Positions 1 to 64,000 of a DNA stretch of 64,000 bases are shown here, piece after piece (positions within the stretch are counted from its first letter, which is position 1; each line of letters starts with the position of its first letter). The notes below the pieces were generated by a model. The model worked only from the letters and a program-made list of their open reading frames with translations, did not search any database and had not been told where the DNA came from. Position numbers and translations under genes: made by a program. Source of the DNA: Clytia hemisphaerica (lineage: Eukaryota; Cnidaria; Hydrozoa; Leptothecata; Clytiidae); NCBI GenBank assembly GCA_902728285.1, contig CACVBU010000542.1, positions 248,001-312,000 on the forward strand. The letters run 5' to 3'.

Positions 1-81
1 TGATACGTCTAAAAAAATTGAACAGGACTTACAATTTTGACAGGATACTAACATTAGTTTTTTGAAAAATTGAATCAAATT

Positions 82-351
82 CCAGGCCCTGCCAATTGGT
101 AGGTTATCGATAATTTTGTTCAAATTGATAGGTAATTGATGGATTGATTAACGATTGGTTCTGAGTATCGATTATGATTATTACTTATCGATTGGAACCA
201 ATTATTGCTTTGATTGGTAACAAAAAAAAAATGGAAATAATCCTGATTATCAATTACCTATCGATTATCAGAATCAATTGATAATATCAATCCATCGATT
301 ACTTTTCGTTTAGAACCAATTATCGATAACCTACCGATTGGTAGGGCCTGG
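82..351. mobile_element. Palindromic MITE
   Basis: The segment begins with CCAGGCCCTGCCAATTGGTA and ends with the near-exact reverse complement (ending TTGGTAGGGCCTGG). The arms are about 35 bp each, and the interior repeats the ATCGAT/AATTGAT theme, so the whole unit can fold into a long hairpin. No coding potential and no clear target duplication is visible. It fits a non-autonomous DNA transposon, but the superfamily cannot be told. Confidence 0.7.
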
Positions 352-696
352 AAAAGTAGTCGCCTCTCAAGCGGTGGCCTCCCAACAATTTTGACAAAAA
401 ATGGAATATAGCCCTGCACTGAATAATCAACTCCTTCCTTAAGATAAGTGGAATTTTGGGAAAAAATGTCTCTTGTACTGTATCAAAATACTATTTCTAA
501 GTTTAATGTGACAAAATGACAAAAAATTAACCCTTCAAAAGAACAAAATATTAATTAAACTTAAGTGGCACGTCTGCCTCATAGCCTTTTTAGACCAAGT
601 GACCTCTCATTGGGCACGTAGATAATTTCTGCGAGACCCCTTACACAGCACTAAGGTGACACCACTCCAATGGGGCCATTTCAGAAATGTGTAGGT
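352..696. other. Non-coding spacer
   Basis: AT-rich sequence between the MITE and the piggyBac element. No open frame with family resemblance and no repeat was recognised. Confidence 0.5.
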
Positions 697-700
697 TTAA

Positions 701-3700
701 CCCTTTCACGTCTAAGTTTTTAACACCTAGAACACGAAGTCTAAAATAGCGATTTTTGGGTAGTCTCATTCTTTTGCAAATAACTCAAAAACTACTGGGT
801 CTTTGTTGTTCAAATTTTCACCCTTTTTTCATAACATAATTTCCAACTAAAAAATAAAAAAATAAAAAGTATAAATATATTTGCCTTAGTCACGTGATTC
901 AAAATGGCGGATTTTTTTTTCTTCAAAAAACAGAAAATTTGACTTTGAAATTTTATTAAAAAATTTCTACACTACAGAATTTCTTCAAATTCAGATATGT
1001 TTGAGTATATAATGTATTGAACAAATGCTGAAAATTTCAAGTAAAAACTGTGGCCCAATCAAAAGTTATGACTTTTTTATCCAATCGGTTATTTTGCATA
1101 AAATCTGTCCGCTATAATATATACAATGCTAAAGAACAATATCAACAAGTCAACTCATATAAAGAGATAAAGTCATTTAGAATAGTCAAGTTTTGTATGA
1201 AAAGCTTTAAAGCATTCCTCTGGATGCAATCCAGGCTGTCCAGGACAGTCAGGGCAAAGGTACGTTGTTTTTACAGGACCGCCTGATGCTGTCCATATTT
1301 TGCGGGCTCGACAAACGCGACATTCCTTTGTTGGGTGCTTATCTTTGGTTCCTTCTGTTGGCTTCTTTGTGGCAGGGAAGTGTCTTTCTGTAAGTCTCTT
1401 ATGATGATCAACTGGAATCCTATCAAGTACAATCGGTTGTGCTAGTGAGCTGTACCCACTAATAATTTCATGTAAGAATTCAAGAAACGACTCATTGGAA
1501 CCTGTGTGAAATTTGTAAACTTTATGCGCGTTCAAGGCAGCTTGCGTCAAAAGCCGTATTGCTAGCTTGCGGTACCATTTATATGTTTTGCGAATGGTCT
1601 GAACACCGTGAAGTTGCTGGTCAACCATATCTACACCTCCCATGTGACTGTTATAACTGATAATTGCTTGAGGTTTGTAAACAGGCTCTCCGGTAGGGTT
1701 ATACGCATCGATTTGAATCATTTGAGGCTGATGGGTAGTCGATAAAAGATAAACAACTTTAGGTTTTTTGTTGGCCTTATCCTTGATGGCACGATATTTA
1801 ACAGCTATCATTTTTCTCTCATTACATTTTAAAAACGTACCCTTTCCTTTCTCCAAGTTTTCTTGAACGATGCCCTTTGAATAATTCTTTCTATTATTCT
1901 TTATCGTACCACATAAGTGGGTTTGATTAGCGAGAAAATGCTTTGCCAAAAATGGGCTGGTATAATAATTATCTTTATATAATACATGTCCATTTCCAAG
2001 ATAGTTCTCCATCAAGACAGAAGGTACACGTTCAGATGAAGGGAAAGTAGAGTAAGGATCATCATCGTCAAACATGCCTTTGCCGCTGTACACAAGGAAA
2101 ACTAACGTAATGCCGGTCGAAGTGCAAAGCTCATATAACTTTATTCCGAATCTTGCACGTTTGGTACGAATATACTGTTTGAATTTGAGCCTGCCTTTGA
2201 ATAATACTAAAGATTCATCCACACTCAATTCTTTTCCTGGACTGTAAACCTGACGGAATCGTTCGCGTAACATATCTATCAAAGGTCTCACTTTATGAAG
2301 ACGGTCGATGTTATTTATATCCAGCGTAGCATTGTCATTGAAGTGTAAAAACTTGAGAATCAGACGAAACCTGTCTCTCTTCATGACTTGAGAAAAAATA
2401 GGTGTTGCATAATAAGAATCTGTGGACCAGTACATCTCAATACTTGGTTTATGCACTATTCCCATTAGAAACAAAAGACCAACAAACTGTTTCATTTCAG
2501 GTATAGTCACAGGGCGCCAAAGACGCAGGTAAGAGTTATCAGGGTTTACACCTTCCTGTTGTAGATATTGTTCCGCAAACCTGTTTGTTTCATTCACCAT
2601 CAACTCATAGATTTCATTAGTAAGATATAAGTTCATAAAATCCATTCTAGTAGGGTTAGCTGGAAGGCGAATTAGTAATCCTTCATTTTCATTGAACGGG
2701 AAGTCCTCTAAAACCTGTTCTGCATTGTTTTCAATTTTTTCCCAAGTAAATTCTGTTGGGGGTTGGTTTTGGTTTACTGGTTGTGCCTCCTGATTCTGAT
2801 CTTGGTTGACCACGGGATTAGCTTGCGCACCACGACCTCCTCGTTGGCGACGCACACCACGACCTCCTCGTTGGCGACGCACACCACGACCTCCTCTTTG
2901 ACGACGAACATTAGGTTGGCCACGTACAGCAACCACTTCATCCAAGTTATGGTCATCCTCTGGTTGTTCTACATCATGATTTTCTTGTGGCATTAGAACA
3001 CGTCCACGATGCTGACGACGGATTCCACGTCCACGTCCACGTCCACGCCCACGTCCACGGACACCACGAGCCCCACGTACAGGAAGGTCCTGTCCTACAT
3101 CATCTAATTGATTTGGTTCCTGGTTGTCGTTAGGAGGCTGATGTCTGAGATTATAACGTGCTATTCTAGCTAGGGGTCTGTCATCTTCAGATGATGACGG
3201 TTCAACTTCCGAAGCAGTAGGGGGTATTGGTATATTGCGTACATTACGATCACCATGTCTAAGGCCGCCACGTCGTCCTCCAAGACCAGCTCTTCTACCT
3301 CTACCTCTTCCTCTATTACGTATAAAGTCTGTGAGTTCATTGTCATCTGCTAGAGATGAATTAGATGAGCTTGAACTTTCATTTGAATTACTATTATCAT
3401 AACTGGTTGATGTACCTGATGAAGCAACGTTATCAATGTTCGTATTGTCATTGCTTGCAACACTTCCAACAACAGATTCCTCTGACTCGCTGTATGTATA
3501 ATTGTCTGTGTTATTTTCTGCTTCAATAAAAGACAGATTGGGAGTAGCAAGAGAATGATTGCCATCTTCTAAAGCTATCTCTAATTGCTGTTCATCATCA
3601 AGGTTAGTTGAGTTTACAGGGTCATTCCCCGGCAGTGGGTCATTGTCCCCTGGATCTGGGTCAAAATGAAGATGATTGGTACCATTTTGAGGTACTTCTA

Positions 3701-4066
3701 AGTTCTCTTCATCTTCTGAATCATATTCCCAATCACTTTCTGGGTCAGGATTATCCCAATCTTCATCTCCTAACACAATATCATTATCACTATCATGCAA
3801 AACAAAGTTCAGGATCTCGTCCATATCACTGATCATTTTCGCCATTTTGAATTTTGATATCTCAGCAACAAGTGGGCGAAATCGAAAGCGGTTTTTTTTG
3901 CCGTGACCGAAATTTGATCTTTTTTCTAATTTTCAAAGATTCAAAGCGGCTAAAACGCTAGAAACACCGCAAATTACGATTTTTTGAAGCACCAGCCCTA
4001 CTGGTGGCCCGAGATTAGAGCCCACCTCAAACCCCCAGTACAGCGGGTGGCACGTAGCGAAAGGGA
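701..4066 (-). mobile_element. piggyBac-type DNA transposon (putative limits)
   Basis: A piggyBac transposase gene lies between two short inverted ends: CCCTTTCAC at 701, directly after a TTAA at 697-700, and its inverted counterpart GCGAAAGGG ending at 4066. piggyBac elements insert at TTAA and begin CCY, which fits the left end. The right side is followed by AAAG rather than TTAA, so either the right target site has mutated or the true right end lies elsewhere. The transposase runs toward the left end. The limits are inferred; the gene itself is firm. Confidence 0.5.
1173..3845 (-). CDS. piggyBac transposase
   Basis: An uninterrupted 890-codon frame from ATG. Residues 1-160 are acidic and Ser/Asn-rich. 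Residues about 175-340 hold several Arg-Gly runs, including three tandem RRQRGGRG units. From about 365 the DDE_Tnp_1_7 core follows, with the catalytic acidic residues in their usual contexts: SVDES (D543), YKDNYY (D625) and GGVDMVD (D739/D742), spaced much as in the family. The last 50 residues form the Cys-rich zinc-binding domain typical of piggyBac (CRVC...CPDC...C). The protein is longer than classical transposases of about 600 residues because of its RG-rich N-terminus. All key residues are present and no stop intervenes, so it may be young, active or domesticated. The family is certain, activity is not. Confidence 0.92.
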   Translation of the reverse strand: MAKMISDMDEILNFVLHDSDNDIVLGDEDWDNPDPESDWEYDSEDEENLEVPQNGTNHLHFDPDPGDNDPLPGNDPVNSTNLDDEQQLEIALEDGNHSLATPNLSFIEAENNTDNYTYSESEESVVGSVASNDNTNIDNVASSGTSTSYDNSNSNESSSSSNSSLADDNELTDFIRNRGRGRGRRAGLGGRRGGLRHGDRNVRNIPIPPTASEVEPSSSEDDRPLARIARYNLRHQPPNDNQEPNQLDDVGQDLPVRGARGVRGRGRGRGRGRGIRRQHRGRVLMPQENHDVEQPEDDHNLDEVVAVRGQPNVRRQRGGRGVRRQRGGRGVRRQRGGRGAQANPVVNQDQNQEAQPVNQNQPPTEFTWEKIENNAEQVLEDFPFNENEGLLIRLPANPTRMDFMNLYLTNEIYELMVNETNRFAEQYLQQEGVNPDNSYLRLWRPVTIPEMKQFVGLLFLMGIVHKPSIEMYWSTDSYYATPIFSQVMKRDRFRLILKFLHFNDNATLDINNIDRLHKVRPLIDMLRERFRQVYSPGKELSVDESLVLFKGRLKFKQYIRTKRARFGIKLYELCTSTGITLVFLVYSGKGMFDDDDPYSTFPSSERVPSVLMENYLGNGHVLYKDNYYTSPFLAKHFLANQTHLCGTIKNNRKNYSKGIVQENLEKGKGTFLKCNERKMIAVKYRAIKDKANKKPKVVYLLSTTHQPQMIQIDAYNPTGEPVYKPQAIISYNSHMGGVDMVDQQLHGVQTIRKTYKWYRKLAIRLLTQAALNAHKVYKFHTGSNESFLEFLHEIISGYSSLAQPIVLDRIPVDHHKRLTERHFPATKKPTEGTKDKHPTKECRVCRARKIWTASGGPVKTTYLCPDCPGQPGLHPEECFKAFHTKLDYSK

Positions 4067-4128
4067 AAGACCATAGCAACACTTCCCATAAAGACAAATA
4101 TTTAAAGTAAATATGTTAAGTATGTTAA

Positions 4129-6172
4129 AGTAGATATGTTACAAACTGTCGCGTGTTTAACTCTTTCGACTTTGATAGCGACCACCGTCTTGTTGTTGCA
4201 CACCTTTGTACACCAACATCAAAGAAAGCAAGATACATCAACCGAACCCATACCAAACGTCAAAAGAGAATCGATTTCGAAGCAGTCACCCCAGTAATGA
4301 CTGGACTTTTCAAAGATGATGTCTCACGAAAGCTTAACTCTAATGACGTTCTTAACTCAGAGTCTAACGATTTTCTAAACGAAAAACTTGTAAACACGAT
4401 CAAAGAATCTGCCAATATCTACTTTCCTACAATGACATCTGAATCTCAACCACCTCCATGGAAAACAGATGCCAAACTCCAAGAACTTTTCCAAACAAAA
4501 TCTGAGCTTTCATCTAAAAATGTTAATCCTGAGGATATCAAGCGAATCCGTAAAAAGATTCGACTACGAGCTCGTCAACTCAAAAACGAACACTTCAGGC
4601 TTGAAGCTGAGAAAATGAACACTTTTGTTATTAACAAGCAGATCGAAAAGCTATTCCATCGTGCCAAAAGACAGGAAACTACCCTCAAACCAACAAACAA
4701 TGCTTGCCCAACCGATAAACTCTTAGAACACTTTAAGAAACATTTCAACCCTACTGACCCATCAATTGATACGTCACCTGAGGAAATAAATCAGACACCT
4801 CCGAAATTTGTTAAGGAACTTTCTTTCTGACAGTACTGTCATCAACGACCTCCCACCTACAGCCGATGAAATAGAAAAGCACATCCGTCTCCTCAAAAAT
4901 AATAAAGCAAGCAATGACGTTGAAGCAGAGCTACTGAAGAAATGTTCACATCCGATAATGATTCAAGTAATCCAAAGAATCACCAACAACTTGTGGGAAA
5001 ATCTAGATTTACCGAACGCTTGGGGTAACTCCCATCTCAGAACACTCTGGAAAGGAAAAGGCTCAAAAAAGGACGCATCAAAGTATCGGGGTCTTAGTAT
5101 CGGATCTACTATCTGTAAGCTCGTTGTCAATATCATCTTATTCCGACTCCGCGAATGGTACGAATGTCAACTAACCGACGAACAGAACGGGTTCCATCCA
5201 AACCGTGGCACTACTGATGGGATTTACACAGTAAAGAGAATACACCAAATCAGTCATCGAAAACAACAGCCGTTGTATCTATTATTTGTCGATCTCTCAG
5301 CCGCCTTCGATCATATACCCCGTAAATGGCTGTTTGATACAATTTGTCTTCGTTTCACCGACAAAAAGTCACCGATTATGATCAAGATATTGGAAAAACT
5401 TTATCAACACACCTCTCTAACCTATGAAGGAGATTTATTCCAAACATCTTCTGGAGTCCGCCAGGGTGGACCAGAAAGCCCGTTTTTGTTCAACTTATAT
5501 CTCGATTTCGTCATGCGTCTGATACTCGAGAAATCTCACTTAAATGATGATATCAAGTTCTTTGATCACAAATACCAAATCAGCACTAGCTCTCTTTCGC
5601 GAGCAGAGAGATTATCGACTCGTAAAAAGAACATTAATCTCTCAAACTTATCAATATTACCCTGGAGCGGTTACGCCGACGATTTAGTCTTATTCTTGAA
5701 AGATCAAGAGAGTTTACAAATTGCAACAATTCTTCTTGATAATGGTTTCGTCAAGTTCGGTCTATCTGTCAATGCTCAAAAGACAGAGACGATGATTCTC
5801 AATTATCCAGTAGATTCTCCATATGCAAACTCAATTGTCGAATTAAACGAATGCCATCTAGCCAATGTTTCTGAATTCAAATACCTGGGAGCCTATCTCG
5901 ATTGTAACCAGCCGAACACTGGTGAAAAGGAGATAAACCACCGCATCCAGCTTGCTAACATTAAATTTCAACAAATGTCAAATTTAATTCAGAATCTTCG
6001 AATTAATCTGAAAACTCGCATTCTTTTCCTGAACAGCTTTGTGCGGAGTAGGCTAGTATACGCCTGTCAGAACTGGAATCTGACCCAACAACAATTTGAC
6101 CGTTTGGATGTTGTGTATCGAAAACTCCTCCGTCGAATGATTCGTGGTGGATTCAGATTTGTGAAAGAGTAA
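4129..6172 (+). pseudogene. Truncated, frameshifted LINE (endonuclease end plus reverse transcriptase)
   Basis: The frame entering at about 4129 reads the last part of an AP-endonuclease-like domain (NCRVFNSF, then SDHRLV at about 4175), then a charged linker to 4830. A frameshift around 4808-4830 leads into a 450-codon reverse transcriptase. Visible RT motifs are LLFVDLSAAFDHI (motif A), SGVRQGGPESPFLFNLYLD (motif B), SGYADDLVLF (catalytic YADD) and KTETMIL. The endonuclease N-terminus is absent and the 3' end stops early at 6172, so this is a 5'-truncated dead copy. The motifs fit an endonuclease-bearing LINE of the RTE/CR1 type; the exact clade is not decided. Confidence 0.85.
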
Positions 6173-6679
6173 CAAAGCATCAGGGGCCGTGATGAAAGGT
6201 GAAATTCTCCTAACTAAATGAATATTACCCAGAATTCACAATTGCGCCTTTACCACCCAGGGCTACCCCCAGGGGACAAAATGGCGGAAAATTGAAAAGT
6301 GTAAGTAGGGCTTTAATTTCGGAAAATGGTTTTGGCCGGCTGCTGGGCTACTGCTGGGCGCGATCGGGATAAGAACCTGTATTTTATAAAGGATGAGAAA
6401 AATGATATAAAACCGAAATGATAAGAATTCGGGGGGGGGGGTGCTGGTGGCAATCGATTTGGAAACAACGTGCCGCCCAAAATATCGTCCTCTTAAAATC
6501 GGACTTTTACTGTGCAGCAAAAAATTGAAAAAATTTTTTCGTTGTTCTAAATAAAACTTGTAATCATTTTCGATAAAACTTGTAATCATTTTCGTTTCAA
6601 GACGTTTATTATAATGCCTGTCGGAAACAAATAAAAAGATGTTGCAGTGGTATTGCTGCCTCGACTGAGAAAGAGAAAA
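6173..6679. other. Non-coding spacer with poly-G tract
   Basis: Contains a run of about 11 G near 6430 and a short tandem duplication of a TAATCATTTTCG(A/T)TT-type segment near 6560-6600. No gene was recognised. Confidence 0.4.
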
Positions 6680-7500
6680 TTATTCACACACCTTTTTGAA
6701 TTTTATTTGAATTGCGTCATGGTCTGAATAATAGATACTTTGTACCAGCGTGGTTATCTCGAATTCTCTAAATAGATCATTATGGATATAGACATGATCG
6801 ATTAATGAGCCAGAAATATGAGTCGGCTCTTGAACAATCATCTGATAGTCTTGGTCTAAGTAAGCTTTTATGAAATCACTTTCATCACTCAAATAGTTCT
6901 TGTTGAAATCTCCTAGGATAATATGAGTCATTTCAACTGCATCTCGTAAATGTTGAATTTTGTACAAAAAATTACGATTATCAAGATTCTGTTGGCGATA
7001 AAGGAGTATCACCGAGAGAGGAAATTCTATCAAAGAATGTCTAAATTTGTATATGGTTGCACCAGGTATGTCGTAAGCATCGATTAACTCGAATGGATTT
7101 TTGTATGCAGCTGCTGTACTTGAATATATGTGCCCATCTGAATTATTTGTATGTAATAAAAGAGGTGATAATGTGTTTTCAATCTCTGTCGTGTTGGTGT
7201 CGTAGGCCAGTTGAGTCTCTGTCATGAAAAGTAAATTTCCTTCAAATAATGATGCGTCATTTTTAATATCGATTGCGTGTTTCTTCAAAGATCTTACGTT
7301 TAACAAAGAAAGTTTAAACTCATTGTCGTTAATTTCTTTATCACATTTTGTTTCTAAACACAAATTTTCTCTCATATGGTTGTATTCCTCTGTGGCTCTA
7401 GAATCACATCTTATTTCTTTTGATTTAAAAGATCCCGTTAAGTAAAGGCACTGCAAGGTAGTAACTCTACTCAATGCGACGTAAACCTGACCAACCTTAA
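6680..7500 (-). pseudogene. Helentron endonuclease (EEP) domain
   Basis: Follows the frameshift near 7490. It begins with the last Pif1 motif and continues into an endonuclease/exonuclease/phosphatase domain: LLNVRSLKKH (Asn), FMTETQL (catalytic Glu), HIILGDFNKNY (Asp, Asn) and YYSDHDAIQ (Ser-Asp-His) near the end. The residues needed for the nuclease are present. A C-terminal EEP domain is what separates Helentrons from classical Helitrons. The stop at 6680 is probably the natural end of the polyprotein. Confidence 0.8.
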
Positions 7501-8322
7501 AACATTTTTGCTTATTTTATTCATATCGAAACTAAAGACAATTTTAGAAAACGTTTGTCCTTGAACTTTATGTACAGTACATGCCCATGCTAACTTCAAT
7601 GGAAATTGAATGCGTTTTACTGAAGGACGATGCTTATTTGGCTCAAGCCCAAATTCTTTTTCTATTTTTTCTATTGACACTAAATTATTCATACGTCCAT
7701 AACTATCACTATTTTTCGCTTTCATTCCAATATCGTCTTCATCCATTTTTAAATAAATACGCGTCACTTTTCTTTCGTTGTCAAGCTTTACATATTCGAC
7801 AGTGCCCATTTGTCCATTGCAAAGTTTATCCTCGACGTCAATATTTGACGTTATCATTACTTTGGCACCAAGTTTAAAAATTAATTTTTGGGCTAAACCT
7901 CCTGTTTGCATTTGACCTCGGTTTTCAACTTCTCTAATTTTTGAAGGCTTTGTATTGTTAGGATATTTATTTTTAGCCTCAACTTCTATTTCTTCGCCAG
8001 GTAAATCGTTTAATTTCATTCTATTGTGATCATCGACTGGTTTATTTTCAGCCCACAAATGTATAGCGTCCTTAGGGTAGTCAGGGTGGTCTTCATTGAC
8101 GATTCTTTGTTTCAGAATTGCCATATCATTCGGATCGATGATACCCACTCTAATATGATTTAATATATCAATAAACACTTGATCACCTCGTTGTCTCATC
8201 ACTTCAGTGAGTTCAACTATTTTGAAATGTCTCCAACAATGATCAACATTTAAAAGAGCATCTGGAAAAAGTGAAAAAATTGAGCCACCTTTGATGGGAG
8301 GTAATTGATAAAAATCACCACA
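7471..8322 (-). pseudogene. Helentron Pif1 helicase, C-terminal half
   Basis: Coding resumes at 8322, just inside the hAT target duplication, with CGDFYQLPPIKGGSIF (helicase motif III region), then VELTEVMRQRGD, KLIFKLGAKVMIT, LCNGQMGTVEYV and LKLAWACTVHKVQGQTF (motif V), all typical of Pif1 helicases in Helitrons. The last motif (VALSRVTTLQCLYLTG) is read in another frame from about 7490, so a one-base frameshift separates it from this segment. The homology is strong; the copy is dead. Confidence 0.85.
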
Positions 8323-10083
8323 AGTTACAGAGGCGGATCTGGGATTTTTCTGAGGTGGTTCAAAAATCTCTTTTCAAAATCTTTTTTTCGGAACAAACGT
8401 TTTGGGCGTAAATTTTGCACCCGCCCTGTTTGGGCGGTGTCACCTTTTTTCCATTCAACATGGGGGACATTAATGAGCGCCTGCACGTCTGCAGTTCCCA
8501 TTACCTATGAACTCCAAACATAGGCCTCAGCGGGTTAACATGCGCTGAAAGGAGGGCGGCAGGCGAATTTTTTTTTGACCCGACTTGAACAGCCAGAGGC
8601 TGAACGTGTAATAATCGTTTGTGGTGATATTCATATATACATTGGGAAATTCCCTAACTGCAATTGCACACATCTAGTTTCTTCTTTTCAATCTTATCCC
8701 ACAAAACGTTCATAAAACGGAAATATAGTTTGAGCAAAGAAATATAAGAGTATTATATTTCTTATATTTCTTTGGTTTGACCTTTTATTTTGATAAAACA
8801 GATCTGGGTGATCATGCTCAAAACTGCTTGTTTGGTGTATATTCTTTTATATATTCATCATGGTTCTTGCAGAAAATGTTTTTGAGAAAGCCATGGATAA
8901 AAGAGCAAATAAATGGTTTTGAAGAAAAGTTTGAAGAAAAAATAAGACAATTTATAATATTAAATACTTTACACACTTCAGTTTCATTTCGTGAATATTT
9001 AAAACATAGTAAAAAAGTTCGATAATTTACTCTTATAACCATTTTTTATGGAATTTCTTTGTAGCGAATTAATTGGCTGACAATCAAGCAAAAACTTTCC
9101 ATGTTGAGTATTTTTACATTATAAAACCAGAAACGGATAATATTTTGAAAACAGTGATCAAGTTAAAAAATAAAGGAGATTATTTATAATACATATAATA
9201 CAAGGGAATACAATAATATGGAAAAATAAAAGATTGCCAAAAAGTGGAGTACACCATGAGTACTGATATAATGTGTTTTATGTGCAAATAGACTCAAGAA
9301 ATTCTAGCTCTCATTCAGAAATTACATGAATAATCTCATAAAAAAGTACTTTTTACATTCAAAGTAAAAAGTTTGATGTTTTTAAGAATTATTAAAGGTC
9401 CTAACAGTAATCATCAACAATCTGTAGGAAAGCACTTTTTCAACTTTTTCAATTGTATGGAGTGTTGTTTATAATTCTTTTGGTAGAGATTGTTGTTATA
9501 TATCATTTCATAAATTCTGCATTCAATCGTACTCTTTTATGCTTACTTGTAGGGGGTGGAAGATGCAGGCCAGGGGCAGTACTCTCAGAGAAAATTCATA
9601 AAATGGGGGGTCATTTAACTGATTTTGGGGTGATTTTCCCAAAAAAACCCTACGGAAAATGAAGGTTTTGGCACTTTATCAGGAAAATTTCATAAATTGG
9701 AGGTCATTTCAAAATGCTAATTGGGTGATATTTACCAAAAAAATGCAAAATTACCACCTACAATTAAGCACAAGAGGGTAATTTTTTCAGAGGTCACCAA
9801 TGTCTCTTTTTGTATAAAAGTACCATATTTTCATATGATCACGTAAAAGTAATCTTAGTTTTGTTTTGCAAGTATAAAGGGGTATGAACTCTCTCTTCTT
9901 ATGACATGACCAAACCAAAATTATTTCCTCGCATCACATTATCTTGAAGCATGCATGAAGGTTCACCTTTCCAGAAATTTCATTTTTCAACCAAATTCAA
10001 TCAAATTGCTAAAATGTTGTTCCCTAACCAAACCTTTCTTCCAGTCTCTGTATAAAACAAATTTTGTTTTTCAAAAATAAAGC

Positions 10084-10555
10084 TAGCTAGCTTTTTTTCC
10101 ATGTGAAATTCATCAATGTCCAATGATGGGAGAAGAATCTCTCGAAACGTAGCCAATCGCAAATCTCGTGATCCATATATAGCTACTCTCGGGTACCTAA
10201 TAGCCGGGGGGGGTTGGAATAAGCGGGGGGGGGGGGGTTGGAAAAAATCTCAAAACTTAATAAGCGGGGGGTTGGAATAAAAATGTCCTGGGTGGAAAAT
10301 TTTTGAAAAAGAGGCTAATACAGCTGAATTAGGACAAAAAAGGGAACTTTCAAAAACATTTTCCCAAAAATTAATAAGCGGGGGGGTTGGAATAAGAATG
10401 TCCTGGGTGGAAAATTTTTGAAAAATTAATTAGCGGGGGGGGGGGGTACGGCTATTAAGTACCCGAGAGTAGGTAGATTTTTCCCTGTGATATTCCCAAT
10501 GTCCGATGATAGGAAAAGAGCCAAACGTAAATCTTGTGATTATATTCAAGACACG
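10084..10555. repeat. Direct repeats flanking the nested MITE
   Basis: About 75 bp ending at 10182 (containing AATGTCCAATGATGGGAGAA) are repeated, diverged, from about 10477 (AATGTCCGATGATAGGAAAA). Both copies go on to similar AGCCAA(T)CG-AAATCT(C)GTGAT text. The G-rich MITE sits exactly between them. Confidence 0.6.
10183..10472. mobile_element. Nested G-rich MITE inside the hAT-like element
   Basis: The ends are CTACTCTCGGGTACCTAATA and its near-exact reverse complement (TATTAAGTACCCGAGAGTAG), giving about 24-bp arms. The interior is three or four imperfect units of AATAAGCGGGGGGGTTGGAA with long poly-G runs. It has no coding potential. Confidence 0.65.
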
Positions 10556-11502
10556 ATAAACTTCCACCAAATATTCACAATTAAGTCCTTTTCCATAAAA
10601 AATTCCAAACTTCATTTATCAAGCAAAATTTATTTAAGTTTTGTTTTTGTTGGTATGAATGCTTCTCCTCTAAAAATAAACCAAAACAAAAATGTTTCCT
10701 CAGAATGAAAGTCGTCTTTTCTTTTTCTTTTGTCACTCTTCACCACATCAAACAAAAGCAGATGAAAATTCCATCACACAGAGTCTTTGTCAAAATCATC
10801 ATACATTGATTGATATTGTTGTGTGATTCTCTCAAATTTACTGATTAAATTGAACCAAAAATGTCCTCAAAAAGATAAGTAATTGCCTGATTATTAACAC
10901 TTTTCAGGACTTCAATTCTTTTCTCTAAAACACTGCATTGAACGCTTGCAAAGAAGTGAGGTCGTTTGCCGTACGGATAGCTACCCTTCAAATCATTTCA
11001 TTATTTTGCCGGCGACGACATGCGACTGAATGTTATTTTTGTAGGAAAATCTTTTACGCTCAAAACGGTCGGTCAGGTTCGGTCTCGTATTTTCGAGAAA
11101 TTTCCTTGAACCACCTCAAATTTGCCATTTCACTCGATGCATTTTCTGAACCAGGTTCAAAATTAAAGATTTCCTAGCACAGAAGCAGCTAGATATGTAA
11201 TCCCGCAAAATCATAACAAAGATTATCCACAGCGCGGGAAATCTAGCTACGTCGTACACACATAACCTAAAGATTTTTTAGCGCGGAAAAAGCTAAGTTT
11301 GTCGCGCGCACCACGGAAACGCACGCCACATGCATACAACCCCTGGTAAAATAATATCGAGATATGACCAAGAAGAAAAATCAGTTCCGATCAGAAAACT
11401 AGATTTCACTTGAAGAAAGGGTCTTTGTATTTTTTATTTACTAAAAGGGTTGGGGTGGTTCAGCTGAACCATTTGAACCCCCTCAGATCCGCCGCTGAGT
11501 TA

Positions 11503-12674
11503 TTATAGAAATACCAGCAAATGGAATGTCTTCAGTGCACCCTAAAATATCACAAGTCTTTGATGAATATGTAGTAAACGATATTTAGACACCATCGAAA
11601 TTTCATCAATAACAATTACTTGCAGTTCTGAAAAGCGTTGTTGAAGGGTTGTTCGAGCACTGTCAGGAAGTTTATTGATATGTTTACTATATTCTTAACC
11701 TAGAGGCATGCTAAATATAGAATTGATCGTTGAGCCTGCTACATTCACGGCTGCAACACCGGTCGGAGCCATAGTTATTAGTCTCTCTTTAGATGCATTT
11801 TTCGCTCCATAAGATAAAGCCTTTTGCAGGTAAAATACCACTTAGAACTACCAGTTAGAAATATATATAATGGAGCGGGCTTTTCTCCCCAGTTAGACTG
11901 TAAATTTTGTGAACTTTTCTTACTCCAACGCACTATGTAATCAAAAAGTGCCCTTTGCTTTTCATTAAGTGATCGAATTCTCGATAGTTTGGACAGGAGC
12001 ACCACCACGGTAAACGTTTTCAGTGTTCTCTTCATTGTCTTCACTTGCATAATTTTTTCCTCTTCTCTTACCTCGTCATTTTCTTGCTCGCCGCAAATGT
12101 CAAAACCTCTAGCGTTTGTATGGAAGTTATGCATTGCTTCATCTACGACATCTCCCAAGGGCTCAAATATACCTTTATTTCTATTTACAATTTCGACAAT
12201 TTCAGGGGAGGATAACTTATCAGTATATGATCCAGAGGGGGTTGCTTTGAGCTCTTCTTCTTTTCTAAAAGGATAGAACATGAAAAGTAAATGGTGGGCA
12301 TAATGCTCAGGTTTTTTGTCTTTGCTAGGTACATGATACCTTAACACCGATTTAGTTTTTCTCAATTTCAAACGCTCTTTACTAGACATTAAGGGAACTG
12401 ATTTGGGAAAAGCTAGGTCAGCAACTTCTGAAGGGTCTAATTCATCAAGAACTTCAGGTTGATAGTCATATTCCTCATAATAGACATCTTTTGAAATTTC
12501 TAACTCGTTCAAAATCTCATCAATAGTTTTCGGCTCTGTATAATTATCCTTTTGTGAATCAATTACATTATTGTATCTTGGATCGAAATGATTGTCAATG
12601 TATTCTTTGACTGGAGAGAGAATCCTTTTTCTATTTTTTAATATTTCATCTCTGTTTTCCAAGCTGTCGTCCAA
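11503..12674 (-). pseudogene. Helentron Rep-helicase linker and N-terminal half of Pif1 helicase
   Basis: The open frame 12674-11778 holds HLLFMFYPFRKEEEL and LNEKQRALFDYIVRW, the segment just before the helicase P-loop. The P-loop itself reads LTGSSKWYFTCK, damaged by a frameshift. In a shifted frame the helicase resumes (SKERLITMAPTGVAAV), followed by the Walker B region VIVIDEISMVS near 11600. The domain is cut at 11502 by the hAT-like insertion and resumes below 8323. Confidence 0.75.
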
Positions 12675-12679
12675 AGGCT

Positions 12680-14472
12680 TAGCAATTATGGTTCTTTCTG
12701 TAAAGAATCTTCCAAAATTATATCTGCAAGATTGATTTTTGTATTTGCGACAGGATTTTTAATGTCGATGGACTTGATATGTGATAACCATTTTGTATAG
12801 CTCACTTTCTTTATCTTCTGGTAAATCACACCTAACTACTCTGTCAACGAAATCTCGAAACTCATCAATAGTCTGGAGTGTCAGTGTCGGTGCGCCTTCG
12901 ATCAATATAAAACAGTGTAAATGGGGACTACCGCGAGCTTGAAATTCTATCCTGATAGAATAATGTTTCAGATTGAAGAATTTCTGTCCTTTCTTTGTAA
13001 CTCAAGTTTCTTATTTCTTCCTCGGTCATTTTTCTTTACCCTTTATTTTTTGAATTATTTCAATTATATCTGGCCATCTCAAATCAGCGCAAGACAAGGT
13101 CATGAACCACGTCGGTAGACCTAATTGTTTAACCATGGCAAGCGTTTCATATAAAAATTTTTTCCAGTAAGCGGGACTCCCTTTCAAGTTACTCATAAAA
13201 CTAAATGCATCATCATTAGGAATTAGATTAGAAATAGTCTCTTTAAAATTTTGAGATAATCGACCAGCTGTTAATCCTTCAGTTTGAATTTTTCTCAAAG
13301 CTGTGTTAATGCTGTCATTAAGATTCAAATGTTGCATTAGAGATTGTGCGTAGAAAATATAGTCCGAATCTGAGGAAAACTTTTGCGTGTAGTTTAGTAC
13401 TCTGTACCAGAGTGTATCTCACGATTATCGTAGCGTAGTTCACTCTGTGCGCATTGTCTGTTTGATAAAAGTTTTTCCGTACGGAGACCTCTGCGATGAA
13501 GTATAATTTTGAAATAAAATGGCCGCCAAAGTACAACAATTGTAAACAAAGGGATGGGGTCCATTGAGGGTCACTTTCTAAGCATGTTTGGGCTGCTTTT
13601 TTAATGTTTTTGAGCCAAACTAAAAGCTGAAAAGTAACGAAGACATATCAAAATTGTCTAACAGAAAATTATTTTCCAATTACCCTATTTATCCATGTAG
13701 TCCGCCAAAGAAAAATACAAACATTTTAATTACAAAAGCTATGCCAACAAAACAAACTATAGCCTCTCTACATCGATCGAATGCCGTAAAAGTAATACTG
13801 AATTTGAACATAAAAACATGCAGAGATACTCTGAGTATATTCTTTTGCAAAGAACTGAAGTTAAAACCACTTTAAAAACAAGATTCCAATCAACAACTTC
13901 TCTCTCATGTTCGTGAACTCAAAGATCCAAAATGTAAACAAAAAACATTCGATTTGTGCAAAAAGAGTTATTTTGCAATAGAATGTCTTCATTACATTTA
14001 GAGCTCTCTTTTATTCCAATTATTAAAAAATAAAGAAGTCAGTTTTGTTATGAAAACACTTTTTTTCGACAAACTTCTATACTTTCTGACAACTCTGACG
14101 GCCATTTTGTCTTATCGCCTCCGATTTCTCGCCAAACTCCTACAGCACTCCACCGTAGCGGTTGGTTTGAAAAATCTCAAACCAGAAAAGACAATGACAA
14201 CAGACCCTCTACGGCAATGAATTTTGAAATTAGCCGTAGATATTGGGTTTGTGTACAGACAAGTAGTTTAGCAACCTTTGATTGAAATATTTACATGGAG
14301 TTAGCTTTACATCTCTTTTGTGTGTATAGCCGAATTTACCTGTAGGGAATAAATTTGGGTGGGCGAGCATTTCACAATTCTCGTCACAAATAATGGGCAA
14401 AGGTTCTTTGTTTTCCCCTGGAGCAATGGTGATATTTGAGTCATCAACAAGATGATGAGCTAATTCTGGCAC
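12680..14472 (-). pseudogene. Helentron Helitron-like N domain and HUH Rep, interrupted
   Basis: 14472-14272 encodes HPNLFPTGKFGY and CKYFNQRLLNY, the entry to the Helitron-like N domain. After the 865-bp insertion at 13398-14262 the same domain continues (SSDSDYIFYAQSLMQH, then GSPAYWKKFL and TWFMTLSCADLRWPDI). Near 12985-12900 the HUH motif is visible as FQARGSPHLHCF, but it is joined directly to LSYKERTEIL-LFYQD, so an internal stretch of Rep appears deleted. Further on, a Cys-rich CRKYKNQSCRYNFGRFF segment leads into the 12674 frame. At least two frameshifts are present, so the protein is not functional. Confidence 0.75.
13398..14262. mobile_element. 865-bp non-autonomous transposon with 9-bp target duplication
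   Basis: GTAGTTTAG occurs at 13389-13397 and again at 14263-14271, flanking the segment. The ends are imperfect inverted repeats sharing TCTGTAC (TACTCTGTACCAGA at the left, TTGTCTGTACACAA at the inverted right). Removing the segment and one copy of the duplication joins the two halves of the Helentron coding region in frame (NQRLLNY-TQKFSSDS). A 9-bp duplication is typical of Mutator-like and some Merlin elements. No transposase is visible inside. Confidence 0.75.
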
Positions 14473-14507
14473 AAAAACTGTTTCAGAGGCTGGAATTCGA
14501 TAGCTAT

Positions 14508-15452
14508 CTAAAGGGTTTTCATCTTCTTCGTCATTTTCATTTTTTTTTCCTGCTCGATATTTTCTTCGTCATCATTACACTCAATTTCGTTATTTCCTTC
14601 ATCTTCATTATTGATTGCATTTATCCAAAATCTTGGGATTGAGTCTACATTAATTTCTATATCGGAATACAAAGGATTATTATTTTTCAGATATATCAAA
14701 ATGTCCCTGATAAACTGTGGTCTAACAGGCTCAAAATACACATTCGATTTAAAACTCATTTTCTTTTTCAGGGCAACTCGCACTACGCCATTATTATCCA
14801 TCCCACGTGGCAATACGTTACATATGTCATCGGCTTTGATAGGCACATTACAGATGGCTCCTTTCATTTTTGGCGCTTGACCTTTACTCATTATTGTAAT
14901 TCTCTTAAACAAAAGGCGTTTTGCTATGATAACACGTTCTAGTTTTCTTATATCCGAGAATCTTTCAGGTAGATCAATGATTTGCAAGTCGTTTGCGACA
15001 GCTTGACACGGAATATTATTTTTGATTAGTTGTTTATTACATGTATTGCAGATGTATTCCTTGCCATTAAAGCTACGAACACGATGTAAAAATACCTCTT
15101 CGTCCACACCGCGATACTTGTTCTCGTCAAACAAAGTGACCGATACCTTGTAAAGTAGTCTATTGCAAACCACACATATATAAAATGGTCCTTGTCGTAC
15201 TTCCGCTCTAAATTTCTCTATTTTAGATGCACTTGATTTGCTTCTTGATCGATTTATGACTCTTCTTGTTCTCTGTTTTGCTTTATTAACTGCCTTTTTC
15301 TCAGGCGTGAGATTTAATCGTGCATCGGCCATTCTAGTCCGGTTTTCATCATTGAGAAGAATTTTTTTTTCAGGCGTTAGACATGTACGAAAGTTGGCTA
15401 TTCGTTTGCGACCTAGTTCATTCACTTTAGCCTTTTTTTCAGAAGAATAGCT
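14508..15452 (-). pseudogene. Helentron DUF6570 region
   Basis: Begins in the same frame as the preceding protease-like segment, directly after its single TGA. It shows repeated LTPEKK motifs, two CxxC pairs (CVVC, CNTC) and then the DUF6570 signature found N-terminal to Helitron Rep domains (IPCQAVANDL, then LERVIIAKRLLFKRI and LPRGMDNNG). The frame ends in a Lys/Met-rich stretch over a homopolymer near 14540, where a frameshift moves the homology into the next segment. Confidence 0.7.
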
Positions 15453-16202
15453 TCAACTGTCATTGCGTTTTTTAACTGTACCAGTCAATTTACGAAAATG
15501 GCTTTTCATACTTTGAAGAGACTGCTCTGTGATATTAATTTTTGCATATTGTATTTCCAGGTCTTCAAACTCTTTGAAAAATTGATCTAGATGGTACACT
15601 TTAAGATAATTTTCAAGGTCAAATTTAGTCTTGAATACAAGCAAAACTGCCGTCCCTGTGTTTCCACCAAACATACCATCTGCGTTTCGACTATGGGAGT
15701 CAAATAAATAGTAAGATGATTTATAAAAGATGAATGCCCTACTAGTCGATCCCACTAATAATATTCCGCTATTAAAACCGACCGGTATATCAATAAAGTT
15801 TTGACTTTCTGCAGATAGAGATGAGGCAATAGGAATAGTACTATCAAAATCGATTGTAATGTTTTCTATCTGAATCCGCAGGGGCAGTTCTCTAAGATCT
15901 AAAAAATCGTCAACATATCCAAAACTAGAGTATAAATTATTTCCAATGTCAAGGATGGAATCTAAATCATTTTGACCCAAATAGCTTAACGATTTTACGT
16001 ATGAATAGACTATCGCCGACAGAGACATAAATGTACATTGGGAGCCTGCAGTCCTGCCAAAAATCATGGCATTGCCTTGATGAGTTGACGCTTTTACTAC
16101 CTTGAAAATATTTACCGGAACTGGATTCGTTTCTATATCACCCGATTGAAGAAGCATGATTGATGCATAAAAAGTTATAGCTAAAAAAGGTAGAGGCTTC
16201 AA
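15453..16202 (-). pseudogene. Helentron N-terminal region: degraded 2A-like signal and C76-like cysteine protease domain
   Basis: The first 29 residues are hydrophobic and end in LLQSGDIETNPVP. This matches the 2A-like ribosome-skipping consensus (ending NPGP) except that the essential Gly is Val (residue 28), so skipping should be lost. The following domain has a QGN...GSQC box (Cys56 the likely nucleophile) and, downstream, LFDSHSRN with the likely catalytic His. That layout resembles the tegument-type deubiquitinase fold (peptidase C76) seen in some eukaryotic mobile elements. The frame is the same as that of the next segment and is separated from it by one TGA, so both were probably one polyprotein. 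The protease assignment rests on motif resemblance only. Confidence 0.6.
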
Positions 16203-16399
16203 AACTCGAGACAGCCCTCTTCAGGGAATGGAAGAGCCTAATATCAAAAGGCGATATATTGAACGGAGATCATATTGTCTTGTCCCGTTAAAGTTTCCAA
16301 TAGAAATACGATACGCTTCGATTGATATCATGCTTTACAAAATTTAGGAGCGAGCTGGTGCAAGAAATGAGACTTAATTAACGATATTAATGTATTTAT

Positions 16400-16765
16400 T
16401 TCTTTTAACCGAGCAAACTGAAGTAGACCGAGTAATAACGAACTAGCGAAAATTCAAGTTACTTGTGTATAATTTCAATATAAGACGAGTAAGCTATGTT
16501 GGCTGTTAACCGAGCAAACTGAAGTAGACCGAGTAATAACGAACTAGCGAAAATTCAAGTTACTTGTGTATAATTTCAATATAAGACGGGTAAGCTATGT
16601 TGGCTGAGTAAATCCGAGTAGATGCAAGTTTAGCCGAGTTTGTCGAGTAAATCCGTGTAAGCTAAGTAGATACAAGTTTAACCGAATTTGCCGAGTAAGT
16701 CCGTGTACACTGAGTAGATACAAGTTTAACCGAATTTGCTGTGTAATTACGTGCGAGCTGAATAG
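16400..16765. repeat. Two tandem repeat arrays upstream of the Helentron
   Basis: About 102 bp starting TTAACCGAGCAAACTGAAGT occur twice in tandem (about 16407 and 16507), nearly identical. They are followed by about 2.5 units of a 64-bp repeat built on GAGTAAATCCGTGTAAGCTG-type text and ACAAGTTTAACCGAATTTG (16605-16765). Non-coding; possibly subterminal sequence of the Helentron. Confidence 0.75.
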
Positions 16766-18250
16766 ACAATTTGCTGATTTAAAGTATTGTTGCACTCCAC
16801 CAGATGGGGTGTAATGATACCTAAAATAGAAAGAAAGAAATCTATATATTATATGTTGAAAATCTTAAGATATTTAATTAAAAAAGGGAGTAGGTAAAAA
16901 TAAAATTGGTGAACTTTATCACTGCCAAGATTCAACATAAAGATTCAACGCCTTTACTATTTATTGCCTTTCCTTTTATCTATGAAGGAGGCTTTTCTTT
17001 CAGACCACATTCTTTTGCCTTTTTGAGTCTATTTTTTAAGGGGGTCTGCACTATGACTAACTAATCATGACAAAATCGAGAATTTGTGGAAACCTAATGG
17101 GGTCTTAATACTGTTAACCTTTTTTCTGAATCTCAATACAATAGATAAATTTAAATGTACCTTAAAACTGGGTACCAGTTATGATTTTCTGTTGCCTGCG
17201 TCTTTAGGATTGATTGGACAGATCAGGAAACTGTAAAAAAAAAAAACGAAAAAAATTATTATGTCTGAAGATAAACCCTCCCCAGGGAAGACATTTTTCA
17301 CAGATTACGCCAATCAGAAATCTGCTAACTAAAAATAGAAAACTTTTATGCGTATTCTCAGGTGCTTAACAAAATAAACTTGGGGGTTGAACTTTTTCAA
17401 AACTTCCCGGGCCTGAGAAATTGTACTTCTGAAAAATTCCAAAATAGAGTAAATACAGGGTAAAATCAGGCTATTTGGATCAAAATAAGGGACTTTCCTT
17501 TTGGCAGCTGAAAATATTTTCAAAAATCAATAAACGTGGTGATCCTAATAAGGACCGTTGTGGATGGAAAATTTTAGAAAATTTAACAAACGTGTCGTTC
17601 ATTCTATGGTGGCCTATCTTGAAGTGAAGGTGGTTGAACAAAATGTTTTTGGCATAATGATGTAACTGTTTGCATGTGTTAACTTTTTTTTCTGAACCCT
17701 AATAAATGATAAAATGTACCTTAAAACTGGGTACCAGTTAAGTAAGATCTTCTGTTACCAGTGTCTTTAGGGTTGATCGAACAGATATGGAAACTGTAAA
17801 GAAACAAAAAAATTATTATTGTTATCTGCTTGAAAATAAACCCTCTCCAAGGTAGACATTTTTTCATAGATTATGCCCCAGATCAGAAATCTGCTACCTT
17901 ATCATATATACTAATATCTGCTTGAAAATAAAGGACTATCTCCATAGGGTAGACATTTTTTCATAGATTATGCCCCAGATCAGAAATCTGCTACCTTATC
18001 ATATATACTAAAACGTTAGTGACATTTTCTAGTTTATTTCTTCCTCTATTTTTCCTATAATTCGAACACCACGGTAGGAAACTTTTACGCAATGCAACAA
18101 TAAAACCCCTGCGTCAAAGATGATGTGCAGGGAAACGGTAAAGAAGCCTTCACGTTGTGAATGAAAATTGATGTTAGTAACCAGATGAAAATTGACGTTA
18201 GTAACCAGACCCCTGAATAATAATAAATTGAATAAATAAATTGAATAATA
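16766..18250. repeat. Non-coding region with a 220-bp direct repeat and a 97-bp tandem duplication
   Basis: A block at about 17110-17335 (containing ACCTTAAAACTGGGTACCAG and CAGAAATCTGCTA) recurs at about 17680-17910. Its last part (TCTGCTTGAAAATAAA to ATCATATATACTAA) is then duplicated again in tandem to 18010. No gene was recognised elsewhere in this stretch. Confidence 0.7.
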
Positions 18251-18262
18251 AATTAAAACGCA

Positions 18263-18828
18263 ATTGAACGCAATCGAATAATTACGATTCTATTGTTGAA
18301 CGCAATCGAATCGCAATCAAATATTACCCAGGATTTGCCGTTTGATTGCTTCGATTGATTCAATTGTATTCGATTATGTTCAATTGCGTTCGATTGATTC
18401 AATACACCGTTTAGGAGTGTCGACTGCGCACGCGTCAATCTAATTTTCCATTGTTTTGATTTTAGCGACCACGGAAAATTCACTCTCCTCCGTAAAAAAA
18501 CGGTAGGTAAACATCTGGTTCTCATAAGGAAACATAGCAGAAAAACAGTTGGTAAAGAACTCCTTTTAATCATAACTTCTTTTCCTGTTGATGAATATTT
18601 GTGAAATTTTCAGGAGAGACTTATAAAATTATCATTGATATCATGTTCAAATATCTAAATCATTCTCTTTAAAGGAGAGAAAAAAATTCACAATGTTTAC
18701 ATTCCTCTAACCTTTCACAGTACTAAAGTGCGCATTTTTACCTACCATTTTTACTGGCCTCTGCAATGGAGTACCGTGAAGATAGCGAGACTCCTAAACG
18801 GTGTATTGTATTCGATTGGACCGCTCTT
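18263..18828. repeat. Inverted-repeat segment
   Basis: TCAATACACCGTTTAGGAGT near 18400-18419 is mirrored by ACTCCTAAACGGTGTATTG near 18790-18809, with weaker matching further in (GGTAGGTAAA). The left side is rich in copies of TTGAACGCAATCGAAT and its inverse. It resembles a MITE but the ends are not sharp. Confidence 0.5.
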
Positions 18829-21800
18829 AGGCGAATGATAAAAATTGTTTTGTTTCCGGAATGCGGGTGAAGGAAAAAAGTTATCATGCGGCCGGCCGGA
18901 AAATAATTTTTTTTTGCCATTTTTGATAATTTATGGCTCATTGAAATAGAGTTTAAGAATAACTTTTATGTATAAACACAGCATAAATTATGCCCTAAAT
19001 TACAACAAGTACGGACTACTAACGAACGAAACTTGATTTATAAGCGGATAAATATCTAAGCAAATGATGGCATAAAGCGTTTAGCTTGATTTATGGATGA
19101 AACGTATCTAGTTAATATGTATTTCAAAAGAAAATGCGGTAAAAAGATAACAAAAACTTTTAAAAGGTAGTTGCAAACGCGTCCAACAAGTTTATTAAAT
19201 TTTAGATTGTCTTGCACGGGCTTTGTTTCCTTTTGCGGTTTTGATCGGTCCTCGCGTAATGGTTTTCTTGCCTTCAGCTTTACACGTCTCGCAAATCGGT
19301 AAGACGGTTTTGTAAGCCTTTTTGGTTTCTTTGTCAACTGTCGCTCCAGGTCTCGACCAGTGGCAGCATACGTCTTTCTTCAATGGAATCTTCGTCGCAC
19401 TGTAGTATGCCCATTCGACTGGTGTGTTACAGTGCATCTCAAGTCTCGTAAAAACTTCCCCAGAAAGATAGGAGACTTCTGGTGTGATCAAACAGCCACA
19501 CACGTAATCATAATTTCGTTTTACGTTTTTCAACTCCTCCTTTTCTCGGTCACTGAGTGCTCTGCTTGTGTAGATGCATCGAGGTTTTGAACATGATTTA
19601 CAATTAAACGTGTCTCTAACATTCTGGCCTGTCATCAAGCTATTCTTGCATCCCTAGAAAAAGAAATGGTTTGTAATAACTAGTAATAATTAATAATAAT
19701 TAGCTTTTGTTTTCATGATTTAAACTTATGAATTCCGACAAAAGATGGCAAATAGATAGTCTAGATTTACTTTATCTCTTTGATTACCATGTTAACGAAA
19801 TACTGAAACGACTCTCCAGGAATGTTCACTCACTTGCTCAAGCTCTGAAACTTTACGAACATTATTCACATTCGACGGCATGTTGGCTCTTCTCCGTATA
19901 AATCTTCAAACTTCTTGTAATGCCCGGTGTTGTTCGGGTCAGGAACTGGGAACGGTAGCCATTTAAACTCTTTCATGTCTTCACCTGGACAACAGTTTTG
20001 ATCATTACAGCGTCGAATCTAGAACAGAAAGAAAGAAATTGATATGATAAAGGTGACTGGTCTGGGCATTATAATTGATAAATAAACATTTTCAAGGATC
20101 CTGAAATATAAATATTATTATAACTTTGGTGCCAATCATTATAATGAATTCCTTACTTGAAAAGAATAATGAGCCTCAAAGCAGTGATTCTTCTTAAAGG
20201 TTTGGTAATCATCGCAAGATTTAAGATCTACTTTTGTCATCTTTTTGCTGTTGATTTTTGTTGGTAATGAAACGTCAATAGCTGCAGCACTTTCGATGAA
20301 GTCTTTGATTGAATCATCTGAAGCGGCATCAAGAACCTGAAGTACATAGAAAAACCTTACTTGGTAAAAGATTGGGTAAACTTGAGAAGAAAAGCATATT
20401 TGGTCAAGAGAACAGCTTATACATGTCCTGGAAGAAATGTGCAAGTTTCTTACTTTGAAAGGTACTTCTTTTAAGGCAAGCCTTTTGGTGCGTTTTTCCA
20501 ATGTTTCAATGACTGGTTTGACGGAGTTTTGCCAATCTTCTTTGATTTCTTGTCTCTTTCTCAAGTCTGATAGATCCTTACACTTCTTTATTTCCTTATC
20601 AGAAGAAGATTCCATCCTTTCCAATGCAACGTTCTGGAAGCCGATGTTCAGAATGGACATGATTCTTTCGACGATGTTAAGGTAACTTTGACCCGGTGCT
20701 GTTCGAATAGCAATCAAAGAGTCAAGCTGCAAAGCTTTAAACATCAATATGAGTGGTATCTTGACCGATTCAAAATTTACCCGATGCTCGGGACCACCGT
20801 CAGCCATCATGAAAATGTTAGGTGTTTTTGTACTGTCAAATCCATTGTCGAGCAATGAATTCTGAATTTCAAGAACACTTCGAAAACTCGAGCTTGGTTG
20901 GAACACGCTCTCTTTTAACGTTACAGCCACTTGTCCACGGTAGAAACTTTCTTCAATATCACTTGGTACATCTGTGATCAAAGTTACCGATGGGATCAGA
21001 CTCCCTATAAGATAAATAGTGTAAGTTAAGTTTGAATAGAGCTTCCTGTTAAGTTTCTATCAAGGAGAAGGTTTCAACCTAAATTACTTAATACCTCAGG
21101 GTGTCTTAATGAATTAATGAATTTTGAAGATTATTCAGTATCTTTACCTTTTTGATTAACATCATGATCAAGGGCTCCAAGAAGTGATGTAGACGGAACA
21201 ATGCTTCTTCTACCACGAACGCCAGTAGAAACAGCAGAGCCAGGTTCGCCAAAATCAACCTTGGCTTTATCATCACAAGAGAGGAATACAGAATTCTTGC
21301 GAGAAAGTATGGCCATTTCACGCATGTACCGATACAAAGCCGAACACCAGTGAGCATCAGTATGGTATGCACGTAGCTGTCTCCGTTGTATTGTATGCTT
21401 TAGATTGATACGACCAGTGTAGTATTCTGATGTTTTCTTGTGTAGGTTAGGGGGTGAAAAAGAGTGAATTACTGTTGATTCTGACGGAATCTTGGCATCT
21501 TCTGGCAAGCGCATTTTGACTTGTTTGATCAAATCTTGAATACTCAAGAATTCGCTCATGTGAGCCACGCCGTGTCTTCTTTCGTCTGCAGCTGTGATTT
21601 CCTCGACAATTTTCTCGAGTTCGTTGAAAAATTCGTTGAATGTATCAGCGGGTCTTCCTTTATTGAGGTTTCTCAAATCAATAATCAAATCTGGGTCCTC
21701 AGTCTCTATGGCCAACTTTACTTTCTCGTCGATTTCAATTTCTGTCACTTCAGCACTTGCATCACCGGTCAGGGTGCGGTAAACGTGTCTTATCAAATAA

Positions 21801-24312
21801 GGCGGAGTTGCAGAGTTTAGTAGTTTGACCTCTTTGTGGAACTTTTTTCTCATTGCACGTGTGTGGAAAATGGGAATTTCAGGTTCAAGTAGTTTTAACA
21901 TCTCTACTGCAACATTCATTCGATCAGAATCGTCGAACAACCTCGGAACTTTTTGAATAAAATGAAGAACACTTGCACCACCACCTGGATCATATCTGAA
22001 AAATAGGAAATTAATCGATCTGTTTCAATTATAACTTTGTTTGCCTTAAAATGAAAATGAAAATGAGAGACTCCGATTTTTCATTTAGCAGGTGATTATG
22101 AAAGGTAAAGGAAACAATTTCGTGAGAAACAGCTCTTGTCTTATAAAATAAAGAGCGATAATCATCTTGTGGTCATACCTTAGAGATATGCAGGGCACTT
22201 CTAATGCTATTTCTTTTATGGCTGCTAATTGATCAAATCGGGAGAGGTTCTCGTCAAAATCCTCTTCTGTTATCATTACTGGCTCCTTTTCATTTAGATC
22301 AAATAGTTTCGCTGACAAACGTTTAAGATTCTTTGAAACATTGATTTTCTGGACGGAAGGCCAATATTGAAATGACGCATTTTTCGAAATCTGTAGCAAA
22401 AAAAGAAAAAGAAATTAAAAAGGATGAAACAACATTCAAGCAAATACCATACATGCATTTTTATAAGAACCAGTAAATGTTGTTCTTATTTTTTCAAAAA
22501 TTTCAATTTGAAATGGTCATAAGAATTTCTTAATGCACTAAGATTATTCACTTAAGAACTAAAAATGGGTTTAAAATCGCGGTACTTTCTTAGTATCTTC
22601 TGTGGCTCATGCTCAGATTGTTATCAGATTTTAGCCGAATTTATTAAGCGATTACGATCATATAGAATTGTTCTTAGAAAAAGCTTTTTACGGTAGATTG
22701 AAATTCTTACATCCCGTTGTGGATATAATTGTGACTGCTTCATCTGTTGCTCCTCATTTGCTTTAGCTAACTCGTTTCCATAAGATGACAGCGAAGCCGC
22801 TAGGTCCAATATGTCTTTTTTCCAGTCTTGAGGCCATATAATACACCGTCTTTCCAAAGTTTCAACAAGAGCAGCTGAATAATGCAAAGAAAAACTTGTT
22901 TGGGATTGGAAGGTAGAATGACGAAATATGAAATGTAGCACAAGTAAACTTAAGAAGCTCATACCAAAGGGGTGTAATACTTAATACTTGATCACAATAA
23001 AAATCAGCGAGAGTTATTACCTGCGTATTGATGACATTTTTCTTTTTCTAGTCTTGGCTTCTTCTTCCATTTTTCCCAATTTTGGTAACCTTGATACTTA
23101 GCAAATCTGAAAATGTAAACAAGATATAATCGTTCTCCATTAGGTTGAGTCAGGCAGTACCTCAATGTAGTTGACTATTGCCTATTCAGTTTCAATCCAC
23201 CGTGTTTTGATGGGATTCTTAAAGGCTCTTTGAAAATCTATTTTGTTTTAGCCTAATTTTGCACTCTAAAATAATTACGAAAGTTACCTTGCAGGGACGG
23301 ATGTAACTTGTGATCTCTTTGTCGATGCGTCATTAATTGTCTTGGATCGTCCATCCAAATACCATAAAGCATTGCTTATATCGCGTATAGCTTTTTGGCC
23401 TTCCTCCTGTGAGGCCCTTCCAGCGAGGAAAGGTTCCCTTTGCAAATCGCGAACTAATTCATTGTGTAATGCATCTTTCTTATCTTTTTCTGGTAATGTC
23501 TTCAGAAGAACTGGTAGGTCTTTCCCCATTAAAGCTTCGTTGACGGTTCTTTGCTTTCTCTTCTCTAACGTTGCTTCACTGGTTTCGTCTTTACTTTCAA
23601 TGATATTAAAACTTATTGTTTTAACTGTAAATATCTCGTTAGCCAAAGCTAAAGTCTCCTCATAATCGATAGAAGCTTCTTCTTTGCGTTCATTTGTACT
23701 GGAAACCCGTACTTCAACCTTTTCGCTGACATAGAAAGAATAGACAGAACGAAGAATACTTTTAAAAGATTCCAAAGGATGCACTCTTTTAATTCGGTTG
23801 TGAACATTTACTTGCAGTTTTCCATTCACATCAGTTGTTTTAACATTGATTATAACAGCTTGTAAATCCATATTGCATGACTGATACTTTGATACTGTAA
23901 GATTTCCTCTCACACTACACACAACTATCCCACTACCGCTTTAGAGAAGATTACTTTTCGTTAATATTTTCAAAACATTTTCTCTTTTATTCTTGTTTTC
24001 GGACGTTAACGTACAGACCAAACAACGGGTATTCTATTTATATAAATTCTTCACGTCTCAATATTTTCTTTATTTACCAAATGTCTTCTCTTTATTTACA
24101 TAAGTAACTTGATTAACACAATGCGTAACTAAATCTCTTTAACTCTTCTAATCTTATGTTTTGCAAGAAAAGATAAAAAAAGTTTTTTTCAAAAAAAAGT
24201 TTTTTTCCCAAAATTGATCCAATGCTGAAAAAAAGTTTGCGGCCGGGTCAGAAAAAAAAAAATTTTTCACCCGGCCGGTTTCCGGAAACAAGAAATTTTT
24301 TTTGTTTCGCCT
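18829..24312 (-). mobile_element. 5.5-kb TIR element carrying a multi-exon DDE transposase-like gene
   Basis: The left end (from AGGCGAA at 18829) and the inverted right end (from AGGCGAA at 24312) share, in order, AGGCGAA, an A-rich tract, TTGTTTCCGGAA, CGGGTGAA and a CGGCCG-rich block. The arms are about 70 bp and imperfect. Between them lies one minus-strand gene with a DDE signature. No target duplication is obvious. I do not recognise the superfamily. Confidence 0.6.
19195..23871 (-). pseudogene. Nine-exon DDE transposase-like gene, one frameshift
   Basis: Exons, in coding order: 23871-23288, 23106-23021, 22874-22711, 22390-22179, 21995-21148, 21004-20454, 20336-20157, 20018-19834, 19653-19195. 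All introns are GT-AG and the phases agree, except for one missing base in exon 8 near 19870-19890. The product would be about 1090 residues. Exon 5 holds CDDKAKVDFGEPG (first Asp). Exon 6 holds FMMADGGPEHRV (second Asp) and APGQSYLNIVERIMS (Glu in an integrase-like P-x-x-N-x-x-ER context), giving D, about 118 residues, D, about 45 residues, E. The C-terminus has several Cys pairs (CKSCSKPRC, CETC). My recollection is that similar proteins are common and uncharacterised in marine invertebrates. The start is the first ATG in a frame opening at 23940. Confidence 0.75.
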
Positions 24313-25400
24313 TACATTCAAGTTTTTTTTCACATTTTATTTTAGAAAAAATCGATGTCGTCCACAGGGGGAGTAACAGACTAGAACTGGAACAGTCCAC
24401 CCACCGTTACAAGAGACCTCAGGGGTAGAAGTTGCTAATTGAAATTAATTGTCAAATGCAGGGCAAAAATGCAGTGTTAGAACTGGAGCAGTAAGTCTAC
24501 CCACCGTTACAAGAGACCTCAAAATTAATCAGTTAATTGTCAAATGCAGTGTTAAATCCATACCTTTTAAAAGAAATGGAATGAAGTCAGTTTTTATCAC
24601 TTTCCAAACCAAACACTTTATTGATGATCAGGAATCGTATACAAGCATCCTCTCGATAAACAGTGTTTGTTGAATTTGAAGGGAAGTTTTTCAGCAATCC
24701 AACCACGTTGAAAAGCAAAATAGCCTGGATAATTTCATTCGGAATGCGGCGGTGGAATGCGGCTAATTGCGTAGCCTGGATGACTTCATTCGAAATGCGG
24801 CCGCGGAATGCGGCTAATTGCTTAGCGTTACACACGAACACTGTTCTCTTTAAAGGCCCTATACGCATGGCTCTGGGCCAATAAAATAAATTATCGGAAC
24901 TTTTTACAGCGGTATTAAGATATAAAATAAGTTACATGGTTAGGTTAAGATAAGTTATCGGAACTTTTTACATGTTATGTACATGGCTTTGGAATAAATT
25001 AGGTACCAAATATACGATTAATATATGAATCGCTTACAAAAAAGGAGAGCCCTGTCTTTCGAGATTTTTCAAATTAAGGTTTAAAGATCTAATAGGCTGA
25101 ACAATGAATATTTGTTTTGGGAAATCGACAAAAACTGCGAGAAAGTGTTGAATAACTTTAAACTGCTTTTATTCAAAATTTATCCATGCAAACTATGATA
25201 TTGCCTCGGAATGAGGGTGCGATTGGCTACTAGGTGGTCTTTTATGTTCATATAGAATTCGTCCAACAAAATAAAAAAAACTTGAATACCCTAAGGGAAC
25301 TAATTTTGGGGAAAACTTATTTGAACGGGGAAGCAATATTTTTTAGTTTGGGCTTTAAAGTTAGTTTCCACCATCTGCTCCCTTAAGGTATTAATTGTTA
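24313..25400. repeat. Non-coding region with short tandem duplications
   Basis: A roughly 97-bp unit (GACTAGAACTGGAACAGT... CACCGTTACAAGAGACCTCA) occurs twice at about 24380-24560. A 51-bp unit (TAGCCTGGATGACTTCATTC... GCGGAATGCGGCTAATTGCG) occurs twice at 24720-24824. A shorter TTATCGGAACTTTTTACA repeat lies at about 24890-24985. No gene was recognised. Confidence 0.6.
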
Positions 25401-28400
25401 TTAGCATCGGCAGCAAGTCTTGCTATCTTTTTTATAGATCCTCCCAGTGCCAGGTCTATTAAGGTTTGTCAAGTAATTTCGCATTGCAGTATGTAAAGGT
25501 CTCCTTATACGTGCCTCGATGTCTTTTATTGTCGACGTACTCTGAAAAAAAAAGAGAAAATATAATCATTTAAGTTACAATATAAATTCATAGCTTTAAT
25601 TATTGCCATCTTCACTGGCGGCAAGCCAGGCTTCGTTACGTTGTCAGTGGTCCTTGACATTTAACGGTGCATTCCTCGAATTCTTGCGTCGTTAGAATTT
25701 CGTCCATTATTTTTCTTGCGGCCTCTTTAAAGTTTGATGCCTCATCGGCAATTTTGACAAGCTTCCGCTAAAATCCAAAAATTATTTGTTAAAACAGGTT
25801 AAAATAGAAACTACTAGACGGTTCCTGTCGTCGCAAACGCCGGTTTAGCTTGCGGTTTAGCATCAAAAGCCCTTAGGAGGATAAAGCTGGTATTGTTGAT
25901 GCTTTATTTTAAGGGGAATTCGAATTAGTTTTCGTCAACCACGGGAGTACATCGAGTAGTTGGAAGATTTCTCGTAAATACCTTTTTATGCTTGAGAGAA
26001 TTGAATGAGAGAATGTGACCCGAATGTGACTTGAAATCTTCACCATGAAATTAGCTTTTAGTAAACAATAAACTGTCAATTATGAGAGTTTTTTCAGGAA
26101 GTTTGAAGACGATTTCAGCTAGCTTAATCGAAAATGGGAACTTATTGAAATACCAAAATGACAGCATCAAATGTATCATCAGTGTATAAAAATGGTAAAG
26201 ATATAAAAATTGTTACTGTATTTATGAATAATTTGCGGTCAAAATAACGCGCTTTAAAAGATGAAATAATAGATACTTTGATTTCAAAACAATTGTGGGC
26301 ATATCCAAACTTACAAGACAACATTTTATATCCACTACTGTATTTAAAATTTCCAAAACTTACGCGATTGTAATTTTGTATTTGGAACCATTCATCCATT
26401 TCTTCCTCCTTAAATGTCAAATTGAAAATTTGTATGAGACTTTCCTGACTGTTCTCAAGTACGGCAGCTCTTTCAAATAACCTATAAGTGAAACAAAATT
26501 AATCAACAACAAAATACTTAATACAAAATACGGACAGACAAGCTCTCGTCATATATTCCTTCGTTTCAAGCGTAAAACTCCTACTCTTCGAGTTTCGAAA
26601 CATAAGCCAATCAGCTGTGTTGTTAATATTGCTACGCGGAAACTCCATGGAATGTGGAAACCTAAGAAAAAAGATCAATTGTGTTTACACAACACTTTCT
26701 TCCTTTTATAATGAAAAGTAAATAACACTCATGATTGATCACGAAACATAAAGGCCTATCTACACTAGTCAATTATAGATTGTTTTCTTCCTTTGTCGTT
26801 CACCCCTGTCTCAGTAGTAAAATTTCGATACATCACGAAAGACTTCTTTGAACGTTTTAGGGAGTAGAAATCTCTTGGCAATCATTGAAAAGTGGAGTGA
26901 AAATCGAATTATCAATATTTTACTTTTCTCAGTAAATTTCTTAGGCCCCTTCTGAGAGATTTTTCAAGTTACAAGTCTCCTGTTTTTCCGTTGGAAAAAT
27001 ATGTGGATGGAAGTTTTTAACATCCCACATCTTAACAGGTCTGAATTTCTAAGCCACTCTCCTTTCCTCCTTTTATTCTGTAACGCGGAAACCATATTTC
27101 TAGACATTTCTAGACTATTCTGTTATGCAGAAGCCTTTTTTCTGAACATAATCTAAACATATTCTGTTATTCAAAAACGATTTTTTGAACATTTTCTAGC
27201 CTATTCAGATCATGTCTAGACTATATTTCTTACATCGAAACCATCTCTTTTGGCTTTTTCTATGCTATCCTGTAGAAACCGTTATTGTGCGTTATTCCAG
27301 GTACATCTATGATGCCTAAGTCATTATTACAAGTATCTATGCTATTCTGTTACGCAGTAACCACTATTCCAGGTTATTCTGTTATGCGAAACCACTATTC
27401 CAGGTTATTCTGTTATAGGGAAACCACCATTCTAGGTTATTCTGTTATGCGGAAACCATCATTTCATATTATTGTTATGCGGAAACCACTATTCCAGGTT
27501 ATTCTGTTATGTGGAAACCACTATTCCAGGTTATTCTGTTATAGAGAAACCACCATTCCAGGTTATTCTGTTATGCGGAAACCATCATTTCATGTTATTG
27601 TTATGCGGAAACCACTATTCCAGGTTATTCTGTTATAGGGAAACCAACCATTCCAGATTATTCTGTTATGCGGAAACCATGATTCCAGATTATTCTGTTA
27701 TGCGGAAACCATTTCAGGGTATTCTGTTATGCAGAAACTACTCCTATTCCAGGCAATTTTGTAATGCGGAAACCATTATTCAACGTATATATGTTATTCT
27801 GTAATGCGGAAACCTTCATTCCGAGTATATCTATGCTATTCTTTAATGCGGAAACTCTCATCTTACGTGTTCCTATGCTATTCTGTAATGCGAAAACCTT
27901 CATTCTAAGTGTTCCTATATGCTATTCTGTAATGCGGAAACCTTCATTCTAAGTGTTCGAATTAGAAGGAGTGGTCAATTGACAAAAAGAACCATTCAAA
28001 CTAGTGAAAGAGAGAGAGAATAAAATCATTCGAATTAGAGAAAGAGTGAGATCGGTATAGAGAATCATTCGAATTAGAGAGAGCGATCAATAAAGAAAAT
28101 CATTCCAATTACACGTTGTTTTTTTTATAAGAACAAACTATATAAGAACATAAGGCTTTGAGGCCCAAAAATTTAAGAACATTCTAAGAACATTCTAAGG
28201 CTTTGGAGACTTAAAAACATGCATTTTCTTAAGAAATTACATCAAAATGCTCAAAAAATGCTGAAAATAAGAACATTTTAAGAACATTTTTAGGCTTCAA
28301 ATCCAAAAAACTAAGAACATCCGAAGGCTTCGAAAATTTTTGACGTTCTTATAAAAAAAAAAAAAACGTGTAGAGAGAGAGAGAGAGAGAGTGATCGTTA

Positions 28401-28976
28401 TTGTGATCTCAGGTTGGAAAATCTTAGCACTGAAAAAGTTAGAGAAAAGCCGTTTTAACCAATATTTCCTTTAACAGGAGGAAAACATGAAACGAAAGTG
28501 GCGAGTGTGAAAAGAGCTTAAACCAACAATGTTTAAAGAGACTGAGAGAGAAAAAAGAAAAAGTATTAGACGATCATGTTTATTTAACGCATCAATAGCT
28601 CTATTTATTTGATTTGATCACGCTATGAATATTATAGTGGTTTCCACATTCCAAGACGTTTCCGCATAGCGATATTAACATGTGTTATGAACATTCTTTT
28701 ATTTGAAATCTCTATTGATAGTGGCCGCCTATAGCAGTGCCTATAGACTCAGAGTAAAGCCTAAAAGCCTGGAGCTGTCTATTGTGTAGACTAGCTCTCT
28801 TTTGACAACGTTACTTAGAAATAAAGTCTAGCAATGATTTTATTTAACTTTAGAAAAATGTATCCTCCTTAATTTTGTTTTCTCATACTTACTTTGCAAA
28901 AATATCATCATTTCCTCTTTTGTTTGCTTGAAAAGGTGGGGTGCCATTTTCCAAAATCTGTTTTAAGAAGTTCAAG
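25401..28976 (-). CDS. Multi-exon gene of unknown function (3' part)
   Basis: Five candidate exons join in phase: 28976-28893 (acceptor TTTAG, donor GTAAGT), 26661-26536, 26481-26364 (donor GTAAGT), 25767-25666 and 25541-25401. Two donors are weak (GTCCGT at 26535, GTTAAA at 25665). The predicted peptide of about 190 residues includes LNFLKQILENGTPPFQANKR (vaguely ankyrin-like), a helical MDEWFQIQNYNR segment, KEAARKIMDEILTTQEF and a basic C-terminus ending KTCCRC before TAA. The closing Cys-x-Cys could be a lipidation site, but that is only a guess. No upstream exon or family was recognised. The phase agreement across weak sites is the main support. Confidence 0.45.
27060..27965. repeat. Tandem array of about 36-bp units
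   Basis: Roughly twenty imperfect copies of a unit around TTATTCTGTTATGCGGAAACC with variable CATTCCAGG-type spacers; the units become longer toward 27950. The open frames here translate the repeat itself and are not genes. The array lies in a predicted intron of the minus-strand gene. Confidence 0.85.
27966..28110. repeat. Degenerate ATTCGAATTAGAGA-type repeats
   Basis: Four or five loose copies of a unit containing ATCATTCGAATTAGAGAAAG. Non-coding. Confidence 0.5.
28111..28371. mobile_element. MITE with 25-bp inverted ends
   Basis: Starts ACACGTTGTTTTTTTTATAA and ends with its inverse (TTATAAAAA...AACGTGT). The interior repeats TAAGAACAT and AGGCTTTG-type words in mirrored order. A (GA)n microsatellite follows at 28372-28391. 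No clear target duplication. Confidence 0.65.
28392..28892. other. Intronic or intergenic sequence
   Basis: No gene or repeat was recognised; a single GTGGTTTCCACATTCC segment near 28640 recalls the 27-kb array. Confidence 0.35.
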
Positions 28977-29109
28977 CTAAATTAAAAATGAAACAGAAGT
29001 GACGATTACATGCGGCGTTCATTTAAAAGCCTGTAACTTATTAAGAAATGATAAAAACACATCTCCTAGTCTCATCTCACATATCAGAGCATCGCCATAC
29101 AGTAAGAAA

Positions 29110-29225
29110 GTCTCGTAAAAGTGACGGTCTACGTTTTGGCCTACTAGTCTTCAAATGGTCTTCTTTCAAAATGAAAGAACTTTTTTAAAAGTCTCAAAAT
29201 ATCAATAAAATCAAAGCCACTTTCC
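29110..29225 (-). repeat. Lone copy of the helicase-intron satellite
   Basis: On the minus strand this segment reads ACTAGGGAAAGT, then TCATTTTGAAAGAAGACCAT, TTGAAGACTAGTAG and ACGTAGACCGTC. These are the ordered landmarks of the satellite unit repeated at 41.9-43.1 kb. It is a single diverged unit outside the large element. Confidence 0.75.
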
Positions 29226-29446
29226 CTAGTCAGTACGGGAATCTTCCCGAAACGGCAACAGTTTTCCGATCGAGTAACGTTACTCGAACGAGTAACAGAA
29301 ATTTCGTAGATTACGCTGCTACTAAATTGAGTAACTCGTTTTGTTACTCGGTGGGGAAACGTTTTTATATAACTAGCTAGAAATTCTACTAGGAGATTGA
29401 TTTCTAGTCTTTCAGACTATACTACTTTCTTAATATTCTGTTTCAG

Positions 29447-29789
29447 CAATTTAAGCGCCATATCAGTTTGCACAGGTCGAGCCATCGACGTAAAAGCAGT
29501 AAGTCTAAGTGTCGATTTTCTTGAATTAATTCATCACCACGAGAGAAATAATCATTGACTCTTCATCAATAAAGGGTTATCATCACTTTAAAAGAAGAAC
29601 CCATCATCAAATTGAAATGTTTGTGGAGGAAGACAGCAATAACAAATATGACCGCACTGCAATGATGGTAAAAATGCCTCAAGAGGCCGGTATCCCATCT
29701 GCGCTGTTAGACGTTGTTGTCAGAGAAGCAAAAGGCAAAGAAGAAGAGCAAACCCTAAGAAGTAATGCATATGAAAGGGTTAAAAATTA
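29447..29789 (+). pseudogene. HIRAN-like exon(s)
   Basis: A small candidate exon at 29447-29498 has good splice sites (TTTCAG / GTAAGT). The open stretch 29567-29789 encodes YHHFKRRTHHQIEM followed by VEEDSNNKYDRTAMMVKMP, which matches the EPDNxYDxxAxxV core of HIRAN domains (DNA-binding modules of helicases such as HLTF). It stops at TAA 29787-29789. I could not find a phase-consistent splice between the two pieces. This may be the 5' part of the decayed gene that follows or a separate fragment. Confidence 0.45.
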
Positions 29790-30073
29790 ATTGCCAGAAC
29801 TTATATTGAAAATAAATCAGCATGGTGGAAGTGAAACGATTAGATATGAGTGAAATGTAAAATGGTAGATATTTTAAAGTATTTGTTTATGTGGCATTTT
29901 ATTATCTTCATGACTCTTTATCTTTACTTTGTTTATTCACTATAATTTTGTATTATTGTGTTGTTTATAAAAAAAAGAGTGCTATGATTCGTGATTTTGT
30001 TATTCTATTTCCCTTCTATTTTCATGATCATTCTTTATTCATTTAAAAGATCGTTGGTCAGTAATTACTTGCT

Positions 30074-32391
30074 TTTTTTCCTCGCAGATTTAAAAAATTG
30101 AAAACAAATATTGGTATGAATAACAATGACAAAAGTGACAAAAAAGCTGAATATAGAAGGCAAAGCGGTCGGTTAAACCCAAAGCAAAATCGGAAGAGAG
30201 ATTCCTCAGGCCGCTTCAAGGTAAATTGCGACTCGCTGATCCATGACTCGGCGAATGACGACTCGCCAAAAATTGACTTATAAAATTGACTAAGAAAATA
30301 TCAATCGATGTATACAACGACTTGCTCAAAAAACTTATGCTTGACGATTCAACCTCAACTATTTGTCAAGAATGTGTGAATCAGGCTTCAATAGTAACTA
30401 ATGAAACAAATGACACTGAACTTGAGGGAGAATATTCCTATAGTGATTCCGACGACAGCCTTCTTGAAAAAGCGTTTGACGTCGGTAATCAGATTAAAGA
30501 AGCTATTAGGAGTGATATCCTTTTTATTTTTGAACAAGGTTCGAAAAAAACATTAGTGGTATTAAAGACTTGATAGAACACAACGCAACTAAATGGCTGT
30601 CCGAACGACCGCATGAGCTCATCAATCTTGTTTGTAATATCTGTGATATTGACATCAATGAAGCTAATGACAAAAAGGTTAATATTATTGAAAAGATAGT
30701 TGAGCTCATTTACTTTTGTTCGGAATCCAAAATTAGTATTGACTAATCATTTCCTGGAAAGTTTGATGTCTTATCAGCTAACAAACTGCAAAACGTTTGC
30801 CAATTTCATGGCAAGTCGGATGGCCGGTGGGTCGTACTCATTCATTCAAAATTGGCTTGACGACCAAAGCATTGAAAAGATTCCATTCCCAGATGGGTTG
30901 GCAAAAGCAACTTTCGACAACAATCAAAAAGTCGGCAAGAGGTGACAATACCGTACAATACCGTACCAACAATCATTATGACTAGTCATTTGAATATAAT
31001 CTTCGATCCCAAAAGCGAATTACAAAGTGAAGAAAAAAAGAAACCAGATGAATGGATTGTTTGAAGAGGTTGATAAAGATAAGAAGGACGAACTTATAGC
31101 GAAACTTACGCAACAAAGTGAGAAATTTCGTGAATTACGTGATGGTTTTTTGGGAGAAATAATTGCTCTTGCTGTTAAGCAACTTGATGAAAACAAAGAA
31201 GATTATGTCGATAAAATTGCTGATATAATGAAAACTGTGGATAGTGGAAAGGTAAAATGCACTAAATTTGGTGCCGAAAACGCTTTGAGCAGTAGATCAT
31301 GCAAAGAAAACTCGAGTTGTGGCGGAAAACTTAAAAAACCATCGCCAGATGAGTTATTAAAATCCAAAATTTCATTGAAACCTTACGATGCATTTAGAGA
31401 AGTTGAATTCACAGATACGAAGTTTGAAAGTCATGTAGGTGAACCTGATTTCCTCAACCCTAATAGTTATGCCAACATCATAAAAGTTTTGAGAAACATT
31501 GGGAGGAGAGCTGGAATTTCAAATTATGTTTATGATGGAAAAAGACACTGGCTTTTCGTAGAATGTGATGGATTGCCCTTCACCACTGTTTGTGACTTAA
31601 TTCAAAATGTATGGTACTGTTCTTCTTGTTCAGATTCTTACTACAAACTAGAATCATTTGAAGAGCACAAGTGTTCCATTTTAGGCAAAGCAAAGTTTAA
31701 GCGTGAGTTTGATTGGCTAGTACCAACCTTTGGCCTATTGCATTTTGAGATGAATGCGGCCAGGTCCTTCTTGAAACTTAATTGGGAGGTTTTTTTTACA
31801 TCTCCGAAGCAGCAAAACTACCTTCAAAAAGCATCAGATCATCAGAAAACCTGGCATTTTTTAGAGATTATGTTTATAAGTCTTCCTCTTGAGTTGGTGG
31901 TTCCTTATTTGAAAGGTCTTAAAAAGGGAGTAACCCCTTCTGCTCATGGATATTGGAAATGGACGGATGAAATCAAAGATCCTAACTATTGTTATGTCCA
32001 ATCTATGACTTTCAGTCATTTGTTTTCTTTGATGTTATAAAGTGTGGGGGTAAGGAATTCAAACGCTCAATTAGTTTCTGATGCCAGAGTGAATATGTCA
32101 CAGCTTTCTTTCGGAAGGAATCATCCGATCTATCAAAATATTGTTTACTTAGATAGTCTCGATGATGTGTTAATGCCTTCTGAATTAAGTGATGTTAAAA
32201 AGAAACACATATCAGGATCACGCACTGGCAATGTTGGTAAATCTCAAGGAGCAGACGCTCTTCTCGAAGAGGTAAACAAAGATTCGAAGTCTTGGCTCAA
32301 GGTGGCAGGAATACCGAAAAAACAACATTGGCTTAGAGTGTTTAGAAATCTGGACCAATTGAACGAAGTGGGTCTTTTGAAGCTTAAGTAG
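30074..32391 (+). pseudogene. Decayed transposase-like gene (ECDGLP family)
   Basis: A candidate first exon follows TCCTCGCAG at 30073 and encodes a basic KAEYRRQSGRLNPKQ segment. Homology then runs through several frames: KISIDVYNDLLKK (30295), WLSERPHELINLVCNICDI (about 30600), AGGSYSFIQNWLDDQS and ATFDNNQKVG (30820-30935), VPTIIMTSH (30965), then a 337-codon frame (31027-32040) with HWLFVECDGLPF, paired CxxC, a GLLHFEMNAARSF box and a closing segment (32044-32391). FDNNQ, ECDG and HFEMN could supply a D-D-E triad. At least four frameshifts or stops make it a fossil. It resembles multi-copy invertebrate proteins near DUF6589, by recollection only. Confidence 0.5.
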
Positions 32392-32529
32392 GAAATCTTT
32401 TTCGTTTTTTTACTATTTACACCTCGATTTACACGTTTTCTGTTTTCTATACAAATAAAATATCTCTTTTCAACCTAAACATAAAATAAAAGTTTTTCGT
32501 GAACGCAAGGAACGGAATCGTTTTTATTT
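32392..32529. other. Spacer with convergent 3' ends
   Basis: Short region between the plus-strand fossil and the minus-strand PHD gene. It carries an AATAAAA signal near 32454 and an ATAAAATAAAA stretch near 32483, suitable as poly(A) signals. Confidence 0.4.
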
Positions 32530-32957
32530 TCAACGGCGATGGTCTTTACATTTAAACACATGGTCCGCAGCAGGTTTATTTGGCTTTAAAACCAAGCCTG
32601 CACAGTTAGCATGTGCCCAGTAATTGCATCCTCTTGCATCGCAACCAATCCACACAGTTTTTTTAATACCATTCAATCTTCTAAATTGTGTGTCTTCCTC
32701 TGATTTCCATATAATGTTGCATTTTGTGTTTGCACAAGTTGAAACTTTTGATTTAGTTAATACCCTTGGAGCAGGTTTCAAACACGCTGGGGTCTTGATG
32801 CATGGTTGCAGGTTTTTTGGTCGCTATGACTGGTGCTTTCCTTTTTGCCTTTGCCTTTTCTTTTGGAGACTTCTCTTTCGCAGGGCTTTTTTCCCTGGAA
32901 GATTGTGAACACGCTGGGGTCTTGGTGAGATTGGTCTTGGTGCTGGCGCGATCTTTT

Positions 32958-33203
32958 TGTTGAATCTTGTATGCTCACGATGAAGGAATTCCAGGAAACA
33001 CAGTATAAGTGAATACGTAGAAGCGAACTTCAGTTCTAAGAAATCTTCTGCAACTAGCATAAAAAACGTCTACCATATTAGATAAGAAAAACGTGGTGTA
33101 AAAAGACTAAGTTCTAACAAAATGACGTAATGTTCCGAAGTAAACAAATATGGCGGCTTTAAATATAACCAAAGCAGCGAGGCGAGCGTCATATAGCTCA
33201 ACA
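32958..33203 (-). repeat. Copia 3' LTR
   Basis: 246 bp, six differences from the 5' LTR; the outer edge is preceded by the CTTTT target duplication. Confidence 0.95.
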
Positions 33204-33214
33204 CCCCCACTTGA

Positions 33215-34464
33215 CGCTAAGTCCGTTAACGTCCGAAAAGTTGTTGGTTGAAAGACTCCAATAGGTGCTTCTTTGGAGGCTTGGTGAAAACGTCGGCTAC
33301 GTTTGAATTGGAAGGCACATAATCGATTGCAATATGATTGTCATTATAACAGTCACGTATGAAATGAAAACGAATATCTATGTGCTTTGATTTTGGTCTG
33401 TTGACAGGATTCTTGACGAGAGCGATAGCACCTTGGTTGTCACATTGAATAATTGTCGATTTCTTGATCTCGTCGATAGCTGATTGGTTTGCGCTTTTGA
33501 TAATGGCAGAATTTGGTTCGTAGATTCTCGCGCAGAATCTGTGTCAGGAAAATGGTTTCTTGGAACGTGATCGACATTGCCATGTAATTGCTTCACATGT
33601 GGATAGCGCCACCGATGGTTGTTTCTTTGATTTCCAGCTTTTGATTGGGCCATGTTCATTCAGGTTTGTACAGTAACCTGTGATACTTCGACGATCGTCG
33701 GTAGATGAAGCCCAATCAGCATCACTAAAAGCATTTAATCTCAGTCCCTTTTTGCTTTTGTGAAATTTCAGTTTATAGTCAACAGTTCCTTTGACATAAC
33801 GAAATATATGTTTGAGCATGATCCAATCACCAGGAGTTGGATTAGAAAGATGTTGCGATAACTTGGTTATGCAGTAGCTGAGGTCTGGTCGGGTGCACGT
33901 CATTGCATAAATAAGGCTGCCTACCATCTGTCGGTATAGTTTGGTATCTTCCTCGTTGGATTCACCTTGGTTGTCGTTGTAGGCATTCGGGTTGGTTTCA
34001 CAAGGAGTTTTTCTTGGTTTGCATTTCTCGAAATTATACTTCTTGAGCATGTTAGTAAGGTATCTTGATTGTGACATTGTGATTGAATCTGGGTTGACTT
34101 CGAAATCGATACCAACAAAAAATGAGAGTTCACCCAGGTCCTTCATGTTGAACTTTGCGCTGAGTTGCGATTTGATCGATTTCATTGAGACTGCTGAACT
34201 GGAGGCAATGATGATATCGTCAACCCATATTAGTAAAATGACTGTTTCGGATTTCTCGGTTTTGTAGAATAAACATGGGTCGGCAGATGACTGTTTGAAA
34301 TTAAGTTCACTTAGGAATTCTTGGAGAAGACAGTTCCAGCTCCGTCCGCTTTGTTTCAATCCATAGAGCGATTTGTTAAGTTTCCACACTAGCTTCTCAC
34401 CATTTACTTTGAAGCCTTCAGGTTGTTCAACATAAACATCACATTCGATTGGTGCATCATCCAA
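33215..34464 (-). pseudogene. Copia reverse transcriptase C-terminal part and RNase H
   Basis: Continues with VEQPEGF, WKLNKSLYGLKQSGRSW, LLIWVDDIIIA (the YVDD box, as WVDD), MVGSLIYAMTCTRPDLSY and RNase H (FSDADWASSTDDRRSITG, VALSTCEA). A frameshift near 33590 interrupts it. In shifted frames the last motifs (QCDNQGAIALVKNP, SKHIDIRFHFIRD, VPSNSNVADVFTKP) run to the LFGR stop at about 33230, close to the polypurine tract and 3' LTR. Confidence 0.9.
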
Positions 34465-36160
34465 TCATTCTGAATAGCTAATTGTGTCAAGATTCTAACA
34501 GATTCCATCCATACTGTTGGTGAGAATGTCTCTGCATAATCAATACCTTCTTTCTGGGTATAGCCTTTTGCTACGTAGCGAGCTTTGAAGATGGGGGTTT
34601 CTGGGTCCCCTTTGATCGTGTACACCCATTTACCTCCAACTGTTTGTTTGCCATCTGGTAACTCTGTAAGGGTGAAGGTTTCGTTCGATTTTAACGTTTT
34701 GATTTTTGCTTCCATGGCCGACTGCCATTGCTTTGACTGATTTCCGTTGATAGCCTCATGGAGGGTGGGTGGTCCATTGACATGGTTGATACAATCATAG
34801 AGATCTAAATGTTCAGAGTTCACAGGGTCTCCGTAACGCTCAGGTTGTTTTCTCTCACGGGTAGGGTATCGTTTTGGGGCTTCTTGGTTGTCCGTATTGG
34901 TTGTTGACTGGTCTTCCGGTTCTGGGTTGTTAAACAAATGGTTTGGTACGGTTGGTGGTTCTGATGTGCTGAACTGATCTGTGAATTTTACCTCCCTGTA
35001 CTTCTTCACAGTTCTGTCATCTGGAAAATATACCAGATAGGACGGGCTTTCTTTGTCATACCCGATGAAGTGACCCTTTTTTGAGCGAGGGTCTAACTTT
35101 TTCTGTTCCGGTTGTAGAAATGCATAGCACACGGTACCGAAGATGTGCATATTGGAAAGATTTGGCTTCGTTCCAGTGATAAGACCGAATGGGGTATTCT
35201 GGATTCGTTTGACGTAACAACGATTACGAATGTGGGTGGCAGCCATTATGGCGTACGTCCAGAGGTACTTGGGTAGATTGGACTCGATAAGCATGGATCT
35301 TCCCATTTCGAAGAGTGTGCGCCAATTGCGTTCAGCCGTTCCGTTTTGATGTGGGGAGTACGGTGCGGATAACTCATGCTTGATAGAGTGTTTAACTAGA
35401 ATTTCACGAAATTCCTTTGAAATATACTCTCCTCCATTATCACTTCTCATTTTCTTGACATCACCTACAGGAAATACATCTTCGAAAAAGTTCAAAGTTT
35501 TCACCTTACCGAAAGGTGCAATGTCAGCTAGAAATTTCTTAACTGCCTTTGGTGCATCAGACTTTGCTTTCAAGAAGTATGTAAAGAGGTTACCGGAAAA
35601 ATCATCAGTAAATATTATGGCGTATCGATAACCATCCTTTGCTGCTGGTTCGATGGGGCCAGCAAGGTCTGTGTGGACCAATTCAAACTGTTCGGTTGCA
35701 CGAATATCAGGTTCACGGTTTCTCTGGTTACATTGCTTGGCAAGGACGCATATTTCACAATCGAAAGTCTCATGATTGCAGATATGCATACCCGACACAA
35801 CTTTCTCTAACTTTTCGATGTCGTGGGTATTACAATGTCCAAGAATTTTGTGCCACATTTCAAGGCTTTCTCGTCGGTTTTGGGATGAATAAGATTTATA
35901 GAGGTAATATAGACGATTTCTCTCTTCGATTTGGAATACGGTAATATCTGGAGTAATGAGTTCTGCATACTGTTCATAGAATCTCACTGATGCTCCGAAT
36001 TTGGTTGCTGCTCTAGCAGAAAATATATTTTGGGGGAATGAGGATATGTAGAGTACATCTCTCAGTTGAACATTGACAGTTTCCCCTTCTTTCGTCACAA
36101 GTTTCACGATAACAGTTCCTCTCTTTAATGCAATGTTATTAACTCGACTTCCATCAGCAA
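34404..36160 (-). pseudogene. Copia integrase and N-terminal reverse transcriptase
   Basis: Shows the end of the protease region, then the integrase HHCC finger (HKILGHCN, HICNH...CEIC) and the DDE core (HTDLAGP, MRSDNGGEY, PHQNGTAERN). The GKGR-like linker and the RT entry (KTVGGKWVYTIKGD, ARYVAKGYTQKEGIDY, ETFSPT) follow. The frame ends after WMMHQSNVMF. At this point (34440-34480) about 20 bases appear lost, removing the first catalytic Asp of RT, and the homology continues in the next frame. Confidence 0.9.
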
Positions 36161-36226
36161 GTTCGATGTGGTGGTTTGCTGGGTTGAAGGTGGGGTCCTC
36201 CTCAATGAAGCCATCATCATGGTTAA

Positions 36227-37060
36227 TTATATGGGTTCATATATAGCCATTATAGTGGCTCCACAGTCTACTAAAAAGTTCTCACCACTAGCATACGTGT
36301 TTCGGTTATCGCTGGCTTTAAAAATGAATGAAAACGAATGTTCATTACCGTCATTGCTGGGTACGGAAGCTGCAGTTTTGGAGTGGTCATGTCCCGCAAT
36401 ACCGCAATTGTAACAAGTGAACGTTTTTGAGTCTCTCGTTTTCAATACAGATTCTTTGGTACTCTTTTCGGTCGATGAACGAATTAACTCTATTTCCTCG
36501 AAATTTCTGAGGGTTTGCTTGAACTTGAGAAACGTATCAACTTTTTCTGACTGGGTGATAAGGGCGACAAAAGGTTTGTATTCGTCAGATAAACCTTTCA
36601 AGACCATAGCAATTAACAAAGCATCACTTATCTGTTCATTAGCAGACCGCAATGACATGGCTGCTTTTTCTGCTCTCATAAGGTAATCTGTTATGTTCTC
36701 GTTCTTTCCTTTTTGTAACGTTGTTAATTGGTTGTACAATATAATAACTCTTGGTTTGCTATCACCAGCATAAAATTCTCGAAGAATCTTGAACGCCTTT
36801 CGACCATTATCTTTTGCTTCCCTGATGACTAGGGAGAGAGATCGGTCATCCAAAAATTGGATAAGTTCTGAAAATGCTGTCTCGTTCTTGTCGGCATTAA
36901 CATCATCATTTTCCCCAACAAGAATGTCTTTGAGTTTCCTTAACTTCATGTAGCCTAAAATCTTAGTTTCCCAGATTTCAAACTTTCTCTCATCTCCATC
37001 GAATGTAAGATTTTTCCATTGGGTACTGGGCCCATAACCTGTTGAATCTTGTATGCTCAT
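36227..37060 (-). pseudogene. Copia Gag and protease start
   Basis: Begins MSIQDSTGYGPS inside the end of the 5' LTR. The UBN2-type Gag core spans about residues 15-180. The zinc knuckle reads CYNCGIAGHDHSKT and lacks the fourth Cys. The protease active site reads LVDCGAT where DSG or DTG is expected. Just after it a short duplication-like insertion (near 36225-36250) shifts the frame away from the rest of the protease, so Gag and Pol are not joined. Confidence 0.85.
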
Positions 37061-37285
37061 GATGAAGGAATTCCAGGAAACACAGTAAAAGTGAATACGT
37101 AGAAGCGAACTTCAGTTCTAAGAAATCTTCTGTAACTAGCATAAAAAACGTCTACCATATTAGATAAGAAAAACGTGGTGTAAAAAGACTAAGTTCTAAC
37201 AAAATGACGTAATGTTCCGAAGTAAACAAATATGGCGGCTTTAAATATAAACAAAGTAGCGAGGCGAGCGTCATATAGCTGAACA
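37040..37285 (-). repeat. Copia 5' LTR
   Basis: 246 bp, upstream of gag in the minus-strand reading direction, and directly repeated at 32958-33203. The minus strand shows TTTATATTTAAAG, a possible TATA region. Confidence 0.95.
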
Positions 37286-37506
37286 CTTTTTGGGTGTATT
37301 CTTGACCACTGCCTGTTGTACGGGTTTAGAAAGATACGACCGACCCCTCTGAATTCCCACATCTCGCCATTTCTTTTGCTCAACTTCTTGTTTAGGATAG
37401 TGGTACACTTTACCATTTTCAGCTGTGATGCTTATCCTCACCACAGCATTACAGGTGCTTTCGACTTCTTCAGCCTAAATTATATTTTAACATGAATTTA
37501 TTTTAG

Positions 37507-38051
37507 CTGAGGCAAAAATTGATACCGAGTACAACGAAGGGAGAAAACTATGATAGGGAAAATAGTTTCCAAATCAACAAGCTCCGAGGACTCATTCGCA
37601 AAACAGCCTACCTTCTCCACCCATTTGAGGATCTGGATCACAAAAGTATTTCTGGCACTACGTTACATGAAGGACTTCGGTCATTTGAACTTTCTGCACA
37701 AGCTAATATGCTTAAGTACGTAAGACAACGACTCGCGGATGGAGAAAAGTGTAAGCTGGTACCTATCTACGTTACAGAAGAGGAATTTCAAGAAGCATCT
37801 AAAGTAGAAATCTTACAAAGGCTGAAATCAAGCTAAAGATATTTTAAATGATGGATCAGTTAGATACCGATGTTTCTAGTTTTTACGAAGAAATCTTTAA
37901 TAAAACTGTGAAAAATGGTATAAAGCAAAAACATATCGATTTATACACCGAACTGATCGAGTGTGTTGATGAGTACAAAGCTGAAATCGAATCTTTGGCA
38001 GTTGCAACATCAAATGACGGTGAAGAATTGCTTACTTGTGAAGAAGTATGA
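37507..38051 (+). CDS. Two small hypothetical open frames
   Basis: After an acceptor-like TTTATTTTAG, the frame to 37836 encodes about 110 residues with KLRGLIRKTAYLLHPFEDLD and EGLRSFELSAQANMLKYV. A second ATG frame at 37848-38051 encodes 67 residues, mostly helical and acidic (ELIECVDEYKAEIESLA). No family was recognised. They lie just outside the left end of the large element, and head to head with the PHD gene exon. Confidence 0.35.
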
Positions 38052-38220
38052 ATAACTTCAATAGAAAAGATTGACTACCTTTTTTAAGATCGTGTTTTTT
38101 CTCTTACAAAAAGTCACTTGTCTATCTCCATTGTCTGGTAAAAGAGAAGTTGACATCTTTCCCTTATGATGGGGCTTCTTTTCTGAGTAGAAAAAAATAG
38201 GGTCGGAAATTATTTTATTA

Positions 38221-38250
38221 ATAGTCAGGCAGCTGAGGTCACATAAAAAA
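38221..38250 (+). repeat. Left terminal inverted repeat of the large element
   Basis: Contains CAGGCAGCTGAGGTCACA followed by T and an A tract. It pairs with the inverted copy at 56001-56030. Confidence 0.75.
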
Positions 38251-38352
38251 GTGCAGTAGCTACAAAGTTTGCGAGCAAACTTTAAACAGTTGTTTTCAAT
38301 AGATACGACCTTTCTGAACACAGAATCATCAACCGGACAGTTTGAAAATAAT

Positions 38353-39530
38353 TACCGGACGCGTCCGAAAATATTTTCGTATTTGATGACGTCACAAGCA
38401 AAATGAAAATTTTTATGAAAAAAAGCATAGACATATTATATACCAATCGACGCGTTTTTTGACGTAGATTAAGAAAAAGGTTATTGACTATGTCTGAAAA
38501 TTTGATGATAAAAAGTTAAACGCTTCCGAAGTTTTGATGACGTCATATTTACACTTTCTTTAGTGTCGATTTTCTCGAGTTAGGTTGAGAAATCATATAT
38601 ATCCACTTAAAAGTCTTCAACAAACAAAACGCCAATTCAAAATATTCCACAATGTCAACTGTAAAAGCAAATACTTCATCTACCTACTAGAATGTCAAAT
38701 CTGCAAGATCCAATACGTCGGTAAAACTGAAACACCCTTCAACGTCCGTTTGAACAACCACAGAAGCAATGCACTTCATCCGAAAGAAGACACCATCCCA
38801 GCGTGCAAAAACTTCAACAAGGAAGGACATAATTTCAATAGAGATGCTAAATTTACGATCATTGAACAGCTAAGAAATATCGAAGGAAATGAAAGCCAGC
38901 TGAAAAACACCATTCTATCACGAGAGAACTTTTGGATCAACAAACTAAAAACCTTAAAACCCAAGGGTTTAAACCAAGAACTCAATTTGATAGCGCCTTA
39001 AGTCTGTGTTTACACGTCCATTTTTTCCAGATCACTTACAGACGGCTCATAAATATACGTCACAAAAAAGCGTTTATTTGACGTCAAAAAAATTTTTTTT
39101 TTTGTTAAAAAAACTGAATTTTTTTAGCTAGAAATATACCTTGAAAACGGCCCTGGCCGAAACATGTTGGAAATTTCTAGCATCTAATGGTATTTTTGTC
39201 TCGATCCTCCGTCCGATATACACTTAAAAGTCTTCTCTATCGATTTTTGAGAGCTTTCGAATGGCGGTCTTAGATTTCAATTTTGATAAGTTTGAATTTT
39301 AGATTTTTTTTTCGCCACGGACAGGTAAAATTGACGTTACGGACATAAAGGAATAGCGTTGTAACTTTTTATAGCAAAATTTTCAGATATGGTTACTGAC
39401 CATTTTCCTAATCTACGTTAAAAAACGCTTCGATTGGTATATAATATGTCTATGTTGGTTCTCAAAATTTTTTCAGTTAGCCTATGGGCACGCATGACGT
39501 CATCAGGTACTAAAATATTACCGGACACAC
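38353..39530. mobile_element. 1.2-kb inverted-repeat unit containing the GIY-YIG frame
   Basis: Arms of about 170-190 bp (38353-38540 and, inverted, 39530-39350) share TGACGTCATCA, ACATAGACATATTATATACC-like text, the following AATCGA(C/A)GCGTTTTTT, and ACGTAGATTA(A/G)GAAAA. Both arms start at a CCGGAC motif. The unit appears to sit inside the left end of the large element, splitting the CCGGAC motif from the GC repeats. Confidence 0.65.
38585..39001 (+). CDS. GIY-YIG endonuclease domain, Penelope type (fragment)
   Basis: The open frame encodes FHNVNCKSKYFIYLLECQIC, then KIQYVGKTETPFNVRLNNHR, with a later ESQLKN...RENFWINKLKTLKPKGLNQELN tail. The paired YLL/QYVGKT is the GIY-YIG core, with the Arg of RLNNH and the Glu region behind it. 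The Cys pair before it and the GLN tail are usual for the endonuclease of Penelope-like retroelements. There is no ATG at the frame start and no reverse transcriptase upstream, so this is either a truncated Penelope copy or a nuclease captured on its own. Confidence 0.75.
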   Translation: MRNHIYPLKSLQQTKRQFKIFHNVNCKSKYFIYLLECQICKIQYVGKTETPFNVRLNNHRSNALHPKEDTIPACKNFNKEGHNFNRDAKFTIIEQLRNIEGNESQLKNTILSRENFWINKLKTLKPKGLNQELNLIAP

Positions 39531-39552
39531 TTAGGCACAGATAGTCCAATAT

Positions 39553-39950
39553 TTCCCGCAGAGCCCTGCGGATTGACTTAAAATATGATATAGCAACTTT
39601 TCGAATCTTTAGTTATCAAAACCTTGAATCCCGCCGCCGCCTGCGGGTTTCCAAATCTCACTGCGGGTCCCCTGCGGGTAATTTATAAATCTTTATATCG
39701 AAACCTCAAATCCCGCCGCCGCCTGCGGGTTTCCAAATTTCACTGCAGGTTCCCTGCGGATAATTTATAAATCTTTAGTTATCGAAACCTCGAATCCCGC
39801 CGCCTGCGGGTTTCCAAATCTCACTGCGGGTTCCCTGCGGGTAATTTATAAATCTTTAGTTATCGAAACCTCGAATCCCGCCGCCGCCTGCGGGTTTCCA
39901 AATTTCACTGCGGATTCCCTGCGGGTAATTTATAAATCTTTAATTATCGA
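39553..39950. repeat. Left GC-rich subterminal repeats
   Basis: Four units of 82-84 bp, each with CCCGCCGCCGCCTGCGGGTT then CTGCGGGTTCCCTGCGGGTA, joined by TTATAAATCTTTAGTTATCG-type linkers. The cores can form hairpins. They are the inverse of the right-end repeats. Confidence 0.85.
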
Positions 39951-40426
39951 AATATCAGAAATTAATGAATTTCAGTAAACTATTTGGACACTCAAATCTT
40001 TGATGCGTTTGTATTTTGACTATTCAAAGTCTCTAATGCATAATCAAACTTCCAGAACAAAAATATAATACTTCCGAAAATATAAATGAAATTAAAGTAC
40101 TGTAACAGTTGTTTAATTTTTTTCATGAAATTCCTTAAAATATAAATAAAATAACATTCTGTGATAATATCTACAATCACGTATTAACAATACAGTAACC
40201 GGCTTTCAGTAAACTATCTTCATATTTATATAACTTCTATATGTAATTATAATGAACTTTATAACCTGAAATACCTCTAATTATTACGAAATTCAATATG
40301 ATTAATGTTATATACTACCCGTCGAAATAAAGGTAGTGAAAATTTCTGTTCCGAAACACACACACATAAAGTAAACTTATGTGTAAACTGTAGAACACGG
40401 TTATATTTTTTTCTACTGACAAAATA
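39951..40426. other. AT-rich leader of the helicase gene
   Basis: Between the GC repeats and the first ATG. No gene visible; presumably promoter and 5' UTR of the helicase gene. Confidence 0.4.
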
Positions 40427-43400
40427 ATGGCAAATCCAGCTCGACAACTGAACGACCAGACAATCGCCCGTTCTCTAGAATGTAATATCCTTCCATTGGT
40501 GAGTAACAATTAATTTATGAGTAGCTTTATTTTTTTTATTTTTCGTTTCGTAAATTCCTAATCTTATCCATGGTTCTCAAAACTATATCCTAAAACATAC
40601 TCTCTCCATTTTAGATAAAAAAGACGGATACTGTTACTGCATGTCGTGTGATGCTGACGGATGATAACAGGCTTCTGGTTACTGATATAAGACATAGGTT
40701 GGACGATGCATTGGCAAATATGGAAATCAAATTTTTCATTTCTTGTGTTTCCGGGACGGAGTCGAATGCAAAGAAACCAGTCGAAGAACAGCCAGTCAAA
40801 CCTAATTTCCGAGCATCTATCTCATATTTCATTGTCCATGGAAGTAAACTTAATCTGAACAAAATTAAGCAGCAATTCCATAACACCTCCAAAATTAACT
40901 TTGAGATCAAACCTTTGAGATCAAACAGTAAACACAAAGACACCGAGAAGAAAAGTGCAGAAGAAATGACCCTATCTGTCCACTTGAAACAGATCGTGAA
41001 GGTTTAAAATCTTTATTTCATTTCGCTTTTGTTTGGGTTTTAACAATTTTTCTCTCTTTTAGTGCTGAATAAGACCCTTAAAAATGTTACGTACTTTTAG
41101 CCGAAAAAATTTAGGAAATTTCAAGTAGAAGTAATGACTAGTTACAAAAAGTCCAACATTTTTTGTAGCGCATATTTCATTTATTTTATAATTCTATTTG
41201 ATCAGGACCATAACCAAAAGTGCATCAAAGACCTGATCTTCCAAAGTATGTTGCATTGCTTTAAGACGGCCAACCCTTTGATGAAGGAAGAAGATGCTTT
41301 AGAGTTATGTCAAAACAATATAATGAAACCTTGCCGTCTCTACTGTGGGGATGGAAACATAATGAGAAGTTTTACGAACGCCAGCAGAAATTTGTTGACA
41401 GATGGACTGGTACATGTTAATGATACGTCAGACGAAATCTCACCTTCAGTGTCTGAATCAAAAACAACAATTTCTAAAGTGATTGACAAGATTGCATCGA
41501 CCATGATGGAACTCAATCATCGGCTTTTTCATGGCAATATTTATCAATTGCACAAAAAAGGTTTGGAATACTTTTCGAGTTGTTGATTGATACCACTGAT
41601 TCACATTGCATTAAATGTTTCAAAGGGATAAGTCTATTCTTTATTTGTCAATCTTTATTTATTAAAGAATCTTTTCTTTTTGAGATTTAAATTAAAAATT
41701 TGATATTTTTCAATCAAATTTATGCAACTCAAAATTTGGGTTTGATTTTCTTTCAGCTCGATTCACCTTTACGCTGTTCCTTGATGTCAATGCTTATCTT
41801 TCGAAACTACAACTAAACCCTGCTTTGCGCGAATCTATCATGATCCATGAAACTAAACTTAAACAAACAATGTCCAACGAACATACAGTGGTATGTATTT
41901 TGACTTACTTACTTTTAAGAAAATTTTATTTTTTTTCCTTTTCAAAGAAGACCATTTGAAGACCAGTAGCCCAAGACGTAGACCGTCGTTTTTATGAGAC
42001 TTTTGTACTGAAAAGACCGTTGGCCCGTCGATACTAGGGAAAGTCGCTTTAATTTTATTGACACTTTGAGACTTTAAATAAATTTCTATCATTTTGAAAG
42101 AAGACCATTTGAAGACCATTAGCCCAAGACGTAGACCGTCGTTTTTATGAGACTTTTGTACTGAAAAGACCGTTGGCCCGTCGATACTAGGGGAAGTCGC
42201 TTGGATTTTATATTGACACTTTGAGACTTTAAAGAGAAATTTCTATCATTTTGAAAGAAGACCATTTGAAGACCAGTAGCCCAAGACGTAGACCGTCGTT
42301 TTTATGAGACTTTTGTACTGAAAAGACCGTTGGCCCGTCAATACTAGGGGAAGTCACTTTAATTTTATTGACACTTTGAGACTTTAAATAAATTTCTATC
42401 ATTTTGAAAGAAGACCATTTGAAGACCATTAGCCCAAGACGTAGACCGTCGTTTTTATGAGACTTTTGTACTGAAAAGACCGTTGGCCCGTCGATACTAG
42501 GGGAAGTCGCTTGAATTTTATATTGACACTTTGAGACTTTAAAGAGAAATTTCTATCATTTTGAAAGAAGACCATTTGAAGACCAGTAGCCCAAGACGTA
42601 GACCGTCGTTTTTATGAGACTTTTGTACTGAAAAGACCGTTGGCCCGTCGATACTAGGGGAAGTCGCTTTGACTTGTTGAACTTTTGAGACTTTAAATAA
42701 ATTTCTATCATTTTGAAAGAAGACCATTTGAAGACCAGTAGCCCAAGACGTAGACCGTCGTTTTTATGAGACTTTTGTACTGAAAAGACCGTTGGCCCGT
42801 CGATACTAGGGGAAGTTGCTTTAATTTTATTGAGACTTTGAGACTTTAAAGAGAAATTTCTATCATTTTGAAAGAAGACCATTTGAAGACCAGTAGCCCA
42901 AGACGTAGACCGTCGTTTTTATGAGACTTTTGTACTGAAAAGACCGTTGGCCCGTCAATACTAGGGGAAGTCACTTTAATTTTATTGACACTTTGAGACT
43001 TTAAAGAGAAATTTCTATCATTTTGAAAGAAGACCATTTGAAGACCAGTAGCCCAAGACGTAGACCGTCGTTTTTATGAGACTTTTGTACTGAGAAGACC
43101 GTTGGCCCGTCGATTCTATGAAAAATTGCTTTTACTCATTAAACTTTTGAGATTTTTAGGTTTTAGACTGACACTTTATTCACTTTTGTAAAGCTTTACG
43201 TCCCTTTCTTTAAGCAATTGTACTGTGTGAATCGTTAGACTGTTGATTTTTAAAATTTTATATAAGTTTTTGAATGTTTATTTCTTTTTCTTTAGCATTT
43301 TCCGAACATCAAAATTGATTACGACTACATCGAGGTTCGAAACAACGTTTATCTTAAGCTGTCAAGTCGAGCGTATGTGGAATGTCCCTTTACAGGAGAA

Positions 43401-45479
43401 GATTTCGGAAAAATAACTCCGAGAAGTTTCCAAGATTTCGACGCACATCGAACAAATTGTCATGGTGGGTATCTGGCGTCTGCAATGGAACGATGGTGCC
43501 CTACACTTGAATCACAGGCGAAGCTTGCCCATAAGATCTACCTTTGTTTATTAACCTATCAGGTGCCTTACAAAACCAAAAGGCTTGTTTTAACAGGTGA
43601 CATTGATTGTGGTAAAACCTCGGTGGTCAATTTGTTCTTTGGGTTGATTCCAAGATCCAAAATTGCCATTATCACCAAAGAGGGTGTCTTTGGTTTGCAG
43701 ATGGTCCGCCCAGACACAGAGCTGCTATTCATTGACGAATGGAGCAAAGAGATGGCATCAGCAGACATGGTGAAGATGTTGTTTCAAGGTGGTTCATTTC
43801 CTCAATCCATAAAATATGGCAGCCCTCTTATGCAAGAAATGAACGCAGGAGTGTTTGTGACCTGCAATCACATCCCTAAATTCCCTCGAAAACAACGAAA
43901 ATCTGTCAAACGGCGAATCTCTAAAGTGAAATGTCGCAAACTTGAAGAAGAAATCCCTGAGGCTCCATCCTGGATAATGGAGAACGCGATGCATTGTTTG
44001 ACCTACTTGATCAATCTGATCAACAACAACTTGAATGTGATTGAGCCCGCTGAGTTGACCTACACGCTTCCAACGGACGTCAAATGTGAGAAAACCGTCC
44101 CAAAGGATGACGTCGACGAAGAATCTCTTGAGCGAATTAAGAACTGTGTCGTTGATCCAGATGAGTCCGTCCCTTTGGCCGATCAAACGAATGACGAGTT
44201 GGAAGTGTTTCGTGTGGTTGGAGAAGAAGACATGGTATTGGAAGATGGTAAGCATAGATTTCATTCATTTTTCGTCGGAAAAATAACCAGTAGAGTTGCA
44301 GTATCTATGCAATGACATGTGATACGTAGATTGCAAGAAATGATCCTATAAAATATTCTTTTAACTCTAGAACCGAGCGAAACTCACGACGAAGGAATTT
44401 CTATTTTAACATCTCCTGATCATTCAGTGTCTAAAGGTATGCCTTCTTTTAAAATTTGTTTTGGAATTATGTCAAGTTTTCAAATATAGTTTGGACCAAA
44501 ATCTTCGAAGATACTTCAAATGTAATTGGTTATGTATGTCTCAGAAATACTTCTTTTTTCATTTAGACGAGCTTGATGTCGAGAAACTTATTGGTTATGT
44601 ATCATCAACAACAGACTTTGAATCAGATATTGAGCCCCCACGAAAACGGGCACGTGGAAACACAATCAGAAGCCCTGTACAAATGCCAAGTACATACACA
44701 GTCGCGAAGACTGTGTTGTATTCAATCGTTGAGAGAGTTGTCGAAATTGAAAAAAATGGTGAGAGTTTTCTCTATTTATGTTCCATTTTCTCAGCAATCT
44801 TAATTCTTTATTGTGCCTTGAAGACACAGATTAGACTTTGCAATAAGGAAATTCAGCTTGCTTTTAGCTTATTCTACTTGTTTATTTCAAAATAAAACGA
44901 AAACTTATCAATTTCTTTTTTAGGAGACGTCCAGCCATCAGAAATGATGTCGACGTCAAAGTCAATGGATAGTCAATGCTCTAAGCTACACGGTAAGTTC
45001 ATGTCATTTTTCTATTCTGAATATAGTGAGCGTCATATAAACGAGTTAAAGCAAAGCATAAGCACTTGTGGTATGGAAAATTGACATAAGGTATTTTCCC
45101 TATTTCAGCCAGCGAGAGTCCAGTCAAGGAGAAGACTTCAATTAAATATCCACAGCGTTTCCAGCTTGATCTCGTCAATGGAGCCCAGTATTGGCAACTG
45201 GTACGTGCCTATCTTGAATACAACCTTGGGTTTAGAACGTTGAACGACGCCGTGGCTTTTTCGTTGTTTCAAACCTATGACAAATTTCAAGCCTCGATGA
45301 ACAGCCCGAGACCACCAACGACGGCTGATCCAAAGATCGACGCCTCTTTGATTGTAGTTAACAAACTACGTCCAAATTTTGATCTACCTGGATTCTTGAA
45401 AAAGTATCCGTCATGCGTCGAAACCATCAAACAAATACGCAAGAAAATTGGCGTGAAATTCAATGCTTCTATTTTGTAA
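40427..45479 (+). CDS. Superfamily 3 helicase-like protein, nine exons
   Basis: Exons 40427-40498, 40615-41001, 41206-41560, 41757-41890, 43296-44247, 44371-44436, 44567-44758, 44924-44992, 45109-45479. Every junction is GT-AG and all phases agree, giving 865 codons without a stop. Introns after exons 5-8 are phase 1. The helicase core is in exon 5: Walker A GDIDCGKTS (K423), Walker B LLFIDEW (D463-E464) and motif C FVTCNHIP (N507), with the compact SF3 spacing. A Cys/His set (ECPF...HRTNCHGG) precedes it. After it come a basic stretch (PRKQRKSVKRRI), an acidic linker and a nuclear-signal-like PPRKRARG. SF3 helicases drive replication in small DNA viruses and some plasmids; the N-terminal 300 residues match nothing I know. 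Donors after exons 2 and 3 (GTTTAA, GTTTGG) are weak. Confidence 0.8.
41895..43125. repeat. Satellite array 1 in intron 4
   Basis: Eight units of about 155 bp, each with GAAAGAAGACCATTTGAAGA, GCCCAAGACGTAGACCGTCG and AAGACCGTTGGCCCGTC. Two alternating subtypes differ in CAGTAGCCC versus CATTAGCCC. Minus-strand open frames here are translations of the repeat. Confidence 0.9.
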
Positions 45480-45589
45480 ATTTTTTCATATATATTTTTC
45501 ACTAACTGTCTTCACTGGAGTAGCTCTTACAAGAATCAAATCTGTGCCTTTTTTACTGATGATTTTTTTATGAAATTTGGATAAGTATT

Positions 45590-47695
45590 GGTGATTTCAA
45601 CGGTCTACTGGTCTACTTGGTACAAAACGCTTAACAATTTATTGGTCTTCTACATGGTCTAATGGTCCTTAGGGTGGCCTTCATTTGAGTTCTTTTTATC
45701 TTTAAAATTTTGATATACAAATTTTATCACATATTTTTCTTCTTGACAATTTCAAACATATCTCAAGAATATCAGACTTTGAAAATTCATCATATCCTTT
45801 TCAACTCTAAAATCTGACGGTCTGACGGTCTACTCTATAGAAACTCTCATAAAATCAACGGTCTTCTATATGGTCTAACGGTCTACAGTATGGTCTTCAC
45901 TTTCGAATGAAATTAATTAAAAGATTCTGAGTAGAGAGTTTGGATGTTTCGAAAAGTTTTTCATTTTCTCTTAGCCCTATGATCTCAAATCGGACGGTCT
46001 GACGGTCTACTCTATAGAAACTCTCATAAAATCAACGGTCTTCTATATGGTCTAACGGTCTAGAGTATGGTCTTCACTTTCGAATGAAAATGATTTAAAA
46101 GATTCTGAGCAGAGACTTTGGATGTTTCGAAAAGTTTTTCATTTTCTCTTAGCCCTATGATCTCAAATCGGACGGTCTGACGGTCTACTCTATAGAAACT
46201 CTCATAAAATCAACGGTCTTCTATATGGTTTAACGGTCTACAGTATGGTCTTCACTTTCGAATGAAATTAATTAAAAGATTCTGAGTAGAGACTTTGGAT
46301 GTTTCGAAAAGTTTTTCATTTTCTCTTAGCCCTATGATCTCAAATCGGACGGTCTGACGGTCTACTCTATAGAAACTCTCATAAAATCAACGGTCTTCTA
46401 TATGGTCTAACGGTCTACAGTATGGTCTTCACTTTCGAATGAAATTAATTAAAAGATTCTGAGTAGAGAGTTTGGATGTTTCGAAAATTTTTTCATTTTC
46501 TCTTAGCCCTATGATCTCAAATCGGACGGTCTGACGGTCTACTCTATAGAAACTCTCATAAAATCAACGGTCTTCTATATGGTCTAACGGTCTACAGTAT
46601 GGTCTTCACTTTCGAATGAAATTAATTAAAAGATTCTGAGCAGAGACTTTGGATGTTTCGAAAAGTTTTTCATTTTCTCTTAGCCCTATGATCTCAAATC
46701 GGACGGTCTGACGGTCTACTCTATAGAAACTCTCATAAAATCAACGGTCTTCTATATGGTCTAACGGTCTAGAGTATGGTCTTCACTTTCGAATGAAAAT
46801 GATTTAAAAAATTCTGAGCAGAGACTTTGGATGTTTCGAAAAGTTTTTCATTTTCTCTTAGCCCTATGATCTCAAATCGGACGGTCTGACGGTCTACTCT
46901 ATAGAAACTCTCATAAAATCAACGGTCTTCTATATGGTCTAACGGTCTACAGTATGGTCTTCACTTTCGAATGAAATTAATTAAAAGATTCTGAGTAGAG
47001 ACTTTGGATGTTTCGAAAAGTTTTTCATTTTCTCTTAGCCCTATGATCTCAAATCGGACGGTCTGACGGTCTACTCTATAGAAACTCTCATAAAATCAAC
47101 GGTCTTCTATATGGTCTAACGGTCTAGAGTATGGTCTTCACTTTCGAATGAAAATGATTTAAAAATTCTGAGCAGAGACTTTGGATGTTTCGAAAAGTTT
47201 TTCATTTTCTCTTAGCCCTATGATCTCAAATCGGACGGTCGGACGGTCTACTCTATAGAAACTCTCATAAAATCAACGGTCTTCTATATGGTCTAACGGT
47301 CTACAGTATGGTCTTCACTTTCGAATGAAAATGATTTAAAAGATTCTGAGCAGAGACTTTGGATGTTTCGAAAAGTTTTTCATTTTCTCTTAGCCCTATG
47401 ATCTCAAATCGGACGGTCGGACGGTCTACTCTATAGAAACTCTCATAAAATCAACGGTCTTCTATATGGTCTAACGGTCTAGAGTATGGCCTTCACTTTC
47501 GAACAAAATTAATTTAAAAATTCTTAGCAGAGACTTTGGATGTTTCGAAAAGTTTTTCATTTTCTCTTAGCCCTATGATCTCAAATCGGACGGTCTGACG
47601 GTCTACTCTATAGAAACTCTCATAAAATCAACGGTCTTCTATATGGTCCAACGGTCTACAGTATGGTCTTCACTTTCAGGACACAATATTCTGAA
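45590..47695. repeat. Satellite array 2 downstream of exon 9
   Basis: About eleven units of about 177 bp, each with CGGACGGTCTGACGGTCTAC, CTCTCATAAAATCAACGGTC and ATGGTCTTCACTTTCGAATG. The first units are degenerate, the others nearly identical. The ACGGTCT words are the inverse of the GACCGT words of array 1. Confidence 0.9.
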
Positions 47696-47817
47696 ATTGA
47701 GACTTGGAAGTTTTGAAAAAATTATCCACTGCTTTGATTTTTAAGAATTTTAGCGTTTTACTTGGTATATAATGGATTTTTTGTAAATTCGGACCATAAC
47801 GTTTTGTCACAGTTTAG

Positions 47818-48254
47818 CAGGAGGACACTCTCCAGAATTATTGAAAACTTTCCTTTTGGTAGAGATGGCAGATTTGAAACGTCAAAAAGAAGAGGAAATG
47901 TTCGACAAAAATTGCACATGTTTTAGCCAGTACACTATGGAGAAGCTATACGGAGCGAAAAAAAAAGGTAATTTTGAATATTTGACGCATTCAGGGTCTA
48001 TTGATGCGATTTTGATATAGAAGTATTTCCCTATGTTTCTGTATCAAATTTCGACCAACATTTTACTAATATCTATGTTTTTTTTAATTTTAGAACCTGA
48101 GGTGATTGTCATTTCTTCGGACGATGAAACTGAAAGATATAGCGGCAAAGAAGAAACGTTCGTTAAAAGAAAGGTTTCCAAGAGAATAATCGAAGTGAAG
48201 ATAGAAATTGAAGATATTTTTTCAAAGAAAAAGAAAAAGAAAACTTTAAAATAA
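47818..48254 (+). CDS. Two phase-1 exons ending in a SUMO-interaction-like motif
   Basis: Exon 47818-47967 (acceptor TTTAG, donor GTAAT) encodes GHSPELLKTFLLVEMADLKR to LYGAKKK. Exon 48094-48254 (acceptor TTTTAG) encodes EPEVIVISSDDETE followed by a Lys-rich tail and TAA. VIVISSDDE matches a SUMO-interaction motif (hydrophobic core plus acidic run). Both acceptors need one carried base, exactly what exons 5-8 of the helicase gene leave. They may therefore be alternative 3' exons of that gene that skip exon 9, or the end of a separate gene whose start is hidden in array 2. Confidence 0.5.
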
Positions 48255-48441
48255 AACAAAAAGGATGTTTTCGTTGTCCCTGAACTCATTCTTATTCTTT
48301 AAGAAAATCCGTCTTCTTATGTCTTCTTCTCAATTTCAAAAAGATCCAAAATAAAAGTGAAAGGGCTTCAATTTTCTGTATGCTCTCATATATTTCCAAT
48401 AATATATTCTAAATAATAAACACAAGTTAAGTTCTCTTAAG

Positions 48442-50166
48442 TTAAGTCAATTTACAAGTCTGGGCCCTACGACATAATGTTGCCCCCTGTCTTGAGGAAT
48501 GAAATTTGAACTCAGGATCAGCCAAAATTTTTGACCATGCACAACCGTATTTTTGAATTCCTAGTTTTAAAAAGTTATCTTCGGCTGAAGAAAATGCAAC
48601 TTTTTTCTGGCGTTTTTGAGTCTTTTGCGCTATTGATCCTGACTGTTCAATATTGAAAATAGGGCTTGGGAACTTCGATATATCCAATGTTTCTGTAATT
48701 TTAGAGAGAGCATTAATTGATGGAGTCTCGTCCGTTAATTTCTCCATTACTTTTCTGCCTTTTGATGCAACATCTCTAGATTGAAGCTTTTGATAGTGGA
48801 CCCGCGCTACAAATGAAGTATGTTTTTGGTCCTGGGAAAGAACATGCTGTTCTTCGACTGTTAATTTCGCTGCGCTTTCCGTTTCAATGATCTGTCGGTA
48901 TCTAGTTGGATTGATGTACTTTCCAATAGCTTGAAAAACTAACCTTCCAAAGACGTCACTAAGACGTGAAAGTTGCGTTCCGTTTCTTGTAACTAGAAGA
49001 TAGTCACATGTCGGATTCATCCTTGGTCTAATACATTTGATGTATCCATTTACAATATCTAAGACTTGTTTTGTAAAAATTAAAGTGTCAAATCCGTATT
49101 TTTCCATAGTTTTGAAAACTGTTTGGTCGATCATTCCATTTTGGTCAACATTCTCTATCATTTCTACAGTCAGATATTGAAATGTCATAGGTCTAGTAGC
49201 TTTTACCATAAGGAACAGAACTGCAGTGAGAAACCCAGTACAAAATGACAGATCGTGTGACGATGGACGAAAGTCTTTAGTGGAGGTACTAAGTAAAATT
49301 TGAGTAAATCTTTCGGCATGATGAGGAATAACTGATTGCATATCTTCTAGGCTTGCCCAGCAATCTATCTTAGACAAATAATCGACACTAAGTAAAATGT
49401 TCCATTCACATCGCATTTTTCGAGCCAGCGTTTTTTTAACACGGTCAATATAAATCTCTGATACCACATATGTTTCGTTAAGTGCTGTGCTGTTCATTCT
49501 CCTAAAATCTAAAACATGTGACAACGAGTTCATATATCCTATTAAACCAGCATAACCAACATGCCAATCCTTTTTTAAGTATTCAATAAAGTCTGAGATA
49601 GAAGAAATTGAACCGACACAATAATCTACGATGGTTAGTGGTATATCCCACTCAGGGTAGCAATCTTGACAGCAAAATTTCAAGAATTTCAAAACTCTGC
49701 AACTAACTTGACTTGACTGTTTATAGCTTTTTGAGCCACCGACGGCACTACACAGCCAGGATTTAAAGGAAATGTCAAATGAACAGTCTCGATTAAAAGA
49801 TGGTATATCGGTAGTCCTGCTGCGCTTCGTTCTTGTTAGGGTTCTAGATATCACAACCTGTTTCGGTAAAACATCCTCTACATTTGGCTTTGCGTCAAAA
49901 AAATAAAACCACCCATGTCTCTGATAAACATGCTTCCTGCAACCTCGTTGTGTTTGGTACGATTCACTGTCACAACTTTTTACAGGACAATTAAATAACC
50001 CATCTTTATCTGGAACCAAACTCAAGCGTTTTGGCTTGGAAGCAGCTCCTACAGCATCTTTCCAAATTTTCTTTGATAACAGTTTCTTTGGCATTCCTTT
50101 TCCACGCACAATATACAAATAAAACCAATATCGACCGAATCCATCCGTTTGAAAAGAAAATTGCAT
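48442..50166 (-). CDS. Tyrosine recombinase with zinc finger and C-terminal Myb/SANT domain
   Basis: A 574-codon ATG frame without introns. Residues 60-84 form a C2H2-type finger (C60, C65, H79, H84). The catalytic domain shows ATRPMTF (Arg325), PTRYRQIIET (Arg422/Arg424), QKHTSF (His449) and VHYQKL (Tyr458). This is the Arg, HxxR-like, His, Tyr order of tyrosine recombinases, with nine residues between His and Tyr. Residues about 523-570 read KVAFSSAEDNFLKLGIQKYG, then WSKILADPEF, a Myb/SANT (telobox-like) DNA-binding domain. Recombinases of this family integrate Cryptons, DIRS and phages by strand exchange. The gene converges with the helicase gene, 187 bp from its last exon. All key residues are intact, so it may be active. 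Confidence 0.85.
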   Translation of the reverse strand: MQFSFQTDGFGRYWFYLYIVRGKGMPKKLLSKKIWKDAVGAASKPKRLSLVPDKDGLFNCPVKSCDSESYQTQRGCRKHVYQRHGWFYFFDAKPNVEDVLPKQVVISRTLTRTKRSRTTDIPSFNRDCSFDISFKSWLCSAVGGSKSYKQSSQVSCRVLKFLKFCCQDCYPEWDIPLTIVDYCVGSISSISDFIEYLKKDWHVGYAGLIGYMNSLSHVLDFRRMNSTALNETYVVSEIYIDRVKKTLARKMRCEWNILLSVDYLSKIDCWASLEDMQSVIPHHAERFTQILLSTSTKDFRPSSHDLSFCTGFLTAVLFLMVKATRPMTFQYLTVEMIENVDQNGMIDQTVFKTMEKYGFDTLIFTKQVLDIVNGYIKCIRPRMNPTCDYLLVTRNGTQLSRLSDVFGRLVFQAIGKYINPTRYRQIIETESAAKLTVEEQHVLSQDQKHTSFVARVHYQKLQSRDVASKGRKVMEKLTDETPSINALSKITETLDISKFPSPIFNIEQSGSIAQKTQKRQKKVAFSSAEDNFLKLGIQKYGCAWSKILADPEFKFHSSRQGATLCRRAQTCKLT

Positions 50167-51343
50167 AAAGTTTCAAAGCGTAGCAAAAACACCCTGATTT
50201 GTATTCAAAACAAAGAAATTCCGGGGATAGTCAGTCAGAGTCAATCGCTTATTAATTTTGAATATGAATTAGCATAATTTAGCAAAATTTAAATTTGAAC
50301 CAATCTCTATCCAGTAAACGAGTCGGTTGGTTGTACCCCCGGGCTTTCTTTAGAAAGAAATTATAAGAACGAAAATGTTTTCTTAAAAAGGAGACCCCCT
50401 TGAATTTCGAAAATTCCAGCTTGAATTACTAGTTTCAGCTTTTTAAAACGGAGGTACTTGATGGGAAATTTCTTATAGATAAATGGGAACTACAAAGTCA
50501 ACTAAAACCCCCTAATTCTTTCAAGCAATCAAGCTTTTAATATGAGGCTATTAAAACATCCAGGGTGTAAAAGATAAAATGAAGTTTTTTAGAAGAACAT
50601 ATTTCAAAACAGTCTTAATTCGTCCCCTTTTCGGTCAGTAAAATGCTCACTCGACATAAACGGAGTAACGTTAGGTAAAATACTCTTATTCAAAGATTTT
50701 CTTATAAATGACAATAACTTTTAGAGGAACGAAAACGACCTCATTAGATGCTCTCAAAGGACCGTTTATTTTCTTTCGATTTCTAGTAAAAAGGAATCAT
50801 AGAGTCCTTAAATGAAACACAGAAAGGAACGTTTGTAACAATTTAATTGAATACCATAGCAAATATACTACAATCTCCTTTGAGACGCCTTGTACCTTTT
50901 AAAGTATTCCCATCCATAAAAATGGCAGATATACATTTTGGAAATTAAAAAAAACAGTTGATTTTGACTTGAACAAAAGGAACATAATTATTATGAAACG
51001 TATATAACTATATTTAAAAATGGAAGCTCTTTGATTATTACAGATAACACAAAAAAGTGCATGATAATGAAACTACCTATTTTCTTAAAACACACGCTTA
51101 TAATAAAATAAAGAAAAAACAAGTTGTATAAACAGTGAAATTTTGCAACGAATTAAATAATAATTGATTTATGCTTGGATTTTTCCAAACAAATTTTGTT
51201 ATGAGTGTCATCAATAAATTTAAAAAATAACAACCTTTTGCAGTAGCTCATTTTTCGAGTCATATACTTAAAACGATTAAGTTGACTGTTAGACTGTTCA
51301 GCTACTTCGGTGTTAAGTCCTCTCACGCACAAATCTGTCTAAA
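50167..51343. other. Non-coding region upstream of the recombinase
   Basis: AT-rich; no gene, repeat or clear promoter element was recognised. It must contain the recombinase promoter. Confidence 0.4.
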
Positions 51344-51600
51344 TGGATGATAAAGACAATCAACATGTGGAAGCAATTTTGGCTGAGTATGTTTCTCGAC
51401 ATGAAATATATCCACGATGAAATCTAGCGCCTCGTATTTTTTTGCAATTAGATCCCCTCGTTACTAACCGTTGTATGAAGGATGAATCCACACGAACGTC
51501 GTACACATTCCAGATAAATTTTGAGCTGTTTCTCCAAACGTGTCAAAAGATACAAGAATCTGAAGATAAAGACTCTGAGTGTACAGTTCATAGTGAATAA
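51344..51600 (+). pseudogene. Short broken frame
   Basis: ATG at 51344 begins MDDKDNQHVEAILAEYVSRH and hits a stop after 25 codons. The same frame continues (RIFLQLDPLVTN, INFELFLQTCQKIQESEDKD) to 51597. No family was recognised; it could be a decayed gene of the large element. Confidence 0.3.
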
Positions 51601-51849
51601 CGTATCACAGGGTCTGAATAAATAAAACATTCCTGCTGGCCTCGAATGAAAACGATCGACATTCCTCCTCTTTCTACAGCTAATCTTCATCGACAACTAC
51701 AATTGTCTAAAATTTTTAGCAAATTGTTTGGTGAACGGTCTCTGTCCAGTTGCGTTATTGTTTCACCGGTTTTTTCATTTTCATGTACATGACAGAACTT
51801 TGATTTGGTTTGGTGTTGGTTACCTCTCTGGGGATTTTGTATGCACAAC

Positions 51850-52468
51850 TCATATGAGTTCACCTTCCACGCAACCTAAAACACGCGGTTTGGGGTGCAT
51901 CACATATCGTCGATACAGTTTCGTTCCATCGATTACAATAAATTCTTTCTTTGCAGCCAGGCTTGTACTATTCCTCAGCCACTTTGAATCCACTTCCGAT
52001 TTGATTTCTTCATAGACCATTCCACACAGCGCTTCAACATCTAATTCCTTTGATACTTTCTTTCTCGGCCAATATAAAGTTATCTGGTATTCAATAATAC
52101 GATAAATATACCACGCTGTTTCCAACCTATCAGGATTAATCCTGTCCATTATATGTCCAGTTGTACGATTATATCAGCAGCTTGCTCAAATGACACTCCG
52201 CCGATGAGATCATATTGTCTGTCATTTAACAATTTTCTGGTGAGGCAATCCAAATTGAACAACAATACCTCAAGTTGCTGAAATCGAAAGTCTTTGACAA
52301 AGTTTTCTTATTTTCTGTAAAACCAGTAATGGGTAGTGGAGCATTTCGCACACTTTGAAGATACGAATGGGCTTTATGCTCTCCATCAGTAGAATACAAT
52401 TTTGACAGTGGCAATTTTGGTTGCAATTTCAGAAAAGTACCCACAACAATAATATGCTGTGGCAACAA
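51850..52468 (-). pseudogene. Two minus-strand hypothetical fragments
   Basis: 52468-52226 encodes LPQHIIVVGTFLKLQPKLPL to FDFSNLRYC. 52149-51850 encodes LDVEALCGMVYEEIKSEVDS and LAAKKEFIVIDGTKLYRRYV. Stops and frame changes separate them. They could be parts of one decayed gene transcribed away from the DUF3987-like gene; function unknown. Confidence 0.3.
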
Positions 52469-52820
52469 GAATAACGGTACCTTAATCGTCTTTGTGTCAA
52501 ATTAATTCAGCTTCGAATGTTTTTGTTCAAGTTTGCATATCATTTGAATTGTCATTCAAATTCTGTCGTCTGAACGGTGTTTCCCTCATCATGAATATCA
52601 ATTAGTAGTCCGTGGACAAGAAAAGGTTCTTCAGAAATCAACTTTTGCGATTGAGAATGATTTCCTTCGTCCTCGGTGTCTGACGGGATGCTTTATATAG
52701 GTCGCACAACAGGAGCAACATCTCGAACTTGACCTCATTTCAATTTTGCTCTTTTCTATTCGTGTATGTCGTTATTTGTGAATTAATGAAAATGAAGTCG
52801 TGTCGATGCGTTCCATTTTC

Positions 52821-53193
52821 TGACGTCAATTTTAACCATCTTTGAGAATGAAGTCATTGAGTGTAAATAAAGTGACGTCAGGGCTTTCTGAACGTTTACT
52901 TTTATACAATCGTGGTTTCATCTCCACAATCTAGTAAAAAACTTCGATCTGCGAACATCCTTTGTGTGCGATTTCAAAGTACTTGCCACTTCATTATCAG
53001 GTATGTAAGCTTGAATTTAATTAGAATCCATCGAATAAATATAAAACTTTAGGTCTTTATGCGTATTTTATATCATGAACTTGTTTATATGTTTTGGCGT
53101 CATTAAGATATTTTTTGAATGATATCACTTTTTTTCGATCACGAGTGGGCTCTTGTAAAGCTGTCTACCTAAAATTTCTCTTTTTTTTTCAGA
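52821..53193 (+). promoter_or_regulatory. Promoter and 5' leader of the DUF3987-like gene
   Basis: Two TGACGTCA palindromes (CRE/ATF-type sites) at 52821 and 52873 precede a TATA-like TTTATACA at 52911. A donor ATCAG-GTATGT at 53001 and an acceptor TTTTTCAG ending at 53192 frame an intron directly before the ATG at 53194. All elements are inferred by position and consensus. Confidence 0.5.
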
Positions 53194-54140
53194 ATGTCGA
53201 AATATCCACCCATCGATGATGCTGACTATAAAGAGGTTATAACTAATGCATGGAAAGTCAAATACGACACGAAAACTTGGTTTCCCAATCAAGTTGCTGA
53301 ATGGATAAATCATCATTCTACGATATTGGGCGTCCCTGAAACGTATCTATCTGTGCCACTTTTGGTGTCCGCTGGCTAGCTCCAACATGCGACGTAAATG
53401 CGGGAGACTTACAACTGAACCCACGATACTATACCGTTAGGTGCGGAAGATCAGCACCAATAAATCGTCGGAAATGAAAATCATCAAAGATCTATGGAAA
53501 TGGTGGAGAAAAAGCCGGAGATCTCATACCTTTGACAGCGGGACATTGAAGGTTTAATAATGCAATCTATGCGAATTAAATTAAAGTACCCTTGCATGTC
53601 CGACGAATTTGCTACATTTTTCGATGGATTGGACAAAGGACCTAGCAGCAGCGAGCGTTCAAGTACCTATCTTATACTCCGGAACCATTGGTCGAAAAAG
53701 ACGAAAACGAGGTAAGTAGAGCTTTTCGACCCTCGTCTATCGATTATGTCCTTCACGCAGCCTTATTATGCCGTCCAGTTTGCCAGAAACAATCTCTCTG
53801 ATGGTTTTTATCAGCGGTTCTTGATAGTGTGCCTGAAGAAGTATATATCAAACGTGCCGACAAAGAGAAAGCTCGAAGAAAGCAAGATTTGGTGGACATG
53901 AAAGGGGTTTTTGAGCAAAATATCAACAGTGGTGGACAATAACATCAAATTAGCATTGACTGAAGAGGCCGAATTATTTATGATGCATGTCACGATGCTA
54001 TTGTCGACTACCGTATGGAGGAGAAATTCGAGGAAGCGAAGTTGTCTATTAAAAGTAAGTCCCTTGGCTTATTACTACGCGTTTCTGGGGTCATTTCGTT
54101 ACTTCGCACTGCATTGCAACGACCAGTAATTCCGACTTTG
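53194..54140 (+). pseudogene. DUF3987-like (primase/helicase-type) fossil
   Basis: From ATG 53194: WFPNQVAEWINHHSTILGVP, then LSVPLLVSAG, the opening of DUF3987-type proteins. It continues in other frames with STNKSSEMKIIKDLW (P-loop position), MSDEFATFFDGLDKG (Walker B-like), DGFYQRFLI and, near 54050, SKSLGLLLRVSGVISLLRTA, in the order expected for that family. At least four frameshifts or stops occur. DUF3987 proteins occur with phage-type replication genes and in invertebrate mobile elements, so a second replication gene would fit the element. Confidence 0.5.
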
Positions 54141-54289
54141 GACGAGGCTGACACACATGGCTAACAAATTGTTTCTTACCTGTTGAATGCTTTTTTTCTC
54201 TTCTAAAGGGTCCGGCTGTTGAAAAACCCAAAAAGAACAATAGCGTCTTAAATTTAAGCCTCCTTTAACCGGAGCCTGAAAATTTGACC

Positions 54290-54559
54290 ATGGGATTATT
54301 TAGTCACGTATCAAAAGGTGCCAAAAGACTTTTATCCAATGAATCCATTCCACTCTCTGTGGTATCGAGAGATAAAATTTATCCTATCGTTAACAATGTC
54401 TCTGGCTCGCAAATTGCTAACAAATTTATCGGTGGCATGAGAAACTGCTTTGGGCACGTCGCCAGCACAAAAAGTTTTAAACGTCACAATCCGATGATAA
54501 TTCGTGTCCAAATAAAGAGGAGGCGACGAAAAAGGTATAAAATGCTGAATTTAATATGA
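54290..54559 (+). CDS. Small basic protein, 89 residues
   Basis: The ATG is in a strong Kozak context (ACCATGG). The N-terminus MGLFSHVSKGAKRLLSNE could form an amphipathic helix, and the C-terminus is very basic (VQIKRRRRKRYK). An amphipathic start with an Arg-rich tail recalls small DNA-binding or minor structural proteins, but there is no homology I can name and the length is near what chance allows. Confidence 0.35.
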   Translation: MGLFSHVSKGAKRLLSNESIPLSVVSRDKIYPIVNNVSGSQIANKFIGGMRNCFGHVASTKSFKRHNPMIIRVQIKRRRRKRYKMLNLI

Positions 54560-55144
54560 TAAACTTTATACTTTTTGTTGGTAGTTAATAGAAGTTTCTA
54601 CTTTTCGGCCGTGTTTCTTCAAATGGAGAAGATCTTTTATTCCCAAATTTGACTCTGATTAAGTGATGGTAAATTTAAAAACATGTTAGACTTGAAATTG
54701 ATAGTATAACTACTTTGAGTTTAAGTTAGGGTCAACGATTAATAATCGCGGTTTTTAGAACTTTCATTTCAAGTTTTAAATCGTTCATGACTCATTTATT
54801 TTGATATAAATTAGGTGTTATAATTAAATTAATGAAGTATGTTATTATATATATGTTAAGTTGAATATTAATTTATGTAATACAGACCTGTTTCAAAATC
54901 AAAAAATATACAAATCCCTAATAATTTTAATAAAATATTGATATCTATTTTACCTTTTATTTTTGATGCAATGCACAAGGTTTAGAAATTTCGGCCTTTA
55001 TAGTATATCATAACAAATTTATGCTTCTTAGAATGATGAATATTCTATAAGGGATAAACTTTAATTTACTTTTCATATTTGCGAATATCGAAATTTCGGC
55101 AATAGCATTAATACAGTACATTATAACTACATAAGTACAATAAT
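54560..55144. other. Very AT-rich non-coding stretch
   Basis: No gene or repeat was recognised before the GC-rich right-end array. Confidence 0.5.
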
Positions 55145-55870
55145 TATAAAGAAACTTAAATCCGAGAGGAATCGAGGGAACCCGCAGGAAAACCTAATAA
55201 ACCCGCAGGCGGCGGCGGGAGATCTGACAAGAGAAACATAAATCGAGGGGAATCGAGGGAACCCGCAGGAAAACCTAATAAACCCGCAGGCGGCGGCGGG
55301 AGATCTCTGACAAGAGAAACATAAATTCGAGGGGAATCGAGGGAACCCGCAGGAAAACCTAATAAACCCGCAGGCGGCGGTGGGAGATCTCTGACAAGAG
55401 AAACATAAATTCGAGGGGAATCGAGGGAACCCGCAGGAAAACCTAATAAACCCGCAGGCGACGGTGGGAGATCTCTGACAAGAGAAACTTATTAAATCCG
55501 AGGGGAAACGAGGGAACCCGCAGGAAAACCTAATAAACCCGCAGGCGGCGGCGGGAGATCTCTGACAAGAGAAACATAAATTCGAGGGGAATCGAGGGAG
55601 CACGCAGGAAAACCTAATAAACCCGCAGGCGGCGGCGGGAGATCTCTGACAAGAGAAACATAAATTCGAGGGGAATCGAGGGAACTCGCAGGAAAACCTA
55701 AATAAACCCCGCAGGCGTGGCGGGAGATCTCTGACAGAGAAAACATAAATTCGAGGGGAAACGAGGGAACCCGCAGGAAAACCTAATAAACCCGCAGGCG
55801 GTGGCGGGAGATCTCTGACAAGAGAAACATAAATTCGAGGGGAATCGAGGGAACCCGCAGGAAACAGCGG
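55145..55870. repeat. Right GC-rich subterminal repeats
   Basis: Eight to nine units of about 84 bp with GGGAACCCGCAGGAAAACCT and AAACCCGCAGGCGGCGGCGG. Inverted, they match the left array (CCCGCCGCCGCCTGCGGGTT, then CTGCGGGTTCCCT). The 268-codon minus-strand frame here is a translation of the repeat. Confidence 0.9.
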
Positions 55871-56000
55871 GGAATAAGCGAAAATCTGTGGTATACTCAC
55901 CGGACACGTCCGGTAAAGTAATTTCAACAACATGGTTTCTAGATATTTAGGTTGTATATTTTCAATTAAAAGTGGTTTGGGATTGTTCGCACCCCGTCCA

Positions 56001-56030
56001 ATTTTTTTGTGACCTCAGCTGCCTGTCTAT
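56001..56030 (-). repeat. Right terminal inverted repeat of the large element
   Basis: TTTTTTTGTGACCTCAGCTG followed by CCTGTCTAT; the inverse of the left end with two mismatches. Directly followed by the ambiguous base 56031. Confidence 0.75.
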
Positions 56031-56031
56031 N

Positions 56032-59000
56032 TCCCACGTCTCAGATGCAATTAAAGTATAAGGCCCTAGGAATAAAAACACAAAAAAGGCAGACTAAGGA
56101 GGCAAGATGAGAAGTTTTTGAAAGTGGTCGAAATACACTGATCTAGGTACCAAAGGATATGAGCAACAGAGGAAATAGAATAGAGACATAAGTGTGCAGT
56201 AATGGAAACAGTATATTTCGAAAAGTAAACAAGAATGCCGAAAATGTATAATAGAACTTGGGATGACATTGGGGATGCATCAAGATATATATATATATAA
56301 CTGAGAGCCTAACCCGTTTTGACGACGGGTGTCCTGTGTAACCCGTATTTATATATGACGGGGGTCTTACTTAGCCTGTTTTGATGACAGGTGTCGCCTA
56401 GCCCCGTTTTGATGACGGAGGTTGATAAGCCCCGTTTTGATGACGGAGACTTATACGCCCCGTATAAGACGGAGGCTAAAAAATAAACAGGGAGGTTGCC
56501 CTGGCGAACCTTAACACCGTTGGGACTACAGTGTGCGAACCTAATCCAGATCTAACTGGATCCTTGACCTTAGGGGATGAATCTAAGTAACTGACTACTG
56601 ACATGCAACGGTTACGGAGTAACCCTACACCCCAACGTCACCCAAATCCAAAGAATAACATTAAAAGGAGGGTAAAGAAATTAATCTGAGGAAATTCTAG
56701 ACACATAATGACATTAGGTAGGTTGCAAATAGTGATGTAAAAATTTTACCTTGGCCAAGTTAGAATTAAACTTAGAAATATCTTGGTCAGAGATTTGAGA
56801 TACCTAAGATAGCAATCCCTAGACTGTCTACCCATAATGTGTATCATTGAGTCAGACACACATGCGGAGAGGGCAGCGGAGGCTCCACCCATGCAAAAAC
56901 TTAGGGAATTTAAACTGTGTTCAAGAGGAAGGAGCTTGAGCAGGGTATGGACTTTCCTTCAAGATATAAGTTTGCCATCCATGAATTTCCATATATTATT
57001 GTGACAAGGAATCTCTACGAAGAAATGTGTCTTAGAAATTGTAGTCTGTAAATTTAAAAAAAAAAGGAATATATTTAAAAAGCACCAGCATTAATCAGCT
57101 AGGAAACTAAATACAATTATGTGGAAAATTGAAGAACTAAATTTGAGTTTTAAGAGAGCTTTAAAAGATCTGAATTTAAGCTGTTGTTTCGAGATCGGTA
57201 CAATGTGATTCAAGTCTCTTGCAGAGATGTGACATGAAACGGAAATAAGACATCCTAATTAAGATTTGGTTTGTAGTGAATGTATGCTGCAAACTAAACT
57301 TGGAGATTACGAACGGTTCAAAACATATCATCTGTTAGCCATTAACTTATAATATTTTCATAAATGACTTGAACTTGGTCCTTTGATTATTCAAAAGTAT
57401 CCATGCTTGAGAAATCTATTGAAATTCATTACTGTCCTTGTCTAGCCACTGACTCTATCAAGTTGAAACAACAATCATTGTTGAGCTACTCAGGAGCCAC
57501 AAGCATTTAATACAAATTCTGCATTTAGTCACAAAACATTTGGCTGCAGATTGGAGCATTGAACCTGCCAGTCAAACTTGTCTTCTTATCCCTTATTATA
57601 AAGTTTCCACCCATTGTCCCAAAAGGATAGACACTTCCGATAGTAGTCAACGAATATCGATCAATCAAATTTGACACAACACTATAAAATGATTAATTTC
57701 AAAACATTAGCAAAGAATTGATAAATGATCATGTTCAAAATAGTTTGACATTTAGTGAACTCAAAAATTGACAAAAATATAGTATTTCTTGAATAACTTG
57801 GGAAATATTTCAAATATAACGTTGAAATTTTGTATGATGATCGGTAACACAAAGAACATATCATTCTGATGAAAAAAAAAATAGTAAAATGAGTAAAATT
57901 TGTGGCTTCTGGTCCAAATATGTCCAAATATGTGTTTTGTCAGCCACTTCAAAGGGGGAAATGGTTTGATTAAAAATAACACTTGTATCGGTAACTAAAG
58001 GTATCATATTATCTCAAAACAGATAAAGGAGCACATTTTGAAACTGGTTGGTTTCAAAAAGCCACCAGTATTGTCAGCCACATAACGACTCATAGCTTAT
58101 CTTGAAATATCTTATAACCTAGTAAGCCACTTAATTTCGCTCCAAAACCATTGCAAAGGTTAATCATTCTACTTATCCTTGGTGAAAAATTAAACTGTTA
58201 GCCACCAAAAATACTCATTTTATTAACATAATTGTCAGCCACTTTGAAAATGTCACAAAACAGGCCTTTATTTTTGAACACAATCAAATTTATCCTGGAT
58301 GTCTGGCATTGTTGGTACTACCCTTGCTTTAAAAAGGTCAAATGTTGTTACCTCAAATGTAGGATATTAGTTAAACGTTTAGAATAATAAATTCAGGCCA
58401 TTGAAAATTTTTTAAATAAAAACCGACCAGTCCCCAGAACAATGGAAGAAATGATAGTTAGCGAACAGCCTCCTTTTTGACTTGCTGTCGTTAAATCAAT
58501 AATAAAACAAGGAGAGTTGCAGAAAATGTTTGGGTGATTTTGAAAACTGCAAAAAGTTTATGAAAACATCTCAAAAGTCAAAACACATGCAAAATGACAC
58601 ATCAATCCAGTCAAAAATCCACTATAACAAGCATTTAATTTGATCTTATTAAAGCAAAAGACGAAAAGGCTATAAAGACGAAAAGCAAAAACTGGATCAC
58701 TACCCTTATTCTTCAAGTCACAAGTAACAACACCAATTTGTCATTTCAACTTTGAGAAAGCAGATACAAATATTCAATTGTACCAGGCTTGTATACCACG
58801 TTCGTGTCAAAATCAAAACAATCATTAAATCTGACATCTTTCTCAAAGAACTTGTCCCATCATATCAAATCCCAAAACAACTTGACAATCGTTTCTTAGC
58901 TCATTGACCGGTTAATTTATAACAATTATGAATAAAAAATACATAACCCTAACACTGGATAACAGGACCCTATCCCCAACTCTCAAAAGGCTATAGAGCA

Positions 59001-59867
59001 GCACAACGACTAACAATCACAACTCCAGAAACGATGACAAGTGTCACTCCAGCCACAAATCACTCCGAATGCAGGAAAATCTTTTAAGCCTTGAACAAAA
59101 TTCTAGTGCCAGAAATTATCTTGATTCAAGACAGACACGACTCCTCAAAACAAAGCAAAGGAACAACAAAAGCCAGAAGAAGCAAACAATCAAGTCAAAG
59201 ATTGAATGAATGCCACATATTCAGGTGAATACTGATAAACTTGCCTCAATAACTTCACCAGCCTTTTAAGACTATCTAAATCCAGACGAAAAGAGAAAAC
59301 AATACAAAGATTCATACCGAAAATTAAAGGAGGGTGGCATTCCCAGTGAGAGTTGATGGACGTTTTTACTCGTAGCGAGGCTACCATTATTATTGTTGTT
59401 GATCGCTCCTGTGAGGGCGTTTGAGGCGGTAGCAGGTGAAGAGGTTGTAGTTCGTTCGTTATTTGGATGGACGAAGCCAGTTCGCTGGATGCTTTCGAAT
59501 ACTGTTACCAGGATATTGGTTTCATCGCCTACTGAAGAAACTTGCACTGTTGATGGAATTGTAAAGTTTGGGCGAGCCGTTGGATTCAACGCTGGTTGTT
59601 GACACGTGTAGCAGATATAGCGGCAAAATGGCTGAAATGGTGGTCGTTGTTCGTCGTGTTGTTCGTTATTCAGATGATGAAAGATTGAAGTTGTGATCAA
59701 TTGAGACTGAGCTGAACTGTGCTGAAAGGGGTTTGACGGTAGGATATATATAGGCGAAGGAAAGAATAACCGGCAGCCGAAATATACTATTTCATAACCG
59801 CCTCGGTGCGGTGGCGGGATGTACTTCATTCGACTTGGAATTAACCTGAGCTAAGGTTTAGCTCCAA
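56032..59867 (-). repeat. 3.8-kb direct repeat unit, copy 1
   Basis: Runs from TCCCACGTCTCAGATGCAAT to GCTAAGGTTTAGCTCCAA and recurs as copy 2. On the minus strand the unit starts with a leader containing TATATATATCC (59744-59752) followed by CAGCTCAGTCTCAATTG, like a promoter and start region. The 185-codon frame over this region is low-complexity and spans the TATA box, so it is not counted as a gene. Compared with copy 2 it lacks about 175 bp near 57535 and has about 560 bp extra near 57740-58300. Ambiguous bases stand at 56031 and 59868. Confidence 0.85.
56311..56475. other. Cluster of six small hairpins, copy 1
   Basis: Six short inverted repeats follow one another every 22-30 bp, four with loop TTTTGATG or TTTTGACG: CCCGTTTTGACGACGGG, CCCGTATTTATATATGACGGG, CCTGTTTTGATGACAGG, two CCCGTTTTGATGACGG and CCCGTATAAGACGG. 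The third has a CCTGT/ACAGG stem where the others have CCCGT/ACGGG, a compensatory change. Confidence 0.7.
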
Positions 59868-60151
59868 NCATTCTTAATTCCCACGTCTCAGATGCAATTA
59901 AAGTATAAGGCCCTAGGAATAAAACACAAAAAAGGCAGACTAAGGAGGCAAGGTGAGAAGTTTTTGAAAGTGGTCGAAATACACTGATCTAGGTACCAAA
60001 GGATATGAGCAACAGAGGAAATGTATAGAGACATAAGTGTGCAGTAATGGAAACAGTATATTTCGAAACGTAAACAAGAATGCCGAAAATGTATAACAGA
60101 ACTTGGGATGACATTGGGGATGCATCAAGATATATATATAACTGAGAGCCT

Positions 60152-60316
60152 AACCCGTTTTGACGACGGGTGTCCTGTGTAACCCGTATTTATATATGAC
60201 GGGGGTCTTACTTAGCCTGTTTTGATGACAGGTGTCGCCTAGCCCCGTTTTGATGACGGAGGTTGATAAGCCCCGTTTTGATGACGGAGACTTATACGCC
60301 CCGTATAAGACGGAGG
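60152..60316. other. Cluster of six small hairpins, copy 2
   Basis: Essentially identical to the cluster in copy 1, including the compensatory CCTGT/ACAGG stem, although neighbouring sequence has diverged. Confidence 0.7.
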
Positions 60317-61284
60317 CTAAAAAATAAACAGGGAGGTTGCCCTGGCGAACCTTAACACCGTTGGGACTACAGTGTGCGAACCTAATCCAGATCTAACTGG
60401 ATCCTTGACCTTAGGGGATTAATCTAAGTAACTGACTACTGACATGCAACGGTTACGGAGTAACCCTACACCCCAACGTCACCCAAATCCAAAGAATAAC
60501 ATTAAAAGGAGGGTAAAGAGATTAATCTGAGGAAATTCTAGACACATAATGACATTAGGTAGGTTGCAAATAGTGATGTAAAAATTTTACCTTGGCCAAG
60601 TTAGAATTAAACTTAGAAATATGTTGGTCAGAGATTGAGATACCTAAGATAGCAATCCCTAGACCGTCTACCCATAATGTGTATCATTGAGTCAGACACA
60701 CATGCGGAGAGGGCAGCGGAGGCTCCACCCATGCAAAAACTTAGGGTATTTAAACAGTGTTCAAGAGGAAGGAGCTTGAGCAGGGTATGGACTTTCCTTC
60801 AAAATATAAGTTTGCCATCCATGAATTTCCATTTGTGAAAAGGAATCTCTACGAAGAAATGTGTCTTAGAAATTGTAGTCTGTAAACTTAAAAAAAAGGA
60901 GTAGGAAGAGTTATAACCAAAGATATAAAAAAAAAAAAATCGGGAGATAATGACAGCAACAAAATAGAAAGAGAGAAAAAATATTCAAAAAGCATCAGCA
61001 TTAAGAAAATCAGCTGGGAAACTAAATACAATCATGTGGAAAATTGAAGAACTAAATTTGAGTTTTAAGAGAGCTTTAAAAGATCTGAATTTAAGCTGTT
61101 GATTCGAGATCTGTACAATGTGATTCAAGTCTCTTGCAGATATGTGACATGAAACGGAAATAAGACATCCTAATTAAGATTTGGTTTGTAGTGAATGTAC
61201 GCTGCAAACTAAACTTGGAGATTACGAACGGTTCAAAACATATCATCTGTTAGCCATTAACTTATAATATTTTCATAAATGACT

Positions 61285-61686
61285 CATAGTTCGGAAGGGG
61301 GTCACTACCCCCCCTACCCTAGAGCTACCCCCCTACCCTAGGTTCTTCCCCCTTTTAAAATTTGATGCTACCCCCCTCAAAATTTTAAAATCCTACCATA
61401 ATTCTACCGGTGAAAAAGCAAGAACATTCAGTGTAAATAAGCAAATAATTGCATTGTAAATTAAACGTTACATTAGACGTTGCATTGTAAATTAAAAATA
61501 AAACTTCTAATTTGGGAAAACACAAAAAAAAACATACCACTGACATCTTACCCCCCCCCCCTTTCTAGATGAACCCCCCTTTCTGAAAACTTCCCCCTTT
61601 CTAGAAAAAATTCTCTTACCCCCCCCTTTCTGAGATTTTCTGAACATCGCTACCCCCCCTTTTATAAAGGGGGGGTGCGAACTATG
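61285..61686. mobile_element. 402-bp C-rich MITE with 5-bp target duplication
   Basis: Starts CATAGTTCGGAAGGGGG and ends GGGGGGGTGCGAACTATG (inverted CATAGTTCG). TGACT lies on both sides (61280-61284, 61687-61691), and copy 1 of the host repeat has a single TGACT at the empty site (57365-57369 region). The interior has tracts of C with CTACCC motifs. Confidence 0.9.
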
Positions 61687-63781
61687 TGACTTGAACTTGG
61701 TCCTTTGATTATTCAAAAGTATCCATGCTCGAGAAATCTATTGAAATTCATTACTGTCATTGTCTTAGCCACTGACTCTATCAAATTGAAACAATAATCA
61801 TTGTTGAGCTACTCAGGAGCCACAAGCTTTTAATACAAATTCTGCAAGTATTTGTCTCGAAAGCACAGCACTAAAATTTCAAAGTACTCCATACCATTAC
61901 AGTTAGGTTGTGATTCCATTTAAGATACTGGATGACTAAGTCATTTTGTGAAGCCCTTTTCTCCGTCAACTCCTATAGCGAAAATAATTTGACTTATCAA
62001 GTATTTTTCCAAAAAACCTGTTTAGCATTAGTCACAAAACATTTGGCTGCAAATTGGAGCAGTGAACCTGCCAGTCAAACTTGTCTTCTAATCCCTTATT
62101 ATAAAGTTTCAACCCATTGTCCCAAAAGGATAGACACTTCCGATAGTAGTCAACGAATATCGATCAATCAAATTTGACACAACACTATAAAATGATTATA
62201 TAGTTTCAAAACATTAGCAAATAATTGATAAATTAATCCTGAATGTCTGGCATTGCTGGTACTACCCTTGCTTAAAAAGGTCAAATGTTTTGTCCACCTC
62301 AAATGTAGGATATTAGTTAAACGTTAAGAATGATAATTCAGGCCATTGAAAATTTTTTTAAATAAAAACCGACCAGTCCCCAGAACAATGGAAGAAATGA
62401 TAGTTAGAGAACAGCCTCCTTTTTGACTCGCTGTCGTTTAAATCAATGATAAAACAAGAAGAGAAAATGTTTGGGTGATTTTGGAACTGCAAAAAGTTTA
62501 TGACAACATCTCAAAAATCAAAACACATGCAAAATGACACATCAATCCAGTCAAATCCACTATAACAAGCATTTAATTTGATCTTATTAAAGCAAAAGAC
62601 GAAAAGCAAAAACTGGATCACTCCCTCATTCGTCAAGTCACAAGTAACAACACCCGATTTGTCATTTCAACTTTGAGAAAGCAGATACAAATATTCAATC
62701 GTACCAGGCTTGTATACCACGTACGTGTCAAAATCAAAACAATCATTAAATCTGACATCTTTCTCAAAGAACTTGTCCCATCATGTCAAATCCCAAAACA
62801 ACTTGACAATCGTTTCATAGCTCATTGACCGGTTAATTTATAACAATTATGAATAAAAAATACATAACCATAACACTGGATAACAGGCCCCTATCCCCAA
62901 CTCTCAAAAGGCTAAATGAAGCAGCACAACGACCAACAGTCACAACTCCAGAAACGATGACAAGTGTCACTCCAGCCACAAATCACTCAGAATGCAGGAA
63001 AATCTTTTAAGCCTTGAACAAAATTCTAGTGCCAGAAATTATCTTGATTCAAGACCGACACAACTCCTCAAAACAAACCAAAGGAACAACAAAAGCCAGA
63101 AGAAGCAAACAATCATGTCAAAGATTGAATTTAAAATGCCACATATTCAGGTGAATACTGATAAACTTGCCTCAATAACTTTACCAGCCTTTTAAGATAT
63201 AATCCAGACGAAAGAGAAAACAATACAAAAGATTCATATCATACCGAAAATTAAAGGAGGGGTGGAGTGAGAGTTGATGGACGTTTTTACTCGTAACGAG
63301 GCTACCATTATTGTTGTTGATTGCTCCTGTGAGGGCGTTTGAGGCGGTAGGCGGTTAAGAGGTTGTAGTTTTCGTTTCGTTATTTGGATGGACGAAGCCA
63401 GCTCGCTGGATGCTTTCGAATATGTTACCAGGATATTGGTTTCATGCCTACTGAGAAATGGCACTGTTGATGGAATTGTAAAGTTTGGGCGAGCCGTTGG
63501 ATTCAACGCTGGTTGACACGTGTAGCAGATATAGCGGCAAAATGGCTGAAATGGTGGTCGTTGTTCGTCGTGTTGTTCGTTATTCGGATGATGAAAGATT
63601 GAAGTTGTGATCAATTGAGACTGAGCTGAACTGCGCTGAAAGGGGCTTGACGGTAGGATATATATAGGCAAAGGAAAGAATAACCGGCAGCCGAAATATA
63701 CTATTTCATAGCCGCCTCGGTGCGGTGGCGGGATGTACTTCATTCGACTTGGAATTAACCTGAGCTAAGGTTTAGCTCCAA

Positions 63782-64000
63782 AAAAATAGAACCCCAAAAA
63801 GTGAGGTTTTCAATCACAACTACTTTTTAGCCCACAGCGTTGACATTCTTGTGGCTGCTGTGTAGTACAAAATTCCATAAAATAAGGAAATTGATGAGCT
63901 TTCCAAAAATGTGGCCCTCTTTGAAGTTGAGTGATTCAGTCTTGAAATATAAGATGGCAAAGTGAGGGCAGGTTTTGTGGCTGTATGTCATGTGGCTCAC
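63782..64000. other. Unassigned end of window
   Basis: Several GTGGCT words (for example TTGTGGCTGCTGTG, GTGGCTGTATGTC) recur; no gene was recognised. Confidence 0.3.

Follow-up and report, generated by a model that had tools for sequence, protein, structure and literature searches.

A tyrosine recombinase and an SF3 helicase share the innermost of three nested elements in Clytia hemisphaerica, apparently a self-replicating animal transposon of a kind not yet described

Does a tyrosine recombinase (YR) lying beside an SF3 helicase between mirrored ends belong to one large mobile element? The locus occupies positions 38221-56030 of our window, a 64,000-nucleotide stretch of the Clytia hemisphaerica genome, and the original prediction described it as a single 17.8-kb unit with three-layer mirrored ends. 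Genomic copies and four empty sites instead gave the nesting order M > O > E: the 17.8-kb stretch is three mobile elements, one inside another, with E innermost. Element M (∼1.4 kb), with 29-bp terminal inverted repeats (TIRs) and a GIY-YIG domain, encloses O (∼5.7 kb), which contains GC-rich 84-bp arrays and a DUF3987 remnant; O in turn encloses E (10.68 kb, 40331-51007), which holds both the YR and the helicase genes. The features of M and O are as follows.

38221-39527, forward strand: element M, left part, with a 29-bp TIR at 38221-38249
38564-39001, forward strand: ORF of M with the GIY-YIG domain (PF01541 in Pfam, 29.6 bits against a cut-off of 22.6)
39520-39527, forward strand: left ACCGGACA of the 8-bp duplication flanking O (window only)
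39528-40330, forward strand: element O, left part, beginning CACTTAGGCACAG
39604-39952, forward strand: GC-rich 84-bp array of O, left
51008-55898, forward strand: element O, right part, ending GTGGTATACTC (copies on C700, C928, C843, C250, C624, and C170)
53716-53898, forward strand: broken DUF3987-like gene piece of O (E-value 0.0018, below cut-off)
55150-55864, reverse strand: right GC-rich 84-bp array of O, opposite in orientation to its left counterpart
55899-55906, forward strand: right ACCGGACA of the 8-bp duplication flanking O (window only)
55907-56030, forward strand: element M, right part, with a 29-bp TIR at 56002-56030

Outside about 40329-51019, nothing in the window is shared with the other copies (six long ones and two fragments), and the E insert was absent from all four fetched copies of the surrounding repeat. 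Because the other copies share E alone and the surrounding repeat occurs without the insert, the YR and the helicase are not part of the inverted ends. The reported repeats are genuine, yet they are the property of two older transposons that E entered. Indeed, the near-perfect inverted repeat measures 29 nt (93%), and its 18-bp core occurs twice, with no occurrence in 100 shuffles even when 3 mismatches were allowed; the motif noted inside both ends, ACCGGACGYGTCCG, has exact matches at 38354 and 55901 (5 matches with up to 3 mismatches, against 1.6 expected); and the GC-rich repeats do face each other, as the two 84-bp arrays. However, these layers belong to M and O, with the 8-bp repeat marking O inside M; this duplication was read in the window, the fetched stretches of other copies never spanning both ends, and the right end of O was read in the copies on C700 and C843. 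The GIY-YIG domain and the DUF3987-like fossil likewise exist, the first above its Pfam cut-off and the second as a remnant, but they are assigned to M and O, respectively, outside the element with the YR and the helicase. Four pieces neighboring the DUF3987-like remnant gave no match; the neighboring frames at 53173-54264 were assigned to this gene by eye only. A single 17.8-kb element carrying all of the genes would account for the inverted repeats, the arrays, and the motif, but we reject it as extremely improbable, as only E is common to the other copies, O exists without E (with termini at 39528 and 55898), and O is flanked by an 8-bp repeat inside M. The M/O/E case shows that nested insertions can imitate one large mirrored element. 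The test proposed with the original prediction (independent copies, an empty site, and co-conservation) confirmed the gene pair and refuted the boundaries.

Element E itself comprises the following features.

40327-40330, forward strand: left ATAA of the 4-bp direct repeat pair (the empty site has one copy)
40331-51007, forward strand: element E, the YR and SF3 mobile element (borders common to copies on other contigs with different flanks; empty sites, four of four)
40427-48254, forward strand: SF3 helicase gene, replication-initiator-like, at least 9 exons (alignment to P0001 and P0005, gene models of Clytia; P0130 and P0177 sequences; tblastx to divergent copies)
40427-40499, 40615-40947, 41203-41562, 41753-41902, 43296-44253, 44352-44440, 44566-44757, 45114-45407, and 48094-48254, forward strand: SF3 exons (borders approximate)
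41939-43156, forward strand: intronic satellite array 1, 155-bp unit, ∼7.6 copies, with AGACC[AG]T copies
43296-44253, forward strand: SF3 helicase core exon, with GxxDxGK[TS], DEW, CN, and RR (Pfam E1 match only in relatives)
45806-47677, forward strand: intronic satellite array 2, 177-bp unit, ∼10.6 copies, with A[CT]GGTCT copies, an inverted homolog of array 1
48094-48254, forward strand: last SF3 exon, with EVIVISSDDE and a lysine-rich, NLS-like tail (common to P0005)
48442-50172, reverse strand: YR, 576-aa open frame with an N-terminal CCHH, catalytic R/K/R/H/Y, and a C-terminal TRF-like Myb
51004-51007, forward strand: right ATAA of the 4-bp direct repeat pair, at the E terminus (...CGTATATAA)

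Comparison with the empty site showed that E inserted precisely, at a 4-bp ATAA core. By eye, its two ends are unrelated and form no TIRs, and E forms head-to-tail junctions, a combination that is as expected of a recombinase-integrated circle. Several near-identical copies occupy different sites, and E is a recently active family. At the junction, a GGAACA...TGTTCC dyad is centered at −3.5 in four out of five, with similar match counts at other centers, and as a recombination site it is suggestive only.

Both genes attributed to the locus are sound. The YR is intact, as predicted, with open frames in many copies, and its catalytic set (R, K, R, H, and Y) is conserved in 27 of 27 family members, the HxxR position of the Crypton R-H-R-Y tetrad being TxxR in this family. 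Its fold matches to recombinases were weak, and no DUF3504 or integrase match was found by Pfam among these 27 members; nor did the six E ORFs given to Pfam yield a reverse transcriptase, the DIRS/Ngaro trait, beside the YR. The spliced SF3 helicase is a real gene, backed by gene models and divergent copies. Its catalytic residues (Walker A, the DE of Walker B, the motif C Asn, and the arginine) are kept in all ten aligned relatives, and the SF3 core fold was matched, as was the E1 family of Pfam in relatives. Pfam returned no family for the helicase exon of the window itself or for the long models P0130, of 745 aa, and P0148, their N-terminal region included, and a sequence comparison with the PDB gave P-loop noise only. 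We take EVIVISSDDE in the last exon to be a SUMO-interacting-motif-like stretch and the lysine-rich tail to be NLS-like; the C768 copy has a similar stretch, VVDISSGE.

The introns of the helicase gene hold the two satellite arrays, and E possibly contains iteron-type sites: the initiator, or else the Myb domain of the YR, may bind the motif arrays in an iteron-like manner. Two inverted arrays with multicopy short motifs were found at five of the six loci examined, near-identical copies not being taken as separate elements. The motifs differ between subfamilies (AGACCGT, GGATAAG, and GGGCTA), and the array units of three subfamilies score low against each other, which argues against passive satellites with no binding role. 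This simpler reading is nevertheless quite conceivable, if on balance doubtful, as intronic satellites can expand neutrally, enrichment of the motif in single units for the most part fell short of significance, and at the second C677 copy the arrays are there but the motif is missing. At C38, both arrays lie side by side, ahead of the SF3 core. We withdrew a reading of the shared motif as independent convergence (0-3 of 2000 resamples per element), because the two arrays are inverted homologs. The resampling test for C143 used a 172-bp unit (2.4 copies); the larger 3' array there (175 bp, 18.5 copies) contains AGACC[AG]T twice and AGACCGT not at all.

The proposal that the YR and the helicase form one mobile unit is borne out across the genome, where the two are linked far beyond chance. 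Of the 41 YR loci with 55% identity or more, 37 have a convergent SF3 helicase within 15 kb, as do 3 of the 28 below this value; one of the latter, which was fetched, has a divergent SF3 helicase. One YR subfamily stands at 47-48%, and a YR at 54% (P0052) occurs in another hydrozoan, Hydractinia. We regard E as probably a Crypton-like YR DNA transposon that encodes an SF3 helicase for its own replication. The YR would cut E out as a circle, closed at ...CGTATATAA/CGGTAG..., and reintegrate it at an ATAA-like core, with M and O as passive hosts of the insertion. The SF3 protein, which would combine the helicase, an unplaced N-terminal region, and the SUMO-motif-like tail, would load on the circle and recruit the host replisome. 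Replication of the circle would raise copy number and yield tandem multimers, and transposition could therefore be replicative.

Alternatively, E could be a cut-and-paste Crypton-type transposon with a captured SF3 gene that does not serve its replication. Its ends and 4-bp repeats do resemble those given for Cryptons in general in the main text of PMC3212892, and no helicase was detected at 29 of the 69 YR loci. We consider this unlikely, however, as the helicase remains linked and convergent over YR divergence down to 48%, with its catalytic residues conserved in the ten aligned relatives.

Less probable still is a viral origin, with E as an integrated virus or as a polinton-like virus relative that has decayed and lost its capsid genes. 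SF3 helicases are typical of DNA viruses, and both YR and SF3 genes are also found among the integrating elements treated as polinton-like viruses and virophages in passages of PMC4642659. Yet no major or minor capsid protein or packaging ATPase was recognized when the six E ORFs were compared with Pfam and PHROGs, a scan that spliced or very divergent genes could escape, and little room is left in 10.7 kb, where the two genes with introns and the arrays occupy 40427-50172 of 40331-51007. Moreover, the helicase profile, the YR, and the YR profile found no relative in IMG/VR (a collection that may omit records of the Clytia genome), and the many copies with open YR frames are unlike a decaying provirus.

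Considering E as a Crypton-like transposon, we compared it with known systems. Cryptons are eukaryotic YR DNA transposons for which movement via an excised circle has been proposed; in general they have no TIRs and have 4- or 6-bp direct repeats at their ends, and for animal Cryptons no terminal repeats, direct or inverted, and a YR without a C-terminal domain are described, the words "helicase" and "Myb" being absent from the main text of that paper (PMC3212892). E resembles Cryptons (CryptonA in cnidarians and other animals) as a YR-encoding DNA element with no TIRs, short direct repeats, and a proposed circle, whereas it differs from the animal Cryptons in its 4-bp repeat, SF3 gene, YR zinc finger and Myb, paired arrays, and 10.7-kb length, and from the Crypton YR in lacking a DUF3504 match. 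Polinton-like viruses and virophages are defined by capsid genes and, in passages of PMC4642659, come from algal or protist genomes and metagenomes; in contrast, E has no recognized capsid gene, spliced genes, an animal host, and multicopy tandem insertions. SF3 initiators (parvovirus Rep/NS1, papillomavirus E1, and SaPI Rep) share the SF3 core fold, and E relatives match the E1 family, but the helicase gene of E rides on a YR transposon, and P0130 and P0148 match no Pfam family. Integrative plasmids, which are bacterial or archaeal, combine an initiator, iterons, and a YR integrase, and by analogy E may share this logic of integrase, replication initiator, and repeated binding sites.

Among the literature matches listed (titles and abstract openings, outside bioRxiv, Repbase, and subscription papers), no YR and SF3 transposon is described in animals, in agreement with the "unnamed" status given to the element originally. 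Tentatively, and at somewhat less than even chances, E could be the founding example of a new class of mobile elements in animals: a YR transposon that replicates itself, much like an integrative plasmid with an animal host. The recombinase would make and integrate the circle, the SF3 initiator would replicate it, and the subfamily-specific inverted motif arrays would act as its origin and as the site of partner recognition. Such an element, lacking a capsid, would connect Cryptons with the replication modules of DNA viruses. To our knowledge, how eukaryotic YR DNA transposons gain copies is an open question. An element bringing its own replicative helicase would answer it directly and in a way that can be tested, the recent insertions being in a laboratory jellyfish. 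E may also be a non-viral reservoir of papilloma/parvovirus-type helicases in animals.

Two minor observations concern the surroundings of these elements. At C768, where the helicase lies on one side of the YR, frames on the opposite side (upstream of the YR) resemble a non-LTR retrotransposon by eye. In the window, the single N at 56031 probably marks a joint made in assembly, as 56032-59867 is mostly repeated at 59879-63781 (93-97% identity), past a second single N at 59868.

The repeats that the original prediction assigned to a single 17.8-kb element (38221-56030) with three-layer mirrored ends are all present, but they are accounted for by three nested elements rather than by one. The innermost, the 10.68-kb E (40331-51007), carries a tyrosine recombinase (YR) and a spliced gene for an SF3 helicase, and sits in O, which in turn sits in M. 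The genome compared spans 417 Mb, in which the window is C380:248001-312000.

Elements surrounding E in the window
O: 39528-40330 and 51008-55898; 5.7-kb repeat; GC-rich 84-bp arrays, mutually inverted, close to each end; 8-bp flanking repeat
M: 38221-39527 and 55907-56030; 1431 bp once O is removed, with 29-bp TIRs outermost

E is a mobile unit with its own ends, an empty site, a conserved gene pairing, and tandem junctions. The helicase exon of E gives 23 matches at the DNA level in the genome; a Clytia hemisphaerica protein shares 96% identity with it across 79% of the exon length. Besides the window, eight matching loci were fetched and aligned to window positions 37000-57000. Among them, six long copies (C193, C735, C514, C279, C732, and C18) match the window only within 40329-51012, with the left-side match of C514 beginning only at 41661, and fragments of E lie at the two further loci (C853 and C677). 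The left ends begin [A/C]GGTAGTGAAAATTTCTGTTCC in the five compared, one with unread N as its flank and another whose flank lies beyond the contig; the right ends have the sequence ...CGTATATAA, followed by differing flanks, with one exception that is interrupted by N. At the insertion site of E, all four fetched copies of O are uninterrupted and lack E, and the three of them read across the join have CGTCGAAATAACTATATTT. The window has CGTCGAAATAA/AGGTAG at the left junction and CGTATATAA/CTATATTT at the right. Since the empty site holds one ATAA and two surround E, E is flanked by a 4-bp direct repeat.

Four of the other copies (C193, C279, C735, and C514) are 99.5-99.9% identical to the window in YR and helicase exon DNA, and C732 and C18 are 96.6-98.5% identical; the YR frame is open in C735 and C514, and has stops or frame breaks in C193 and C279. 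At ten further loci (C22, C254, C143, C292, C352, C577, C431, C57, C822, and C385), the YR is 93-98% identical to that of the window, whereas the adjoining helicase reaches just 55-73%, which suggests module exchange between elements; for the first six of these loci (C22 to C577) the helicase range is 57-73%. At residue 423 of the YR (window 48445-50172, minus strand), the place of the usual histidine of HxxR, 27 of 27 recombinases in the alignment have threonine.

The pairing of the two genes is conserved beyond these copies. The genome holds at least 85 YR matches (76 of 564 candidates scored) and at least 124 helicase matches (119 of 294 candidates scored), which, among the matches listed, merge to 69 and 89 loci, respectively. 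Among these listed matches, a convergent helicase lies within 15 kb of 40 of the 69 YR loci, comprising 37 of the 41 with at least 55% identity and 3 of the 28 below it, and 29 of the 39 helicase loci with at least 50% identity are linked to a YR. Three of the 40 pairs are separated by 13-15 kb and may be due to chance. Four YR loci above 55% are unlinked; at one of them, C355, the contig ends 1.1 kb off on the helicase side. C768, the only locus of the 47-48% YR group fetched on the correct side, has an SF3 gene in convergent orientation that the genome helicase search missed because of its divergence; this very divergent gene (L029, 2420-5842) is accompanied by a same-strand downstream frame with a VVDISSGE-type, SUMO-motif-like tail. 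Among proteins from other sources, the longest contigs of three YR and three helicase clusters are identical in length (27871, 13158, and 9917 bp), and jittered lengths gave three equalities in 0 of 5000 trials (120 YR versus 99 helicase entries). This suggests, rather than proves, YR-helicase linkage in other samples; the three coincidences of length seen for short contigs (1084, 2615, and 2795) probably arose by chance.

A 4-bp direct repeat is likewise described for Cryptons in general, whereas no terminal repeats were found in animal Cryptons, according to the Crypton paper (PMC3212892), whose main text does not mention a helicase. Polinton-like viruses may carry both YR and SF3 genes, yet they are defined by capsid genes, as stated in PMC4642659. 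Literature searches yielded no equivalent of E in animals among the matches listed.

Runs of E-type units occur at C143, C292, C385, C577, C232, and C594. In four of four inter-unit boundaries, three fetched (C385, C292, and C143) and one encountered incidentally (C677), GTATATAA, or its variant GTATAAAA at C292, abuts CG[G/C]TAG without host spacer. A recombinase whose substrates are circles or joined ends would produce such joins. E may have a circle form, its replication could be driven by the SF3 helicase, and its arrays might act as iterons.

These two intronic arrays consist of 155-bp and 177-bp units. Of the 89 occurrences of the motif A[CT]GGTCT in E, 87 fall within the arrays, in opposite orientation; the remaining 53 kb contain 10. 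The corresponding arrays of C292 and C143 share this core motif, those of C768 carry GGATAAG, and those of C38 carry GGGCTA/TAGCCC; the second C677 copy (L024, the sixth locus) has AGACCGT in its 5' array and lacks the motif in arrays further downstream. The paired arrays are inverted homologues in five loci (window E, C292, C143, C768, and C38; local scores 57-100, shuffled maxima 22-34), and units of the three subfamilies score just 8-30 against each other. In our reading, the arrays are candidate binding sites. A lone 131-bp inverted match (84-87%) to the 155-bp unit, 11 kb outside E at 29100-29230, is possibly a relic or a source.

What had been taken for a third layer of mirrored ends is the pair of GC-rich inverted arrays of O. 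O is a family of its own, which six further loci (C700, C928, C843, C250, C624, and C170) carry at 91-94% identity and which is present elsewhere as smaller fragments. Within 50 kb of the six, there is no YR or helicase among the matches listed. The right end of O, ...GTGGTATACTC, precedes three different flanks (window, C700, and C843), its left end, CACTTAGGCACAG, follows differing flanks in four (window, C928, C170, and C250), and ACCGGACA borders it on either side in the window. Its remnant gene includes a piece with weak similarity to DUF3987, and no transposase was recognised among the ORFs scanned. The two arms of M pair imperfectly across about 320 bp, with a TTACCGGACGYGTCCG motif inside them and a GIY-YIG frame between them. 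A Copia LTR retrotransposon with readable gag and pol frames and 247-bp LTRs (97.6% identical) occupies 32958-37286.

Single Ns stand at 56031 and 59868, and most of the stretch that they enclose is repeated right after it:

Near-duplicate between single Ns: 56032-59867 and 59879-63781, consecutive, most of the sequence in both, 93-97% identical

Because of this recurrence, 56031 is probably an assembly joint; the two stretches are possibly alternative haplotype contigs set in tandem by scaffolding.
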